Source: Paramacrobiotus metropolitanus (Eukaryota > Tardigrada > Eutardigrada > Parachela > Macrobiotidae). From it: DNA of 64,000 bases. Shown in pieces: positions 1 to 64,000 of the stretch. The notes beneath the pieces were generated by a model, which was not told where the DNA came from, made no database searches, and saw only the letters and a list, made by a program, of their open reading frames with translations. The position numbers and the translations under genes are program-made. Location of the stretch: NCBI RefSeq assembly GCF_019649055.1, contig NW_026570286.1, positions 310,001 through 374,000 on the forward strand. The letters run 5' to 3'. Each line of letters begins with the position of its first letter. The first letter of the stretch is position 1.

Positions 1-2912
1 ACCGCCACTCGCTGTTTGCGCGCCCTCCGTCAACCGGCCATTCTCCCTGTGCGACAATGACGATTCAACGCGAGACAATGGAGGACATTAATGGGAATGT
101 AACGGCACTTCATTATGGGCAAATTAGCTGTGGACGATGCGTTGTGATCCCTTCACTTTTCATCAGATCATTTACACAAGGAAGAGTACGCGTACATGCG
201 CGCACAGACGTTGTTGCACAGGGCCATATGCAAGATCGTACGGCATACACACACAGTTGGAAACACAACACAGGGAATCAAACGCGAAGGAAATCGACGT
301 TGGTGTGCGCCCTGGCCATGCGGGAGAATTAATGCCCCTGTATACTGGAAACGGGAACTCTCTGCAGCACTGCTGCGGCACTGTCAGTCTGTGCAGATGG
401 GAGCCGCCACACTCGCAGCAAAACAGGGGAATCGATATTGGCAACACACTGATGAGGAATATTTTTCATGCGTGAGATTTTTCGCGTGCCCATCTGCACA
501 CAACACACACACACTAATACCATACTGACAATCGGCACATACAATATATTCGCCTATACATATCCCGGCTGCATTCCCTGCCACTGCGAGCCGCCGGCTC
601 TCTCCCGTTCCGGCGCGTACAATCATAGCAGTGTACAGTGTACATCCAGCAGTCTGTGCTAGGGATGTACGCACACTCACCACCCATCCCAACACGATCA
701 GCGTTTGACGATGTCGGCCTGTGTGGATGATTAGGTAGTTGAGTGTCAGGATGTGTTTTTCCCCGACACCATGAGCCAATTTTTTTGTTCTTCTGCACAA
801 CTGCACTGACGCTATTTGTTTTTGTCTTATATGGTTTTAATCTTAGGCTGGGCAAGATTGTTATGTGCAGAAAGGTGATCCACTAGAGCGGCTTACCATA
901 TTTTGTCAGACCGCTACAAAAAAATAACTGACGTAATCTACGAGACTACGGCGTCATCGTTTGTTGAAAAATATTATCAAGGAAGATACAAACCATTAAA
1001 ATGCGTTCTAAGCAAAGAAAGCGAAATGTATTATGTAATTGTAAATGTATTAGTATTTACTGAGTTCGGTAGGCTGTGCCGCTGTTGCATTAAAAAATTA
1101 AAGCATTTAAGGGAAGTGGGCCTGTACATGGTACCGAATTCGTGTACATGCACGAAAACTTTCACTTTCGCGCACTCTCAAACACATTTTTGTTTCGGTT
1201 TATGACGTTTTTGCCAGAAGATTTGTACACACGGGCGTGAAAACCGTTTGTGCGCGCAACATTCGGTTCGGGAGTTATGGCTATTACAAAATTCCAAAAT
1301 GTTTAAAAGCGTTCAGGTGTACTAAAAGTCTCATTATGGACCGATCTCCCTCAAATTTTGCACGTAAATGCACATAACCACGAAGAACGTTTTTACGCCG
1401 ATCCACTGTTCTAGCATGTTTTTCAAATTTTAAAATGAATTTCAAAAATTTTAAAATTCATTTTAAAATTTGAAAAAAATCATGGAAGTCTGGATCGGTG
1501 TAAAACGATCTTCATGGACGTGCGCATTTACGTGCAAAATTTGAGAGATCGGTCTATAATGGACTTTAGTACACCTGAACGCATTTAAACTTTTTGAATT
1601 TTTAATAGCCATAACTCGAACAATGTTACGCGAAAAATTTTCGCCGTCAATTAACCGATGAAGTGTGAGTGTCATCTTATACCCATTCTTTTTTGATACC
1701 TGAGAACAAAATGCCCAAAGGAACGCAATTTCGAAAACAATAATAACTGCGAAATGCCAAATGCGTATTGCTTAGTAATGTACAGTAACTACTCATGGCC
1801 AGTAATACATGGATAATTAGTTAATGATTTCTGCAACTTACGATTACTAACCATAAGCCAGTACGTTGGCACATATACACATACAATAGCTTAACAACAT
1901 AACTTTAATTAAAACACAGCGGTACTGACGTAACACTGATAAACTGTTTCTGTGTAAGCAACAAGCCGCTCGCAAGTTAGCCAAGCTCCCTGTACAACAA
2001 CCGGTTTTTGCGTGCCTTTACTTAATTAAAAGTCTGGTAAGTTGTTGTGATTTTATACGGGTTTGTAGTTGTGGCAATCGATGTTTTAGTATTATATACA
2101 CCGCCATTATTGTACTATGCGTGTAATACATAATAGCTCGAAAATAACATGGTCAAAATAGGAAGATTACTTGGGTATTCGAAGCGGAACCGCAGCCCGG
2201 GCGCTTCATTCGATGGGACTAGTGACAATAGTTAAGCAAACATAGCCTGCGTATTGGCCGGCGTGTATGTGTGTATGTCGACGTTGCAGGAACAACGGAG
2301 GGAAAATTGAATGGCAGTTGCGCGCGCCGGCCGAGCGGACCCACATCCACACACAGCGCACTCACAGACTGATCGAATGTAATCCTAGCTGTAACCATCA
2401 AATCAAGGACGTTTACCCCGGCTGCCCCACCCGTTTTTCCCTTTCGCTGTTCCTGTATACTTTGGCATATAGAATCGATAACGCAGCGCCAGCACCCCAT
2501 ACTGAAGTGCCCCGGCCAACAACGTAATATGCGTCATTGGGTGGCCGACGCGATCGGCTGTTGAGCAGCCTTTTGTACGTACAACACGTACCGGCAGGGC
2601 AGACTGCAGCAAAAAGTTGTATGTGGGCAAATATTGGCATGCATCCCGTTTTTGACACCCTCTTCTTCCTATACCAAAACCCCGCGCACACCAATTCCCT
2701 TAATTGCCGCAACCGGAAATGTGGAAAAAATCATTTTAAATAACGATCAATAAGTACAACTTCAGCACAATTGATTATCGGCCGCTTTTAAGCATTTTCC
2801 ATGTGCCGGGTGAAAACCTCTCGGCACACTCACAATCACAAAAATAATATGTCAAATACGACTGCATACAATGCAGTAAAATAAAAGTGTGGTACACATG
2901 GTCGAATCGGAA
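1..2912. other. Gene-free stretch with one inverted repeat
   Basis: I see no convincing coding exon here. Open frames in 57-860 and 2219-2740 overlap each other on both strands, lack splice-site support and resemble no family I know. Both patches are richer in GC and CA/TG repeats than their surroundings and could be promoter or UTR sequence of a gene outside the window. A long inverted repeat (separate entry) fills about 1165-1690. The last bases are the 3' flank of the uridine phosphorylase gene on the minus strand. Confidence 0.5.
1165..1690. repeat. Long imperfect inverted repeat, MITE/foldback-like
   Basis: Two arms of roughly 230-270 bases face each other around an AT-rich centre near 1440-1450. 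Matching blocks include 'gagttatggctatt' (left) against its complement 'aatagccataactcg' (right), the block 'gttcaggtgtacta' against 'agtacacctgaac', and 'cacgtaaatgc' against 'gcatttacgtg'. The arms meet at 'aattttaaaatgaattt'-type palindromic AT sequence. It has no coding capacity. The shape is that of a non-autonomous foldback or MITE element; identical arms elsewhere in the genome would be needed to call it mobile. Confidence 0.6.
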
Positions 2913-5082
2913 TTATTTGCTTTTTAGGTGAATCTTGTGGGCTAGTTTATCTAACTCTTGCTTCATTATTTGTAGGCGACTCAGATCAGATGAAAACGGT
3001 TTTTCCGGGATGTTCTTTTCACGTAGGGTGGTTTTTTTGACCGCATTCGTGTATTTCGGGATTTCCAGTTTGGTCAGTTGCTGGTCAAGCTTTTTGCGGA
3101 GTTCGTAACGAATGTATTCGCCAGCTAATCGCTGCGGACGACTTTCCCATTCTTCTACATCTGTTTACAAAACAACTTTTGAATGATGAAACGCGCTACT
3201 CGAGTAGAATAAAAGATACCGATGCCAATATCAACATAAGATAATTGGATACCAATATCAATATAAAATATTTGATGCCAATATTAATATAAGATAAATT
3301 TCCATTCTTCAACATCTGTTTACAAAACCGCTTTTAAATAACAAATGCACACGCTAGATTAACAGCTACCGATGCCAAGGCCAACATCAATATTAGATAA
3401 TTTTGCCAAATTTTACAGGAAAGTTTAAGGATAAATTGAGTACATTTGCAGATATTAAAATTATAGTTACCCGATGCATTAGGCGCTTCGAATAAGGGCT
3501 CGTCAATCATACCATTCTGGATGACCACCGAAATGCTTGCCGCTGTAAAACTGACAATGATATAAGCGAAATTTAATCAACATGCTATTTGTAGAATCAA
3601 GGCCGCAAATAATTAAGATTTTGCTCTTACCGGAAATATTAACAAAATTAATCATGTAATTCGTAGAATTATTAACATGGTTCAGAATAAGAGTATGCTC
3701 TTACCGGAAAATGGTAACAAAATTAACCAGCATGCTGTTCGAAGAATTATTAACACGATAATTAAAGAGTGCCTTTACCGGAAATGTTAACGAAATGCGT
3801 CAATGCTGCAAAGCTCAGTGATTCCATATCCATATTGCGAATACTGTGCGTTTGTTGGCAGTTTTGGAGGTGCTTAACTTTCTCCAAATGCGAATAATCA
3901 CAGAATGCTCCATCCAGTCGCGCCTGTTCTTCGAAGTAGCCGGATGTGCATAACGTGTTGCCGACAATCACCGGGAAGTGGATGTTCACACTGGACGCAT
4001 GAAACAACAAATCCTGCACCATGTTCTGATCGAGAACTGCCGGTCGGAAGACGGCATGACCCAGAATATGCTGTCAGAAGCTTATTTTGAAAACCCAAGT
4101 AAAAATTATACTATTGTTTCTTAGCAGTTGCCTGTTCGTAAAAGGACTGCATGGATGCGTTGTACACGTGCTGCGTGATGACAGTCGTGCCGGGTCGGAC
4201 TCCCACACCGGTGCTGATACCGATGCGTAGAAAACGGATAGCCTTTTTCGCTTTTCCATAATGCAGCAGCTTAAACAGTTCGTTCAGTAAAATGGACATG
4301 TTGGAATTTCCCACTCCGTGCTAAACAAAAGTTCGGGGACTGTGTAGCGAACAAGAATTCGTCATTTACACGTTCAAACTACTGTTTTCCTTTAAGTACT
4401 ATTTGCTTTTTATTCAACCGTAATACAAATTACAGGAACGCGACAACATTCGACAGCTAATTGCTACCGGCTTTTATAGCACGGACTGTCACTGTTTCAA
4501 AATACTTTTTCCAAAAGCTGTGGTCAGTGTTCGAAATTCACAACTAGCGCTAGAAGCATATTTTTTTAAATCTTCAAATCAACATAACACAATCAACCTT
4601 GCGTATGTACGAGTACTAATTTTCTATTAATCTAATACAAAATAAAAGAGTCTTACACTGGCGATGAGCACCGGTCCAACTTTGTACAACACAAACCGAG
4701 CATGCGCTCCACAAAGGTCAGCCACCCCTAATCCCACCGGGGCACTAATCTTCAGTAGTTCCATGCAATAACCGGCAAACTTATACATCCTGGCTGGTGT
4801 ATCGCCTACGCAGACAAACTGCAGATTTTTACTTGACGTTTCAAGACGGTACCTTGCGCGCGGTGCACCGAAGCATAATTATGCATTTGCGCGGTTTTTA
4901 CAAATTTGAAAAATAACGAAACCGTAGAAGACAAAACACAGAAAGGTACCTGAACATCATGGAAGAGGCTGGGCGACTGTTCAACCGATGCCAGCATATC
5001 CAAGTGGTACAAATATTCCGATTGTCCCGCTTCGCATTGCCGGTGGATGTGCGGGTTGGGCACTTCGAATAGTTCGTCATTC
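2913..5082 (-). CDS. UPP1: Uridine phosphorylase (5' exon not found)
   Basis: Phosphorolysis of uridine to uracil and ribose-1-phosphate in cytosolic pyrimidine salvage. Exons read on the minus strand: 5082-4950, 4818-4657, 4320-4132, 4070-3779, 3542-3471, 3160-2913; the phases join to 365 codons plus a leading base. Family blocks in order: NPHIHR near the start, FVCVGD, the YKVGPVL block, HGVGNSNMSILLNEL, LRIGISTGVGVRPGTTVIT, VVGNT-type 'VIVGNTLCTSGYFEEQARLDG', RNMDMES and the C-terminal RPQRLAGEYI. This is the animal UPP1/UPP2 order. The donor after the 4132 exon appears to be GC rather than GT (CAG|GCAACT), because only that join keeps the reading frame. Introns near 3165-3340 and 3600-3780 hold tandem copies of the splice-site regions. 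The first exon is unclear: an in-frame ATG at about 5159 could start it, but an acceptor at 5083 suggests an upstream exon that I could not find. Confidence 0.9.
3165..3340. repeat. Intronic tandem duplication with copied splice acceptor
   Basis: The block 'ccattcttctacatctgtttacaaaac' at the last acceptor of the uridine phosphorylase gene recurs at about 3302-3328 with one change. The sequence between the copies is made of ~33-base units of the type 'gatgccaatatcaatataagata'. A second acceptor-like site therefore sits inside the intron. Confidence 0.7.
3600..3800. repeat. Three tandem copies of a splice-donor segment
   Basis: The plus-strand segment 'ttaccggaaat..ttaac.aaat' occurs near 3628, 3700 and 3775, about 70-75 bases apart, with shared flanks ('gaagaattattaac'). 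On the coding minus strand each copy contains TTTCCG|GTAA, the donor of the 4070-3779 exon. Only the copy at 3778 keeps the reading frame I assigned. Confidence 0.7.
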
Positions 5083-5660
5083 CTAATAATTATAGCAAAT
5101 GTTTTTATGTCTTTGTGCCACAAGAAAGTCTGAATAATAACATATTGCATTGTTAAAATGGATCGGACGTCTATACAGTAATTCTGCAATTTTATTGTAA
5201 ACTACATGCACATTCTTACAGGCGCTTCTGGCAGCATAATTTAAGGTGTACTCGTAATACCGTATTGGAGTACAGCTAGCTGTAGTTTATCATCATTTTC
5301 TTAATTTACTGTACTTATATTTGGAACTAATTTGATTCTTAATAAAGCGCATGGCCATGATGGCTTCGCGTTATATTGTACAGACTCTTCTATCTCCAGA
5401 TGGTTTTGTTAATTGTCACAAACACTGAAACACAAGTCATGGTAATTTCCTTTTGGTAAACAACTGTATACAGTATAGCGCATAATTAAAGACACACATA
5501 TCTTTATATAAGATACGATAGTCGGACATTTGTATTGTGTAAGCAGTCGTCTAACATTAATATTTCACTTATACACTAATATAATGTTATTATTAATAGA
5601 AGTAGTAAAGCATAGCCGGAGATTAGCATGTACTCAAGTATAGTGGCATGAACTAACTGG
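5083..5660. other. Intergenic region or 5' part of the uridine phosphorylase gene
   Basis: This stretch should contain the missing first exon and promoter of the uridine phosphorylase gene. I could not identify an exon with a good donor. No other feature is visible. Confidence 0.4.
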
Positions 5661-6014
5661 TTACCTGGTGGATTTGGTGGAAATTTCGTTGTCATCCTCG
5701 TTTGTGTGTTCTCGTCGAAGAACGCTGGTCTCATGTTGATTCTGCAGTATTTTTGAGTAAATAACAGCATGCCGCAATGTTGATAAATTGTCTACAGTCT
5801 CTTTCATTTCTCCAGGTAAATTCTGAGTGTACTGGCAATAATCTTCAATCTGCTTGCGAAATTTATCAATGCTCTCGAGCGCATCCACCGCCAGCTGCGC
5901 TAATTCGCTCCAGTCCTCATCCTCATCAACAAATTCAACTTTTTTCGGTCTAACCGGAACCTTATCGCTTTTTTCTTCCTGTCGATTGCCAACACTTTTG
6001 CGCACTTTTAGCAT
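5661..6014 (-). CDS. Small acidic protein of unknown function
   Basis: A 117-codon frame starting at a true ATG. It has a basic N-terminus (VRKSV, VRPKKVEF), then an acidic patch (DEDEDW) and about 70 residues of predicted amphipathic helix (ALESIDKFRKQIEDY, ETVDNLSTLRHAV) with heptad-like spacing, then a hydrophilic tail. The frame ends at TAA just inside a possible donor (AG|GTAACC), so the last residues may come from another exon. I do not recognise the family; small coiled-coil subunits of vesicle or kinetochore complexes look like this, but nothing specific supports that. Coding status is inferred from composition and length. Confidence 0.5.
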   Translation of the reverse strand: MLKVRKSVGNRQEEKSDKVPVRPKKVEFVDEDEDWSELAQLAVDALESIDKFRKQIEDYCQYTQNLPGEMKETVDNLSTLRHAVIYSKILQNQHETSVLRREHTNEDDNEISTKSTR

Positions 6015-8089
6015 TTTCTTACCAAGTTGGGTATTATGTACTCGTAGAAGCAGTTTTCTGCCAAAGTTTAAAATTAGGAGGCAGGACTAAAGTCTTAGGA
6101 AAAGATTTTAGCTACTTTATAATAAGTAAGTACTCCTTACGCTTGTCGTCCGTCATTATCTGTGCTCGTATGAGTACATTGCTGAGCAACATTTTGTTAA
6201 ATACTCGTACATACTTTTTGGTGTAATGTAATATATTAAAATTAATAATTCATTAATAATAGATAGAAGTGATACAGCATTCAGTATGCGGTGTTACAGT
6301 AGATAAAAAAAATAAAATTGCGTCATGTAAAAGTTTATACATGTAGGGACTCGTTTTTAAAACGTTTGTCCATATTGAGTAATTGATTTAGCGCTCGCGA
6401 GCAGGAGCAACGAACAAAAATTGTGACGGCCAAGGTCACATGTACGAACCCGGTGTGGTTTGAGCGCTAAGTGTTGTAATTGTAAACAAACTGTGCGCGT
6501 AGTTTACTCCATCAGTTTGCGATTACCTAAGTCAGTTGCTTGATCATATGGCTTCTGAATTCCTCTAAAATTTCCAAACAGTTTTCCGTCAAATCATCGA
6601 ATAAAACTTTGTTATTATACATACTGGTAGTGAAAATTAGCGGAATGTCACAAAATGCTACCCTTGGTCTAAAGAACGTATCAATTAGTAGATACTGAAA
6701 GAATACAGTCGCTGCACGTGTGCTCGGGAAAAGTACTACTCGTATATAGTACAGAATTAAACTAGAGCTACCACAGTACCCGAGAATTACAGGCAATATA
6801 AAATATGGGCCAACAAGAACTGATGTATTACATGTTACAGTTTGCATTATAACTTACCGCAATTTGTAGTATAGCCGAATTCGGCAATATACTCTGCGGG
6901 TATGCGTATCATGACTCAATTTGCATATATGCATTTCGGTTGCGCCGACAGTGCTCTGGTACAAATTAAAAAACGCCTCCACCTAGTTGTTAAAAATGTA
7001 TCAAAGGTTATTGTTTGTCCATCAAAAACCTATTTGTGAGCATGGCGGAATGATAATGAGAATTTGCTTTATAACCAATAATTTTATACAACACGGCCAC
7101 TTGGCCGCTGCATATCAGGATCGAGAATGGTTTCGAAATATCTTATGCGCTCCCATTGAGCCGGTTTATTAGGCAAATTATGCGATGTATTTATGTGAGC
7201 GGTAGGCTTTAAGAAACGGTCAAGTATTGCGCCAGACGGTACATATTTATTCCGTTATTCCAATTTATCAGGTGTATGATAAATTATTGTCCACTTAATT
7301 GGCCGACTCCATGCACTGACAGTGCACGACAACCTGTTGCTTATTGCCGCATCATTCCCGCGCCTGCGGATGCTGGGACTATTTTTGCTATCCGATCCGC
7401 ACGGTACAACCGGCGACCAGTTCCTACCGTGACAGTTCCACTGGTTCCGTTAAATGATGCTACTGTGTGCGCGGTTTAAAATCCAAGTTCATTAGCAGTT
7501 TGTATACAGTAATAATCTTATACTGTGAATAAAATACAAACGTGATGCGGTGTTTGTCTATTACACACTGGACTGGCTTTGTTACATTTATGGTCAGTCG
7601 CAGGTAACGTTCAGGCAAGTCTTGGGATGTTCGTGATCAAGTGATTATTTTAAGAAATTGCGCAGATGATGGTTGACAATGGGTGATCATGCATGATGCA
7701 GCAGCTGATGATTTTTAGTATGTTGATATCGGACAAAAATCGTCCGGATCTTTTGGGAGATAAATTCATCCAGGTTTCGGACTTCTGTTCGGCTGTGATT
7801 TATGCAAGCACGCATAAGTTATTTTTCTTAGACATATGTACTTGAGCTTATCAAAAACTTTTGGTATAATTTCTTAAGTTGTGTTTATCTTTAAGCGGAA
7901 ACCGTTTATCTTTAAGCGGAAACCGTTTATCTTTAAGCGGAAACCTTTAAGCGGAAACCATAACCATAGTTCACATAACATTACTATGTTGGATGTCGGT
8001 TTGATGTTTCCGGAAGAGCGCGTTTTGTTATAAACTATTCCTTTTAACGTTTTTGTGTAAATGGACCCTGTAAAAATGCCGAAAAGCGC
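6015..8089. other. Intergenic region
   Basis: No convincing exon. A minus-strand frame at 6527-6847 ends in a hydrophilic stretch (DDLTENCLEILEEF) that could be one small exon, without further support. A 21-base tandem repeat lies at 7880-7958. The remainder is presumably the promoter region of the astacin-like gene downstream. Confidence 0.4.
7880..7958. repeat. 21-base tandem repeat, about 3.5 copies
   Basis: Units of GTTTATCTTTAAGCGGAAACC follow one another without gaps, the last one shortened. The array lies about 130-200 bases before the predicted start of the astacin-like gene. Confidence 0.85.
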
Positions 8090-11000
8090 ATGCTGTGGAG
8101 AAGCGTGGCCATTTTTTTACTCGTGCATTTCGTCATTTCGAAAGCGATGGAGTGTATGTGCCGGCAACGTTCAAACAGAAATTCATCCAGAATCAGAACC
8201 ATGCCGGCCTTGTTACCGCAATCGCAGGCATAGCAAGCTTAAGCGATTTACCTGGTGGAAATCGGTTTGCTACCATTATTTAGCAGATGTTGTTATTACC
8301 CGAATTTATTTGTTACTTACGTGCCAATGGTTATTGCTGTCATGGATAATGCCTGTGATGGATGCTGCCGTGTTCACTTCCGATCCGCGCTACCGACTCT
8401 GGCCCAATCCCACCAGGATACCTTACCAAATAGAGATTAACAATATAAGTAAGCCTGATGTGTTATGGCGAACCAAATTAATTAAAGTAAACACCTTCAT
8501 GTATTAACAGCCTACAGCATGTGTAAAAATCTAACAGAATATAAGATCCACACTTCACAAATTGTAATCAACACTGTGTAGTATAGTCTTTCAAAATTTT
8601 ACTCGTTTTCTTTGTAGATTCACAGGACTTCAACTCACTTATGGCTGCCATGGCGCAGATATCTTCGGATACAGCCCAATGCATCCAGTTTATTCCTTAT
8701 GACGCCAATATTGACAGGGGCGCCGATTTTGTACTGTTTCGTAACCGGCTTACCACAGGGTGAGAACTTTACAGAATTATACCGGAATTTTCGAATTCGG
8801 ATATTATTCAGCATGGGCTCATGTTTTACCGTAGATACATACACGGTGCATGTGTTTACCGGTACACAAGTTAATATTAGTCACAACAAACATAATTTTC
8901 TGTGCCCCTGTAATTTTTAAACGCATTAACACATTCTCATAAGCGCATCGAAGTGTTAACGGCGTCATTAATATGCTTGTCATAGAATAATTGATATTTG
9001 CTACACATTTCCTGGATTGGTTACCAACAACGGATTCGGCCAAGTAGCAGTCGTATTTGGCTCCAACAGTTGGCCCGGTAATAATGCAACGGGTGCCAGT
9101 ATTCCCGGGATTGGCAGCGGCACCACGATCGGGCAGCCCAACTTACCAGGCGCTTGTTTAGATAGGTACAGTAAGAAAATCATTACTATGGACAAATACT
9201 ATAGAAAATCATTACTATCATTACTATAGCAAATCGCTATCATTACTATCAGTATTATTAAAACTCATATAAATACTACTGTGTAGAGAAATTCAACCCA
9301 AAGTAACAGTAATGTAACGCGAGTTCCATTGAGGCCCGGCAAATAATCCGTTCCATTTATTTAGCCAGCGTGACACGATGCGCGTACTGATGAATATTCT
9401 GGGTATTCGTAACGAGCACAACCGCAACGATCGCAGCTCGTACCTGGCCTTTCAGTCCGCCGATCCCAATACACTGGTAACGTCCACTCTACAAAAGTAC
9501 AACATCTTTACGCCGTACGCCAATAATTCCGTGGCCACAATCGCCAGCACCTTCGATTATAATTCGGTGACCTTAGTCACCGGACAGCAGTATGCTGCAT
9601 CGCCCAATGCACCGGTCTTTGTTCCGCTGGGAACGAATATCATTGGGCAGCTGCCCCGGCTCAGCCGCACCGATTGCTTGCTGATGAATTTACTGTACAG
9701 CTGCAGTTCGCCATGCCCAGACCGTAAGCAATCTTCCTTGAACCTTACACTGAAGTGGGTTATTTTATTTAATCAAAATTTCTTCGCAGCATATACGTCT
9801 TCCGGCACGGTAATTTTTGGAACTCCTCGGACCTTTCTTAAACATGTATACTGTCCGCCGTTGACAGCGTCCAGCTTTCTGACAACTCCACTGGTGATTG
9901 GCGATGTAACTGTAAGTAAAGGAAATCGGATATTGCCTGGATTAAATAAATTACGTTTGCTTTTATTTTGGTCAAGAACTTTGTACAATTTTATACATGC
10001 AGATAACCAATGCCCCGGGTGTGGCATTTCGCTACACAATAAGTCCTCAAGCGGGTTACCTATCCGTGATCAGTACGACGAAGTCATTTCCGGGCCGCCC
10101 AGATTTGCCGGCTGGACGGATTGTGCTCACACAGATCCCCAGCAAAGGTTTTGTCAATGGACAATTTACCGTGACCGCTATTTCGACCAGCGGGGGCTTG
10201 CAAGGCACCACTACCGTCACGTTGACGGTCAACTGTGTGCCGAATTTTGTTTCGTCCTATGGAGGAAGACCCACGTAACTACCAGATGCACTCGTCTTGA
10301 TCAGCAGTCTTTGGATACAAGACAAATTTAATTTTTCTGTAGATTCACACAGCCGTCAAACATTGGACAACCCACCACATTCGCCACGCCCAACCAGCCA
10401 CCGGACGTATTTTCCATTACTATTGGTTAGTAAAAATTATTGCATTAAGTTATTTGCTGGAAGCCGCGCGTGGTTGTCGAAAATAATTTAATAATGGTTA
10501 AAATTTAAAATAGGTATTTAGACAACAATGCAAAACAATATTTAAAAAACAGTGGACAATGTAGCTTATTTTCTTTTCTACAGCCGTATTCCATCGCTAA
10601 GTTATGGTCATGGGTTTTATTTTGATGTATTTATATAAATTTATATGTACATATATTAATTTACACTTGAAGTAATTAATTTCGTCAATATATTAGGTTC
10701 CAATGAATCTCCGGGTATATATGTCAACTGTTACAACGAAGACCTTCCAAGTAACGCCGCAGTTTATCTTCCCAGCTGTGTTGGCTTCGTACAGGTACAA
10801 AGCCACTACAAACCCTTCCTTCTTAAAAAATCGCTTAGGTTGTAATACCGTTGTATCACAGGTTCCCTAATAAAAGCAGATTACCATTATACACTATCCC
10901 GTATGTACGGCAACGCACATTTTCGTCTTGTAACAAACAATTTTTCTATACTGTGGTAGGCAGCCGATCCAGAAGGCGGACGAGTGTCATACTATGTGAC

Positions 11001-11464
11001 GTCACCCTTCCCTGATGCCAACTTTAACCGCGATTATTCCGTAACACAGGACGGCGTCATTTGTTTCGGCGACAACAACGGTCTTCTTCCCGGAAATCCT
11101 CCCGATATTTTCCCCTACGCAAGCCCCATTACGAGGACCGAGGACATCTACGTTGCGGCTGTTGACCCCATCGGTGGAATAAGTGTTATTCACTACAGGA
11201 TATTTATTCAGGTACTGGACGGTTTTTACTGTATTTTCGCATTTTTACGTACATAATTAGACTACTGTCCGTAATGATTAAACTTTCTTAGCATTCATTC
11301 ATTCTTTTTTATCAAAACTTGTACAAGCAATGCCATTCACACTAGACTTCAAAATATTATTTCGTATGTACATATTGCCGTTAACAAGGTCAACGGTGCT
11401 AATTTCTGTGCGTAAAATAAAAATTCAGTTTCCTCTTTTTTTGCAGTGCGCTCCTATTGGTTAG
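8090..11464 (+). CDS. Secreted astacin-fold protein without active site (pseudoprotease)
   Basis: Exons placed at 8090-8153, 8287-8448, 8618-8759, 8986-9165, 9365-9723, 9790-9911, 10003-10274, 10343-10425, 10697-10794, 10960-11211 and 11447-11464; they sum to 1752 bases, 583 residues. Exon 1 encodes a typical signal peptide (MLWRSVAIFLLVHF). The astacin (M12A) domain is recognisable from end to end: LWPNPTRIPYQI at its start, DFNSLMAAMAQIS, CIQFIPY, CYTFPG, the EHNRNDR block, the TPY..NSV turn and the closing LYSC cysteine. The zinc signature HExxHxxGxxH reads RVLMNILGIRN, so all three histidines and the catalytic glutamate are gone, and the Met-turn SVMHY reads SVATI. The disulfide cysteines are kept. 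After the domain come about 270 residues rich in Thr, Val and Gly with cadherin-like strands (FTVTAIST, TVTLTV, DIYVAAVDP), ending CAPIG. The join of exons 1 and 2 is the weakest: exon 2 opens with a second hydrophobic run, and a different frame is open upstream. Likely an extracellular binding or structural protein. Confidence 0.8.
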
Positions 11465-11827
11465 TCCAGCGGATGCACGGATCAAGAAACAACACTCTAC
11501 CAAAATCTTAAGCCACCTGAAAATTTCTGTAACTAGTAACGTACCTAGCTAATTTCTTCAGTGAACCCGCTCCAATAAGCAAATCGGTTTTGTTTTTGTA
11601 TCAAAGTGGAAAACGCCATTGCGTACAGCATTTTATAAACCATTTTTAATGTACCCAGCGCCCATACCTCAGTAATTCGCCTATTCCACTTATACAGAGT
11701 ACATCGGTATGCAAGAAAAAAATTTACGCTGACTAGATTGTTTACTCAAACACCGTACAGTTAAACTAGCAAATATCGATGCACAACGTTAAGCAGCGCA
11801 GTACATTATGCAACGACGCGATGACCT
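11465..11827. other. Convergent intergenic region
   Basis: Lies between the 3' ends of the astacin-like gene (+) and troponin T (-). I see nothing in it beyond AT-rich 3' flank. Confidence 0.5.
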
Positions 11828-14800
11828 TTACTCCTCTTCCTCGGCCACTTCCTCTTCGGCCTGATGGGAAGAGTAGCGGCTGCTGCCATAATTATCCTCA
11901 TCGTGGGATGCTCCCCCGCCACCGTAGGTGTTCTCGGCGGGCTCCTCCTCCAGATCCTCGGCGTAGGAGTGACGTTGGCGCTCTTCACCCTTCTCCTTAA
12001 TCCAGGTCTCGCGCTTCTTGGCCAGTGGTTTATTGAGTTCCGGTTTATCGTCTTTCTTGTTGGAGGTGTCAAAAAGGCCGCGCTTATCACCGAATGTCCG
12101 TCGGTCCACCTGGCGTTCGTGCTTGCTGACGATGCGGACTTTGGGCGGGAAACGTGAGCTGGCTTGTTCCGCATCCAGACCGGCGGCTTCGTACTTCTTC
12201 TTGTTAATTTGACGCTGACGTTCGTTCAGTTCACGCAACTGCATAATGTAATTAACATATGGTCAGTACTTCTGTAAACAATATTTGTATGCCCGAAACA
12301 TTAAAATTAATGTTAACAAGTTAAGAAAGAAAGTGAGGGAGACCTAAAGTAATGCTCAAAAAGTACTGCAACCAAAAAATGCTTAGTGCATTCGTGCAGT
12401 TATTATTGCAAAGATTCGCTACTGCAGTATTTCCGGATACAAGAAACTCTTTTGTATAAAAAAGACGTTTTGTGAGCCTCTCGATTAAGGAATATAGGAG
12501 TGATCTTTGGATAATAGAACCACGTCATATAAAATTTTATTTACAGACTTCACTGTGCTACTTACAAGTTGCAAATAATCAATATTATGTACTCGTGAGA
12601 TCAGCTGTGTTAGCATGAGTTAAATTGTCAACGTCCAGATTTTATTAACAGGTTAGCGTACAGTACAGTTACTACACTACAGTATTAGCGTACAGTTTGC
12701 ATCGTAAGTCGTATACTGCACTGCATATACTGCATTGCCCATACGTACGTCATATTCTTGACGCTTAGCGCGTTCTTCCAGATCGTATTTAGCGGTCTCC
12801 ACTTGAATGATGAGTTTCCACAGCTCTTCCGCCTTCGCCTTCAAGCCGGTGTTATCCAGACCTTCCACGGACAGTGGTTTAATGCGGTCACTGATGGTCT
12901 TGCGTTTCAGAGCTTCCAGTTCGTTGGAGTTCAGGCCCATCTCGGTCTTCGCTTTGGAGATGTTCATGAACTGTTTAACAGTTTCCGTTGCATTTCCATG
13001 ACCCTTTGAGCACCTCACGGACATTTTACTTATTTTACCTTGTCAATGGTGCTTTCGCCCTTCTTTTCCTTATCGATGACGAAGTTGCGCCCGCCCGACA
13101 TGGCAGCTGCCGCGGCGGCTTTCTTGCGTTCGGCTTCTTCTTGCTTGCGACGTTTATCCTCTTCCGCCTTTTGCTTGCGATCTTCCTGTGAGGCAGTAAT
13201 TTTAGATTATGTGGCTATGATTTTGTTACAAAGTTAGTCTCCCATTTGGACATGTTATTCATACCTGCACTCGGAACATAAAAACTACCGTAAAAGTGTG
13301 CAAAAAGCCTAATGAGACGTAGTTGATTTCAACTTGAACTTGCATATCACAAGCAGTAAATGCATACCTCTTCACGCTTGCGCTGTTCTTCCAGTTGTTT
13401 CTTTTGCTGTTCCAAAGCTCGCTCTTCTTCCTCACGCTGTTTTTGCCGCTGGGCCTACAAATGCGCATAAACCATGGCCAATCTGCATCATGACCTTTGC
13501 GCGATTCGGCGACATGCATTAACGTATTATTACTACATGGTTACACTGCACGATAATATTTCAACTTTACATGTAAGGATTAAAATAAATATTGATTTCT
13601 ATATGGTTTTACCTGTTTTTCCTTCAGACGCCTTAGCTCTTCATCTTCCTTTTCACGCTGAATGCGGCGTTGTTCTTCAATTTCCCGCAGGCGTGCCGAC
13701 TCTTCATCTTCATGCTTTCGAGCCTTGGCTTCCATCAGCAACTGAGCCTCCGTTTTCTGTTCTTTTGGCTCTTCCTTCCTGCACAAATGTGCCACATTAG
13801 CGCACGGTGCTATCTGTGCACACATCATTATGTATGTAAAATTGTAAACGTGCGAAGCCGATGATGGACGATATATCACTAATTACCAGTACAAAGAAAC
13901 TGTCCGTACAACATTAGTAATACTACAGACTCAAAAGGTCCCAAAAGTTGTAATTTCAAATGCAAGCTGAATTCGCTATATAGCCAGCCAAACACTCAAT
14001 CATATCTCTAAATAAGTAGTTTCCTAAAATGGCACATGTTGCTGTTAGAATTACTGTATACCGGTACCGTACTACGTACAGCATGCATAATACGCACCTG
14101 GCTTTAACCTTTTCCTCATCCCTGCAGACAAAACATGAATGATAATAATATACAACTGCACATTTCATTATCAGATTAAATTAGTTTTCTCTGAATGAAA
14201 AACAAAAAGCAAATTAAGGCGACCGCGATGACCTTTGCCACAAGGTAACTACATAAGCGGATAACCGCTAACTGCAAAGCGGTAAAGAGCACTATTAATT
14301 TAGTTCTTTAACGTTAAACCAGCAAACATTAAGCTGGTTTGGAGAAAAGACAAACTTGTGTAGTAAGTCCGGCACTTACTCCGCATCTCTGGAAAAGAAA
14401 AAAAGTACTGGTTAGAAATTCGTGACTGAAAAGTCTAATCTAGAATCATATAAACGCATGTCGTAGTTGGCTATGTGAAATCGTATTAATACAGTAATAA
14501 TCATTTAACCGTGTACTCAAAGATCGATGCAGCTAACATGCAACGTACTCGTCCATGATTTGCAAATACCGGTAAGTTTCGATTAGGTTACACTTTTAAC
14601 GAAAGTTTAGGTACTGTAACTGTAATTTCTTCTGAACGACGGTTTACAGTATAAACATAAGGATGAAATTTCGTCAGCCGATGAAAAAATTCCCCTTGTC
14701 GACGATGGAAAAATGTTTATATAGCGCGTTAAAGCGATAACGAGTAACAACTAACACTAAACGATTGCAATTTTGCAAATAACCGTATTAATTAAATTGT

Positions 14801-14840
14801 AAGACACTTACTCCATCCATCCTCCTTCTTCGTCCGACAT
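11828..14840 (-). CDS. TNT: Troponin T
   Basis: Tropomyosin-binding subunit of the thin-filament troponin complex in muscle. Exons: 14840-14812, 14388-14380 (9-base microexon), 14121-14098, 13778-13613, 13454-13368, 13185-13039, 13003-12749, 12238-11828; total 1128 bases, 375 residues. The start MSDEEGGWM is typical, followed by an acidic N-terminus, a long charged helix (EEQRRIQREKEDEELRR, QRQKQREEEERAL), the conserved SGGRNFVI linker, DRIKPLSVEGL and KAEELWKLIIQVETAKYDLEER, then FPPKVRIVSKHERQVDRRTF. A Glu-rich tail (EEEVAEEEE) ends the protein; such acidic tails are known from arthropod troponin T. The microexon adds only EDA and, being in phase, could be skipped without a frameshift, as is common for alternatively spliced troponin T N-termini. 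Confidence 0.96.
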
Positions 14841-16598
14841 TTTGGCAATTACAAGTTAATCAATAAATCTGGCTAGGCTGACCCAAAGCGGCAGCAATTA
14901 CAGGCGCAATTAATAATGCAGGATCGTTACAGTCAGATGTCAAATGGTGGGGATCTTGTGGAAGGTCAGACAGCGTAAATGCAAAATGCCGAAGTACTAG
15001 TGCGACACAGTGCAATTTGATGATGAGAATCCCGTGTGTCCGCTGAAGAAAAAATTCCTAGCGTCGCTATTGCATATTTTGCCGGGTAACAGAATTATGC
15101 CGGGGATGCTGCACAGGCCTGTCAAGAAGTGCGCGGTTGGGTGGAAAGTATGCAGTGCAGTCGGATAATATTATTTTCTTGAGTGATGATACATAACACT
15201 GTCGGCTTAATGGAGATCTGACTCACTGCAGTGTCTCGACCAAAGACTTCATAAACTGTTTGATGCGTAATCAAACATTTTATGTAATTACGGTAATTTC
15301 TTCGAAAACTTTAGTATATTGAGGTGGCATAGTCATAAAATTAGTGGTTATGTAATTATTAAACTGAAATTCTGTTTAATGTGCAATGTACACCTAATGG
15401 AATCTAAAGTTGTATATTGGCCGATATTCTCAGTGAATGAATAATAACTACGGTAGCGAACTAAACATAAGTTTCATTCACATTTCTCCAATTTTTATGA
15501 TCGAATACCCCATCAGTATTTATTAATACAATGGAAGTCTTTTGTAAAAACCCAACAAACTGTAATACATGTATATGATGCTTTTGTGTGCACTTTCGTA
15601 TTTTGCTTGCGCCAAGTCCGGAAACCTGCGAAAACGGGCGCGATTAAACGTTTGGAAGGAAGATTTTCACAAACTAATTTATGCACCAGACTGTTTTTGC
15701 ATTTTATTTTAATTATGTTGCATCAGACTTGCCATTCAGTCTGCATGAGTAGTACCTCTGAAGTATGCAAAATCAGTGACGCACAAGCTTGCAACGTTGA
15801 ATCAAGTGCCACAAATGGAAATCTAGGCTGGTTAGCCACACTATGCACACTGTACAGTACATATTAGTCGTGCAACTGCGTTCAACTGTGTATACGCCTC
15901 CAGGGTGATATGTAAGTACCGTACGCGGATGAATTATTTTCTTAGCCATTTTCCTTATCCACCGTAATTATTTTAAGCACCTTCGCATGTCCGAACGGAA
16001 ACTTGGCTATTTTCAGATTTAAACCGTAATCTTATCCATGCTCCTCATGTTACGTTCTGCGTGCCAGATTTCTGTTTTTCCTAATCCCGGCGTGGATGCG
16101 CAAATCAGTGTTGTCAGCGTCACTGTCGCCGGCTCTGCGTTGCAGCCTATGATGATGCGATAAGAGCGCTAACGTTTTATTCTAACTTCCGTGCGTTTCA
16201 GATGTAGCGAAAGTTGCGGAGTGTGCCAGTTACAACTTTGTGTATCTGTACAGTTCATTGTACCAAAGCAAACGCTAAGATACAACAGATACCGTAATTA
16301 ATTTTCTAGACTGCGCACGGCACTATTTAAAGTAAAGCAATCAATTCACATTTAATTCACATCAATGAAAGAAAAATAAAAGCAGTGACCATATTTTGTA
16401 CAATGTAGAGAATATCCACTCAAGTAAGACAAACTCAATTTAAAAACATCTAACGCGAACTAGTAATACCAGAATAAATCATAAAAACGAACGCAAGACT
16501 TTGAGCATACCAATGCAGAAGATCGAAAGCAGGTGAGAAGACGCAGTAAAAACATAAACCGAACTTGTAAACCTACGACGTATTCTAGCGTCAAACAG
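14841..16598. other. Intergenic region
   Basis: Upstream flank of troponin T and downstream flank of NDC80, both on the minus strand. No exon or repeat that I can support; open frames here (for example 15586-15867) have no family likeness. Confidence 0.5.
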
Positions 16599-19500
16599 CT
16601 ATTTCTGGCTATCGGTGCCCTCCAGCGCCTCGGTCATTCCACGGATATACTGCCCTTCCACTTGTTTAGCTTTTTCCCCCACAGCGGCCATTCGATTAGT
16701 ATAGCGGTTTAAATGCTCAACGCGAGACTACAAACCAAAAAAATCACACAATGCTAGACAAGGACGGAATATCGAATCTTTAACAACACCAATAATACTA
16801 AGAGTCTAAGACTGCAACTAGAATCGAAAGCTTCGAATGATAACGTGTGTATAAAACTCGGTAAAAGTACCTGCTGTTTCTCTGAAATCTTTTCCAGGAC
16901 TTTTTCCGAGGCGGCCTTATGTAAAGCCACTCTACCCTGCAGCTTCTTGAAGGTGGATGCTTTCGTATTTCGCTTGCGCTGGGCGCCCTTCAGCTGACTG
17001 TTCAGTTTGTCCAAGTTGGCTTCGCGTTCCGACAGTTCGCGCATCAGACTCTGTTTCTTTTCCAGTAATTTGCTGAGATCAGGGAGACTTTTCTCGTCTA
17101 ACTAAAAACATAATACAAATCGTAAAGATTTCAGCACTGAATTAAAAAAAACATCTTCACATCCTTCTACCTCAAAGGAACTTTGCGCTTTTGCCAGTCC
17201 CTCCTTTTCAACTTGATAACGTTCGGCTTCTATCTTCAGTGCTCCAAGGGCCTGCTCCAACTTAGCAAATTCAGCGGCTTTTTCATCGTTAGCTTGACGG
17301 GTTTCCTCGGAGTGCTTTTGATAAGAAGCCATAATTTGTTCCAGGGTCTTCTTGATCACCGCCATGTATTCCGTCATATCTGTCTGGTCACCGAAATCGG
17401 GAATGTTAACTACGCCAACAGCTGGGACCTTTCCGCACAGATCAAGGACAGCCCGTCTCACGGTCTGAATTGATTCCCGCATCTGAACAAAAAACCCCAC
17501 AATTTAACAAATTGTGCGATAATAATTCATAATTCTTCAAAAAACAACCAAATAACTTTGTGGGCGGTAGAAACGTGGCTTACAAGATGGCATAATGTAG
17601 ACTTCTTCATCATTTGCTCTTCTATTCGGGCCTGAAGCTGGCTCAACTGCTTCATCAGATCGTTTCTGGCATCCTTCTGGCTCTGTATTTCGTTCTCAAT
17701 CTCAAGTACTTTGTCCTTCTTTAACGGTTGGGTCTGAACCTGCTTTTCCAGCTGTGCAACTTGGGCTCGCAATTCAGCCAATTCTTTTTCTACGAGCATA
17801 AAAATCACGGATGAAATCAAGACTGCAAAGATCCAACAGCGTCTGGATTAACGCAAAACCCTTTCACAAATTCAAATGCTAACAATTATGACAAACAGGG
17901 AAGCCATGTAACGTTCAGTACGCGTCTCAATGCGATAAATGCAACTCTGGTAGTTATTGTTAGTATTTTTTTACCTTTAGCCTGCAATGCCGGACCAGCA
18001 GCAATAATCTCGCGTTCCGCTTGAGTTGTATTTCGTTGATATTCCTGGAGTTTTGCGGTGTTCTGAGCGCGACTCTGCATCACCGCTTCGTATCGGTTCT
18101 TCAGGATTTCCAATGACTGAAAGTAAAATCACTATTTTTGTTACCAATAAAATAAACTAAATTTATTTCGATCACGTACTTCGTAATTATTTATCCGGTC
18201 GTTTAACTTTTCCTGCTTCTCATCCAGTTCAGCTTTCAGACCGTCTGCTTTGGCTTTCAAATCTCCAAATTTATCGACTGAAATCAAGAAAATAAAACGA
18301 TCTGGGGAAATGCACAACTTTATAGTACTGTTTGCATTAGCGAATACGCGATTACCGGTAAATGATCGTCAATTTTATAAACGATGTGCACTACGAGTGT
18401 CCAGATCGTAATCCAGAAGCTCGAAAAGGTCGCTTCAGTAAAACATTTGCAGACAGACGCAAATCAGCATGAAATTAAATTAACGCGCCAATTTGGAAAA
18501 AATGAAATAAACAAGGGGAATATGAAACCGCTACAAGTACACGGCAAAACATACAAAATACTTACACAATTTCTGATCAAATGCCTGAATCAGATCATCA
18601 TCGCTGCCATGTTCCGAGTATCCGCTGCAAAAGCGATGATATGCTTCGATCATCAAATCCATTCGCAACTAAAAAGCACCCGGAATAATCTCCGTACACA
18701 CTTCACTAACGCTTCAAAACATCCAGCCAGACTAACCTTATAAAAGAACGCGTCCGTCGATAGATCATCATCCGCGTCCCCGTCCGGCTGGATTTTGAAA
18801 AACCCGGCAAGCCGCGATTTTGACCCGGTGAGATTCAACCACATTAACACGATTTCCCGCATCCAATCGAGAAATCCGCACACCGTCGGCCAGGCGGAGT
18901 TGATATTCGGGGAAGTTAAAGTGTTCTTCGTCAATTTCTGATAGTACGGATAGCCTAGCTTTTGGCTCCATTTGGGCACTTCTTCCTCAAGCTTTTTCTC
19001 GCCCGGATCGTAGCCTCCAAACAGAACGCCCAGAAGATGGTGGAACACCTTGATAAGCGTGGCCCTATCGATGGGCACCAAATGCCGCACCTGCAGACGA
19101 TGTTTGGGATTTTTCCAGTCGAAATTGGTCGCTTCCAAAAGCTGCAGCAAAACAATTATTTCACTAATCTATTTTGAGTGGACTGCACAAAAAAGAAAGG
19201 CAACCTACAGAACCAACCTACAGTATCTGTATACAAACACAAAAAATCTGCGCAAACAATATTGTATCTAACAACAAAAAAAGAAATCTACCAAGTCCCA
19301 TTAAAAATACGAAAAAAGGAAATCTACCGACCATTCCATACAATCACATCAGCTAATTACAGTGTTTTATAAAAATCATAAACAAATACTGTTACAGTGT
19401 TACCAATACAGTTATAGCAGCGTCAACAAAGTTTTCTACTATGTACCTCAAGCAGCTTTGTCATCGCCTGATACTGCCATTCGTGATTCGCTAGCGGTCG

Positions 19501-20123
19501 CGGATCCTCCGTTAAGGGCGCCGCAGAATGATGCGATAAATTGGCGAACACACCGATACTCGACGCTCGCACCATAAAGTCACTGCTCTGTATGCTGGCG
19601 GACGTGGTACGGGATTCTTCGTGAGATGGCTGTTGTGAGAATTGGCTGTATTGTGATCCTTGCTTGAAGTTGTTAACGCTCGAAGCGTCTGCCTGTGCAA
19701 ATCTATCAAGAAAAACAGTTTGTACTTCGCGTGTATTGCCAGTCAACAATTATACTGTAATCCCATTCTGGAGTTTCAAGTTGCAATCCCACTCTTAGTA
19801 ACGTCAGCAAAATCTTGCCATAAAAAAATCCATAAGGATAAAAATGAAACAATAACAGTATGGTATCATCTGCAGCAGTTAATAATTCAAAGCGAACATT
19901 AAATGACAAGGGGAAAGTACCTCTCGGCCAGAGGAGTTGACTGAGGTAACATGGAGTCGCGATACGCGCTCATACGGTGAATATCATTGTTGCTGGCAAA
20001 AAACGACATATTCTTGTTGAAATCCGATGGTCGGGGGATAAGGGACTGCAGGGAGCTAGCAGGGGCCAAGGGACGCGGATGCGCAGATGGCCGCGGGCGA
20101 GCATTACTGCCGTAGCTGAACAT
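16599..20123 (-). CDS. NDC80: Kinetochore protein NDC80 (HEC1)
   Basis: Microtubule-binding subunit of the outer-kinetochore NDC80 complex. Exons I could place: 20123-19921, 19702-19447, 19141-18737, 18668-18566, several coiled-coil exons between 18290 and 17160, 17101-16871 and 16727-16599. The basic, Pro/Ser-rich tail (NARPRPSAHPRP) is the usual disordered N-terminus. Then DPRPLANHEWQ, the calponin-homology region with EEVPKWSQKLGYPY and a W-P-T motif matching the human 'EEVPRIFKDLGYPF...TWP' block, then LDWM. The rest is a long coiled coil (KAKADGLKAELDEKQEKL, ELRAQVAQLEKQVQ, DKLNSQLKGAQRKR). Length and domain order fit the family (about 640 residues in human). Confidence 0.93.
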
Positions 20124-21044
20124 TTTTGAAACCCTGGATGGCAGAGGCCCCTAATAACTAGTAAGTAAGGAACGATTGAAATTAAAGCAAACCCATACAA
20201 GCAACTAACAAGCAAAACAGTGAAAACACTAAACAGCACTGGAAGCACCGACCAATCTTTAGAGTTCAGATCCTATCATCGGGAAACTAGTTCAAACAAC
20301 TATCCAGCCAAAACTCAAAGTCTAAAAAAATTTCAAACGTTTCTCGCGTTTCCGTTTACTGCCGTACTGAGATGTGAGGCTGGTGAGAAAAGTAAAAAGG
20401 ACCATGCGCTGATTTTGGTCCGTACTCAATACTACTCGTGTATGGAGCCGTTATAGGTACAAAAAAATTGCGCGAACGCGTGGCGAGCCGAGCTCCATTC
20501 CATCGGTATCGTAACGCAATATGGAGCTGTTCATTTCCATACGAGTACCTTTCGCCTTCTTTTGAAGAGAAAATTTATTTTGACAGATTTTGGTGCAAAT
20601 CTCTATCCCAAAATCTGCTAATGTTTTTTCCGATTGTTGATATAACAGTCAACTTGATAATTTTACTGTAATTTCACAAATCTAATAATATGCACAGAAC
20701 TTTATACGTCGCACAAAGTCAAATAACTTTGGTTTACTACCTGCCACCTGGGCCGATTTCCCTAAACCATAAACTTCAAATTCCCGTACGACCGAGACCG
20801 AATTATAGAATTTTTATGCTGTGGAAATTGCAATCAAACCATCTAAACGCAAAACAGTACTGTACTCTCAGGTCAGGAAGTCAAAGTAAAACTACTTATT
20901 ATCGTAGACAACTGCAAAACACGGAACAACGCATAAAAACGCATAGAAAAAGTCGAATGATGTTACAGCATTGCATTCAGCCCATGTCGACACGGAAGCG
21001 GGCTTTTAGCTGATTAAGTCGAATTAACATAAAACAGTAACCGT
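20124..21044. other. Intergenic region
   Basis: Promoter side of NDC80 and 3' side of the eEF1B gene, both minus strand. Nothing else that I can support. Confidence 0.5.
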
Positions 21045-22721
21045 TTAAATCTTGTTGAAGGCGACAATATCAACGGACTGGACAAGATCTTCAAAACCGG
21101 TAATCTGTTCTTCCAAATAATCCGTACCAACTTTGTCATCTTCCACAACACAGGTAATCTGCAGTTTCTTAATTCCATAGGCAACTTCCACAAATTTGGC
21201 TGAAAAAATAAGAAAAATGCTTTGATTTCTAATGGAAGAAAACAGTCAAAAAACATTGTAAAATTCAAACGTCATGGACGAAACGTATGGACGAAACGAA
21301 TATCAGCTTGCAGAAAGTAAGTATATTCGGTAACAAAATTATTAATGATCCTGTTTTTACTTACATGTTCCCCAAATCAAACCATCAGTCTGAATGCTTC
21401 GAACCTAAAAAAGGAGAATGCACAATAACGTAAGCTGCAGACTATAGTTATCGTTTAAAAAATTTTTAAGCATTAGTAACTCATTACTTTCTAACAACCA
21501 TTAATGCGAGGAAAAAAGTGAGGAAAAGCGAATCTAACATCGTCTGTTTGCGTTGAAACTGTGAACAGACGCACAGCGCGCCTGCGCAGAGTATTTACTC
21601 GTTAGTAGTTACTAGTCACTATCATAGACACTACCCAGTAATCACTACACTGAAGACAGTAAAAAACTTGATCCCTATGTACCGTAAATCTGCGTATGTA
21701 GCAGAATCAAAAAAATCAAAAGTGCACTATCTTTGTTGTATTATTTGAATTGTATGGAACATCGGTGAGAACGGCGAACGCCAATAAATGCGACAAGTGT
21801 AGCACAGTAAGTACCTTAGTTTCCATTTCCTTAACATCGGTTTCATCGTCCCAAGGCTTAACATCCAGAATGATCATAGATTTGGCGATCAAAGCGGGCT
21901 TCTTGGCTTTTTTCGCTTCGTATGCCGCTAGTCGCTCCTCGCGACGCTTCACAGCTTCCGGATCCTCCTATTGAACAAATTTAATATTCATATCATCCAA
22001 ACGGAAGTTAACAGAACAAACATCCAAGTCCCACAAAAAATAAAAAATATCTCAATAATAATAAATAACTGAATACACGAAGCCGTCGAAGCATTTACAG
22101 TTTTACTGTCACAGTCACAGTATCCGAAAATCACAAGTCAGTACTGCCTACTGCGTAAAATCCGAAAATTTTCTGCTGATCAAGGCATCAATCAGATCTG
22201 CATCTTCCAGTGCGCAGAATTACACAATAACGATACAAGCAAAACTTCCAAATATTAATATTTAATTTTATAAATTTTTGGTACGGACACAACTTTACAA
22301 GGAAATGCGGAACATAATAACACCTATCTGACTGCCAAGTTGCCAACTATCAGTATGATGTGCCATACCTCCTCTTCGTCAGAGCCAAACAGATCAATGT
22401 CCTCGTCGTCTTTCTTTTCCGCTGTCTCCTTCTTGACGGCATCACCGGCGGCCTTGTGGGCCGGTGCGGAACTCTGGCAGGTTCCCGAGGCAGGAGCGAG
22501 CGACAGGCTGTTCAGTTTGGCTTCTATCTTGCCCAATGCGGAAACGAATTCCTTTGACACTGGAAATACCGGGAATTCGTCATGAGTGTTACAGGGAGAA
22601 GCAGCGGAAAGCATAAAATGTAGTGCAGCTTAATCACACGCTACTTACGCTTTTGCACTTCTTGTCGCAGGCTCTTCACTTCAGCGTCCAAGGTAGTCAG
22701 TTTATCCATAGCAGCCGGCAT
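21045..22721 (-). CDS. EEF1D: Elongation factor 1B, beta/delta subunit
   Basis: Guanine-nucleotide exchange factor that reloads eEF1A with GTP during translation elongation. The start at 22721 gives [20 protein letters not shown], a leucine-zipper-like N-terminus as in delta subunits. Then [17 protein letters not shown], a Lys/Ala linker and the acidic [13 protein letters not shown] that precedes the exchange domain. The exchange domain follows over several exons: [57 protein letters not shown] and the invariant ending [16 protein letters not shown]. The zipper favours delta over beta, but a single beta/delta gene is possible in this lineage. Confidence 0.93.
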
Positions 22722-23706
22722 GATTGCGATGAAACGGGACCTGCTCAAGTTTTGATAATCAGTGAAGAAAGTAAAGTATTTTCAGCGATGAGAGATATTC
22801 TCCAAATAACTTCCACTGAAGCGAACTAAGTCTAACTGATTCAAAGAAACCCACAATTCATGAACGAACCACGAGTCCAGTTTCAATAAACTACTCAGTT
22901 ACTACTGTAACTCGCTCCAATTTTATTGCTAACCAGTGCCGACTACAGATAATATACTTACTGGAAATTAACGAGAAAATAATTTTTCTAACAAAACGGA
23001 CGTGATCTGAAGAGATCCAACAAAGCAGGAGGAATCCAAAAGCTACGCTGGTGGTCGTTCTTAAAAAAACGAAATATGAACTGAAGGCAAGGCCTGCTAT
23101 TAGTATTCGGCTACATATTGCAAAACGCCACATCGGCATACAGGTGCTGTACATGGATATCTGTGCCGTGCGCCACGTTTTTGTATGTCCCAGTCCCACC
23201 GCAAATTTAATAATGTAAATCTGCAACCGGAAAAAGGATGCCGGCTATGAATGTGGTATAAGCAAGCGGTAGCATTTCTTTCACTGCCACTTCGGTTTGG
23301 TACAATACGCATGAAAAAATTTAAAACAGACAAATTTCTACAAGCATACGTAATTTAACCATGAGGCAAAAATTGCCTGGGATCGTAACCATTACCATGA
23401 ACGCAGAATGGGACTTATTTCAGACTTGAGCAGTGTCCTTATTTATGCTTCGAAGTTCGAACATAAGTTCGAATACAGACGTACCCAAACTATATATGAA
23501 AATCAACAATCTGCAAGTACTTCCTAAGCTACTACCAGTAGTTACTATGCATAATTAAGTTATGTAAGTACTCACAAAAGTAATCAGTTTGATAGAAAAC
23601 CAGCCTTTGGAAAATGTTTGATTGTCCAACGCAACCAGGAATAGCTTCAGAAAGAAAACAAAAAATTTAAAAAAACGCCGCCAGGAATGACATTTCCAGA
23701 TTTCGA
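22722..23706. other. Intergenic region
   Basis: Between the start of the eEF1B gene and the end of the TMED gene, both minus strand. A minus-strand frame at 22891-23226 follows the AG of a weak acceptor but is rich in Cys/Ile and looks non-coding. Confidence 0.4.
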
Positions 23707-25369
23707 TCAGGTGTAAGTTCTTGACTGCGAACTGCTTCCCCGAAGTACACGTCCAATCTTGCTGCGTTCCTCGAAAAGGCTTCTTACCATAACCACCTAT
23801 AAAATCCAATAATTTCAAAAGGCTGTTTCGCTACTAACAAGTTAAAGTACTTTGAACTGCGTGCAAACAAAAGAAAACGATTATCATCCAAAAAAGCAAG
23901 CGACAAATTTTAGGTACGTCAACTCTCCGCAGAACATTACCTGGACAACGCCGACCAGAATCATCACAACTACAAAGAAGACAACTTAAGCACTTCGTGA
24001 TTATTATTTACAATGAAAAAATCTAAAGGAAAACATTTTTACGTTACTTCTGCGCCCAGTGTCTTATACCTGTTTGACATCCGGAATAAAAGTTAACTCT
24101 TTCGAAATTCGATTCCAGAACCATCCTATCCACGGCCTCCAAATGCTTTACCGTCCCTTGTGTCTTCACCACCTTTTCCAAATTGAGATGCACTCGCCCC
24201 AGGCCTTGTTGCAGATCCTCCATCTTGACGCCCATCGTATCCACTTGACCCTGACCCAACTCGTGAAACTGCGCTACATGTGTCTCTTGCTTGTCTTCGA
24301 ATACTTCGAAAAATACTAGTTTGTGTTGAAACATGGAAAAGGAGTTATCAAAGCAAATCTGGTATTCGCCGGGCGCTCGACCATCTAAGCGGTGAAGATT
24401 GTCGCTCTTCCGCTGCTCCTGGACAATCATGGCGCCATTCGGATCGCGAATGGCAAAATTAATATCCAATTCTCCACCGCTAATCACCTGCAAGATAATA
24501 CAATACTTAGCTAAGACGAGAATCAATACTTCTACAGCAGCTCCTGATGTAGTTTTAAATTTCAGAAACAAAGTCGAAGACAAACAGAGAAAGTGGTGGA
24601 TAGCGGTCAAGCAGAAACAATCCCACTCAAAGAATCAAATTAAATACTTCTTTTACACTACTGTACAAAAAACAAGAATGCAAATCGTATATCTAGAGAT
24701 TTCATAAAACAAATACAACTGATATTGTAGCGCAAATTAGTAAAGTGCATCAAAACTTCACAGAAGCAATATTTCAAAAATATTAATTTACAATTAACGT
24801 ATTTAGTTTTCTACAAGCCACAAAGCGTTCGACATACTACCCAGATTCATACCATCCACCATAATTAATATTGATTTAAAACCTTAAATACTTACGTACT
24901 TAAAATTAATACGTACTGTACTAAATTTACTGTAAGCTTAGCAACACGCCCGGATTAAGAGCACTGTAATTACAAGTACAGTATGTACAATACTCTACTC
25001 TATAAGAAACCGAAAGGATATTAAACGTCCACGAAACCACTACTAACCATAAACACCCACCTGATACTCCACTTCGAAAGGAGAATTTGCAGCCGCTGAA
25101 ACGAAAAAAATCAATATCATCGATGCTGTAAAGTGTCTTGCAAAATAATTGCATCTTCACTAACCATGTGCTAAACAGTAAACCGGTCACGCGTAGAGTC
25201 TTAGACACCTACCTACGTGATAGAAACATTCTATCTTCCCAGCTGGAATCTGCACGGTCAGTGTAGCGATGCTTTGTCCAACAAGCCCCCTCCAATCCAA
25301 CACAATGATGAAGAACGATAAAACAAGACTCAAGGCTGATACACCGCTCCGTAACGATAATTTCTCCAT
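23707..25369 (-). CDS. TMED5: p24 cargo receptor, TMED1/5 (gamma) type
   Basis: Type I membrane protein of the early secretory pathway, cycling between ER and Golgi in COPI/COPII vesicles. The first exon (25369-25213) has a signal peptide with a long hydrophobic core (LSLVLSFFIIVLDW) and begins the GOLD domain with IPAGKIECFYH. Next come the exons with FEVEYQ and VISGGELDINFAI, KSDNLHRLDG and CFDNSFSMFQHKLVFFEV, all diagnostic of p24 GOLD domains. A coiled coil (LQQGLGRVHLNLEKV) leads to ESNFERVNFYSG, and a transmembrane helix (VVFFVVVMILVGVVQ) to a tail VMVRSLFEERSK. The tail matches the VQVxxLKSLFEDKR type of TMED1/5 but runs on about 15 residues to RTYT, so it lacks a C-terminal KKXX signal. 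Confidence 0.93.
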
Positions 25370-26169
25370 CACTTTCTTTGAGCTTCAGACTCGGCTGTAA
25401 AAGTATACAATGGGAGCTAAAAAACCAGAGTTACCAGAGCACAGAAAATCGGAAAAGACGCGTATACGATTCTGCGGGCCCTGGAGTTACTACGTACGTC
25501 GGTATCCACAAATTGCAACCAAGGGGCCGAGAAAGAGACACTAGTCTATGAAATTTTTTGTGCGTAGTTAGCGTAGCTGCGTAGAGCATGCACAGTACCT
25601 GTTAATATCACAGAGGAGCGGCAAAGGGTTTGCGGATTGTTAGAGCATCAAGCGCAAAACGAAGTCGTATCAAAACAAAAATCAAGAAATGGAAGAAACG
25701 TTTTCGTTGGAGTATTTGAAATATTTTGGTTTCTAGCAGCATAAAAGCATGGAAAACTGAAAATAAATTTGCTATGTGCGCTCGGAGATTTGCTGCTTTG
25801 GCAAAAAGCAAACAGCAAAAGTGCAAAACTGCGAAAGTGCGTCACTGCGAAGTTGCGAACGTTTCCGGTTTCCTGACAATAGACACCAGCCTCTGGGTCG
25901 CAGTCACTAACATTATTGCTTTTCCACATTTCCAGTTTCCATTTCCACTTTTGGCAGAAGAACAGTATTAGGACATGTAAGTAATCCTGTTTTGATTTTC
26001 TGTTGATTTCCCATTGTTGTTTCGTATCTTATTGAGTTTATTATTGTATTCTTAACAATGTAGTAAAAATTAAGTAAATGTTAAAGTCTGCGAGTTGATG
26101 ACCGCAGCGACTAGCGAGAGATAAGAGTTTTATCTGGATGGTTGCGCGTTTGCCGCTGGGATCGATGAA
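25370..26169. promoter_or_regulatory. Shared upstream region of TMED (-) and SMYD (+)
   Basis: The two genes diverge from this 800-base interval, so it should hold both promoters and the 5' UTRs. I see purine-rich repeats of the 'gcgaaagtgcg / gcaaaagtgc' type near 25800-25860 but no recognisable core promoter motif. Confidence 0.45.
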
Positions 26170-29100
26170 ATGGCCGCGTACGCGAAAGGAGACTTGGTTT
26201 TTCGGAGTAGACCCTTTGTTTACACGCTGAAGCCTGAGCTGCTGGACTGTCTTTGTTATCGTTGTCTGAAGCCACTTCCATCAATTCGAGGCAACATAAA
26301 TGAACAGGATAAGGAGAATCATGCTATCCTTGAAGGTGAACCGGACAGATGGCCGGTTGTCGCAAACAGTAAACGCGCGCACGAGAATACCGAATCAGCT
26401 GATGAACACCTTTGCGAAGCCAACCGCGACGTTCCCTGTCCGCACTGCCACATTCCTTTGTACTGTTCCCCGGAATGCCGAGTAAGTTGTTGTCTACAAG
26501 GTCATGCAAAAGAAAATATCCCGAAGAATTGTGCGAATGTTCAAGAATAACGTCTCCAGATACTTCGCAATATAAAATTAAAAACAAGTGAAATTTCTGT
26601 TAAAAAAATTTTATCGATTGGTGTTGCGCTATATCAGCCGTTCCCTTCTAATGAAGTACAAGATCACATGGATTATTTTAAACTGTTTTTAGGAATTGGA
26701 TTGGTTTGGCGAAACTCCGACAGCGACGGATGCTGAAAAGACTGAAGAACCACTTGTTGCACGAACAGGTCGCCATCGTTTGGAATGCTCATACTTGCGG
26801 CGCTTACGCAATCGCGAGGAGGCGCGGAAGGCAGCCTGTGACTTCTTTCTCATGTTGGGAGTGGTTCTGAAATTACGAAGTGGGCAGAATACCGATGTGG
26901 ATGGCGATTGTGATCCCATGCCGGAAAAGCGACGGGTTTTCTCGTCGTTGCTCACACACAGTTAAGTCAGCCAAATTTAAGACTATTAGCGGTGCGTTGG
27001 CCCCGCTGTTCCAAAAAATGTGTAAGTTGTATCAGAAATGGCTATTAGAAATCCGTCTTTGACTTTTGTCAAAATCAACTTCTTTTGCTGCGCTCTTTAA
27101 TATACTTTTTTGACCTTTGTCAAAAATTTGGTGCTGACGAATTGTTAATGTTTATTGCATTTACCACGTCGGTTAATTTCAACAGTTCTTCTGTACATTA
27201 ATTAAATGAAATGCGTGAAATACATAGTTGGCGGATACGTGTTGGTTTCGTAATTTACATTTTCCTACCTTGTACGTATGCAAAATGAACGTGGTTTTCG
27301 TTGTGCAGTGGGAAGATGGATGAAGATCGACTGGAGTGTTTGAAGCGAATTACGAAGCTCTTCGTCGACATCTTTCCACCGGAAGATCTCCCCAGCGACG
27401 CAGAATTGCTGGAGATCTTTGGCGCTCTGCAGATCAATTGCTTCGGTATTCGGGATGGTGCATTTACGGGGATTGGGGAAGGTTGGTCGGTGTCTGGTTT
27501 TATTTATACGCTGTGTTTGTAGACATTGATGGGCTTGGACTAGGGCTCTACTTGCAACCTTCCATCATTGACCACAGTTGCCAAAGGAATGCCGTATTCT
27601 ATTTCGATGGGACAACCATTTATATTCAAGCTTTGGAAGACATTCCCGATATTTCTCAAGTAAGGCTCATCGGTACTTTGAAGTATTCCTGGTGTGACCA
27701 TTTAGTTATGTACTTATAATTTTTTTTCGCTTTCCAGTTTGTGCTATTTTTAAAAACTCGCATATTATACTTTACTGTGTTTGACACAGGAATTTGTATC
27801 CCCGTATTTCTTTTAGGTCAGAATTTCGTATACAGAGCTGTTTGCTCCGATTTCCGCGCGACAGTCCCGCTTCAAGAATGGATATCATTTTCGGTGCCAG
27901 TGTCAGTTGTGTTCCAATACCAAACAGGTGAACATCCCAACTTTGTGCTATAGTTATTGCTTTTCCATATCAAGTAAAGTACTTTGCAGAATGCTGAACT
28001 GTATCCAGTTATGTGCAACATAAACGATTGTACGGCTTCCATTCCATTAGACGATCGGCTGAAGGAACCGTGCCCCCATTGCAGACAGGTAATGTCGGAG
28101 GAAGAAGCCGACGATCGGCTGACGTCGGTCCAGCGGATGATTCGCCGCTACTTGGAAGGGCTCGAAGAAATAGACGAACGAATGGAGTTGTTTGGCCGTA
28201 GTGCACTAAATCCGGCGGATATTCAATGGTCAGTGGAAGATAATTTGCAAGACTGTCGTGTCATCATTCGGAAATGCGAGAAAGAACTGCACACACGGAA
28301 TATGCTGCTGGGAATGGCTTATGACCGTGAGGGAAGACTATTACTCAATAGAAAACCAAGAAATTATGAGGATGCATTTCATGCTTTGAAGCGAAGCATT
28401 CCAGCATTACGGTAAGCATCGCTGTGCCTGCTGAATTTAACTGAAGTACTAGAGTAGTACCGTATACGGACGTGAATTGTGAAAAATTTCTTCGTCAGTA
28501 CTTGTATTGTATCACTGGAACTGTAGCCTGTAGGTGTGCGCGAGATATTTAACATACGGTACCGTATTACTTTATGGTTGATTTTTGTTAGGTTTTCAGG
28601 ATTTTAGTAAGAACCATGTGTTTTGCTCTTTTAATAAAATTAATTTGTTTATTGATCGGATAAACGCTATTCTTTCATTTGCTTGTCTTAATATGACTGT
28701 GTAGTGCTGACCGCCACTGTTATTTTTATATCCTATGTTACTTCCAGTGGCGTATTTCTCGAATCTCGAATATACTCGTACTTACTATTTGTTGCATTTC
28801 AACAGGAATTATTTTGGTGAAAAGCGCAGCGATCCCAGAGTGGCGGTGCAGTTGATGCTGGTGGGGATGTTGGCATTCCTTCTGGGAAGTAAATGGAAAA
28901 CCGATTGCATCCTGTTTTTGGACGAAGCCAGGCATATGCTGCTGGAATGCGACGGCAGTGGAGAAATCGGAAAAAAGAGCCTCCTGGCCGAGGTGTGTAG
29001 CCTACTATTGAAAACTGCAGAATCTGATGGGATCAGCGATGATACGAGTGAACCTGCTAAAGAAATCCGGAATTTTAAAGTCTTGCATGTTAGTAAAATG

Positions 29101-29220
29101 CTTAAAAACTGGTCGGCTTGTACGGGTGATGCAGATGAGGTGAAGTTGTTTACCGAGAGAATGGTATTAGTGATGGGTGACTTGGAGCAGATTGCGCATC
29201 CGAGGTGGTTTTTGTTGTGA
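26170..29220 (+). CDS. SET and MYND domain protein (SMYD family)
   Basis: Putative protein-lysine methyltransferase. Exons: 26170-26481, 26693-26960, about 27309/27316-27481, 27523-27659, 27817-27927, 27990-28411, 28806-29220. The N-terminus GDLVFRSRPFVYTL matches the split SET start of SMYD proteins. The MYND finger is present but stretched: CYRC, then about 56 extra residues, CPHC, YCSPEC, then about 30 residues before HRLEC. The SET core follows: GLGLYLQPSIIDHSC (family NHSC, here D in place of N), RISYTELF (family SYxD/E), then the post-SET cysteines FRCQCQLC. About 285 helical residues (TPR-like) complete the protein. The junction between exon 2 (phase 1 at an A|GTTAAG donor) and exon 3 does not match in phase, so an exon is missing or another donor is used. 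The Asn-to-Asp change touches a residue that binds S-adenosylmethionine in this family, so activity is uncertain. Confidence 0.88.
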
Positions 29221-29483
29221 TCTGTCCAGTTTAATAGTCCGGTTAGAAACTTGATAATATTTCTGACTGCTGTGTACTCAGTCGCATATATTTCAGTAAC
29301 ACGAAACAAGTTAACACAGTTCAAAAGTGCCACCTGCTACTGGGTAAAGAAGCACATTTCCTTTCAGCCGTAAAATCTGAACACGTTGCGCCGATTCTAC
29401 TTTTAGTAATTACAAGTTCTTCAGCGTTTTATACATGGTATCCAGTCCCACAGAAATTCCACGCACAGAAAGCCCAAAACTAA

Positions 29484-30355
29484 TTATATAAGAGTAGCCA
29501 GTTTAAACTTCTTTGGCAGAGGATTGGGAATAATGTGGATATGCTTCTTAAAAATCAAATGTCCTTTCCGTCCGGCATACTTTTGTTGCACCATCTCGTT
29601 GTTCCAATCGGGATCAATTATTTCACTGGTTATCATCATACGACCTCCTTCCTTCGCTCGCAATGTCCCATCCCATTCGACATCCACCTGCAATACAAAC
29701 AGTCTCAGTGTCACTCACAAAAAATTTTTTTGCTTTATCCGCACACGGATATCAAAGGTTTCCGATTCGTAAATTTGCACTGCAACAAATTTAACAGAAT
29801 AAGCCAATTTTAGAAATAAATTATGCAACAATGCCCAGTTTTACTATCAAATATTAAAAAACAATCAACTGATTTACAATTTGTGGTTTAAAAACTGCGT
29901 AATGGAAGCCACAACCGTACAACAAATTGATCAGACGTCAGTAAAAGCAGCTGCATTAAACTGAAAACAATTAACAGTAAATGCAACCAAAATACGGAGG
30001 ATGTTTGCTGAAGTCTTCTCTCGCTTACATATTGTCCCGGATGGTACATGAGATCGTATTGGCGGCACAACAGCTGCCCAGGCACCACCATGTCCCCGTC
30101 GAAGGCATGCAGTCCACGGTCAAAAATACCCCAAACACGCCATTTTCGTTTTTTGTCGATTCTCACTTCCGTCTGCGCTAAGGCTGTCACTAACTGTGTA
30201 TTAACATCTGCTGTTCGGGTTTTCAAGCTTGGCCGCACGGTACTATCACGCTTCTTCGTGAAGCATCGGTGCGGCACGATCACTTGGCAGGCAATTACAT
30301 TGGGGTCCAAAGTACGCCGTAGATGCTGACATAAATTCACCGATAGCCTGTTCAT
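29484..30355 (-). CDS. MRPL27: Mitochondrial large-subunit ribosomal protein bL27m
   Basis: Component of the mitochondrial ribosome near the peptidyl-transferase centre. Two exons, 30355-30029 and 29687-29484, joining in phase 0 to 176 residues. The N-terminal ~60 residues are basic and Ser/Arg-rich, as in a mitochondrial presequence. The L27 core is recognisable but divergent: the VWGIFDRG segment, VVPGQLLCRQYDLMYHPGQYV (family 'GNIIATQRHFRWHPGAHV'), and the end KKHIHIIPNPLPKKFKLATLI matching 'HVVPAKPEGTFKLVAML'. It is slightly longer than human bL27m (148 residues). Its start faces that of ERAL1 across about 770 bases. Confidence 0.85.
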
Positions 30356-31128
30356 TTTCCAGATCAGGCTCCTATCGTGGAAAACAACTGAAAGACCAGA
30401 AAAGGGAACATCAATTCGAGTACTACAGCACGTTGCACAAAGAAAGCCAACAGCAACGAACACTCCAAACCCGTTAGTTAGGCGCGAGAATGCAAAGAAC
30501 ACAATTTTTTTCGTTAAATCTTCAAGGTCTTAAGCTTTCATGATTTACGTCTTACACTTCCCAGTTTGCTTTTACGGCTTTACCTTTCGGGTTCTGGATG
30601 TTAGCAGTTCGAGGTACAAACAAAATCACAAACGATAAACTGCAGCCAATCGCCCACGGTAATCAGCTGTGCTTCGCTTACAATCGAGGAATATCTCCCG
30701 TTACTAGAACAGTAGTTTAAAAATCACGAAAATGGCACAAAAAACATTTTTTGCAACTTCTAAACAATCTAAGGAAAATAAAATCGTTTTACTTTTTACT
30801 TTTAACTTCCCAAATAGTCGCAAAATTAAACCTTATCTAGGATTAGGCTTATCATCCGCGTATGGTAAGAACCTTATGGCTCAGAGTTTTTAACGTAACA
30901 AAATAACGGTGCGGGCGCCGCTGCGACCAAATTTATACGTTTACAGTACATGAAATGGCAGACCGAAAACTCTTTGACAAATTTCCAAGTTTAGTTTGTA
31001 TTCTGTTTGTTTGCGAATTTTAACACAATTTTATTGTTTTTTAGACTTTTATTAGTAGTGGGACGATCGTGTTTTTCGATTATGTGGGGATTCTCAGCTC
31101 GGAGCGCAAACTAATATAATTTATAAAA
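30356..31128. promoter_or_regulatory. Divergent promoter region of MRPL27 (-) and ERAL1 (+)
   Basis: Head-to-head spacing of 773 bases between two mitoribosome-related genes. AT-rich with no exon that I trust; a minus-strand open frame continues upstream of the MRPL27 ATG to 30502 but would replace the presequence by a hydrophobic run. Confidence 0.5.
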
Positions 31129-33346
31129 ATGTCCATAAGATCTGGTCTATCCAGACTGCTAAGCGTTCGGCACCGACTGCGCGAATTCTATTGCAGTACC
31201 AACACCTTCGAACCGTATTTGAATTTATCCATGCGCTTTCCTCTGACCTGTGGTGTCTGTCGCAGTTACAGCCAGAACGCTTACCAGAATCAGGACGATG
31301 TTGATTTTATTGCGGAAGAGCTGGAATTCGACAGCACGGACCTCGCCGTCCCTAACGCTGCTCCATCTCCTGCTCGCACTGAGCAGTTCTCTTCTGCAGT
31401 CAGGTCTGAACATGGCAAGTTCTCTACCGCGGTCAGCACGGAACACGTCCCTTCTCCCTCCGCGATGTGGGATCGTCGGGTTCCCCTGTCTGTGGGTATG
31501 CCTTTGCAAACCACGCATTTTTCGCTCAAACTGCAGTCTGCAGCCAGCGATAACGAGAATTTATTTTCTGCAGACGAATACAAATCTCTTACGCTGCGAC
31601 CAACGGAGCAGGTTGTAAATCCGCGATATCTGAGAGTATCCATAATCGGCTCCCCCAACGCTGGCAAATCTACTTTAACTAATCAGATTCTTGGCTGGAG
31701 GGTGAGTGTATATTGCGCGGTAATTTTCTGTGTTATTTTGTTGTCAGTTATGAGAAGCAAACACTAAATTTGTTACTTTGTTGCAGTCTCGGCTTGTTCG
31801 GTGCATTCAGACCAATCTCTTTTCCTCCTTGTTTTACAAGATTTTATTTTCAAATTCAATAGTATTTTCAGTATCAGTATGATAACCGGCCATAACAGAA
31901 AATTATTGTTGTAAATGTATTAGAAATTTTTTTAAAAAATAATTTTTAAAAATTAAAATTTAATTTAGAAAATTGAGAATTTAGAAAATTTAGAATAGAA
32001 ATTTTCAGTTTAAAAAATTTTTCCTAGCCAAGCGAAGACAGGAAAAATTCTCCATGATGTTTTTCGTTTTCAAATGACGAAATCTTTAAATACTGTACAA
32101 GTACTCCTTTTTTGTATAGGTGAGTTCTGTTTCGGCCAAAGTCCATACAACCCGCCGCAACACATTAGCCATCATGACGGAGGAAAACGTCCAGCTCGTC
32201 CTCGTCGACACACCCGGCATCGTCAATCCGAAGCACGCTAAGAAGCACCACTTAGAGCGCTCCTTAGTGACGGATCCCGGCGCCAGCTTACTGGCGGTGG
32301 ATGTGGTGGCCGTGATCGTCGACGCGTCCCAACCGTATTCCGAGCGCACCTTGGATCCCCTCATCCTCCACATGTTGTACTCCAATCCCTACCTGGAGTG
32401 TATCCTCATCCTGAATAAAGTCGACCGAATAAAGAAAAAGTCTAAGCTGCTGGAAATGGCCAACGTGTTGACGTGTGGCGTGGTGGATTCAGTCAAAGTG
32501 CAGCGGCATGAACCGGTGGAGTCGTATTTGTCACGGGCGCAGAAAGGGCAGCTGAAATTGGAGCGTGCCACGGGATTGCGCCCGGCCGCCGCCGATCCGG
32601 AAGCCACGTTCTGGGATGATGTGGAGGCGTTCGGCAAGATGGAGTGGTTTGAGGATAAACGGCGATTTGTCGAGGAACGGTGTGGCTGGCCGAAATTCAA
32701 GGAGGTGTTCATGATATCCGCGCTGGATGGAGATGGTATTGAAGAATTAAAGGTATAAAAAGTGTGCTGTTACTGGTTAACAGTGCCGATCGACGGATAT
32801 TATTTTTGTAGAGTTATCTGATGAAGACCGCGCATGCAGCGGAGTGGCGATTCAATCCGGAGCTTGTGTCGAACCAGTCGCCGAGAGAAATTGTTCTTAT
32901 GGCGGTCAGAGAGAAGCTGCTGGAGCATTTGCGCTTCCAGCTCCCGTACCAGGTGGAACTGTTTTTGAAGGAATGGCAGGTGGATGATAGGGGCACATTA
33001 CGACTTTCTGTGCAAGTGAAGTGCCCGAAAAAGTCCGATATGGTGAGTTTGGTGATCACCGATATGGTGATCACCTGGTAAAACTGTTTAAGTTTTGCTC
33101 ATATCAATTAGCATTACAGTTCAGCGTAGCTTTGTCAGATGAAATAATGAACTCGTAGCATTTTTAAATTCTTCTGTTTTACAGAAATATGTGGTTGGAG
33201 AAAATGGTCGACGTATTCGCGAAATCGCATACGAAGCCGGTCAAGAAATGATGAACACTTTTCGATGTGAGGTGTTGTTAAGATTGATAGTAACCTTTGA
33301 TTTGTTTGATTGTTCTTATGAATTCTTCGTGGCAGAGCAGTTGTGA
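31129..33346 (+). CDS. ERAL1: Era-like GTPase, mitochondrial (ERAL1)
   Basis: Mitochondrial GTPase that binds the small-subunit rRNA and assists its assembly. Exons 31129-31701, 32120-32752, 32812-33042 and 33185-33346 sum to 532 residues. The first ~160 residues hold an Arg/Ser-rich presequence and a low-complexity Ser/Ala linker. The GTPase domain has G1 GSPNAGKST, G3 DTPG, G4 NKVD and G5 SAL (ISALDGDG). Between G4 and G5 there is an insertion of about 70 residues (including SRAQKGQLKLERATG), as in animal ERAL1. The C-terminal KH domain is complete: FQLPYQVELFLKEWQVD and the RNA-binding GxxG in VGENGRRIREI. The last 25 residues (FDLFDCSYEFF) are unusual and may reflect a different last splice. 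Confidence 0.94.
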
Positions 33347-33752
33347 CAAAATATTTATGTGAGAATGCACAGGCAGTGCATTAGTTTCGGTTTTGGGGAG
33401 TTGTTTGGCACTTTCGTTTTAAAAACGTAAGGTACGTAGATGACACGAGTATGATTGTTATAAATTAAAGTTTTAACGAAATGGAAATCGTGACATGGAT
33501 TAATACAGTGTTAACGTTGTATTTTGCACAATGACATCGCATTTTATGTGTTTCGGAAATACTAATTTTGGCACCTGCATTTATGAGAAGTTGCATAAGT
33601 AATATCATTCTGTTAGACTGCGGCACAAAATAGAATAGACACAAAATCGATAGAACACACAGCGCACGGAACAAATGTACTTATGCATAAAGCGCGTAAA
33701 CATTCGTTTGTTTCAGTGAAAACAAAGCTCAGCCACTTGAGATTTGCTCAGT
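33347..33752. other. Convergent intergenic region
   Basis: 3' flanks of ERAL1 (+) and the mucin-like gene (-); AT-rich, no feature seen. Confidence 0.5.
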
Positions 33753-35308
33753 TCAACCAACATCCTCTTTTATCTGCGGAAGTATCAGTTTCAGTGTATT
33801 GCCTAATCCGTCGTTGTTTAGTTTATTCAACAGCGCAACAAACTGACCCTTGGTCAACTCCAGCCCGCGTAACGCTGACTTGACTTCGGGACTCAAATTG
33901 CTCTGCATCAAAGAATCCGTCAGCAAGGTGAACACACTGTTCCGCTCATTCCCGTCATTCCAGTAAAGACTCTGTGAAACCGGGAACAAATTTCCAATAA
34001 AATGACCTTGTAAAGGAATGCAGATAGCTGGTCCGGTCAGCTTGGGCATATTGGCGGTTGGCCTTGGATAGTGCGGAATGGGCGTCACCCCGACATCCAG
34101 TATTCGCTCTTCGGGTGCTGTTGCCGAGCCGTAGAACATCGCGAACGGGTCCAGAGTGGAAGTGGAGACCGTCGAGGTTGTGGTTTCTTGGGTTACTGGT
34201 GTCGTGGTTGTTGTTGCCTGTGTTGAAGACGTTGTTGATTGCAGCGTTGTGGGTGTTGATTCCGGCGTTGAAGATATTGTTGAAAGAAGCGTTGTCGACG
34301 TTGATGTTGATTCCGGCGTCGTAGTTGTGGTGGGTGTGGTCGCTTCGGTTGCTGTTGAGGTGGTGGAAGTGGATGTCGTCGACTGGGATGTAGACGTAGA
34401 TGTCGTGGTAGATGTCGTAGTAACCGTACTTTCCGTAGGCAGCGTAAAACCCGGCGGGCAGTTCGGGTTACATTCGGGCGGAAGATTAAGAAAGATGTTG
34501 TATTCTGTAGTGCTTTCCAGTGTTGTTGTATAAGCCGACGTTGATGTTGTCGCTGCTGTCGTCGGCGTTGAAGTTACCGCTGTCTCCACTGGTTGACCAA
34601 CAACTATACCGGAATCGCCGGGTGCTTGTGGTATTTCATCCATGAAGACTAAACGGTCTCGTTCATGGCTGACAGTCGAATCACTGCTGTTCTCACTGAT
34701 ATTGGTCATGTTATATCCGGTTGTGACACTGGCCATCTCATATGCGGCAGAAGCTGTCGGTGACCTTTCGGTCGACGATAGTAGCGCAATTAGCGCTTCC
34801 GTCGTTAGATCAATATTCAGACGCAGTTTAACGCGATTGTTATCCAGTTGCAGTGATAACGGCGGGATTGGTTTGTCAATGGGAAAGGAGGCGTTAATGC
34901 CCATATCTGTGATATGGACATTCGATTTGCGGAGGCTTTTCGCTTTCCTGTCAAGCACGGTCCGGATAGGTTCGTCGTCAAGACTTATTGTCTTGTCAGT
35001 AATGTTCTAGCAAAAACAAACACTTCACAATATCATCACTGAAGACGTCGTAAATTTATAAAAATAGTAAGGAGATCCATCAAGTCGCAAACCTGATTCT
35101 CAAGAATAGATGATGTTTGGTTGAGGATCTCCGTACGCGGATGAATATTCCCACAAAGCCCGGAAATAGCTATACAGAGTACGATTATTCCTATCACGTA
35201 AATCAACCTAACGCAAGATCTGCTTTTCTGGAAAAACGTTTTTAGAAACGTCAGTATATTGCTGATGACATTATATGACATTTTGGGTCTAGTTAGCACT
35301 ATTCGCAA
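33753..35308 (-). CDS. Mucin-like signal-anchored protein, family unknown
   Basis: Two exons, 35308-35093 and 35006-33753, in phase 0, 489 residues. A short N-terminal region with Phe/Lys precedes a hydrophobic helix (LIYVIGIIVLCIAISGLCG), so it is either a type II membrane protein or has a long signal sequence. A folded-looking segment (residues ~75-165, PLSLQLDNNRVKLRLNIDLT) follows, then about 140 residues made almost only of Thr and Ser with Pro/Glu, the composition of heavily O-glycosylated mucin stalks. A short Cys-Pro insert (PPECNPNCPPGF) interrupts the stalk. The last ~130 residues (KLTGPAICIPLQGHF, LKLILPQIK) look globular. I do not recognise the family. The Thr-rich block is encoded by repetitive ACN/TCN codons and may vary in length. 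Confidence 0.75.
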
Positions 35309-36676
35309 ACATATAAGGCGTGCGAAATTCGGTACTAACGTAACGTTTCGTACTAATTAAACGATATTAAATTGACGCATTAGGGTATGTTGTAATAATG
35401 TCTGACGGCCTTAAGAAGCAAATCAAATTTCAGAATAATAAAAATTTACAAACAGAACGTTGATGTAGAACACTATTATCATCAACGCTGACTTGTGAGC
35501 GGAAAATAACTTAATCATTGGAAACCTGTCTAAGCGCGAAGTATGCGTTGCAAAGAAATAAATAACTAACACTAACAGTGTCTTTCGGTATCGCCGCTTG
35601 TACACTTTTTGTTGGAGACCGCAATTGCGGCATTGTACAATAATTATCGTAATGCAACATAATCCTTTGTTTTTCGATTACAAGGCGTAAGTAAGTATCC
35701 GGAAGATTCAGCATGTTTGCATGTTTTTCGGATATCGTTGTGCAATTTACGCTGCTCAAGTAATTAAGCCGAAAGAGCAAATTGGGTCGACAGTACATAG
35801 TGTAGGGTTCAAGTGTGGGATCAATGGGCCTAGACTCCAACTCTGACTCTGACCGCTCAAAGTCTGACTCTGACTCTGAAGGTTTCTTAGGTTTCTTAGG
35901 TTTTTTAAGTTATTCTTAGGTTATGCAGTCAGAGTCAGAGTCAGAGTTTGGACAGTCAGAGTCAGATATAGCAAAGTGTCTGTGTGATGCGAATCGTGCA
36001 ATACAATATGTAAAATTGCATGTGTCTGTACTTGTACTACTTATATACTCCTTATGCTGGTAATTAATAGCGGTGGCTTTTGCAGCAGCTTTCACTTGCA
36101 TTAACGCTGCATTTTCAAGAAATCCAACTGAAAATGTTACATTTTCGAAGTGTATTTTCCAGAAGACGCAAACCATGCGCGTGGGAATATTTATATCTTT
36201 ATGCATATGTATACTACATATATATAGATATGTGCGACGCAACAGTGTCCTTACTGCACATAAGTATCGTATTCAGGTGGCCGGCGCGGCGTGTATGGAA
36301 TACACACAATACTCGTACTAATACAAAAGCATCAACCGATGGCCCGCAGTATCGTCATCATCATTACTTTGTTTGGTATCTATTGAACATTATAATAATA
36401 TATAAAATTACGAACCGTGTCAGCTATCTGTGCCACTTTTATCGGACATTACATTGGCCCATTGATCATGACTCGTGAGAATTTAGCGAAAAGATGTTCC
36501 CGCAAGCAACTTTACGATTTCTCGGTCATCACACCATGCAGAAGGTCGTCTGTCGGTGTTATGCGGAAGAGCAAGCGCAGCTGGCACAATATACGTTAAT
36601 AAAGTTTTTTCTCCATATTGACCACCGGGACTGTTGCTGTTTGCAAGGTAGATAATTAACTACCTATTCTCGAAAA
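35309..36676. other. Intergenic region with a GACTCT inverted repeat
   Basis: Upstream of the mucin-like gene (-) and of the Ala-rich secreted gene (+), which diverge here. It contains the GACTCT/AGAGTC inverted repeat listed separately. An AATAAA at about 36598 lies just before the Ala-rich gene. Open frames on both strands look non-coding. Confidence 0.45.
35829..35967. repeat. Hexamer array GACTCT facing AGAGTC (hairpin-forming)
   Basis: Left arm: several GACTCT units (about 35835-35880). Right arm: several AGTCAG/GAGTCA units (about 35926-35966). They are complementary and separated by about 45 bases of T-rich 'ggtttcttaggtttctt'. The DNA could fold into a long stem. It also reads as Ser-Asp repeats in one frame, but no gene context supports coding. 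Confidence 0.8.
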
Positions 36677-38597
36677 ATGGGAATAATATTATGGCCAGTA
36701 ATACTTGTCGTTCTGATATCTTATTTTGCACAAGCACAAGACTTCGGTGGCCCTGACTGTAAGTTGCCCGCTTATATACCGCGAAGACAATATTAATTTC
36801 TGTTTTACTTTCTTGTTTATTTAAAAACCTTTTACATGTTAAATAATCATTAAGGCGTTTTCGAATTTCCATGTTTCGAAAGATTGTTGCATTTAGGTTT
36901 TGAAGAATTTCAAAATGACTAAAAGACATGTGATCTGCCACCGGTTTTTATTGCTTATCCCAAATTGTCTCTAATTTGTAACGATATGTCCGACATATGT
37001 TTATATAGGATTAATGAAATTCATGATTGAAAATTAAATGATTGTAGTTAACGAATAATAATTGGCACACGTAAAAGTAAGCTGTGTACAAATTACCATA
37101 TGACAAACCCAGCGGATTGAAATAATTACTATTAAAATATTTAGGTTTACTGTAAATGATCAGAAGGGTGTTGCCGGTATGTGTAGCAGTTTACAATAAG
37201 TGGGACAGGATACAGTATTATAATTATTCAAAAGCACGCGGACTTCCATATAGGGAGTCAGTCGAGGTTTGTTTCAAATCTGCATTATTGCATCGGTGTA
37301 TACTCTTAAGTCATAGAGCAAATGATAGCACTAGTAAGATTACTTACTATCACAAATGAGAATTACCGGTTGTATGTAGCAACTCATTTTTACGACGATA
37401 CGTGAACGACTGAATTTTAAGAAAAATAGCTCAAGGTTTTTGAAATCAGATTTACGTTTCTGACAAAGATCTGTACAATATCTGGACAAGCTGAAATTTT
37501 ACACCTACTGTCGGCATTTTTAAATTCAGTGCTGTAAAGACACAGTCGTACCACCACTTTAAAAGTCTACAGGATCCAGCAGTTCGCTTTGCTGGAAGAC
37601 ATACTGACGTATAATCGAAAAACTGCATATTTGTTGAATTTGCTATTTAGTGGGTGACGCACTGACCGCAGTCTCCCAGGCTCAGTTGGGAAGTGGATTA
37701 ACCGAGAAAGCACCGTCGAAGAAAAAGGCTACTCCGAAACCAGCCGCCGCCAAGGCACTAAATGCACCAGCACCGGCGCCGGCCGACAACAGGGTCGTCC
37801 TAACATCACCCGGCGACAACTCTGGTTTCCGCCGAGCACCCCCTAAGGGCAGTTCGGCAGCGTCCGACACCCTCTTCCCCAGTAATCCCGGCGCCGTAAT
37901 ACCTCGTCCAGTCGCCGACAGTATCCTGACAACGCCCCAGCAAGCTGTACCACAGGGTGCTCCCCCGGGTGGAGGTGCCGGTGGCGGTGCTGCAGCAGGG
38001 TCATCATCTGCAGGTACACCACCTGGAGGTGCCGCGGGTGCCGCGGGCGCCGCAGCAGGACCAACTACCAAGCCGCCACCTGCTACTACTTTCGCAGGAT
38101 ACTTGGTTGGATCGCCGTATCCGTTTGTTCTGCCACCGCCGGACATTCCGTACTTCGGCTCCAAATGGAACGGACCTTGGGGGTAAGTCGCAGTGGTAAC
38201 CTATTGACCGCAATACAACAGATTCGTGGGTAATGGGTGCGGGCTCGAATTCATAACTACGCGTCATCGTATTAATTGCAGACTATGTATTAACTGTAAG
38301 GTTTTATTAATTCATACCACGATTCTGATTTCCGATTTCAACATATACTTCAAGTACTTCCTAAAATTTCCCTGAAGTTTGCTTTAAATGAGTGCTTCTA
38401 CAATACTGCATAGCTATGTGCATAAGACATGGTAACACAGCAAATGGCTTTTCTTGACGCTTTTCAGTTATCCTGTTGGACATTACCAAGCATTTCGCGG
38501 GACTGGACAGTACATTACGCATTACAGCTACTATCCTCTTTCCTATTTTGGTTCTCTCATGGCGCCTTTTGCTTACGGCGTTTCCGGCAAGCGGTAA
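36677..38597 (+). CDS. Secreted Ala/Pro/Gly-rich structural-type protein
   Basis: Three exons, 36677-36758, 37651-38182 and 38468-38597, total 744 bases, 247 residues, all junctions in phase. Signal peptide MGIILWPVILVVLISYFAQA, with likely cleavage before QDFGG. The mature chain starts with a Lys/Ala/Pro segment (KAPSKKKATPKPAAAK), goes on to low-complexity Gly-Ala-Pro repeats (GGGAGGGAAAGSSSAG, AAGAAGAAAG), then PYPFVLPPPDIPYFG, and ends in a Tyr/Gly/Phe-rich tail (HYQAFRGTGQYITHYSYYPLSYFG). This resembles cuticle, silk-like or eggshell matrix proteins by composition only. I do not recognise a domain. The first intron (about 890 bases) is long for this window. Confidence 0.8.
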
Positions 38598-38955
38598 TGC
38601 AGCTATAGTTTTGTTTACAGTTACAAGGTTGATCTGATGGTTGAAGCAGATTGTGTTATGATATGCGTTATTGTGTAAAATTTCCTGGATTGCTCGTTGT
38701 TTATTACTATTGCTGATTTTCAACTAAATGCTGCAGAAATTTCTTATAAAAAACAAATTGTTACAAAATATGCGGCGCAACGCCTTCCCAACAAAAGAAC
38801 AGAAGCACGGAAAAAGGATATCAGACATGCGCATGCGGAAATACATAAATTACTTCATACTTACGGACATCACACGTCACAAACAACTAACAAAATAATG
38901 TTTTTGAAACCAGTAAAACTAAAATCACAGTATCGAGAAATTCATTACCGAGATA
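38598..38955. other. Convergent intergenic region
   Basis: 3' flanks of the Ala-rich gene (+) and the TBP-like gene (-). Nothing else seen. Confidence 0.5.
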
Positions 38956-39640
38956 TTATGTGTTCCATCCATACGCAAAGGGTTTCAGCATTCCCAGTGT
39001 CTTGTCACGAAACGTGGTAATCATATGCTTCTCATTCTTCCCTCCAACCATAATGATTCTTCCCGTGGCAAAAATCAGAAAACACATCCCGAATCCTCCC
39101 TTATAACCTTCCTGACCGGCCGATTTTTCAGGTAGATGAGTCACCGCTCCGAATGTATCCTGATCCAGATACGTGCTGTCCTGATACTTCTCCGCAAATC
39201 CCGATATATCCAAATGCACTCCCAATTCCATCATGGCAGTGAGATTCTTGGCGCGGAAATTGCGTTTGGAGATGTCCGGTGTAAAGCCGCAATTGCGTAG
39301 AATCTCCAAGGTGTTGCGCGTGGCGATGAGGGCGTTCTTAATCGTGGCCACACCGGTGATGACCATCTTGCCGTTCTCAAAGACGGCCACCCGCACCTCC
39401 GATCGGGGAAAGGTGATAACCGCGTTATGGAACCACGTCGGGTCGAAATTACAACATCGCACTCGGGAGTGCAGATCTTCTAGGGATATCCGACATTTGG
39501 CATCATACGTCGCCACAACGGAGACGAAGGCGAATTTAAACGGGTCGGCTGGATTGGCACGGGTGTTGGAGTTGTCAGGGAGTGGTTGCGGTTGTTCCGT
39601 GGAGACAGTTGTGTTTTTCGGAGGTACAACAGGAGGTGCT
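38956..39640 (-). CDS. Divergent TATA-binding-protein-like factor (5' exon missing)
   Basis: Predicted DNA-binding transcription factor with the two-repeat TBP saddle fold. The large exon begins at an acceptor near 39640 with a Pro/Asn/Thr-rich leader (PPKNTTVSTEQPQPLPD). Repeat 1: FAFVSVVATYDAKCRISLED, CCNFDPTWFHNAVITF, VAVFENGKMVITG (TBP 'ALIFSSGKMVCTG') and LEILRNCGF. Repeat 2: NLTAMMELGVHLDI (TBP 'NMVGSCDVKFPIRL'), then an extra Gly/Lys-rich loop (EKSAGQEGYKGG), CFLIFATGRIIMVGG and FRDKTLGMLKPF. Identity to canonical TBP is clearly low, so it is a TBP-related factor or a fast-evolving paralogue, not the general TBP. No ATG start is visible upstream in frame; the first exon should lie between 39641 and 40282. 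Confidence 0.75.
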
Positions 39641-40282
39641 GCAAAATATAACTGGTATAATTATATGAGCAGGTAAAACTTGAAAACAAGTCTCTTATAA
39701 TTAGTCTCCACCCACCGCTTCGTCACAACCGCAAAAGTAAGATACTCATACAATAGGCAGTACAGAATAATGATACAGACTGTAGAAGTACTCGTTAAGG
39801 TTAAACGAAATGCGGCCTTTTCTTTCCTGTTTTGAGTGTTTTTCTACTTCAGTTTAATTTTTTATTATTTTCGGATTAAAGGTTTTTCGTTTTCAGGAAC
39901 AAATCGTCATATTAAAAGACAGAAGCTAAAACAAAAGGGAAAAAATTTCCGGGAAAGGGGTTTGAACTCGGGACCCACAAAACCCTTTGGCACTAATGTT
40001 TGCTTAGCACGAAACGAATGCATTACCACTGATCTACGGGAGCAATATTATCCTATTAACCATTTTGGTATCAGAACATCTTAAAAAGAACAATTGTTTT
40101 GGTAAAAAAAATTACAAAGATAACGTACTAAATTTGTACGCATACGCCGTATAGTGCAAAATTATTTGCCGCAAAACTGTATTCCCAATAACAAAATAAT
40201 TAAGAAACCAATATTACCGACTAACAAAATCGCAGCCGCGCAATATCAACGAAAAAATTATTTTTAACCGTTTTAAGCGTTT
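39641..40282. other. Region between TBP-like exon and acidic-protein gene
   Basis: Should contain the missing first exon of the TBP-like gene. I could not identify it. The tRNA-derived element at 39950-40045 lies inside. Confidence 0.4.
39950..40045 (-). repeat. tRNA-like sequence, probably a tRNA-derived SINE
   Basis: On the minus strand the block reads 'tcccgtagatcagtggtaatgc', matching a tRNA 5' end with A box, and about 55 bases later 'gtcccgagttcaaaccc', matching a B box and T arm. The region between is too long and unpaired for a normal anticodon arm, and the 3' acceptor strand does not pair with the 5' strand, so an active tRNA is unlikely. Pol III-derived SINE heads have this form. 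Confidence 0.55.
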
Positions 40283-41080
40283 TTAGCGTAAGCACTTACG
40301 CACAACCCGATTTTTCCCTGCCGGATGATTTTCCTCGATCGTCCTGGTAACGAAGGCCGTCAGCTTATTCAGAGCCGCCTGACTGTTGACGCCCAGGAGG
40401 TCTTTATCCAGTCCCTCCAGCGTCACTTCCACATTCTCTGCCGTCAGCTCTTCATCGAGCTGAATGTTGGCGTCCTCCGCTTCCTGCGCTGCCTCCGCTG
40501 CTTCATTCTGTTCCGCCGCTTCTTCATCCTCCTTGATAATTCGCTCCAATTCCTCCACCGTCTCCTTGCGGATGTGCATCCCCACTTTCCCGAAGGGACC
40601 CCATTTCATCTGAGCGAGCTGTTCGAGGGATGATGAAATCGGGGCAGACGGTCGCGGTAAAGCGCCCATGTTGTGTTGCTCGCGGATGGCTTTAGTTTTA
40701 GCGTTGATTAAATTGCACAGCGTCTCCAGGCCGTCTTGCCGCGAGGAGCAAGCGACCAGCTGCTCGATGTAGCGGCTGGTAGTGGGAACGGGGGCATCGC
40801 TGGAATCTTCGGCAGCGGCTTCCAAATTGGAAGCGAGTTCTGTAAAGTACAATTTCCCATGAAAAACTGCTGCATTGCTATTAACGTCCTTGGTATCCCA
40901 AACACCGCTTTTCTGTCTGCCGAATAACTGTTGTTATACGGTCAGAATTTATCAGATTTATCACACACCGTAGCGGGTATCGGATTCGGTCTCACTGCCG
41001 AAGATATCGTCCTCGTCATCATCGAGACTTTGTGAGGTAGTCGGTTTGCTCGAGGAGGCTGTATTGCGCGTGGAAGGCAT
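40283..41080 (-). CDS. Acidic helical protein of unknown function
   Basis: Two exons, 41080-40969 and 40839-40283, total 669 bases, 222 residues. N-terminus: Ser/Thr-rich with an acidic patch (DDDEDDIFGSETESD). Middle: helical SRYIEQLVACSSRQDGLETLCNLINAK, then a Trp-containing motif MKWGPFGKVGMHI. The C-terminal half has Glu/Ala-rich helices (ELERIIKEDEEAAEQNEAAEAAQEAED) and ends VVRKCLR. No signal peptide or membrane segment. The balance of acidic patches and helices suggests a nuclear or chaperone-type subunit, but I do not recognise a family. Confidence 0.7.
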
Positions 41081-41509
41081 CTGATCAATTAGGAAACGAA
41101 CAAATATGAAATTTACCCAAGCTGTCTCTTCCTGCTTTTGTCGAAACTCTTCTTTGCGTAAAACTATCACGAACTTCGCACTGTTAAATGCGACTGTCTT
41201 GAATTCGAAACATTCGAAACAAAACTTAAAGGCAAAAACAAGGGCCACAAGGCTTTTAAATTTTTGTAGAAACAATTCAAAAACAGAAAGAGGCATATTT
41301 TCAAGATCAACATCTGGCGGACGCCCACCGCCTCTGGTTGTCGATTGCGATCTGTTGTGTTGTCACTTAATATCTCTTCCTTCAGGTTGTCACCGTGGTT
41401 GTGGTTGCAGTTTGCAGCTGTTAAAAATTAAATCGCTCCCTAATTGTAATTTTATCATACAAATGTTCCCGTTGTGCATACAGTATATTCCTCTAAAATA
41501 TTAACTACA
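41081..41509. promoter_or_regulatory. Divergent upstream region of acidic gene (-) and fusion enzyme (+)
   Basis: The two start codons face each other across 429 bases. No exon or clear promoter motif seen; frames in this stretch are shadows. Confidence 0.45.
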
Positions 41510-44500
41510 ATGGAAAACCACGGCATTGTAATGTTTCTGGAACAGTCTCTGGATGATATGAAACAGTATATGCAGAGCACCATCACGGCTTATCTACAGT
41601 TGCGAGGTATGCGATCTGGATCAACGATTTTTGTGCTTTTTTAGCTTTTTAAATTTTAATCCTGGTGTTTGTTACGTGCAGGCCGTGGAAACTCTTTCCT
41701 GCCATTTTGGGACTGTGTTGTAATAACGGCATGTGATGCCGATCAGGCCTTAGCTTTTCGTTTGCAGCTGGATCAGAAAGAAAAGGCTAAACTGGTGCCA
41801 GCAACCAAATTCATCGTGGTCGAAGATGTGCCACCGTTTCCTGGATGTAAAATTGGTAGGAGTTTGCAATTCACTGTTTAAAATGTGGTGTTCGCTTATC
41901 AACTGCCTAGCATTTCGATTATCGTTAATTTTTATATAAATGACTTGCATTTATGATTTATGGTTGTTACAGTTTTATCAACGATTTGTTTGCACTTGTT
42001 TTTGAGTATTCGTACAGTGTTTTCTATGCAACAGGCGCTGGTGGATCAACGTTTTTGGTTATCGAACGATTACGTAAGCTTTACGGAACCGATTTGGAAC
42101 GCCAGAAAATTCTTCTCATTCACGCTGGAGGCTGGAGTCAGCGGTTGCCATCGGCAAGCATTCTGGGCAAGCTTTTTATGCCGCTACCAATCGGTAAGGA
42201 ATTCTGAACAACTGTCAGTGGAATTTTATTAAATTAGTTAAACAGAAAAGTAAAAATAGTCATTTTTATACATAAAACATAATCGCATTTAACTCCTGTT
42301 ATGCATTTAGTCTTAGTGTAATTATTTTATTAGCTAAACATTGTCATCCGTAAATACTCTGCGGAAACAAGCTAGTGAATTATACAACGTATCGGTATCG
42401 CTTCATGAATCGAAAGTAATTTTAGCGTTTCCTGTTTTCAGGCAATTTTGACATGGATATGTTAGATTTAAAACTTGCATTATACATGCCGTTCATCCCG
42501 TTCATGAAACCGGGGATTTTTCTGACCGCATCCGACGACATCGAGCTGTTCAACTTGACGTTGCCCACTCCGTCTTCTCCGCATTCCGGTTTCGTCTGTC
42601 TGGGACATCCTTCCAGCCTGCACATCGGTTCAACACACGGCGTATACGTTTGTGATAAATCATCCACTGTTGGATTATCCTCATTCCTTGGCTGCCACCG
42701 AGTGTTGCAGAAACCCACCGAGCAGGAGATGTGGAACGCCGGAGCGGTGCTTCGCGGGCAGAGTGGTGGCGCAGACGGCATTCCTTTCGTTATCAGTGAT
42801 AGCGCGTATTGGTTTGATATGGAGATTGTTGGCAAGCTGGAACGGTTTTATCAAAAACATGGGATACCAGAAGTGGAAGTGGATGCGTACGGTGACTTCC
42901 TTCAACCGTTAGGCGATGCGGCCACCCAGGATTATATTGATAAAGGCAAAAATGCCAAATTAAGCGACACACGGCGTGATTTGTTCAGTTGTCTTCGTGA
43001 TGCTCCGGTTCAGGTGCTGTTTTTACCGCAGTCATTATTTCTTCATTTGGGAACGATGCCGGAATACTTACACAATGTATTAAGTGATAAGATGTTTCGG
43101 GAATGCTTTGATATCAGGAACACCTGTATGAAATCTAGCATTTCATCGGACTGTGATATCTCCCCGAAAGCTGTGTTGGAATATTGTAATTTTTCTGCAC
43201 CGGTGAAAGTTAATGATAACTGTTTCCTTAGTGGGTGCTGTGCAAAAATCGGCGATCCCGTGGAAATTCCGGAAGGCACATTTATGCATACGGTGGTGAT
43301 TTCGAAAGATGGCCGACGGTGTTATGCTACTATTTTCTGTGGTATTGGAGATGATATCAAGCGTGAGGTTGACGCCAAGAACGTTGTCGATTTGATGCTA
43401 TTCAATAAGCCTTTATCAAGCTATGGGGCATTCCGATCGATGCGACATGAACCAAAGCTGTCTCTTTGGACATTGAAATTATTTAAGATTTGCTCCACAC
43501 CGGATTTATCATTTTATAAAAGTCTGGAGCAAATAAACAGTTTGCGTAACGGCATGGAGGTCGGTTTGGAGCGTGATGAATCCATGATTTCCATGTCAGA
43601 TGTGCTGGCTTTAAAAGATGTGCAAGGAATGCTGGAATTACGTTCGTTCCTCAACCACACAGGGATTTCCGGTACTGGGATTGATATTGTGAGTACCGGC
43701 ATCGAAGCAGTTAAACCAGAATCACTAATAAAAGCTAGCGTTAGTGTGAAAGATGGTTTGCTCACTTTAAGGGACTTTAATGGAGCGGTCAAGATGACAT
43801 ATCCGGTGGCCAGCCGAAAAGATGTCTATATTTTTGCGGTTGGGAAAGCTGCACTGGGAATGTTCAAAGCGGTGTATGCTCATTTGGAAAATTTTGTTGC
43901 TGGTGGATTTGTTATGTTGCCCTGCGAACAGGGAGAAATGACCGAGCTCAACAGGTGAGGATTTTCCAGTCCTAGTACTCGTACTTTTGTAATATTTATG
44001 ACCGTGCCGCGGTAATTGCAGTCATTCTATTTTATAAAATCTCACAAGGTTTCGTTCTTGATTTTTAGATTGAAGTACCGATTATTGAACGTGATCTTTT
44101 CTTTTGGTGGCCGTAATAATCTTCCGGACACCTCTTCTGTTGAGAGTACACAAGAAGCCATTAAATTTCTGCGTACTTTACCCTCTGGAAGCTGTCTGAT
44201 TTGTTGTATATCCGGCGGAGCGTCAGCCATTTTGGTGGCTCCGAAATTTCCTGTCACACTGGAAGACAAGCTGACAATTATAAAACAGCTGGCTCAGCAT
44301 GGTGCGCCGATAAACGAACTCAACACGGTTCGAGGATGTTTGTCTGACGTGAAGTTTGGCCACCTGTTGCATCACATTCCAATAGGAGTTCAAGTTGGCA
44401 GTCTGGTTCTGTCGGATATTATCGGAGATCCAATAGAACTGATCGGAGGAGCACCAACAGTGAGTAGGCGAATAGAGTCTGCAGATGCTGTAGGGATTAT

Positions 44501-45203
44501 GAAGAAATATGGACTATGGGACGGCATACCGAAAAACGTGGAAATGGTTCTGTTAGATGAGCATGCTCAGGCCGTGCCTGCCGTTGCACCTGCGAATATT
44601 TTAATTGGAAATAACATGGTTGCTCTGCGGGCATGTCGTGATACAGCGAAAGCTTTGGGTTATCAGCCTGTTATTCTTTCCGATTGCTTGCAAGGTTTTG
44701 CCAAGGATGTTGGTGCGGATTTTGTCCGTATTCTGCGAACGGTAGCAGCATTGCGAAATGGTGAAAGAAGCGATGCTGCTGATCAGCCACGACTTTTGGC
44801 CAATGTCGAACTGCCTAATATTGACTGGAGACAGCCGGTATGCTTCTTAGCGGGAGGAGAGACTACCGTTCGGGTTCACGGGACCGGGAAAGGAGGAAGA
44901 AATCAGGAAATGGTGCTGGCCTTCGCCATACGGTACAGCGAAGAAAGAAAGGCGTGTAGCGGTGTTCAGGGAATGTTTGTGAGCGTCGGCACCGATGGGC
45001 AGGATGGACCCACGGATGCGGCTGGAGCTGTGGTTTGCTTTCCGTTGACTCCTGATCCAAGGGATGTGGAACGAGCTAACACGGCGCTGACCAATAATGA
45101 TGCGTATAATTTCTTCTGTGATGCTAATCGTTGGGGTCAGTTAGTGAAAACTGGACCGACAGGAACAAATGTGATGGATTTGCAGTTGTTGTTAATTGAT
45201 TGA
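41510..45203 (+). CDS. Fusion enzyme: fucose-1-phosphate guanylyltransferase + glycerate kinase
   Basis: Five exons, 41510-41606, 41682-41855, 42035-42193, 42442-43954, 44069-45203, sum 3078 bases, 1025 residues, every junction in phase. Residues 1 to about 545 are a full FPGT, which makes GDP-L-fucose from fucose-1-phosphate and GTP. Seen in order: VVITACDADQA, HAGGWSQRLPSASILGKLF (nucleotide-binding loop), KPGIFLTASDDIEL, IGSTHGVYV, EVDAYGDFLQPLG, LLxxYxxxDV-type end MSDVLALKDVQGMLELRSFL as in human FPGT. Residues ~550-1025 are a complete glycerate 2-kinase (GLYCTK, MOFRL type): GIEAVKPESLIKASVSVKDG, FAVGKAALGM, LICCISGGASAIL, ELNTVRGCLSDVKFG, VLSDIIGDPIE, GGRNQEMVLA, GTDGQDGPTDAAGA and TGPTGTNVMDL. 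The FPGT end and the kinase start lie in the same uninterrupted exon (about 43640-43680), so the link is genomic, not a splicing artefact. The kinase lacks the mitochondrial leader of human GLYCTK, so the whole enzyme is probably cytosolic. Confidence 0.93.
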
Positions 45204-46245
45204 GATTTTTTGACGAATTTTGGCGTGGTAGTTTGCAAGAGTAGCAGTTCGAAACAGCAATATTCTGTTATTTTCTTCCAATGTGCCCGGTGCCAACATT
45301 CTCGTGTGATGGGATGTTTTATCTGTTTTTGTTGTTATTTGCCGGTCTTGTATTACAGTACTGTGCCATCGGATTGAGACTTTGTAGCCTGGTAAGCAGA
45401 TATGATAGGAGCTGTCAAGCCGCACCCAGAAACGCGCATTTGCCAACAGCTAATTTATAATAGTATGGTACGTATGCAATCTGAAAAAGAAGCCCTGAAA
45501 AACGTTAATATTGTAGCGGAAAGCTGGCATTGTGTAAACGTATCGGTAGTAAATTAGTAATAATGGCGTGCGATTCGGTGAGTTGCAACAGCGGTTTTCG
45601 CGAATAGTTACTGTACTTACACCTATCTGTATATGTTTCCACCTGATTTAGCGTTTCCATGTGTATAGTCTGTACTCTGTATATGTTTCCACGTGATATT
45701 GCTGCTTTTTTAAGCCTGAACCACTGGATTGTCCCACTGACCTTTGCGGACCACTGGCGATCCGGGACTGACCACGCTGAAGCAGGCTTTGCTACAGCTA
45801 CAGAGAAACTCTAACCATTACCCAAACTTCTTTGTTTATTCTTCTATTTTAATTGCACAATGGGTGCGCACTTGCAGCGCTCGTACATTACGTGCCTGTA
45901 CAGTGTTGTGTTCTATAAAGCACTTGTTGGAATCGCTGTGTCGTTTTGGAGTGATTCACCGTACACGGCGTGCAGCAATTCGATCCACTTTCTGTCTGTG
46001 GATTTTTCGAACTGAAAATTGCGAACTCGAGAACAATCATAACAACACTGCAGCTTATGATGTGATGTTTATTATGTTATCTTTAAACTCCGACAATTTG
46101 TATGCTTGCGCCGTGTCAATTTGTGCGTGATCTGACTGGAAGTTGTACTTTTCCGTCGCTCTACTGTGTGGTGCTGTTATAGCGCTTTATGCCAAAGTAG
46201 CGTTTTTATCTTTTCTGCAGTTATTATCCGGTCCACAATTCCATC
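45204..46245. other. Intergenic region
   Basis: Downstream of the fusion enzyme and upstream of the RING gene, both plus strand. A short duplication 'ctgtatatgtttccac.tgat' occurs at about 45627 and 45676. An open frame at 45744-46130 is Cys-rich and probably not coding. Confidence 0.45.
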
Positions 46246-48098
46246 ATGGTATTCTATTGTCAAAATTGTCTCAGGGATTTCCCTGCTGGGCTCCCGGTGA
46301 GTGGCAAGCTAGACTCAATACGTAAACAAACAGAACAAAACGTACAGCGAATTCCACTCAGAATTTCATTGTCCGTGGTAGTTAGTACGGTTACGCTGGC
46401 CGGCGGGCTTCTAGAGTGGACGTTGTTTTGTCTGCTGCAGTACGTTGCAGCACGAAGCAGTCCGGTCTGCAATTTCCCATGAGGGTTCTCGCAGTTGCGA
46501 TTACCATAACTGTTTTTTTTAAATTTTGAGCTTTATTTGTCGACCTACGCCACTGTTTTATCTAGGATGGCAGCTGTCCTGATTGTTACACATTGGGTGC
46601 AATTGGAGATCTGGCATCCGTGACGTCATCGCTGCAGCAACTGCAGGTAAGCAATCACTCTGACATTTTTAACTCCACGTTACAAAATGTATATGATGTA
46701 AATGATAATTTATTAATAGATAATAGTTACCTACTGAAAATGCTAATCAACGCAAAAGTCCTCGTTATAGAAATACTCGTATATTAAAATTATTATGTTT
46801 TCGCGAAGACGACCGTGCCCAACGTAACTCCACCCGCGGGTGGTGCTGCTTCTTCGACCGGAAATGCTCCACAGTCGTCTCCTCGCGCTGCTACTGCTAG
46901 CCTGCAACATTCCGCACCTGCCGGGACGAGCCAAAACCGTGCAGCTTTCCCCCCTACGGTCTGGCCTCTTGAAGAATATCAATTATATCATCGACAATAT
47001 TCCGTGAAACTGCTGCATTCGTAGGGACCAAGGTATGCTCGGGCAATGCCGAAGTTGCGCTCGCAGCGACTCGCACCGAACACATTCCGCATGCCCGAGC
47101 GTGCGGCTGCCCCTTTAGCCACCAATAACGGATTTCCTGGTTTGGGCGCTCCAGTGCCGGCTATGAATGCGGTGCCCGCTAATCCCGGTAAGTTGCCTCT
47201 GCGCGGAACGGGCACGATGGGAGATGCAGGCGGACAGTGTCCAGTTGCCAATGACAAGCCGGTTGCTGGTACTAACGGTGTGTAACCGTGTGTTGCTTTC
47301 GTTACTTGCTTGGAAGAGCTCTTGTCGGCCTTTTAGAGTAATTTATTGATAGCTAAAATGGTTTTGTAATGTACAAAGTACCGCTGAATATTATAAAATT
47401 CAATTTTCTCGTCTTAGGTTATGGCAAATTGTGTGCGAGCATTGCACAGCTAAATGCGCAACTTTTGCCTTACCTGGAGACCTGTGCGGATCCCCTTGTT
47501 AAAAACCAGCTGGCTGATCTGCTTGTAAGATAAAGCATCATAAGAAAAGTCATGGAAACGCAAAAGAATATGATGTCTTTCGCCGTTACAGGAAAGCACT
47601 TTGAACGTTGTGGATTCGGTCAATGGAAAGCCAGTTGAATTGAAAAGGTTTGTAATTGTAAAATTGTAATAGCTAGGTGGACCTACTCTTAGAGCGGTAA
47701 TAGTTACTGTATTGTACTGAACCAAAATTATTTAAGCACAGTATTAGTAGAATATTGTGTGACAGCATTATTATGATCACCTTATGAAAACATACCTGGC
47801 ATTCAGTTGCAACTTATGTTATGAAATGACCGAAAAGATTCATGCATTGTTTTCTAGCCGCCCGAGCTTGGTCGAGACCAGCAATGGAGGAAAAGAGAAC
47901 CGTGCCATTGCCAATGCCAACCAAAACGGCTCCCATTTGAAGTGCTACTTCTGCTATAATGATCCCATGACTGTGCTGTTCTTACCGTGCAAACATATCT
48001 GCGCTTGCGAGAAGTGTTCCCGGGAAGTCGTGGAATGCCCTTTTTGCCGCAAAAAAATCACCAATAAGGAAAACGTGTATATCATGACTATCGACTAA
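46246..48098 (+). CDS. RING-finger protein, probable E3 ubiquitin ligase
   Basis: Seven exons: 46246-46296, 46566-46646, 46809-46958, 47025-47187 or 47277, 47418-47524, 47592-47647, 47858-48098; 312 residues with the longer exon 4, 282 with the shorter. The N-terminus has two Cys pairs, YCQNC and CPDC, in a small zinc-ribbon arrangement. Then come a Ser/Ala/Pro-rich disordered middle (PPAGGAASSTGNAPQSSP) and a short helical stretch (ASIAQLNAQLLPYLETC). The C-terminal RING is C3HC4: CYFCYNDPMTVLFLPCKHICACEKC then CPFC, the compact form seen at the ends of IAP and MDM2-type ligases. No BIR or p53-binding domain is seen, so I give no family name. Exon 4 has two donors in the same phase. Confidence 0.82.
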
Positions 48099-49652
48099 TG
48101 GTCAGTACGCGTACATTACTTGACAGGCCTGCTCTAGCAGTTCTGCCTCTGCAAGCGGAAATGAATTCAGATGGATGGATAGTCAACTTCGGAGTTTCTT
48201 TCTGCTTACTGATGCAGTAACTAGGCACAGTTGTGCTATCAGAACGAACAATTGAATGCTAACTTTAGTTTGTCGCTTTTAGATTTTTGGCATAATGCTG
48301 GTAAACAATAACGCTCTTGCTTAAAATTGCAGAAGCCACCGCGACTGCCGTAGTGATTTTGCTGTTATGTGATTTTCTTTGAATTTTGTGTTTGTCGACA
48401 ATTCCATAAATTGATGTCATGGTGGAGGGTGATATGCTTTTATAATTTTGTACAATTGTGTATTTAAAACAGTTTCCGAACAATCAGATTTTGGCTAAAC
48501 AATAACAAGTGAGAGTAACTTTTATACTCCACTATTCTTCCAATGTCTTACTTGCTCACACTGCGCCTGTAAAAAAATTGACAAGAAGCGGCGTCTTACT
48601 CTTCCTCGAACAAAAGCTCAAGAAACCACTGACCGTCAATTCGTAAGTTTTATCCTTTTTCGTTTGTAAACTTGGAGCACCGATCGAAGTTGAAAACGCT
48701 CATGTTAATTCTTCTTTCCCGTGGCCACTAGCCAGGGCCTCGCAGAGTGTTAAACTGCAGAAAGATAGTTTTATTTTGATACTTGCTGTAAAGTGATAAA
48801 GGTAAGCACTAAGCAACAACTCGGTATTACGCTGGTTGCTAAGCATATTATATACAAAACAAAAATTAGTCTCTAAGTTTCGCTTGCCGTCACAGAGGTA
48901 AACCACATAATTTAAAGTGTAAGTACCACTTTTACGAAACCTGTCTAAAACTCAAATGCTTATTATTTTAATACAATACAGTAATTTAATAGTGTTTATA
49001 ACATGCATACTGCATAGCATGTGTAAATAATAAGTAGGGAGCAAGTGTGTTTCAAGTAAACTCTGAGGTTCCGGAGCTGGTCGCACTACAGTATACTCAT
49101 TGTTTTTGAAGTCAAACTGAGATCCTGATATCTATATGCCGGTAACGTTGGTGCAAGAACGAAAACACACTATCGGCTTTTAAGCTGATTACTTGCAGTA
49201 CGAGCACAGCTAAAGACACAAGTCTAGCGGGAATGAATACTGGCTGATGAGGAAATAACAAAACTTCGATTTTGATGAGAATCATAGTGCAACTTTGTCA
49301 GAACACAATTTTATTACAGTAAATATTGTGCTGTACAATTAAATGCTCATAAGTTACAACGTAAACGTTGACCTGACACTATACGAGTATTCTTATCAAA
49401 ATACGACAGATATATGCAAATATTAAACTACGCACATTATTGCGCTGGGCAAAGCGATATGCGCTTTCTTGTCGCTGCAACCGTTTTTGAACTTGGCATT
49501 ATGTTTAAAGTTTATTATTTAATTCCGAACTCGGAGTTATAGTATTTCATTTCAGCTACAACTACAAGCATGTCCGTTTTATTCCCGTCTTACCAGGCAA
49601 TTTGGTTCGTGCAATACTGCAATATTGAAACACTGCAACCGTTATTACAGTT
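48099..49652. other. Intergenic region
   Basis: No convincing exon on either strand. Frames at 48265-48483 and 48700-48906 (-) have no family likeness. Confidence 0.45.
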
Positions 49653-50582
49653 ATGAAAGCTTCGAGTTTCCCCACAGCGCGTTTCCATGATAAATTGCCT
49701 GTTCATGAAAATCGCCGCAACAACCGAGCTGCTGCGCACGTCAGCTCATCGGTCAGCAGCGTGAATATATCCACAAACTCCAGAAAACCCAAAGCAAGTG
49801 TCTCGCAAATTAGTGTCGGCCAGGAAGCACAGCGTGTGCAGAACGAATTAGCACACGTACTGCAGAGTCTGCGCGATGCCAGCAGCGTCGCCATTCCCGA
49901 TGCCAATGACGAGGACACTGTGGATTTATCGGACCGACTGATGCGGCGCAGTGCAGACTCGGTGAAGCTGCACATGATGAAAGCGCAGATGCGCATCCAA
50001 GAGGAGAACATGCAAAAGGTCACCAGTCAAGCGGCTGTCAATACACAGCAGTCAGTGAAACTGTCAGCCGAAAGCGAGAAGCTCATCAAAAACATACGCA
50101 ATCTGAAAGCGTTTGAAGCCCAACAGGTAAAGAAGATTCAGGATTTGCATAAAGAAGTGTTGGATGCCAATAAGTCAATTGGACATTTAGTGAAAGAGGT
50201 GGGACGCGCCAAAGCCGAGCTGAAGTGCGATGCGAAAAGCGAGAAAGAAGAAAAGGAGAAACTGAGTCTCCAACATAATTCGTGGGATCGTTTGTTGGCG
50301 CAGAACGAAACACTGAAAAGCGATGTCCAAGCGGCGAAAGAGGATAATCGGCGCTTGCAAGAAGTGGTTGGGCAACAGCAACGACGTCTGCAAGAGAACA
50401 AACGACGGCATTTGCAAGACCGTAAACGTTGCATGAATGTGATACAGAAACGACAAATGTTGGTGGATCTCCTGCGGAAGAGGCGGGACCAGGTGGAGAA
50501 TTGTCGTATGCTACAACTGTCCGAAGCGGAATTCAAAGCGGCGTTTAGACCATCCAGTAGTTTTCATGACGAGCAGCATTAG
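49653..50582 (+). CDS. TEX9: Coiled-coil protein, TEX9-like
   Basis: A single-exon frame of 309 residues. Disordered Ser/Asn-rich N-terminus (SSSVSSVNISTNSRK), then an acidic linker (AIPDANDEDTVDLSD, compare 'DVAIPEDFSDFS' in TEX9). A coiled coil runs from about residue 110 to 285 (LHMMKAQMRIQEENMQKV, LKAFEAQQVKKIQDLHKEV, RRLQEVVGQQQRRLQ). The end LVDLLRKRRDQVENCRMLQLSEAEFKAAF matches the TEX9 terminus '[29 protein letters not shown]' well, which is the main reason for the name. TEX9 is a testis- and cilium-associated protein in vertebrates. An AATAAA at 50614-50619 follows the stop by about 30 bases. Lack of introns is unusual for this window. Confidence 0.75.
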   Translation: MKASSFPTARFHDKLPVHENRRNNRAAAHVSSSVSSVNISTNSRKPKASVSQISVGQEAQRVQNELAHVLQSLRDASSVAIPDANDEDTVDLSDRLMRRSADSVKLHMMKAQMRIQEENMQKVTSQAAVNTQQSVKLSAESEKLIKNIRNLKAFEAQQVKKIQDLHKEVLDANKSIGHLVKEVGRAKAELKCDAKSEKEEKEKLSLQHNSWDRLLAQNETLKSDVQAAKEDNRRLQEVVGQQQRRLQENKRRHLQDRKRCMNVIQKRQMLVDLLRKRRDQVENCRMLQLSEAEFKAAFRPSSSFHDEQH

Positions 50583-51490
50583 TGGCAGTTGCTTTTCTTT
50601 TTCTGAAGAGCCTAATAAACTCATTCGCATTCCAACCGGTACAATATTGTTGCAATCTCTGGCATCCAGACATTTGCAGCATTACCATGGCGGTACTGCA
50701 ATAATAATAATGATTACTCGTACCGCTTATGTGTAGAAGTATACAGATAGTGTACTGCGCCTGGATGTTTTGCTGCTTTGAATCAGATAATCTAGAAACT
50801 TATCTGATGATAGTACGGTAAATACGGTTACTGCAATGTTGGGATACATGCTGGAAAACTTACAATCCAGAACACATAATACAAAAGTTGATTAGAGTTT
50901 GCGAACATATCTGCTGCTTCGTGAAATGCATAATCAAACACCACCAGCCGGCTAAATGTGCTGGACGACAATATGAAATCAATCGACAGTACCGAACTAT
51001 ACTCTGCAGTCTGCACATACTGTAAGTCTGTAAGTAATTCTTCCCGCGACTCAGCCGCAAGTATTATTCGTACTTTATGCTTGTGAATTATAATATGCTG
51101 TTATGATTGGTACCGACAGCCAAAAAATGTCTATGAAAATCAACTTAAGAAAAATTAGAGCAACCGGTTTAACGCACCTGTTCGTAAAACACTAAACTGC
51201 GATTTCAACCACTGCGCTTGAATAGGACTGGGTTAGTAACGAAACCGGTCAGTGCAACATAACTTTCCCAATATTTCTACTGAAAAAAACAAATACCGAA
51301 CAGACAACAAAGAAACACGAAACATACGATAAGACCGTTATCCGACGGCATTAGGCTTCATACCATTCGTGCAGTATAAACAAGGTCAAGTTGTTCAAAC
51401 TAGAAACGCGAAGATCCATCGTGTCCCACTGCCGCCAATTATCACCGGGACGAAGGCAGCTGAATCTGAGTGAAAGAACAAAAAAAATGT
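50583..51490. other. Intergenic region
   Basis: Contains the poly(A) signal of the TEX9-like gene (50614-50619). Otherwise I see nothing. Confidence 0.5.
50614..50619 (+). terminator. Poly(A) signal AATAAA
   Basis: Canonical hexamer 31 bases after the stop codon of the TEX9-like gene. Confidence 0.6.
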
Positions 51491-51940
51491 CTAGTTGCCC
51501 ATCAACGGCCCTGGTAGGCATTCCACGGTCTGGCCACGATGCACGAAACGGCACTCCGTTGGCTGGTGGTCGTCCAGACGTACACCCAGCATCAGGTCCC
51601 TCCACTCCGCAACGACCGCAGCGGGACGGAACATCATCGGTCCACCGCGGCGTTCCCACAGCGCCACCTGCACGGTGGACTGGGGATATCGTTCGGTGCG
51701 TCCCTAAGGGTCAAGGTGCTCGACAAACGGGATATGGTGCGGCCAGAGATGGCGACAGTGAATCCATTCGGCCGCTTGGGTGCTGGCATCGAAGTCAACA
51801 AGGAAGTAGTGCTCACGGATGTCTTGCACGTATCCCAGCCACCACTGGCCGTCGTCGCGCAGCACCAGTGCTGTGTTACCAAAATTGGTTTCCCGCACAT
51901 CCGACCATAACTCGCGAAGGAAGCGGGGCGTTGCGCTCAT
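51491..51940 (-). pseudogene. Intronless ORF broken by one in-frame TAG
   Basis: An ATG at 51940 opens a frame that runs 150 codons to a TAG at 51491 with a single internal TAG at 51706-51704 (codon 79). Before the stop: LRELWSDVRETNFGNTALVL, DGQWWLGYVQDIREHYFLVDF, AAEWIHCRHLWPHHIPF. After the stop, in the same frame: STVQVALWERRGGPMMFRPA, AEWRDLMLGVRLDD, CRFVHRGQTVECLPG. Both halves have the same high GC codon use and Trp/Arg content, and the first half resembles a Tudor-like barrel (W.GYV..I..HYF.VDFD). The simplest reading is one gene with a recent nonsense change (pseudogene or null allele). Stop readthrough, or a sequencing error, would also explain it. No introns and higher GC than the flanks fit a retrocopy. 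Family unknown to me. Confidence 0.6.
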
Positions 51941-54490
51941 GATGGTATAAAGAAAGGAGAAGCAAAATTAACTGCAACTGCAATTAAGAGGACTGTCGAT
52001 TGAAAACGCTTGTTTTTCTCGAAAACGCAAATACAGTACGATATGTACGTACTGTGTTGTCGAGTCAACTTGGCACCTTTTTTTATAGTGAGTCGAGTAA
52101 TATTTTCAAATACACAGCTCGCCAAACAGCAGTGTGCAGCAAACCGTCTGAACGAGCCGGTGAAGTAGCTGCCTTCTCACAGAGGTTGCGCAGTACTTGT
52201 ATAACAGGCTCCGGAAGTTGACCTGTGCCGTATTGCAAATACCATAAAGGCTAAAGCAATGCAAAAAAGTGTTTGGGAGTGCGCGACAGCGAAAGTTCCC
52301 GTGGATGCACACGAATTTGGTGCTATGTACCGGCCAAATCCCTAATAAAATTGACAATTTTGATGTCCATAGTTGGAGCGTTTCCTGTACCGACAACTGT
52401 AGTGCTTACAACTACGCACTCCTACTTGTACTTTTAGTTTTGTTGAAGGTCCAACAGTCAACATATACAATGCAAAATCTGTACGTATGTGGACAATCTG
52501 CAGCTAACACCTTAGCCTCTACAAATTACTGTGAGTAATTTGTGGGTACTCGGGGAGTGGTAGTTCTGAATTTGATATCCTACTTGTTGTATGTGCTTGT
52601 GATTATTGTTTACATACGTTATATTCATTATAACAATTAAAGAATTATAAAGGTGCGGTGAATATTGACTTATCTATAAAATACAGATACTTTTGTAGGG
52701 ACTATAATAATAATGTCAAATGTACTGTAGTCTTCTTATGTGGAATTCAAGAAAAGAATACTAAAGTTCTGTTATAATACGTACTTGCATTGATATCACG
52801 TGTTCACTCTCAGCCTCCGTTGCGCGCAAAAATCTACAGTACTCGTAGTATAACACATACAAGAAACAGCCTCGGCTTCGCCTCTGCGTTTCTTGTGGTC
52901 TCCAGTCTACGGCCGGTTTATTTAAATGATTTCGATCAGCTATTTAGTTAACACCTTATTCCTTCAGCGAAACAAAATGGTCCGAAAATAGCGGTAAAAC
53001 ACAGATAAGATAAAATGTGAGTTTATGGCTTTTGTGCACTCAGATGCAGTCACTTAATTTGACTCAGCAGGAAGTTTTTGTTAACTTTCCCTCCCGACTC
53101 TGAGACTACCAGATAATAACTTTTTACCTAGAGAATGCTTGCAGTAGATGCTGGTGGTAGTTCCGTCACTTATTCACCTAGCGGGTTGCGTGCTCTGGAC
53201 AGCAGCGGTAGTTCGGTCACTCGTCCTAGCGGGCTTTGTGCTTGGAGAGTATTGTTACTTCGGTCACTCGTTCACCTAGCCGGCTTTGTGCTCTAGACAG
53301 TAGTGGGACTTCGGTCACTCGTTCACCTAACGGGCTCAGTGAATGTAATACCGCGCCGGCCTTTTGAATATGGCCCACATGGGCATTCAGATTAGGGAAA
53401 TGTTTTCTGCGGATTCTGTACGGGAATGTTGGGTTCGTGTATCCCTTTTCATTTTTTGTGGTAATAAAAAATCAAGAATATAGATACCGTATTATTATTC
53501 CGTATTATACCGTATACGGAATAATTTACGGACTGGTATATGCTGATTAATTATTACTCACTGTCCTTAGTTTTGCTCGGACTGTAACGAAAGGTCAGCC
53601 CCTTTGAACGATTTCTTTTGGTCGCAGTCACAGCTAAATGGCTTTTAACGAGCGGTCTTATCCTTAAGTCATGTTTTTGAGCGCTTTAAACTGTTAACGA
53701 TTTATTGAAACGAAGCCAACCATTAGCAGCATCGTCTGTGTTACTGCTAATTGGCTTTTCTAATTTTGTAGGAGTTACAATAAAACCTTTTTAATTTGTT
53801 GATCTGAAAAAGTACGGCCAGTTTAAATTTACTGATTTTGTGCACTATGCAACCGGACTTTGAAATTGTTTTCAAGGTAACCTTGAGCTTTCAGCTCTAC
53901 CGGCACCGGCGCTTGTGAACGGGAGCCGGAGCGGTGACACAGTTTCCAGACATGCTGAATCGAATGGCGTTAGCAGTTTTTCGATTAATTTTTTGGTTTG
54001 TTCTGACCAGATCGTACGGGGTTTTCCGTTGTAATATAGATCTTTACTTTGATAGAGCATTAATATAGTAATTTAATTATGGTACATAATTATAGGATTT
54101 GCGATAATGTAAGTGCGCTGAAGAAGGCATTCATGACCTTGTAAAGCAGGATCCACCTCGACTTACGAAAACACCACAAAAACAGTCAATTTATGCCAAT
54201 CATCTATAAAGTTCAACATCTCAACAACATCAACATCCCAAAAATGTATGCTGTGTATCTCTAACAGCTGTACATGTGTGAATAATTCATTGTTGATGCA
54301 TGATCGTCAGAATTTCTTGCTTAGTCAGAAAAAAACATCAAACTGATACATCATCACAGACATCGCAACTCGAGCGCATTGATACAGATGCTGGCTAATT
54401 CCAGCGCATTGTATGGCAGCGTCGAAAGTAATTTCTAGTATTACAACCACGGCGCCCGGCTTATATTAAACTATAATGCTGTTCAACACA
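51941..54490. other. Intergenic region with minisatellite
   Basis: Two and a half kilobases with no supported exon. A ~51-base minisatellite lies at 53140-53340. A minus-strand frame at 53872-54060 (KPRTIWSEQTKKLIEKLL) might be a small exon or transposon remnant but stands alone. Confidence 0.45.
53140..53340. repeat. Minisatellite, unit about 47-51 bases, four copies
   Basis: The core 'cttcggtcactcgttcacctagcgggctttgtgctctggacag' recurs with changes. The sub-motif TTC(C/G)GTCACT starts at 53161, 53212, 53259 and 53310, giving spacings of 51, 47 and 51. Confidence 0.85.
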
Positions 54491-57264
54491 TCAAACACAA
54501 ACTTCCTCAACTTTCAGCAGCTCCTGTCGCTCATGCTGCCCGTCGGTATTAGCCGTGGTAATGGTGATGACCTTTTCGTATCCGGTATGATGGTTGGCAT
54601 GGTTAGTGTCCACGGATGGACGGCGTAGGCGGTTAACGTTGTTGTTGTCCGGATGATCCATCGGGCCCGTCATATCGATGGTGCTCTTCCGACTCCGATC
54701 TCCGGCTGTCGTCAATGGGGCTTTTGACATCATTACCGATCGCTCAAACATATCCCCATTGTTGTACATCCGCTTGGTCCACGGTGAACAGAATACATTG
54801 GCGAACGTCGTCCGGAAGTCACTGCTGCAGCCGACGTAGACGTAAAAGTTCAGTGCGTAGTTGGTCAGTTCCAGTAAATTGGCAAACGCCCGGAACAGCT
54901 TCAGTCCGAACCCGAAATCCTCATCGCGTACCGGTATGATGAGGAGGATGGCGGCCGGTGTGACGCAGACAAAGAACATCACCACAATGCCGATCAGCAG
55001 CAGCACTAACCGGCGTTCTTCCTGCAAGCGCTTGAATTCGGCTTTTGCGGCGGGTGTACTGCTGATGGACTGTCGGTTCGTCTCGTTGGCTTCGTTAATG
55101 CTAATCGCGCGCTCAGATTCTTTGCGCTTTTTTGAACCAGCACCTATGGTCGAACCTGCCAGTAAAAATACCATGTTTATTATATTCTTATGATTACTTG
55201 AAATGCTTTGCTTTATAACATTCTCAGCTGATAATTCGCTATGGAACTGTATATACAGTGCGCATATTGTTCAGGATTTCAACAAGGAACATGCCGATCT
55301 ATCCATTATGATCGTCATAGATCTATCAACATCAGCAATTATATCAATTTTCAAGCGTAAATGTGACCGGTTTTACCCGCCATCAACTAGGTCGTTCTCT
55401 GTACAAACACAAAATCAAAACGTACTCGCTTCGTCAGACTTCTGAATTTACATTTGCATAATTCGTGTACTGGTATCTTTTGCTTAACACTGGTAACGGC
55501 TCTGTATAACTGGTGTGCCTGCAAACATGTTTACATGTTTGTCATTAATTTGTCTGCATTGGGAAACCTCAAATGCTTACATGGCGCGAGTACTGCATAT
55601 AGTGCATATGCAGATCGTACAATGTTTTTTTATTATTTTCTGGCAATAAACCCACTAAAACCTTAGAAAGCATTTACAACAGGCAAAAATTAAGTTGAAT
55701 GCAAATATCATACATGTATGGTATAAAGATGTCACTAACTGAAAGTGCACACCTCATTTAAGCATGCACTTGCAATAAAAAGTCGCTCAGCCAAAAGACA
55801 GTTCCTTGTAATCGAAAGTTAATAGTCAAAGTAATTTATGACCCTATTCGAGAGCATCCGAATTGGCTTAATTCTGACAAAATGGATAACGACTGTGTGA
55901 ATAAAAAATGCATGTTACGTAGAGTGAACGACCTTCGTTAAAAAGTAAACAGCTGTGCTGTACCTGCAGAGAATCTTCCTGTCATATTCATGACCCGAAA
56001 GGTTGCTTATTACAACACTGGACTCGTGATTAAAACCTTGAAACCGTATAAATTTCTTGAAATTGTCAGTAATACAAATTTTCATATTAATTCCACTGCT
56101 CTGCGTCGGTCTTTTTATCAGTTATACATACTCCACTTGGACCACATCCACCGAACGAAAGTTAGAATAAGAATATGCGTAGAATATGCGTACTTGTGTG
56201 TACATCCGCATATACGCATAAAGCTATTGAAATAATAAACTGAATACCTATTGAAATAATAAACTGACTGACCGATTTCAAGATTTAAGGCTTTTGAAAA
56301 TTCTGACATTTGCGGACACATTTATGGAAGCAAAAGCAGGCAGGGAGAATAGCCTCGTAAAAAGGTTGCTGATATATAATTCAAAGGTGAAGGTGGATTT
56401 TCAGAGAGACGACACTGGAACGTACGGTAGCCTGAGAATCTACCGGCAAGTGAAACTGCTGTTATTACTGCTAACGAGCTTATTTACAGTAATCCACGAT
56501 GGCATAAGAGCGGATATAATACCTTTTAATTTCCTCCTACGACTCTGGACTTTCCTTAGCGCCAGGACAATACGTAGATTAAGTACAGCCAGAATGGCCA
56601 TCGGAAGTAATCGGAGAACGGTCTCCCTCACCCATCCGTACACCACATAACCACGGCTGTGTGTAAAGGCCTCATCCTCCACAATCACATAGCCGGTACC
56701 ACCGTGCAGCGGATGATGGCAAATCTGTACCGACTTCCGGAAGCAATAGGGCAAATACAGGGCAAACGATATCACCCATCCGGCCGCGATGATGATTTTG
56801 GCACGCAGCGGACTCTGAATATTCTTGGCATGCATGGGATGACAAATGGACAGCCAGCGTTCAAAGGTCACCGCTACAATGCACAGTACACTGCTGCCCA
56901 CGAGGGCATTGAGGCACGGCAGGAGAACGTGGGCGTGGAAGAGGTTGCCGGTATAACCGGGAAAGGCGGCACCGCTCAGTTCGGCCACAAAGGGTATGAC
57001 CATAATCATGGTCAGCAAATCCGAGATGGCCATGGCACGGAAGTAGGTGTAGGTGATGATCTTCATCAGATTGGGCCGTGTTAATACCACCAGATTAAGG
57101 ATGTTGCCGATGATGCCCAGACCGGATAGGATGGGCATCAGAATCCCGTAGAGAATACGTTCCACCTTCTCCACGGCAATATCATCGGCGGAGCGCGTCT
57201 CATTGCTGGCCACGGATGAATTATCCAACGGGAGAGTACAGTAGAGTAATTTGTCGTTATCCAT
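54491..57264 (-). CDS. Class A GPCR, neuropeptide-receptor type
   Basis: Plasma-membrane G-protein-coupled receptor. Two exons, 57264-56523 and 55155-54491, joined in phase 1, 468 residues. The N-terminus carries N-glycosylation sites (NSS, NET). TM1 has GNILN, TM2 AISDLLT, TM3 ends in ERWLSICHP (ERW in place of DRY), TM4 has AAGWVISFALYLPYC, TM5 VLRLLPMAILAVLNLRI. The third loop is long, basic and Ser-rich (KKRKESERAISINEANE). TM6 is LVLLLIGIVVMFFVCVTPAAILL and TM7 LELTNYALNFYVYVG, with NFYVY for NPxxY. The Cys pair of the extracellular side is present (LPCLNAL and QICHH). Overall it fits invertebrate FMRFamide-type or orphan peptide receptors (C. elegans B0563.6-like group); no ligand can be named. 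The intron of 1367 bases falls in the third loop. Confidence 0.92.
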
Positions 57265-60200
57265 TAATAATGTCGACCATGGGTTGGCGTACTACTACCC
57301 AATGTAGCGTGTGCACTGTTGCGCGCGGCGACCCTGGCGCCCGGCTTCCCACACATATATGCAGAATATATATATATGCACACAACTGTGTCCGCGTTTA
57401 ATTGCTAAACAAACGGGAAATGAATTTCCTCTCCTTCCAGCTGCAGTGCAAACATGATCGCCGATGTTTGGTTGTTTTAAGCAATCGGCAGCACATCCAA
57501 CGGCTCCATATGTTCCGGGTAACTAATTTCTTGGATCATGTCGCAACTGTCCACACACATAGACACGTATATACATACAACACCCACCGGCGCATCATAG
57601 TGACCTGGAATAAAGTGAAAACGGAAATTATGCAATGATCGTGAAACACATCAGGCTGCACACCAACGCTACATATCGCGGCTACTTCCTGCTGGGTATA
57701 TATATTAAAAATTGTAACGGGGAGCACGTTGATGGAGAGTGTCATTTAACCACGACAATCTCCATTAAGGATGCCGACATTAGTTTGTAGTTATTAAACT
57801 TTTTTTGCAAAACGTGATTGTTGTGAGTTTCGTAATTGAATTAGATTAGGGATGTGTACGCACACGTCATGATCATGCCGGATAGGGGAATAGTAGACAA
57901 CAATTTTTCGTGACTGGCATGCTTATGATCATTGTTCGTGTACTGTAGTGTGGTATTACACACTGTCTGCTTGAACAATGACTCTATTGTGGCAAAACTG
58001 ATATTGATGATCCTATTTCAAGAACGTTACACTGTTTAGAAATACCACATTGCGTGATATTTGTTGATCTAGCGTTGCGTCGTTATTTGGAAGTTTGTTA
58101 TGTACTTAAAAAATTTTTGGATCAAAACAGACCGCAATATTTTTGTAATTATTCCCGACAATGGGTATAGTAATTTTAGTCATACAATAAAATGTTTTAG
58201 TGTGATTTCAAAATATGCATTTATCATCGGCCAAAACACTTTTTCTCTTTGAAATAATTGCGCTTTGCACACTAAAACAAGTTTTATTTACCATTAAAGC
58301 AATTTCTTTAACAAACATGACTAGGTTAAAAGTCATAGCCATTACGAACATCTCACCCCCAATAAAACCCACAAATAAATGGACAAATTCAGTACTGGTC
58401 ACGTTTGGCGATTAGCAGATAGATGTTACTGGCTTTCCATCCAAATTAGTAATTTAAAATATCGTTAGCTACTTGGAAATATGCGCATTTGGGAAGTTAA
58501 TGTACATGTAAGGAATACCAGCCCTGAATGCAAAAATCTCCAATCTGGCGGAAAGACCATTGATCATTTTTAATTGCTGTGGGAGCACGAAGATGGAATG
58601 TGTTCAATTTTTCCATCATGCATACAGTATGCGGGTCGGCGTCAGTGAACATGTCGGCATGTTGCCACTTTCATCACTCTCTACCAAGAATCTGCCGTAC
58701 CGCATAGCATTATTGTCCTTTCGCATTGACGCAAAACCTGCCGCTCAATAAACAAAATAAAAGTGCATGCATTAAAGATTCCGTTTTCTTACAAGCCCTG
58801 CGCTGACATATCTTTAGACTTTGATTTTTAAAAGCCTCGACTGTGGACTTCGAAGTTATTTTTATTTAAAATAAAATAACTGGAAAAAAATTACAAAACA
58901 TTTTGAACCATAATTTGCAACAACTGGGCTACATGCTTAAATAACGTTAGTTTTAGTATGGATTCTGGAACCGCTGTTGAAATCGGGTCGATAGTTGTGT
59001 GACAATGTAAAATTTATTGAGATTCACTACTTTAAACCAGCCTTTTCAAGTTGAGCATCCTGGACTGCAAAGAAACGCAGTAATAAAGCGTATGCGCATG
59101 GCATTGGTCGATATTTGTCTAGCTGGCGGGAAAGTTTATTTTGATAAGAGCTATACGATCGTGATCACGTTATCGATACAGATTGACCTCGGGACAACAA
59201 GCCGGGAATCTGGCCAATGTGTAATTTGCCTTGTACCGATTGTACATATATAACGGGGCGGCTTTGCCAATGGCCACTTAGCGTACGCTATAAAAAACGC
59301 TAATCTCAGCATAATGCGAATGCCTTTTATTACGGATATATACTGCATAGTACACAAAATGCACACACGCGCGGCAACACAAGTAGTGTAGTGAGAAGCC
59401 TTTAGAGTAAATCATTTTTCCATTCATGTCACACAGAGGGGCCAGCAACGGGTCTATCGATCTGTTGATCCAATGCCGACCGACTTCCGGTTGGCGTGGG
59501 CATGCAGCGCGCGACATTGCAGCTGTGCACCACTGCATAGGTCACGCCACCAAATGTCCCTGCTGTACCGGCACGAAATCGCTGTTTATATTAAGGATTG
59601 TACCTGATTTTCAGGTAATCTTTTCACAATCATCAGGGATTTGTATTGACTTCTTTTTCTATCCTTTATCATATTATTATGAAACTTTTGTTAAGAAATA
59701 CGTACACAGATGAGCGCGTTACTGAAACATTTTATTCTTTGAAAGTAAAAAGGTTATTTTCAAAACAAACCCTACTATGTTCATAGATAAATACACTATA
59801 GTAGTTTATTATTGTAATAATGCGTTATAGTTCATTTTGCATCATAATAATTCCTTACTCAAAAAAATATCCACAATTTTAACTTTACGAATCAAATTTC
59901 CGTTCTGGAAAATATAGATTGGTATCGTGCACAGGTATGAGTACGTATTCTGAGCACGCAGTTTGCATGCATACACAAAGGTCTATTCGTACAATAATTA
60001 GACCAAATTTCGCAAAATTTGCCTTATAAATGATGTCTATACAAAGACGTTTTGAATTCAGATTAAAATATTTGTGTTACCGATTTCATAAACCACTTAT
60101 CTATATTGCTCGTATAAAATGGAAGGAAGTAAATTTAGAGTTGTTAAAGCTGTTATATAGTAAATTAATTCGAATACCCAGTCCGATTTTATTTTCCGCA

Positions 60201-63200
60201 GATCAATATTACAGAGAAACTGAAAATTGTAAACTGAAATTGAAAATTGTAGAAATTGCAAACTGTACAAAGATGAAGGTCCACAGGTGAACAACTTCAC
60301 ATACACTACTTTTAAAACTATTCAAGTAATAGCTTCCCCATACTACGAATATCTTTTGTTCATTTATGAAATTCAAGCAATTTACTGGTTATACGCACAT
60401 ACGCATTCAGACGGGCTGACCGTTCCGTTAAGCAGGGCATTTCGAGCATTATAGCAAAGCGGAAGAAATCCCACTGTCATTTCAATTTAGGATCCTTGGA
60501 ACATGAAAAGCGCAAAGTGTGACAACTAGTACAGCCAGCGGACTGGATAATTACAAATCGATGCACTACATACACAACTGTCCAGTCTGGGCAGTATAAT
60601 AATGCCGGAAAAAGAAGGCTTTTCCTCCCTGAAAAAAAGCGACGAATACTTCTGCAGACGCAAATTTAACAGCCGGCTTATACTGGCCCGTTGTGCCACC
60701 GAAGTCTGTAATCGATCTATGCCGGGTTACCAGCAAAATGAGAACTGCCGGCAAAAAAACGCTTCTGCCGATATATATCTATCAGGTACCGGATAGCGCG
60801 GCTGGATGATCATATACACTATCAGGAAATCCCATCAGGCATCCAAGTGATTTATGTACTGAATGCCAGGCAGGCTAATGCCATCATTTATATGCAGACA
60901 AACATTCTATACAATCTATTTTCAAGGAAAAAACTTGCAAACTACCAGATGAGGTTAATCCTCTAAAACTAATAAATTTGCACCAGTTGACGAAAAAAAG
61001 CACTGTTGAAAATATGATGTATATATATTTAAGGGGAGTTGAAAATTATGCAGTTTACACTATATGAAAGGCAAATGTTTCGCACAAAATGAATTTTCCG
61101 CATATTCACGCTGTACTGCGTACTTCTGAGTACATCGAGAAATTAATACAATAACGCATTTCATTGAATCCTCTGAAGAGTTTGTAAACAAAGTGGGTCG
61201 ATCAATCATCAGCAGGGCCTTTCTTTCCACACATAATAAGTGTGCAACGTGATCTTCATTACAGCTTCGTTGACTTCGTTTACGGGTGCCGAATATGCAG
61301 TCCCGACGGCGCTGATTGATGCGTATATAGCCAGCGATGCCATCGCCGGGCGACACTGTAAGGTATCGTTTAACTGGCGCGGATGAGAGAGTTTAAAAAC
61401 AGAAGCCCGGGTGCTCATAATTACCGCGCAAAAACTCCAAACCGGCTATTATTCTGTCACACGCAACACATGTACATAGAGACGTGTTGCAGTTTGATAT
61501 CGTTTACACCACTTGTACGACTTTTATCATCCCCAAAATATTTCTGCAGAAATACTGCAGTATCCCGTACAGCACGTTACTCGTACGTCGTAAATTAATC
61601 ATTACGCGCATTTACAACAGTCCACTGCGCTGGCAAAAAAGAAACCGTTTTCCCCCGAACAACAGCGCGGAATGATTTTAAGTGAACGGCAGAAAGGGTG
61701 CGCATAATCTGCGCCGAATCGGGCGATCATTAGTTGAGAGTTTTATACAAGTTGATTAGTGCGCAAAATTGCTTTTTAACAGCAATTTAAATCAATTCAA
61801 CAAGCGAATATCTTCGGTCCCCGGGGATGACAATCCGGCTCGGTATATAATGCCGGCATCCATAAGGCATCGCGCCCGTATTACTACGGGCATGACCAGT
61901 CGCAGCTATAGCCGGCTTTTGTATGCCGGTAATGTTTAGACTCAATTGAGACCCATACGATTCCCGTTCAATGGGCGCTTTTGTGCATAATCCCCATGCT
62001 TAGAGCTCGCTGAAGATGGCGATGAAAAGTAGATTACCGTCATGTTCCACCCCAGATCGTACCATAATCAAATGGAATTTTTAGAATAATCATTACAGAG
62101 TCAATTACCGGCCATCGCGTCGCATGTATTGGGCGTAGGAAAAAAAATGAATTATTTGAATTGCACAATTTTTGACGGGGTAACTGCATCATTTTGTGTA
62201 TTCACGATCCGGTGATTAACACGCAAGCTGAAAGTAATGTGTTGTAATTTGGCTCATAAACAAAGTAGCCACTTGCAAAAATAAATGGACACTATAAAAA
62301 AATAATCACGCGAACAACTTGCAAAGTACATCAGCGCGAAACTGCCGGTAACTTTTGTTTTACCGCATAAATAAAGGTTTCTTGCAGAATGTCGTTAGTG
62401 GTCGTTAGTGTTTTTGCAAACAATGAAATGTTTTAGAAAACAGAAACCATGTTTTGTTATTTATTTATCGAGTTTGAAATTAATATTGCGTTATTCAATA
62501 TTTCTTAATTTTCTTAATAATTGAAAAATAATGCACATCCACGGTAAGAAAGATTAATTAAGCATGGGAATTAATGTCAACGTACGCTGTCTATTCATTC
62601 CGTACGCAGCGTAGATCAAGGAAAAAAATCAGACGATTAACCTTGTCTGTTGAAAATTGAAATAGAGGTTACATTATGAAAGGAGAAATCATTACAACAA
62701 TACTCAGACTGTTATTTTTAGGCTTTGACAACAATAAAGGTGTGTAGCAGAATGGGACGACGTGGTATTAATCCAAACAGATTAAGCTGCTCTTTTTTGA
62801 ACTAATAAGCACTGCTCACATAACATTGATTTGCAGCGCAAACATGCTTGGCAAAATTTTCCATAGTTTTGAACCATTTTTCCTCCCTAACTTCCGCCCA
62901 GGTCCAAAATGTCATCACATAACCGGATCCGTTAAAGGCTTTTCGCGCTGTTTTGTAACTCTGTACGCACTTGACGTGTGGCACCATTTATATTATATGG
63001 ACAAGCGTATGGGACAGCGCGGGGAAAATCTCTGCGCTCGCCGGCGCGGTAAGAGTTATTTAGGGGAAAATTTATCGGTTGCTTCCTCCGATCGAAAGAA
63101 ACCTTTTTCTTGTCTGTTAAACTGATTCCCGCGCTCGACATAATGTTGCCGGCATTTTATTAGTGAGAGTGAACAAACATAAACTGACAGTGTGTATCGT

Positions 63201-64000
63201 CAATCCTTAAAGAAATCCACTAATGGACCTGATTTTTCCGATGCAACATGAAGCACACTGAACTGTATAGTGGGAGCGGCGCGCACGCCGGAATTCGACA
63301 GGAGCGCCGTAGCAAAAATTCCATAATCGCTGCGCGTCGACAACATCCCAGCCGCCGCCACAGCATATAATCAATTCCCATCATTTGTCTCGATTGCAAA
63401 TTTTTCTGTCCTCTTGCATTATGTTGCGTGAAAGAAGACAGAAAAATCCATTATCATCCACAAATGTTGTACATAAGAGAAAAACATATCTATACATTTA
63501 TTCACGTACACGTGCGGCACGATGCGTCGCGCCGTGCAGAAAACGCTTGTAATCTAATTTTGCTAATTAAGTATTTATTTGGGGCGGTAGAATGCAGACA
63601 CATCATACGTGTAAGAAAATTATTCAATTAGGGCTGCTGTTTCGCTCTTTATTAATTTGTCACATATACACGTGTATCAATTTACATTCTTTTCTATTAG
63701 TATATGCCAAAGAAAATTAATCCTCTGTAATATTGTGCACATACTGTTTTTATTGTAATATATTTCAGTGTTAAACAAAACATAACCTCATGATTGCTTA
63801 ATATAACAAAAGGTTTTGGAACAATTTTGTATGTAATTATAATCACAACCATCTCAAAACGCTGGTGTAATACAGTTTAAATTTAGTAACTTCTGTTGGA
63901 GAGTGTAAAGTTATCAATCAGTTGGCTGGCTTCGTATGTCACGGTTGCGATAAAGCTGTACTGAGCGAATTAAAATGTAAGAACCAATCTTATAAGCTTA
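57265..64000. other. Long stretch without recognised genes
   Basis: 6.7 kb upstream of the GPCR start. I checked the open frames on both strands; none has a family motif, a signal peptide with supporting splice sites, or convincing composition. A GC-richer patch at 59420-59570 and another at 62880-63060 are flanked by AT-rich DNA. Regulatory sequence for the GPCR is a plausible content. Confidence 0.45.

What the first reader, a model, noticed from the sequence alone, without database searches (positions are those of the whole stretch)
41510..45203. FPGT and glycerate kinase fused in one gene
A complete fucose-1-phosphate guanylyltransferase is followed in the same exon by a complete glycerate 2-kinase, with only a few linker residues. 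Hand-placed exons give one 1025-residue frame. Known fusions of fucose salvage enzymes join FPGT to fucokinase (plant FKGP, Bacteroides Fkp); I know of no FPGT-glycerate kinase fusion. If real it ties GDP-fucose salvage to glycerate (serine/fructose) metabolism in one polypeptide, or marks a lineage.
Basis: partly seen in the sequence, partly recalled or inferred. Interest (0 to 1): 0.85.

Follow-up and report, generated by a model that had tools for sequence, protein, structure and literature searches.

The report
Tardigrade FPGT–glycerate kinase fusion gene
In this tardigrade, an enzyme that activates the sugar fucose and an enzyme that phosphorylates glycerate, separate proteins in the other animals compared, are encoded as one protein by one gene, and two other tardigrades have the same fusion.

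Summary
The fusion is real. Five exons (41510-45203, +) give one 1025-residue frame: a full fucose-1-phosphate guanylyltransferase (FPGT), about 12 poorly conserved residues, then a full class II glycerate kinase (GLYCTK). The genome fits the tardigrade Paramacrobiotus metropolitanus: an NCBI protein of that species is 100% identical to the FPGT half. The same architecture occurs in Ramazzottius varieornatus and Hypsibius exemplaris (49% and 45% identity over 99%), which belong to another superfamily, so the fusion predates that split. No other GLYCTK was found in the genome; the only other FPGT-type domain found is at what is probably the fucokinase gene. Known active-site residues are largely kept in both halves. 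My paper searches found no report of it.

New: the NCBI protein is an "isoform X2" ending at the junction. Removing an 83-nt stretch (43689-43771) explains it; that stretch codes for the conserved first helix of GLYCTK. The species may thus make FPGT alone as well as the fusion; I had no RNA data. I infer a bifunctional protein whose halves work independently. A metabolic link between fucose salvage and glycerate is not supported by anything found.

The parts
41510..41606 (+). exon 1 (start codon; FPGT N-terminus, aa 1-32)
   Evidence: same start as NCBI isoform X2 P0239
41682..41855 (+). exon 2 (FPGT)
42035..42193 (+). exon 3 (FPGT; GxGGST and HAGGxSQRLP nucleotide-binding motifs)
   Evidence: PF07959 match in this exon
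42442..43954 (+). exon 4: rest of FPGT, linker, start of GLYCTK, in one frame
43647..43682 (+). linker, aa 546-557, 25% / 8% identical to Ramazzottius / Hypsibius
   Evidence: identities; coordinates follow from its offset
43689..43771 (+). 83-nt alternative intron inside exon 4 (donor GTGAGT, acceptor TTTAAG); explains NCBI isoform X2; codes for aa 560-587, the N-terminal helix region of GLYCTK
43778..43780 (+). stop codon (TAA) of the FPGT-only isoform after removal of 43689-43771; 174 nt before the exon 4/5 junction
43683..44552 (+). DUF4147 domain (N-terminal GLYCTK domain), interrupted by intron 43955-44068
   Evidence: C66:353683-354552
44069..45203 (+). exon 5: rest of GLYCTK, stop codon
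44838..45179 (+). MOFRL domain, the only one found in the genome
   Evidence: C66:354838-355179

Best explanation
It is a genuine bifunctional gene, fixed in a common ancestor of two superfamilies (Macrobiotoidea, Hypsibioidea) of the tardigrade order Parachela. Shown: one in-frame gene; the same architecture in three species; the only copies of both enzymes found in this genome; presumed active-site residues largely kept in both halves. Inferred: one cytosolic polypeptide makes GDP-fucose from fucose-1-phosphate and GTP in its N-terminal half and 2-phosphoglycerate from D-glycerate and ATP in its C-terminal half, each half folding and working by itself on a short flexible linker, without channelling. 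The likely origin is loss of the stop and start between two neighbouring genes. In P. metropolitanus an 83-nt intron-like stretch at the junction may be spliced out to give FPGT alone.
For: Gene model. Orthologous fusions in Ramazzottius and Hypsibius. Only one MOFRL and one DUF4147 locus found in the genome; the other PF07959 locus has GHMP-kinase N and C matches beside it, so it is probably the fucokinase. The window protein keeps 34 of 34 residues invariant in an alignment of 31 sequences (2 fusions, 29 stand-alone kinases), 42 of 49 nearly invariant ones examined (of 51 listed), and all 6 presumed active-site residues of Thermotoga TM1585. In the FPGT half 11 of 13 checked Bacteroides FKP residues are kept in the three-tardigrade profile. 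Identity drops in the linker (25% / 8%) and returns to the domain level right after it (55% / 41%). AlphaFold2 on the Ramazzottius fusion folds the GLYCTK half at pLDDT mostly above 90 from residue ~571, matching 1x3l and 2b8n.
Against: No activity or RNA data were available. The only P. metropolitanus protein listed is an FPGT-only isoform; no full-length fusion of that species was listed. Seven of the 49 nearly invariant kinase positions differ in the window protein (P0001 numbering: A683 to G, I699 to A, G720 to A, L723 to I, G765 to F, G797 to A, S1021 to A); the SGGG-to-SGGA change is in all three tardigrades. Two of 13 FKP residues differ (S39 to A, R79 to Q), and FKP Asp31, whose mutant is almost inactive, lies outside the aligned block and was not mapped.
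Confidence: 0.8

Rival explanations
1. The fusion exists for metabolic or regulatory coupling: the two activities affect one another, or the protein lets GDP-fucose supply and glycerate use be controlled together.
For: Conserved in three species of two superfamilies. In Bacteroides FKP, the same-pathway fusion, the full-length protein is more efficient than the cut-out pyrophosphorylase domain (PMC11982464, passages seen).
Against: The reactions share no intermediate. Even in FKP no tunnel was identified (PMC11982464, passage). The linker is not conserved. A scan for prokaryotic FPGT relatives, meant to test gene neighbourhood, confirmed none of 35 pattern matches, so it says nothing either way.
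Confidence: 0.1
2. In P. metropolitanus the main product is FPGT alone, made by splicing out 43689-43771; the fused protein is minor and the species has little glycerate kinase.
For: NCBI isoform X2 (561 aa) ends ...GTGIDI-GL, exactly what removal of these 83 nt gives. The donor GTGAGT is a consensus metazoan donor (recalled). No fused protein of this species was listed.
Against: The removed stretch is as conserved as the rest of the kinase (55% / 41%) and includes one residue invariant in all 31 sequences (P589 of P0001), so it is kept as coding sequence. The isoform's stop lies 174 nt before an exon junction, so it may be degraded (inference). The kinase half keeps 34 of 34 invariant residues.
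Confidence: 0.1
3. Annotation or assembly artefact: two genes run together.
For: Wrongly fused gene models do occur: the annotators of Hypsibius dujardini broke about 40 fused models by hand (PMC5531438, passage seen).
Against: The frame is open in the DNA itself across the junction within one exon, with no stop. Three species agree. In the Ramazzottius protein no Met lies between the C-terminal part of FPGT (col. ~607 of A1) and the GKAA motif, so the kinase has no start of its own there.
Confidence: 0.02
4. One half is a dead passenger kept only as a fold.
For: Seven of 49 nearly invariant kinase positions changed in the window protein; SGGG to SGGA in all three tardigrades.
Against: The known or presumed catalytic residues mapped are kept, with two FKP exceptions that also differ from FKP in the other animal FPGTs aligned. 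SGGA also occurs in a nematode kinase (Bursaphelenchus). No other copy of either enzyme was found.
Confidence: 0.05

Closest known systems
Animal FPGT (fucose-1-phosphate guanylyltransferase, GDP-fucose pyrophosphorylase, PF07959)
   Same: Full-length alignment, 35-40% identity to two fish and one centipede FPGT; nucleotide-site motifs kept.
   Different: The animal proteins compared end at the FPGT C-terminus; here a kinase follows.
Class II glycerate 2-kinase (GLYCTK, MOFRL family; Thermotoga TM1585)
   Same: DUF4147 + MOFRL, all six presumed active-site residues, solved relatives 2b8n and 1x3l.
   Different: No N-terminus of its own; fused behind FPGT, so presumably cytosolic (inference).
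FKP / FKGP (Bacteroides, plants): fucokinase fused to GDP-fucose pyrophosphorylase
   Same: Bifunctional protein with an N-terminal GDP-fucose pyrophosphorylase.
   Different: Partner is a GHMP fucokinase of the same pathway; here it is an unrelated glycerate kinase. The probable fucokinase is a separate gene in this genome.
FPGT-TNNI3K read-through loci of vertebrates
   Same: FPGT exons joined to a downstream gene; an example is P0338 (840 aa), named TNNI3K but carrying PF07959.
   Different: Read-through of two genes by splicing (recalled); here one exon carries the junction and no other GLYCTK was found.

Membership tests
FPGT (PF07959) | Full pyrophosphorylase domain plus C-terminal region | tested here: met
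   PF07959 E 4e-76 in exon 4, plus exon 3; aligns end to end with stand-alone FPGTs
FPGT (PF07959) | Nucleotide- and sugar-site residues known from Bacteroides FKP | tested here: met
   11 of 13 identical in the tardigrade profile; S39 is A and R79 is Q (Q in all five sequences); Asp31 not mapped
FPGT (PF07959) | Fucose-1-phosphate guanylyltransferase activity | not testable with these tools
   needs enzyme assay
Class II glycerate kinase (MOFRL) | DUF4147 followed by MOFRL | tested here: met
Class II glycerate kinase (MOFRL) | Presumed active-site residues (TM1585 Lys47, Asp189, Glu312, Arg325, Asp351, Asn407; PMC1079889) | tested here: met
   window K612, D764, E912, R925, D957, N1015
Class II glycerate kinase (MOFRL) | D-glycerate 2-kinase activity | not testable with these tools
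   needs enzyme assay
FKP/FKGP | GHMP fucokinase domain in the same protein | tested here: not met
   no GHMP match in the two main exons' frames; GHMP matches found with a PF07959 copy at C34
Exitron (exonic intron with coding potential) | Splice sites inside a coding exon, removed stretch protein-coding when kept | tested here: met
   43689-43771, GT...AG, in-frame coding when kept
Exitron (exonic intron with coding potential) | Splicing seen in RNA | not testable with these tools
   only the NCBI isoform X2 protein seen; no reads held

The most novel reading that the evidence does not exclude
Parachelan tardigrades fixed a bifunctional FPGT-glycerate kinase, and P. metropolitanus has turned part of the kinase's coding sequence into a spliceable exitron at the junction. 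One gene can then switch between a two-enzyme protein and FPGT alone, so that glycerate kinase output can be turned down without touching fucose salvage.
Probability: 0.15. Interest if true: 0.65.

Novelty: new variant of a known kind. Interest (0 to 1): 0.45.

Why it matters
Two housekeeping enzymes of unrelated pathways were locked into one protein and stayed so in two superfamilies of tardigrades. It is a rare genomic character for tardigrade phylogeny (its presence in Heterotardigrada and Apochela can be checked), a natural test of whether fusing unrelated enzymes has any effect, and, through the junction intron, a possible case of a fusion being un-made at the RNA level.

Tried and rejected
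Artefact of two adjacent genes: rejected (open frame in one exon, three species). FKP-type fusion: rejected (no GHMP domain). Second GLYCTK elsewhere: none found. Bacterial origin of the kinase half: not supported, not excluded. In a 38-row tree the tardigrade kinases form one clade (100/99); with the midpoint root drawn they fall on the bacterial side with weak support (81/45), outside the bacterial group (100/97) rather than nested in it, and their place relative to other animals is unresolved. The FPGT halves form one clade (100/100) in a mostly protostome group (93/91), neighbours unresolved (31 rows). Separate start for the kinase: no Met in the Ramazzottius protein between the C-terminal part of FPGT and the GKAA motif; P. 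metropolitanus and Hypsibius have one Met near the FPGT C-terminus (in QGMLEL and RGMTDF), so an internal start there is not formally excluded. Neighbourhood test in prokaryotes: 35 pattern matches, none confirmed. A 60-sequence alignment appeared to stack kinases onto FPGT and was not used. AlphaFold2 was run on the Ramazzottius protein with a kinase-only alignment; 443 of 1053 residues, nearly all in the FPGT half, are under pLDDT 50, so it says nothing on that half or on domain arrangement. Papers: searches listed 0 papers; one search gave 33 with two of three terms (15 listed), one search gave 26 with two of six terms (25 listed); judged by title and start of abstract, none listed concerns this fusion. 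PMC12732313, PMC5531438, PMC8582207 and PMC11191345 were searched by terms only: 'glycerate' occurs in none of the four; fucose terms were asked in the last three and occur in none of them.

Full report
WHAT IS THERE. The predicted gene runs from 41510 to 45203 on the + strand in five exons (41510-41606, 41682-41855, 42035-42193, 42442-43954, 44069-45203), all introns GT...AG, giving 1025 residues. Pfam sees the fucose pyrophosphorylase domain (PF07959), DUF4147 (PF13660) and MOFRL (PF05161), in that order. The end of FPGT and the beginning of the glycerate kinase lie in exon 4 in one frame; the kinase is finished in exon 5.

WHOSE GENOME. The assembly holding the window has 169.8 Mb in 533 contigs. 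Protein P0239, named by NCBI 'fucose-1-phosphate guanylyltransferase-like isoform X2 [Paramacrobiotus metropolitanus]', is 100% identical to the whole FPGT half. A paper gives this species a 170-Mbp genome (PMC11191345, passage). Taxonomy: Eutardigrada, Parachela, Macrobiotoidea.

CONSERVATION. A search of the 1025-residue protein gave 152 proteins with E <= 0.001 (120 listed). Two align over 99% of it and carry all three Pfam domains: P0001 of Ramazzottius varieornatus (1053 aa, 49%) and P0002 of Hypsibius exemplaris (1116 aa, 45%). The other 118 listed hits cover at most 52% of the query. Only the 7989 candidates sharing most words were scored, so distant fusions could be missed. Both species are Hypsibioidea, P. 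metropolitanus is Macrobiotoidea. Among the listed relatives, FPGTs of arthropods (Strigamia, Limulus, Ixodes, Chamberlinius) and kinases of crustaceans, insects and nematodes are stand-alone proteins (120 listed of 7994 and of 189). The fusion is therefore best placed on the tardigrade lineage, before these two superfamilies split; other tardigrade classes or orders did not appear in the lists.

COPIES. One MOFRL and one DUF4147 locus were found in the genome, both here. PF07959 has this locus and one other; beside the other one lie ORFs over the cut-offs of GHMP_kinases_N and _C, so it is probably the fucokinase gene; I did not build its exon model. [quoted passage not shown] The genome also has one Dak1 (triokinase-type) match and three O-fucosyltransferase matches at two places, so plausible pathway partners exist on both sides.

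ACTIVE SITES. Six conserved residues point into the presumed active site of the Thermotoga enzyme TM1585: Lys47, Asp189, Glu312, Arg325, Asp351, Asn407 (PMC1079889, passages). They correspond to K612, D764, E912, R925, D957 and N1015 of the fusion. Of 34 residues invariant in an alignment of the two database fusions with 29 stand-alone kinases, the window protein keeps 34; of 49 nearly invariant ones examined (51 were listed; the start Met and one column with a gap in P0001 were left out) it keeps 42. For the FPGT half, 13 residues of Bacteroides FKP were mapped through the printed alignment and 11 are identical in the tardigrade profile; S39 is A and R79 is Q. FKP His272 also aligns with a histidine (H345) in the second, weak block of that alignment. 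FKP Asp31 lies outside the block and was not mapped. The roles of these FKP residues are from PMC11982464 (passages).

THE JUNCTION. Residues 546-557 are only 25% and 8% identical to Ramazzottius and Hypsibius, against 50% / 49% for the FPGT part and 49% / 43% for the kinase part. That is what a linker looks like. In the Ramazzottius protein there is no methionine between the C-terminal part of FPGT and the GKAA motif of the kinase, so an internal start for a full kinase is not available there. In the AlphaFold2 model of the Ramazzottius protein the kinase begins at about residue 571 with helix 572-586 in a block of mean pLDDT 95, and the model's only solved matches with E <= 0.001 are 1x3l and 2b8n.

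AN RNA SWITCH? P0239 ends ...GISGTGIDI-GL. Removing 43689-43771 gives exactly this: ATT|GTGAGT ... CTTTAAG|GGACTTTAA (two other acceptors within 20 kb fit the pattern but would make introns of 805 and 9010 nt). The stretch is 83 nt, so its removal shifts the frame and the third codon after it is a stop, leaving complete FPGT and no kinase. The removed stretch codes for residues 560-587, the first helix region of the kinase, conserved at 55% / 41% (residues 560-588). It is therefore coding sequence with splice sites, an exitron. The Hypsibius protein has I-L-D where P. metropolitanus has I-V-S (GTGAGT), so this donor cannot be at that place in Hypsibius; Ramazzottius has I-V-T, which rules out GTGAGT but not a weaker GT. 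The switch, if real, looks younger than the fusion. The stop lies 174 nt upstream of the last exon junction, so the transcript may be a target of decay (inference). NCBI's isoform X1 was not seen; no P. metropolitanus fusion was listed, and the cluster of P0239 has two members, which may hide it (inference).

ORIGIN. The tardigrade FPGT halves form one clade (100/100) within a mostly protostome group (93/91; 31-row tree). The kinase halves form one clade (100/99); drawn with a midpoint root they fall on the bacterial side with weak support (81/45) but outside the bacterial group (38-row tree). Nothing requires gene transfer, and the tree does not exclude it for the kinase half.

MECHANISM. I commit to a bifunctional protein with independent halves (0.8 for the whole statement).

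NOVELTY. FPGT, GLYCTK and the FPGT-fucokinase fusion are known. FPGT fused to GLYCTK was not found in print, although the database entries of Ramazzottius and Hypsibius already carry all three Pfam domains. I rate it a new variant of a known kind.

Noticed in passing
window 38956-39660 (-) and whole genome: The ORF about 2 kb upstream of the fusion is a divergent TATA-binding-protein (PF00352) homologue, and the genome gave 150 TBP-domain matches, the 150 scored of 493 candidates, far more than the few TBP genes of other animals (recalled).
   Followed up: partly
L008-L013 (G000:C69, C128, C52, C12, C81, C110): TBP-like ORFs sit in repeats of about 5 kb or more, mostly 96-99% identical between contigs (two families; one short piece 90%, one 92%), beside ORFs weakly matching an rve integrase, an A32-like packaging ATPase and an adenovirus-type protease, all three below Pfam's cut-offs; a fourth ORF scanned had no match. 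This is the hallmark set of Maverick/Polinton elements (recalled). A TBP-like gene carried by such elements in high copy number would be remarkable. Described only; one paper search found nothing on it.
   Followed up: partly
window 40961-41510: A - strand open frame has its 5' side about 150 nt from the ATG of the fusion gene, which would fit a shared divergent promoter region; no Pfam match to that frame.
   Followed up: no
window 54491-57291 (-), 9333-10331 (+), 47763-48098 (+), 31120-32758 (+), 24044-24634 (-), 18653-19168 (-), 29888-30529 (-): Neighbouring gene pieces: GPCR (7tm_1), astacin protease, RING finger, GTPase (MMR_HSR1), emp24/gp25L, Ndc80/HEC, and a weak ribosomal L27 match.
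   Followed up: no
L007 (G000:C34:1209500-1219400): Probable fucokinase gene: PF07959 and GHMP-kinase pieces over many small open frames.
   Followed up: partly
P0002 (Hypsibius), just before the GTDGQDG motif: The Hypsibius kinase half carries a repeated TPPxxSLQ insert, absent from the other two tardigrades.
   Followed up: no
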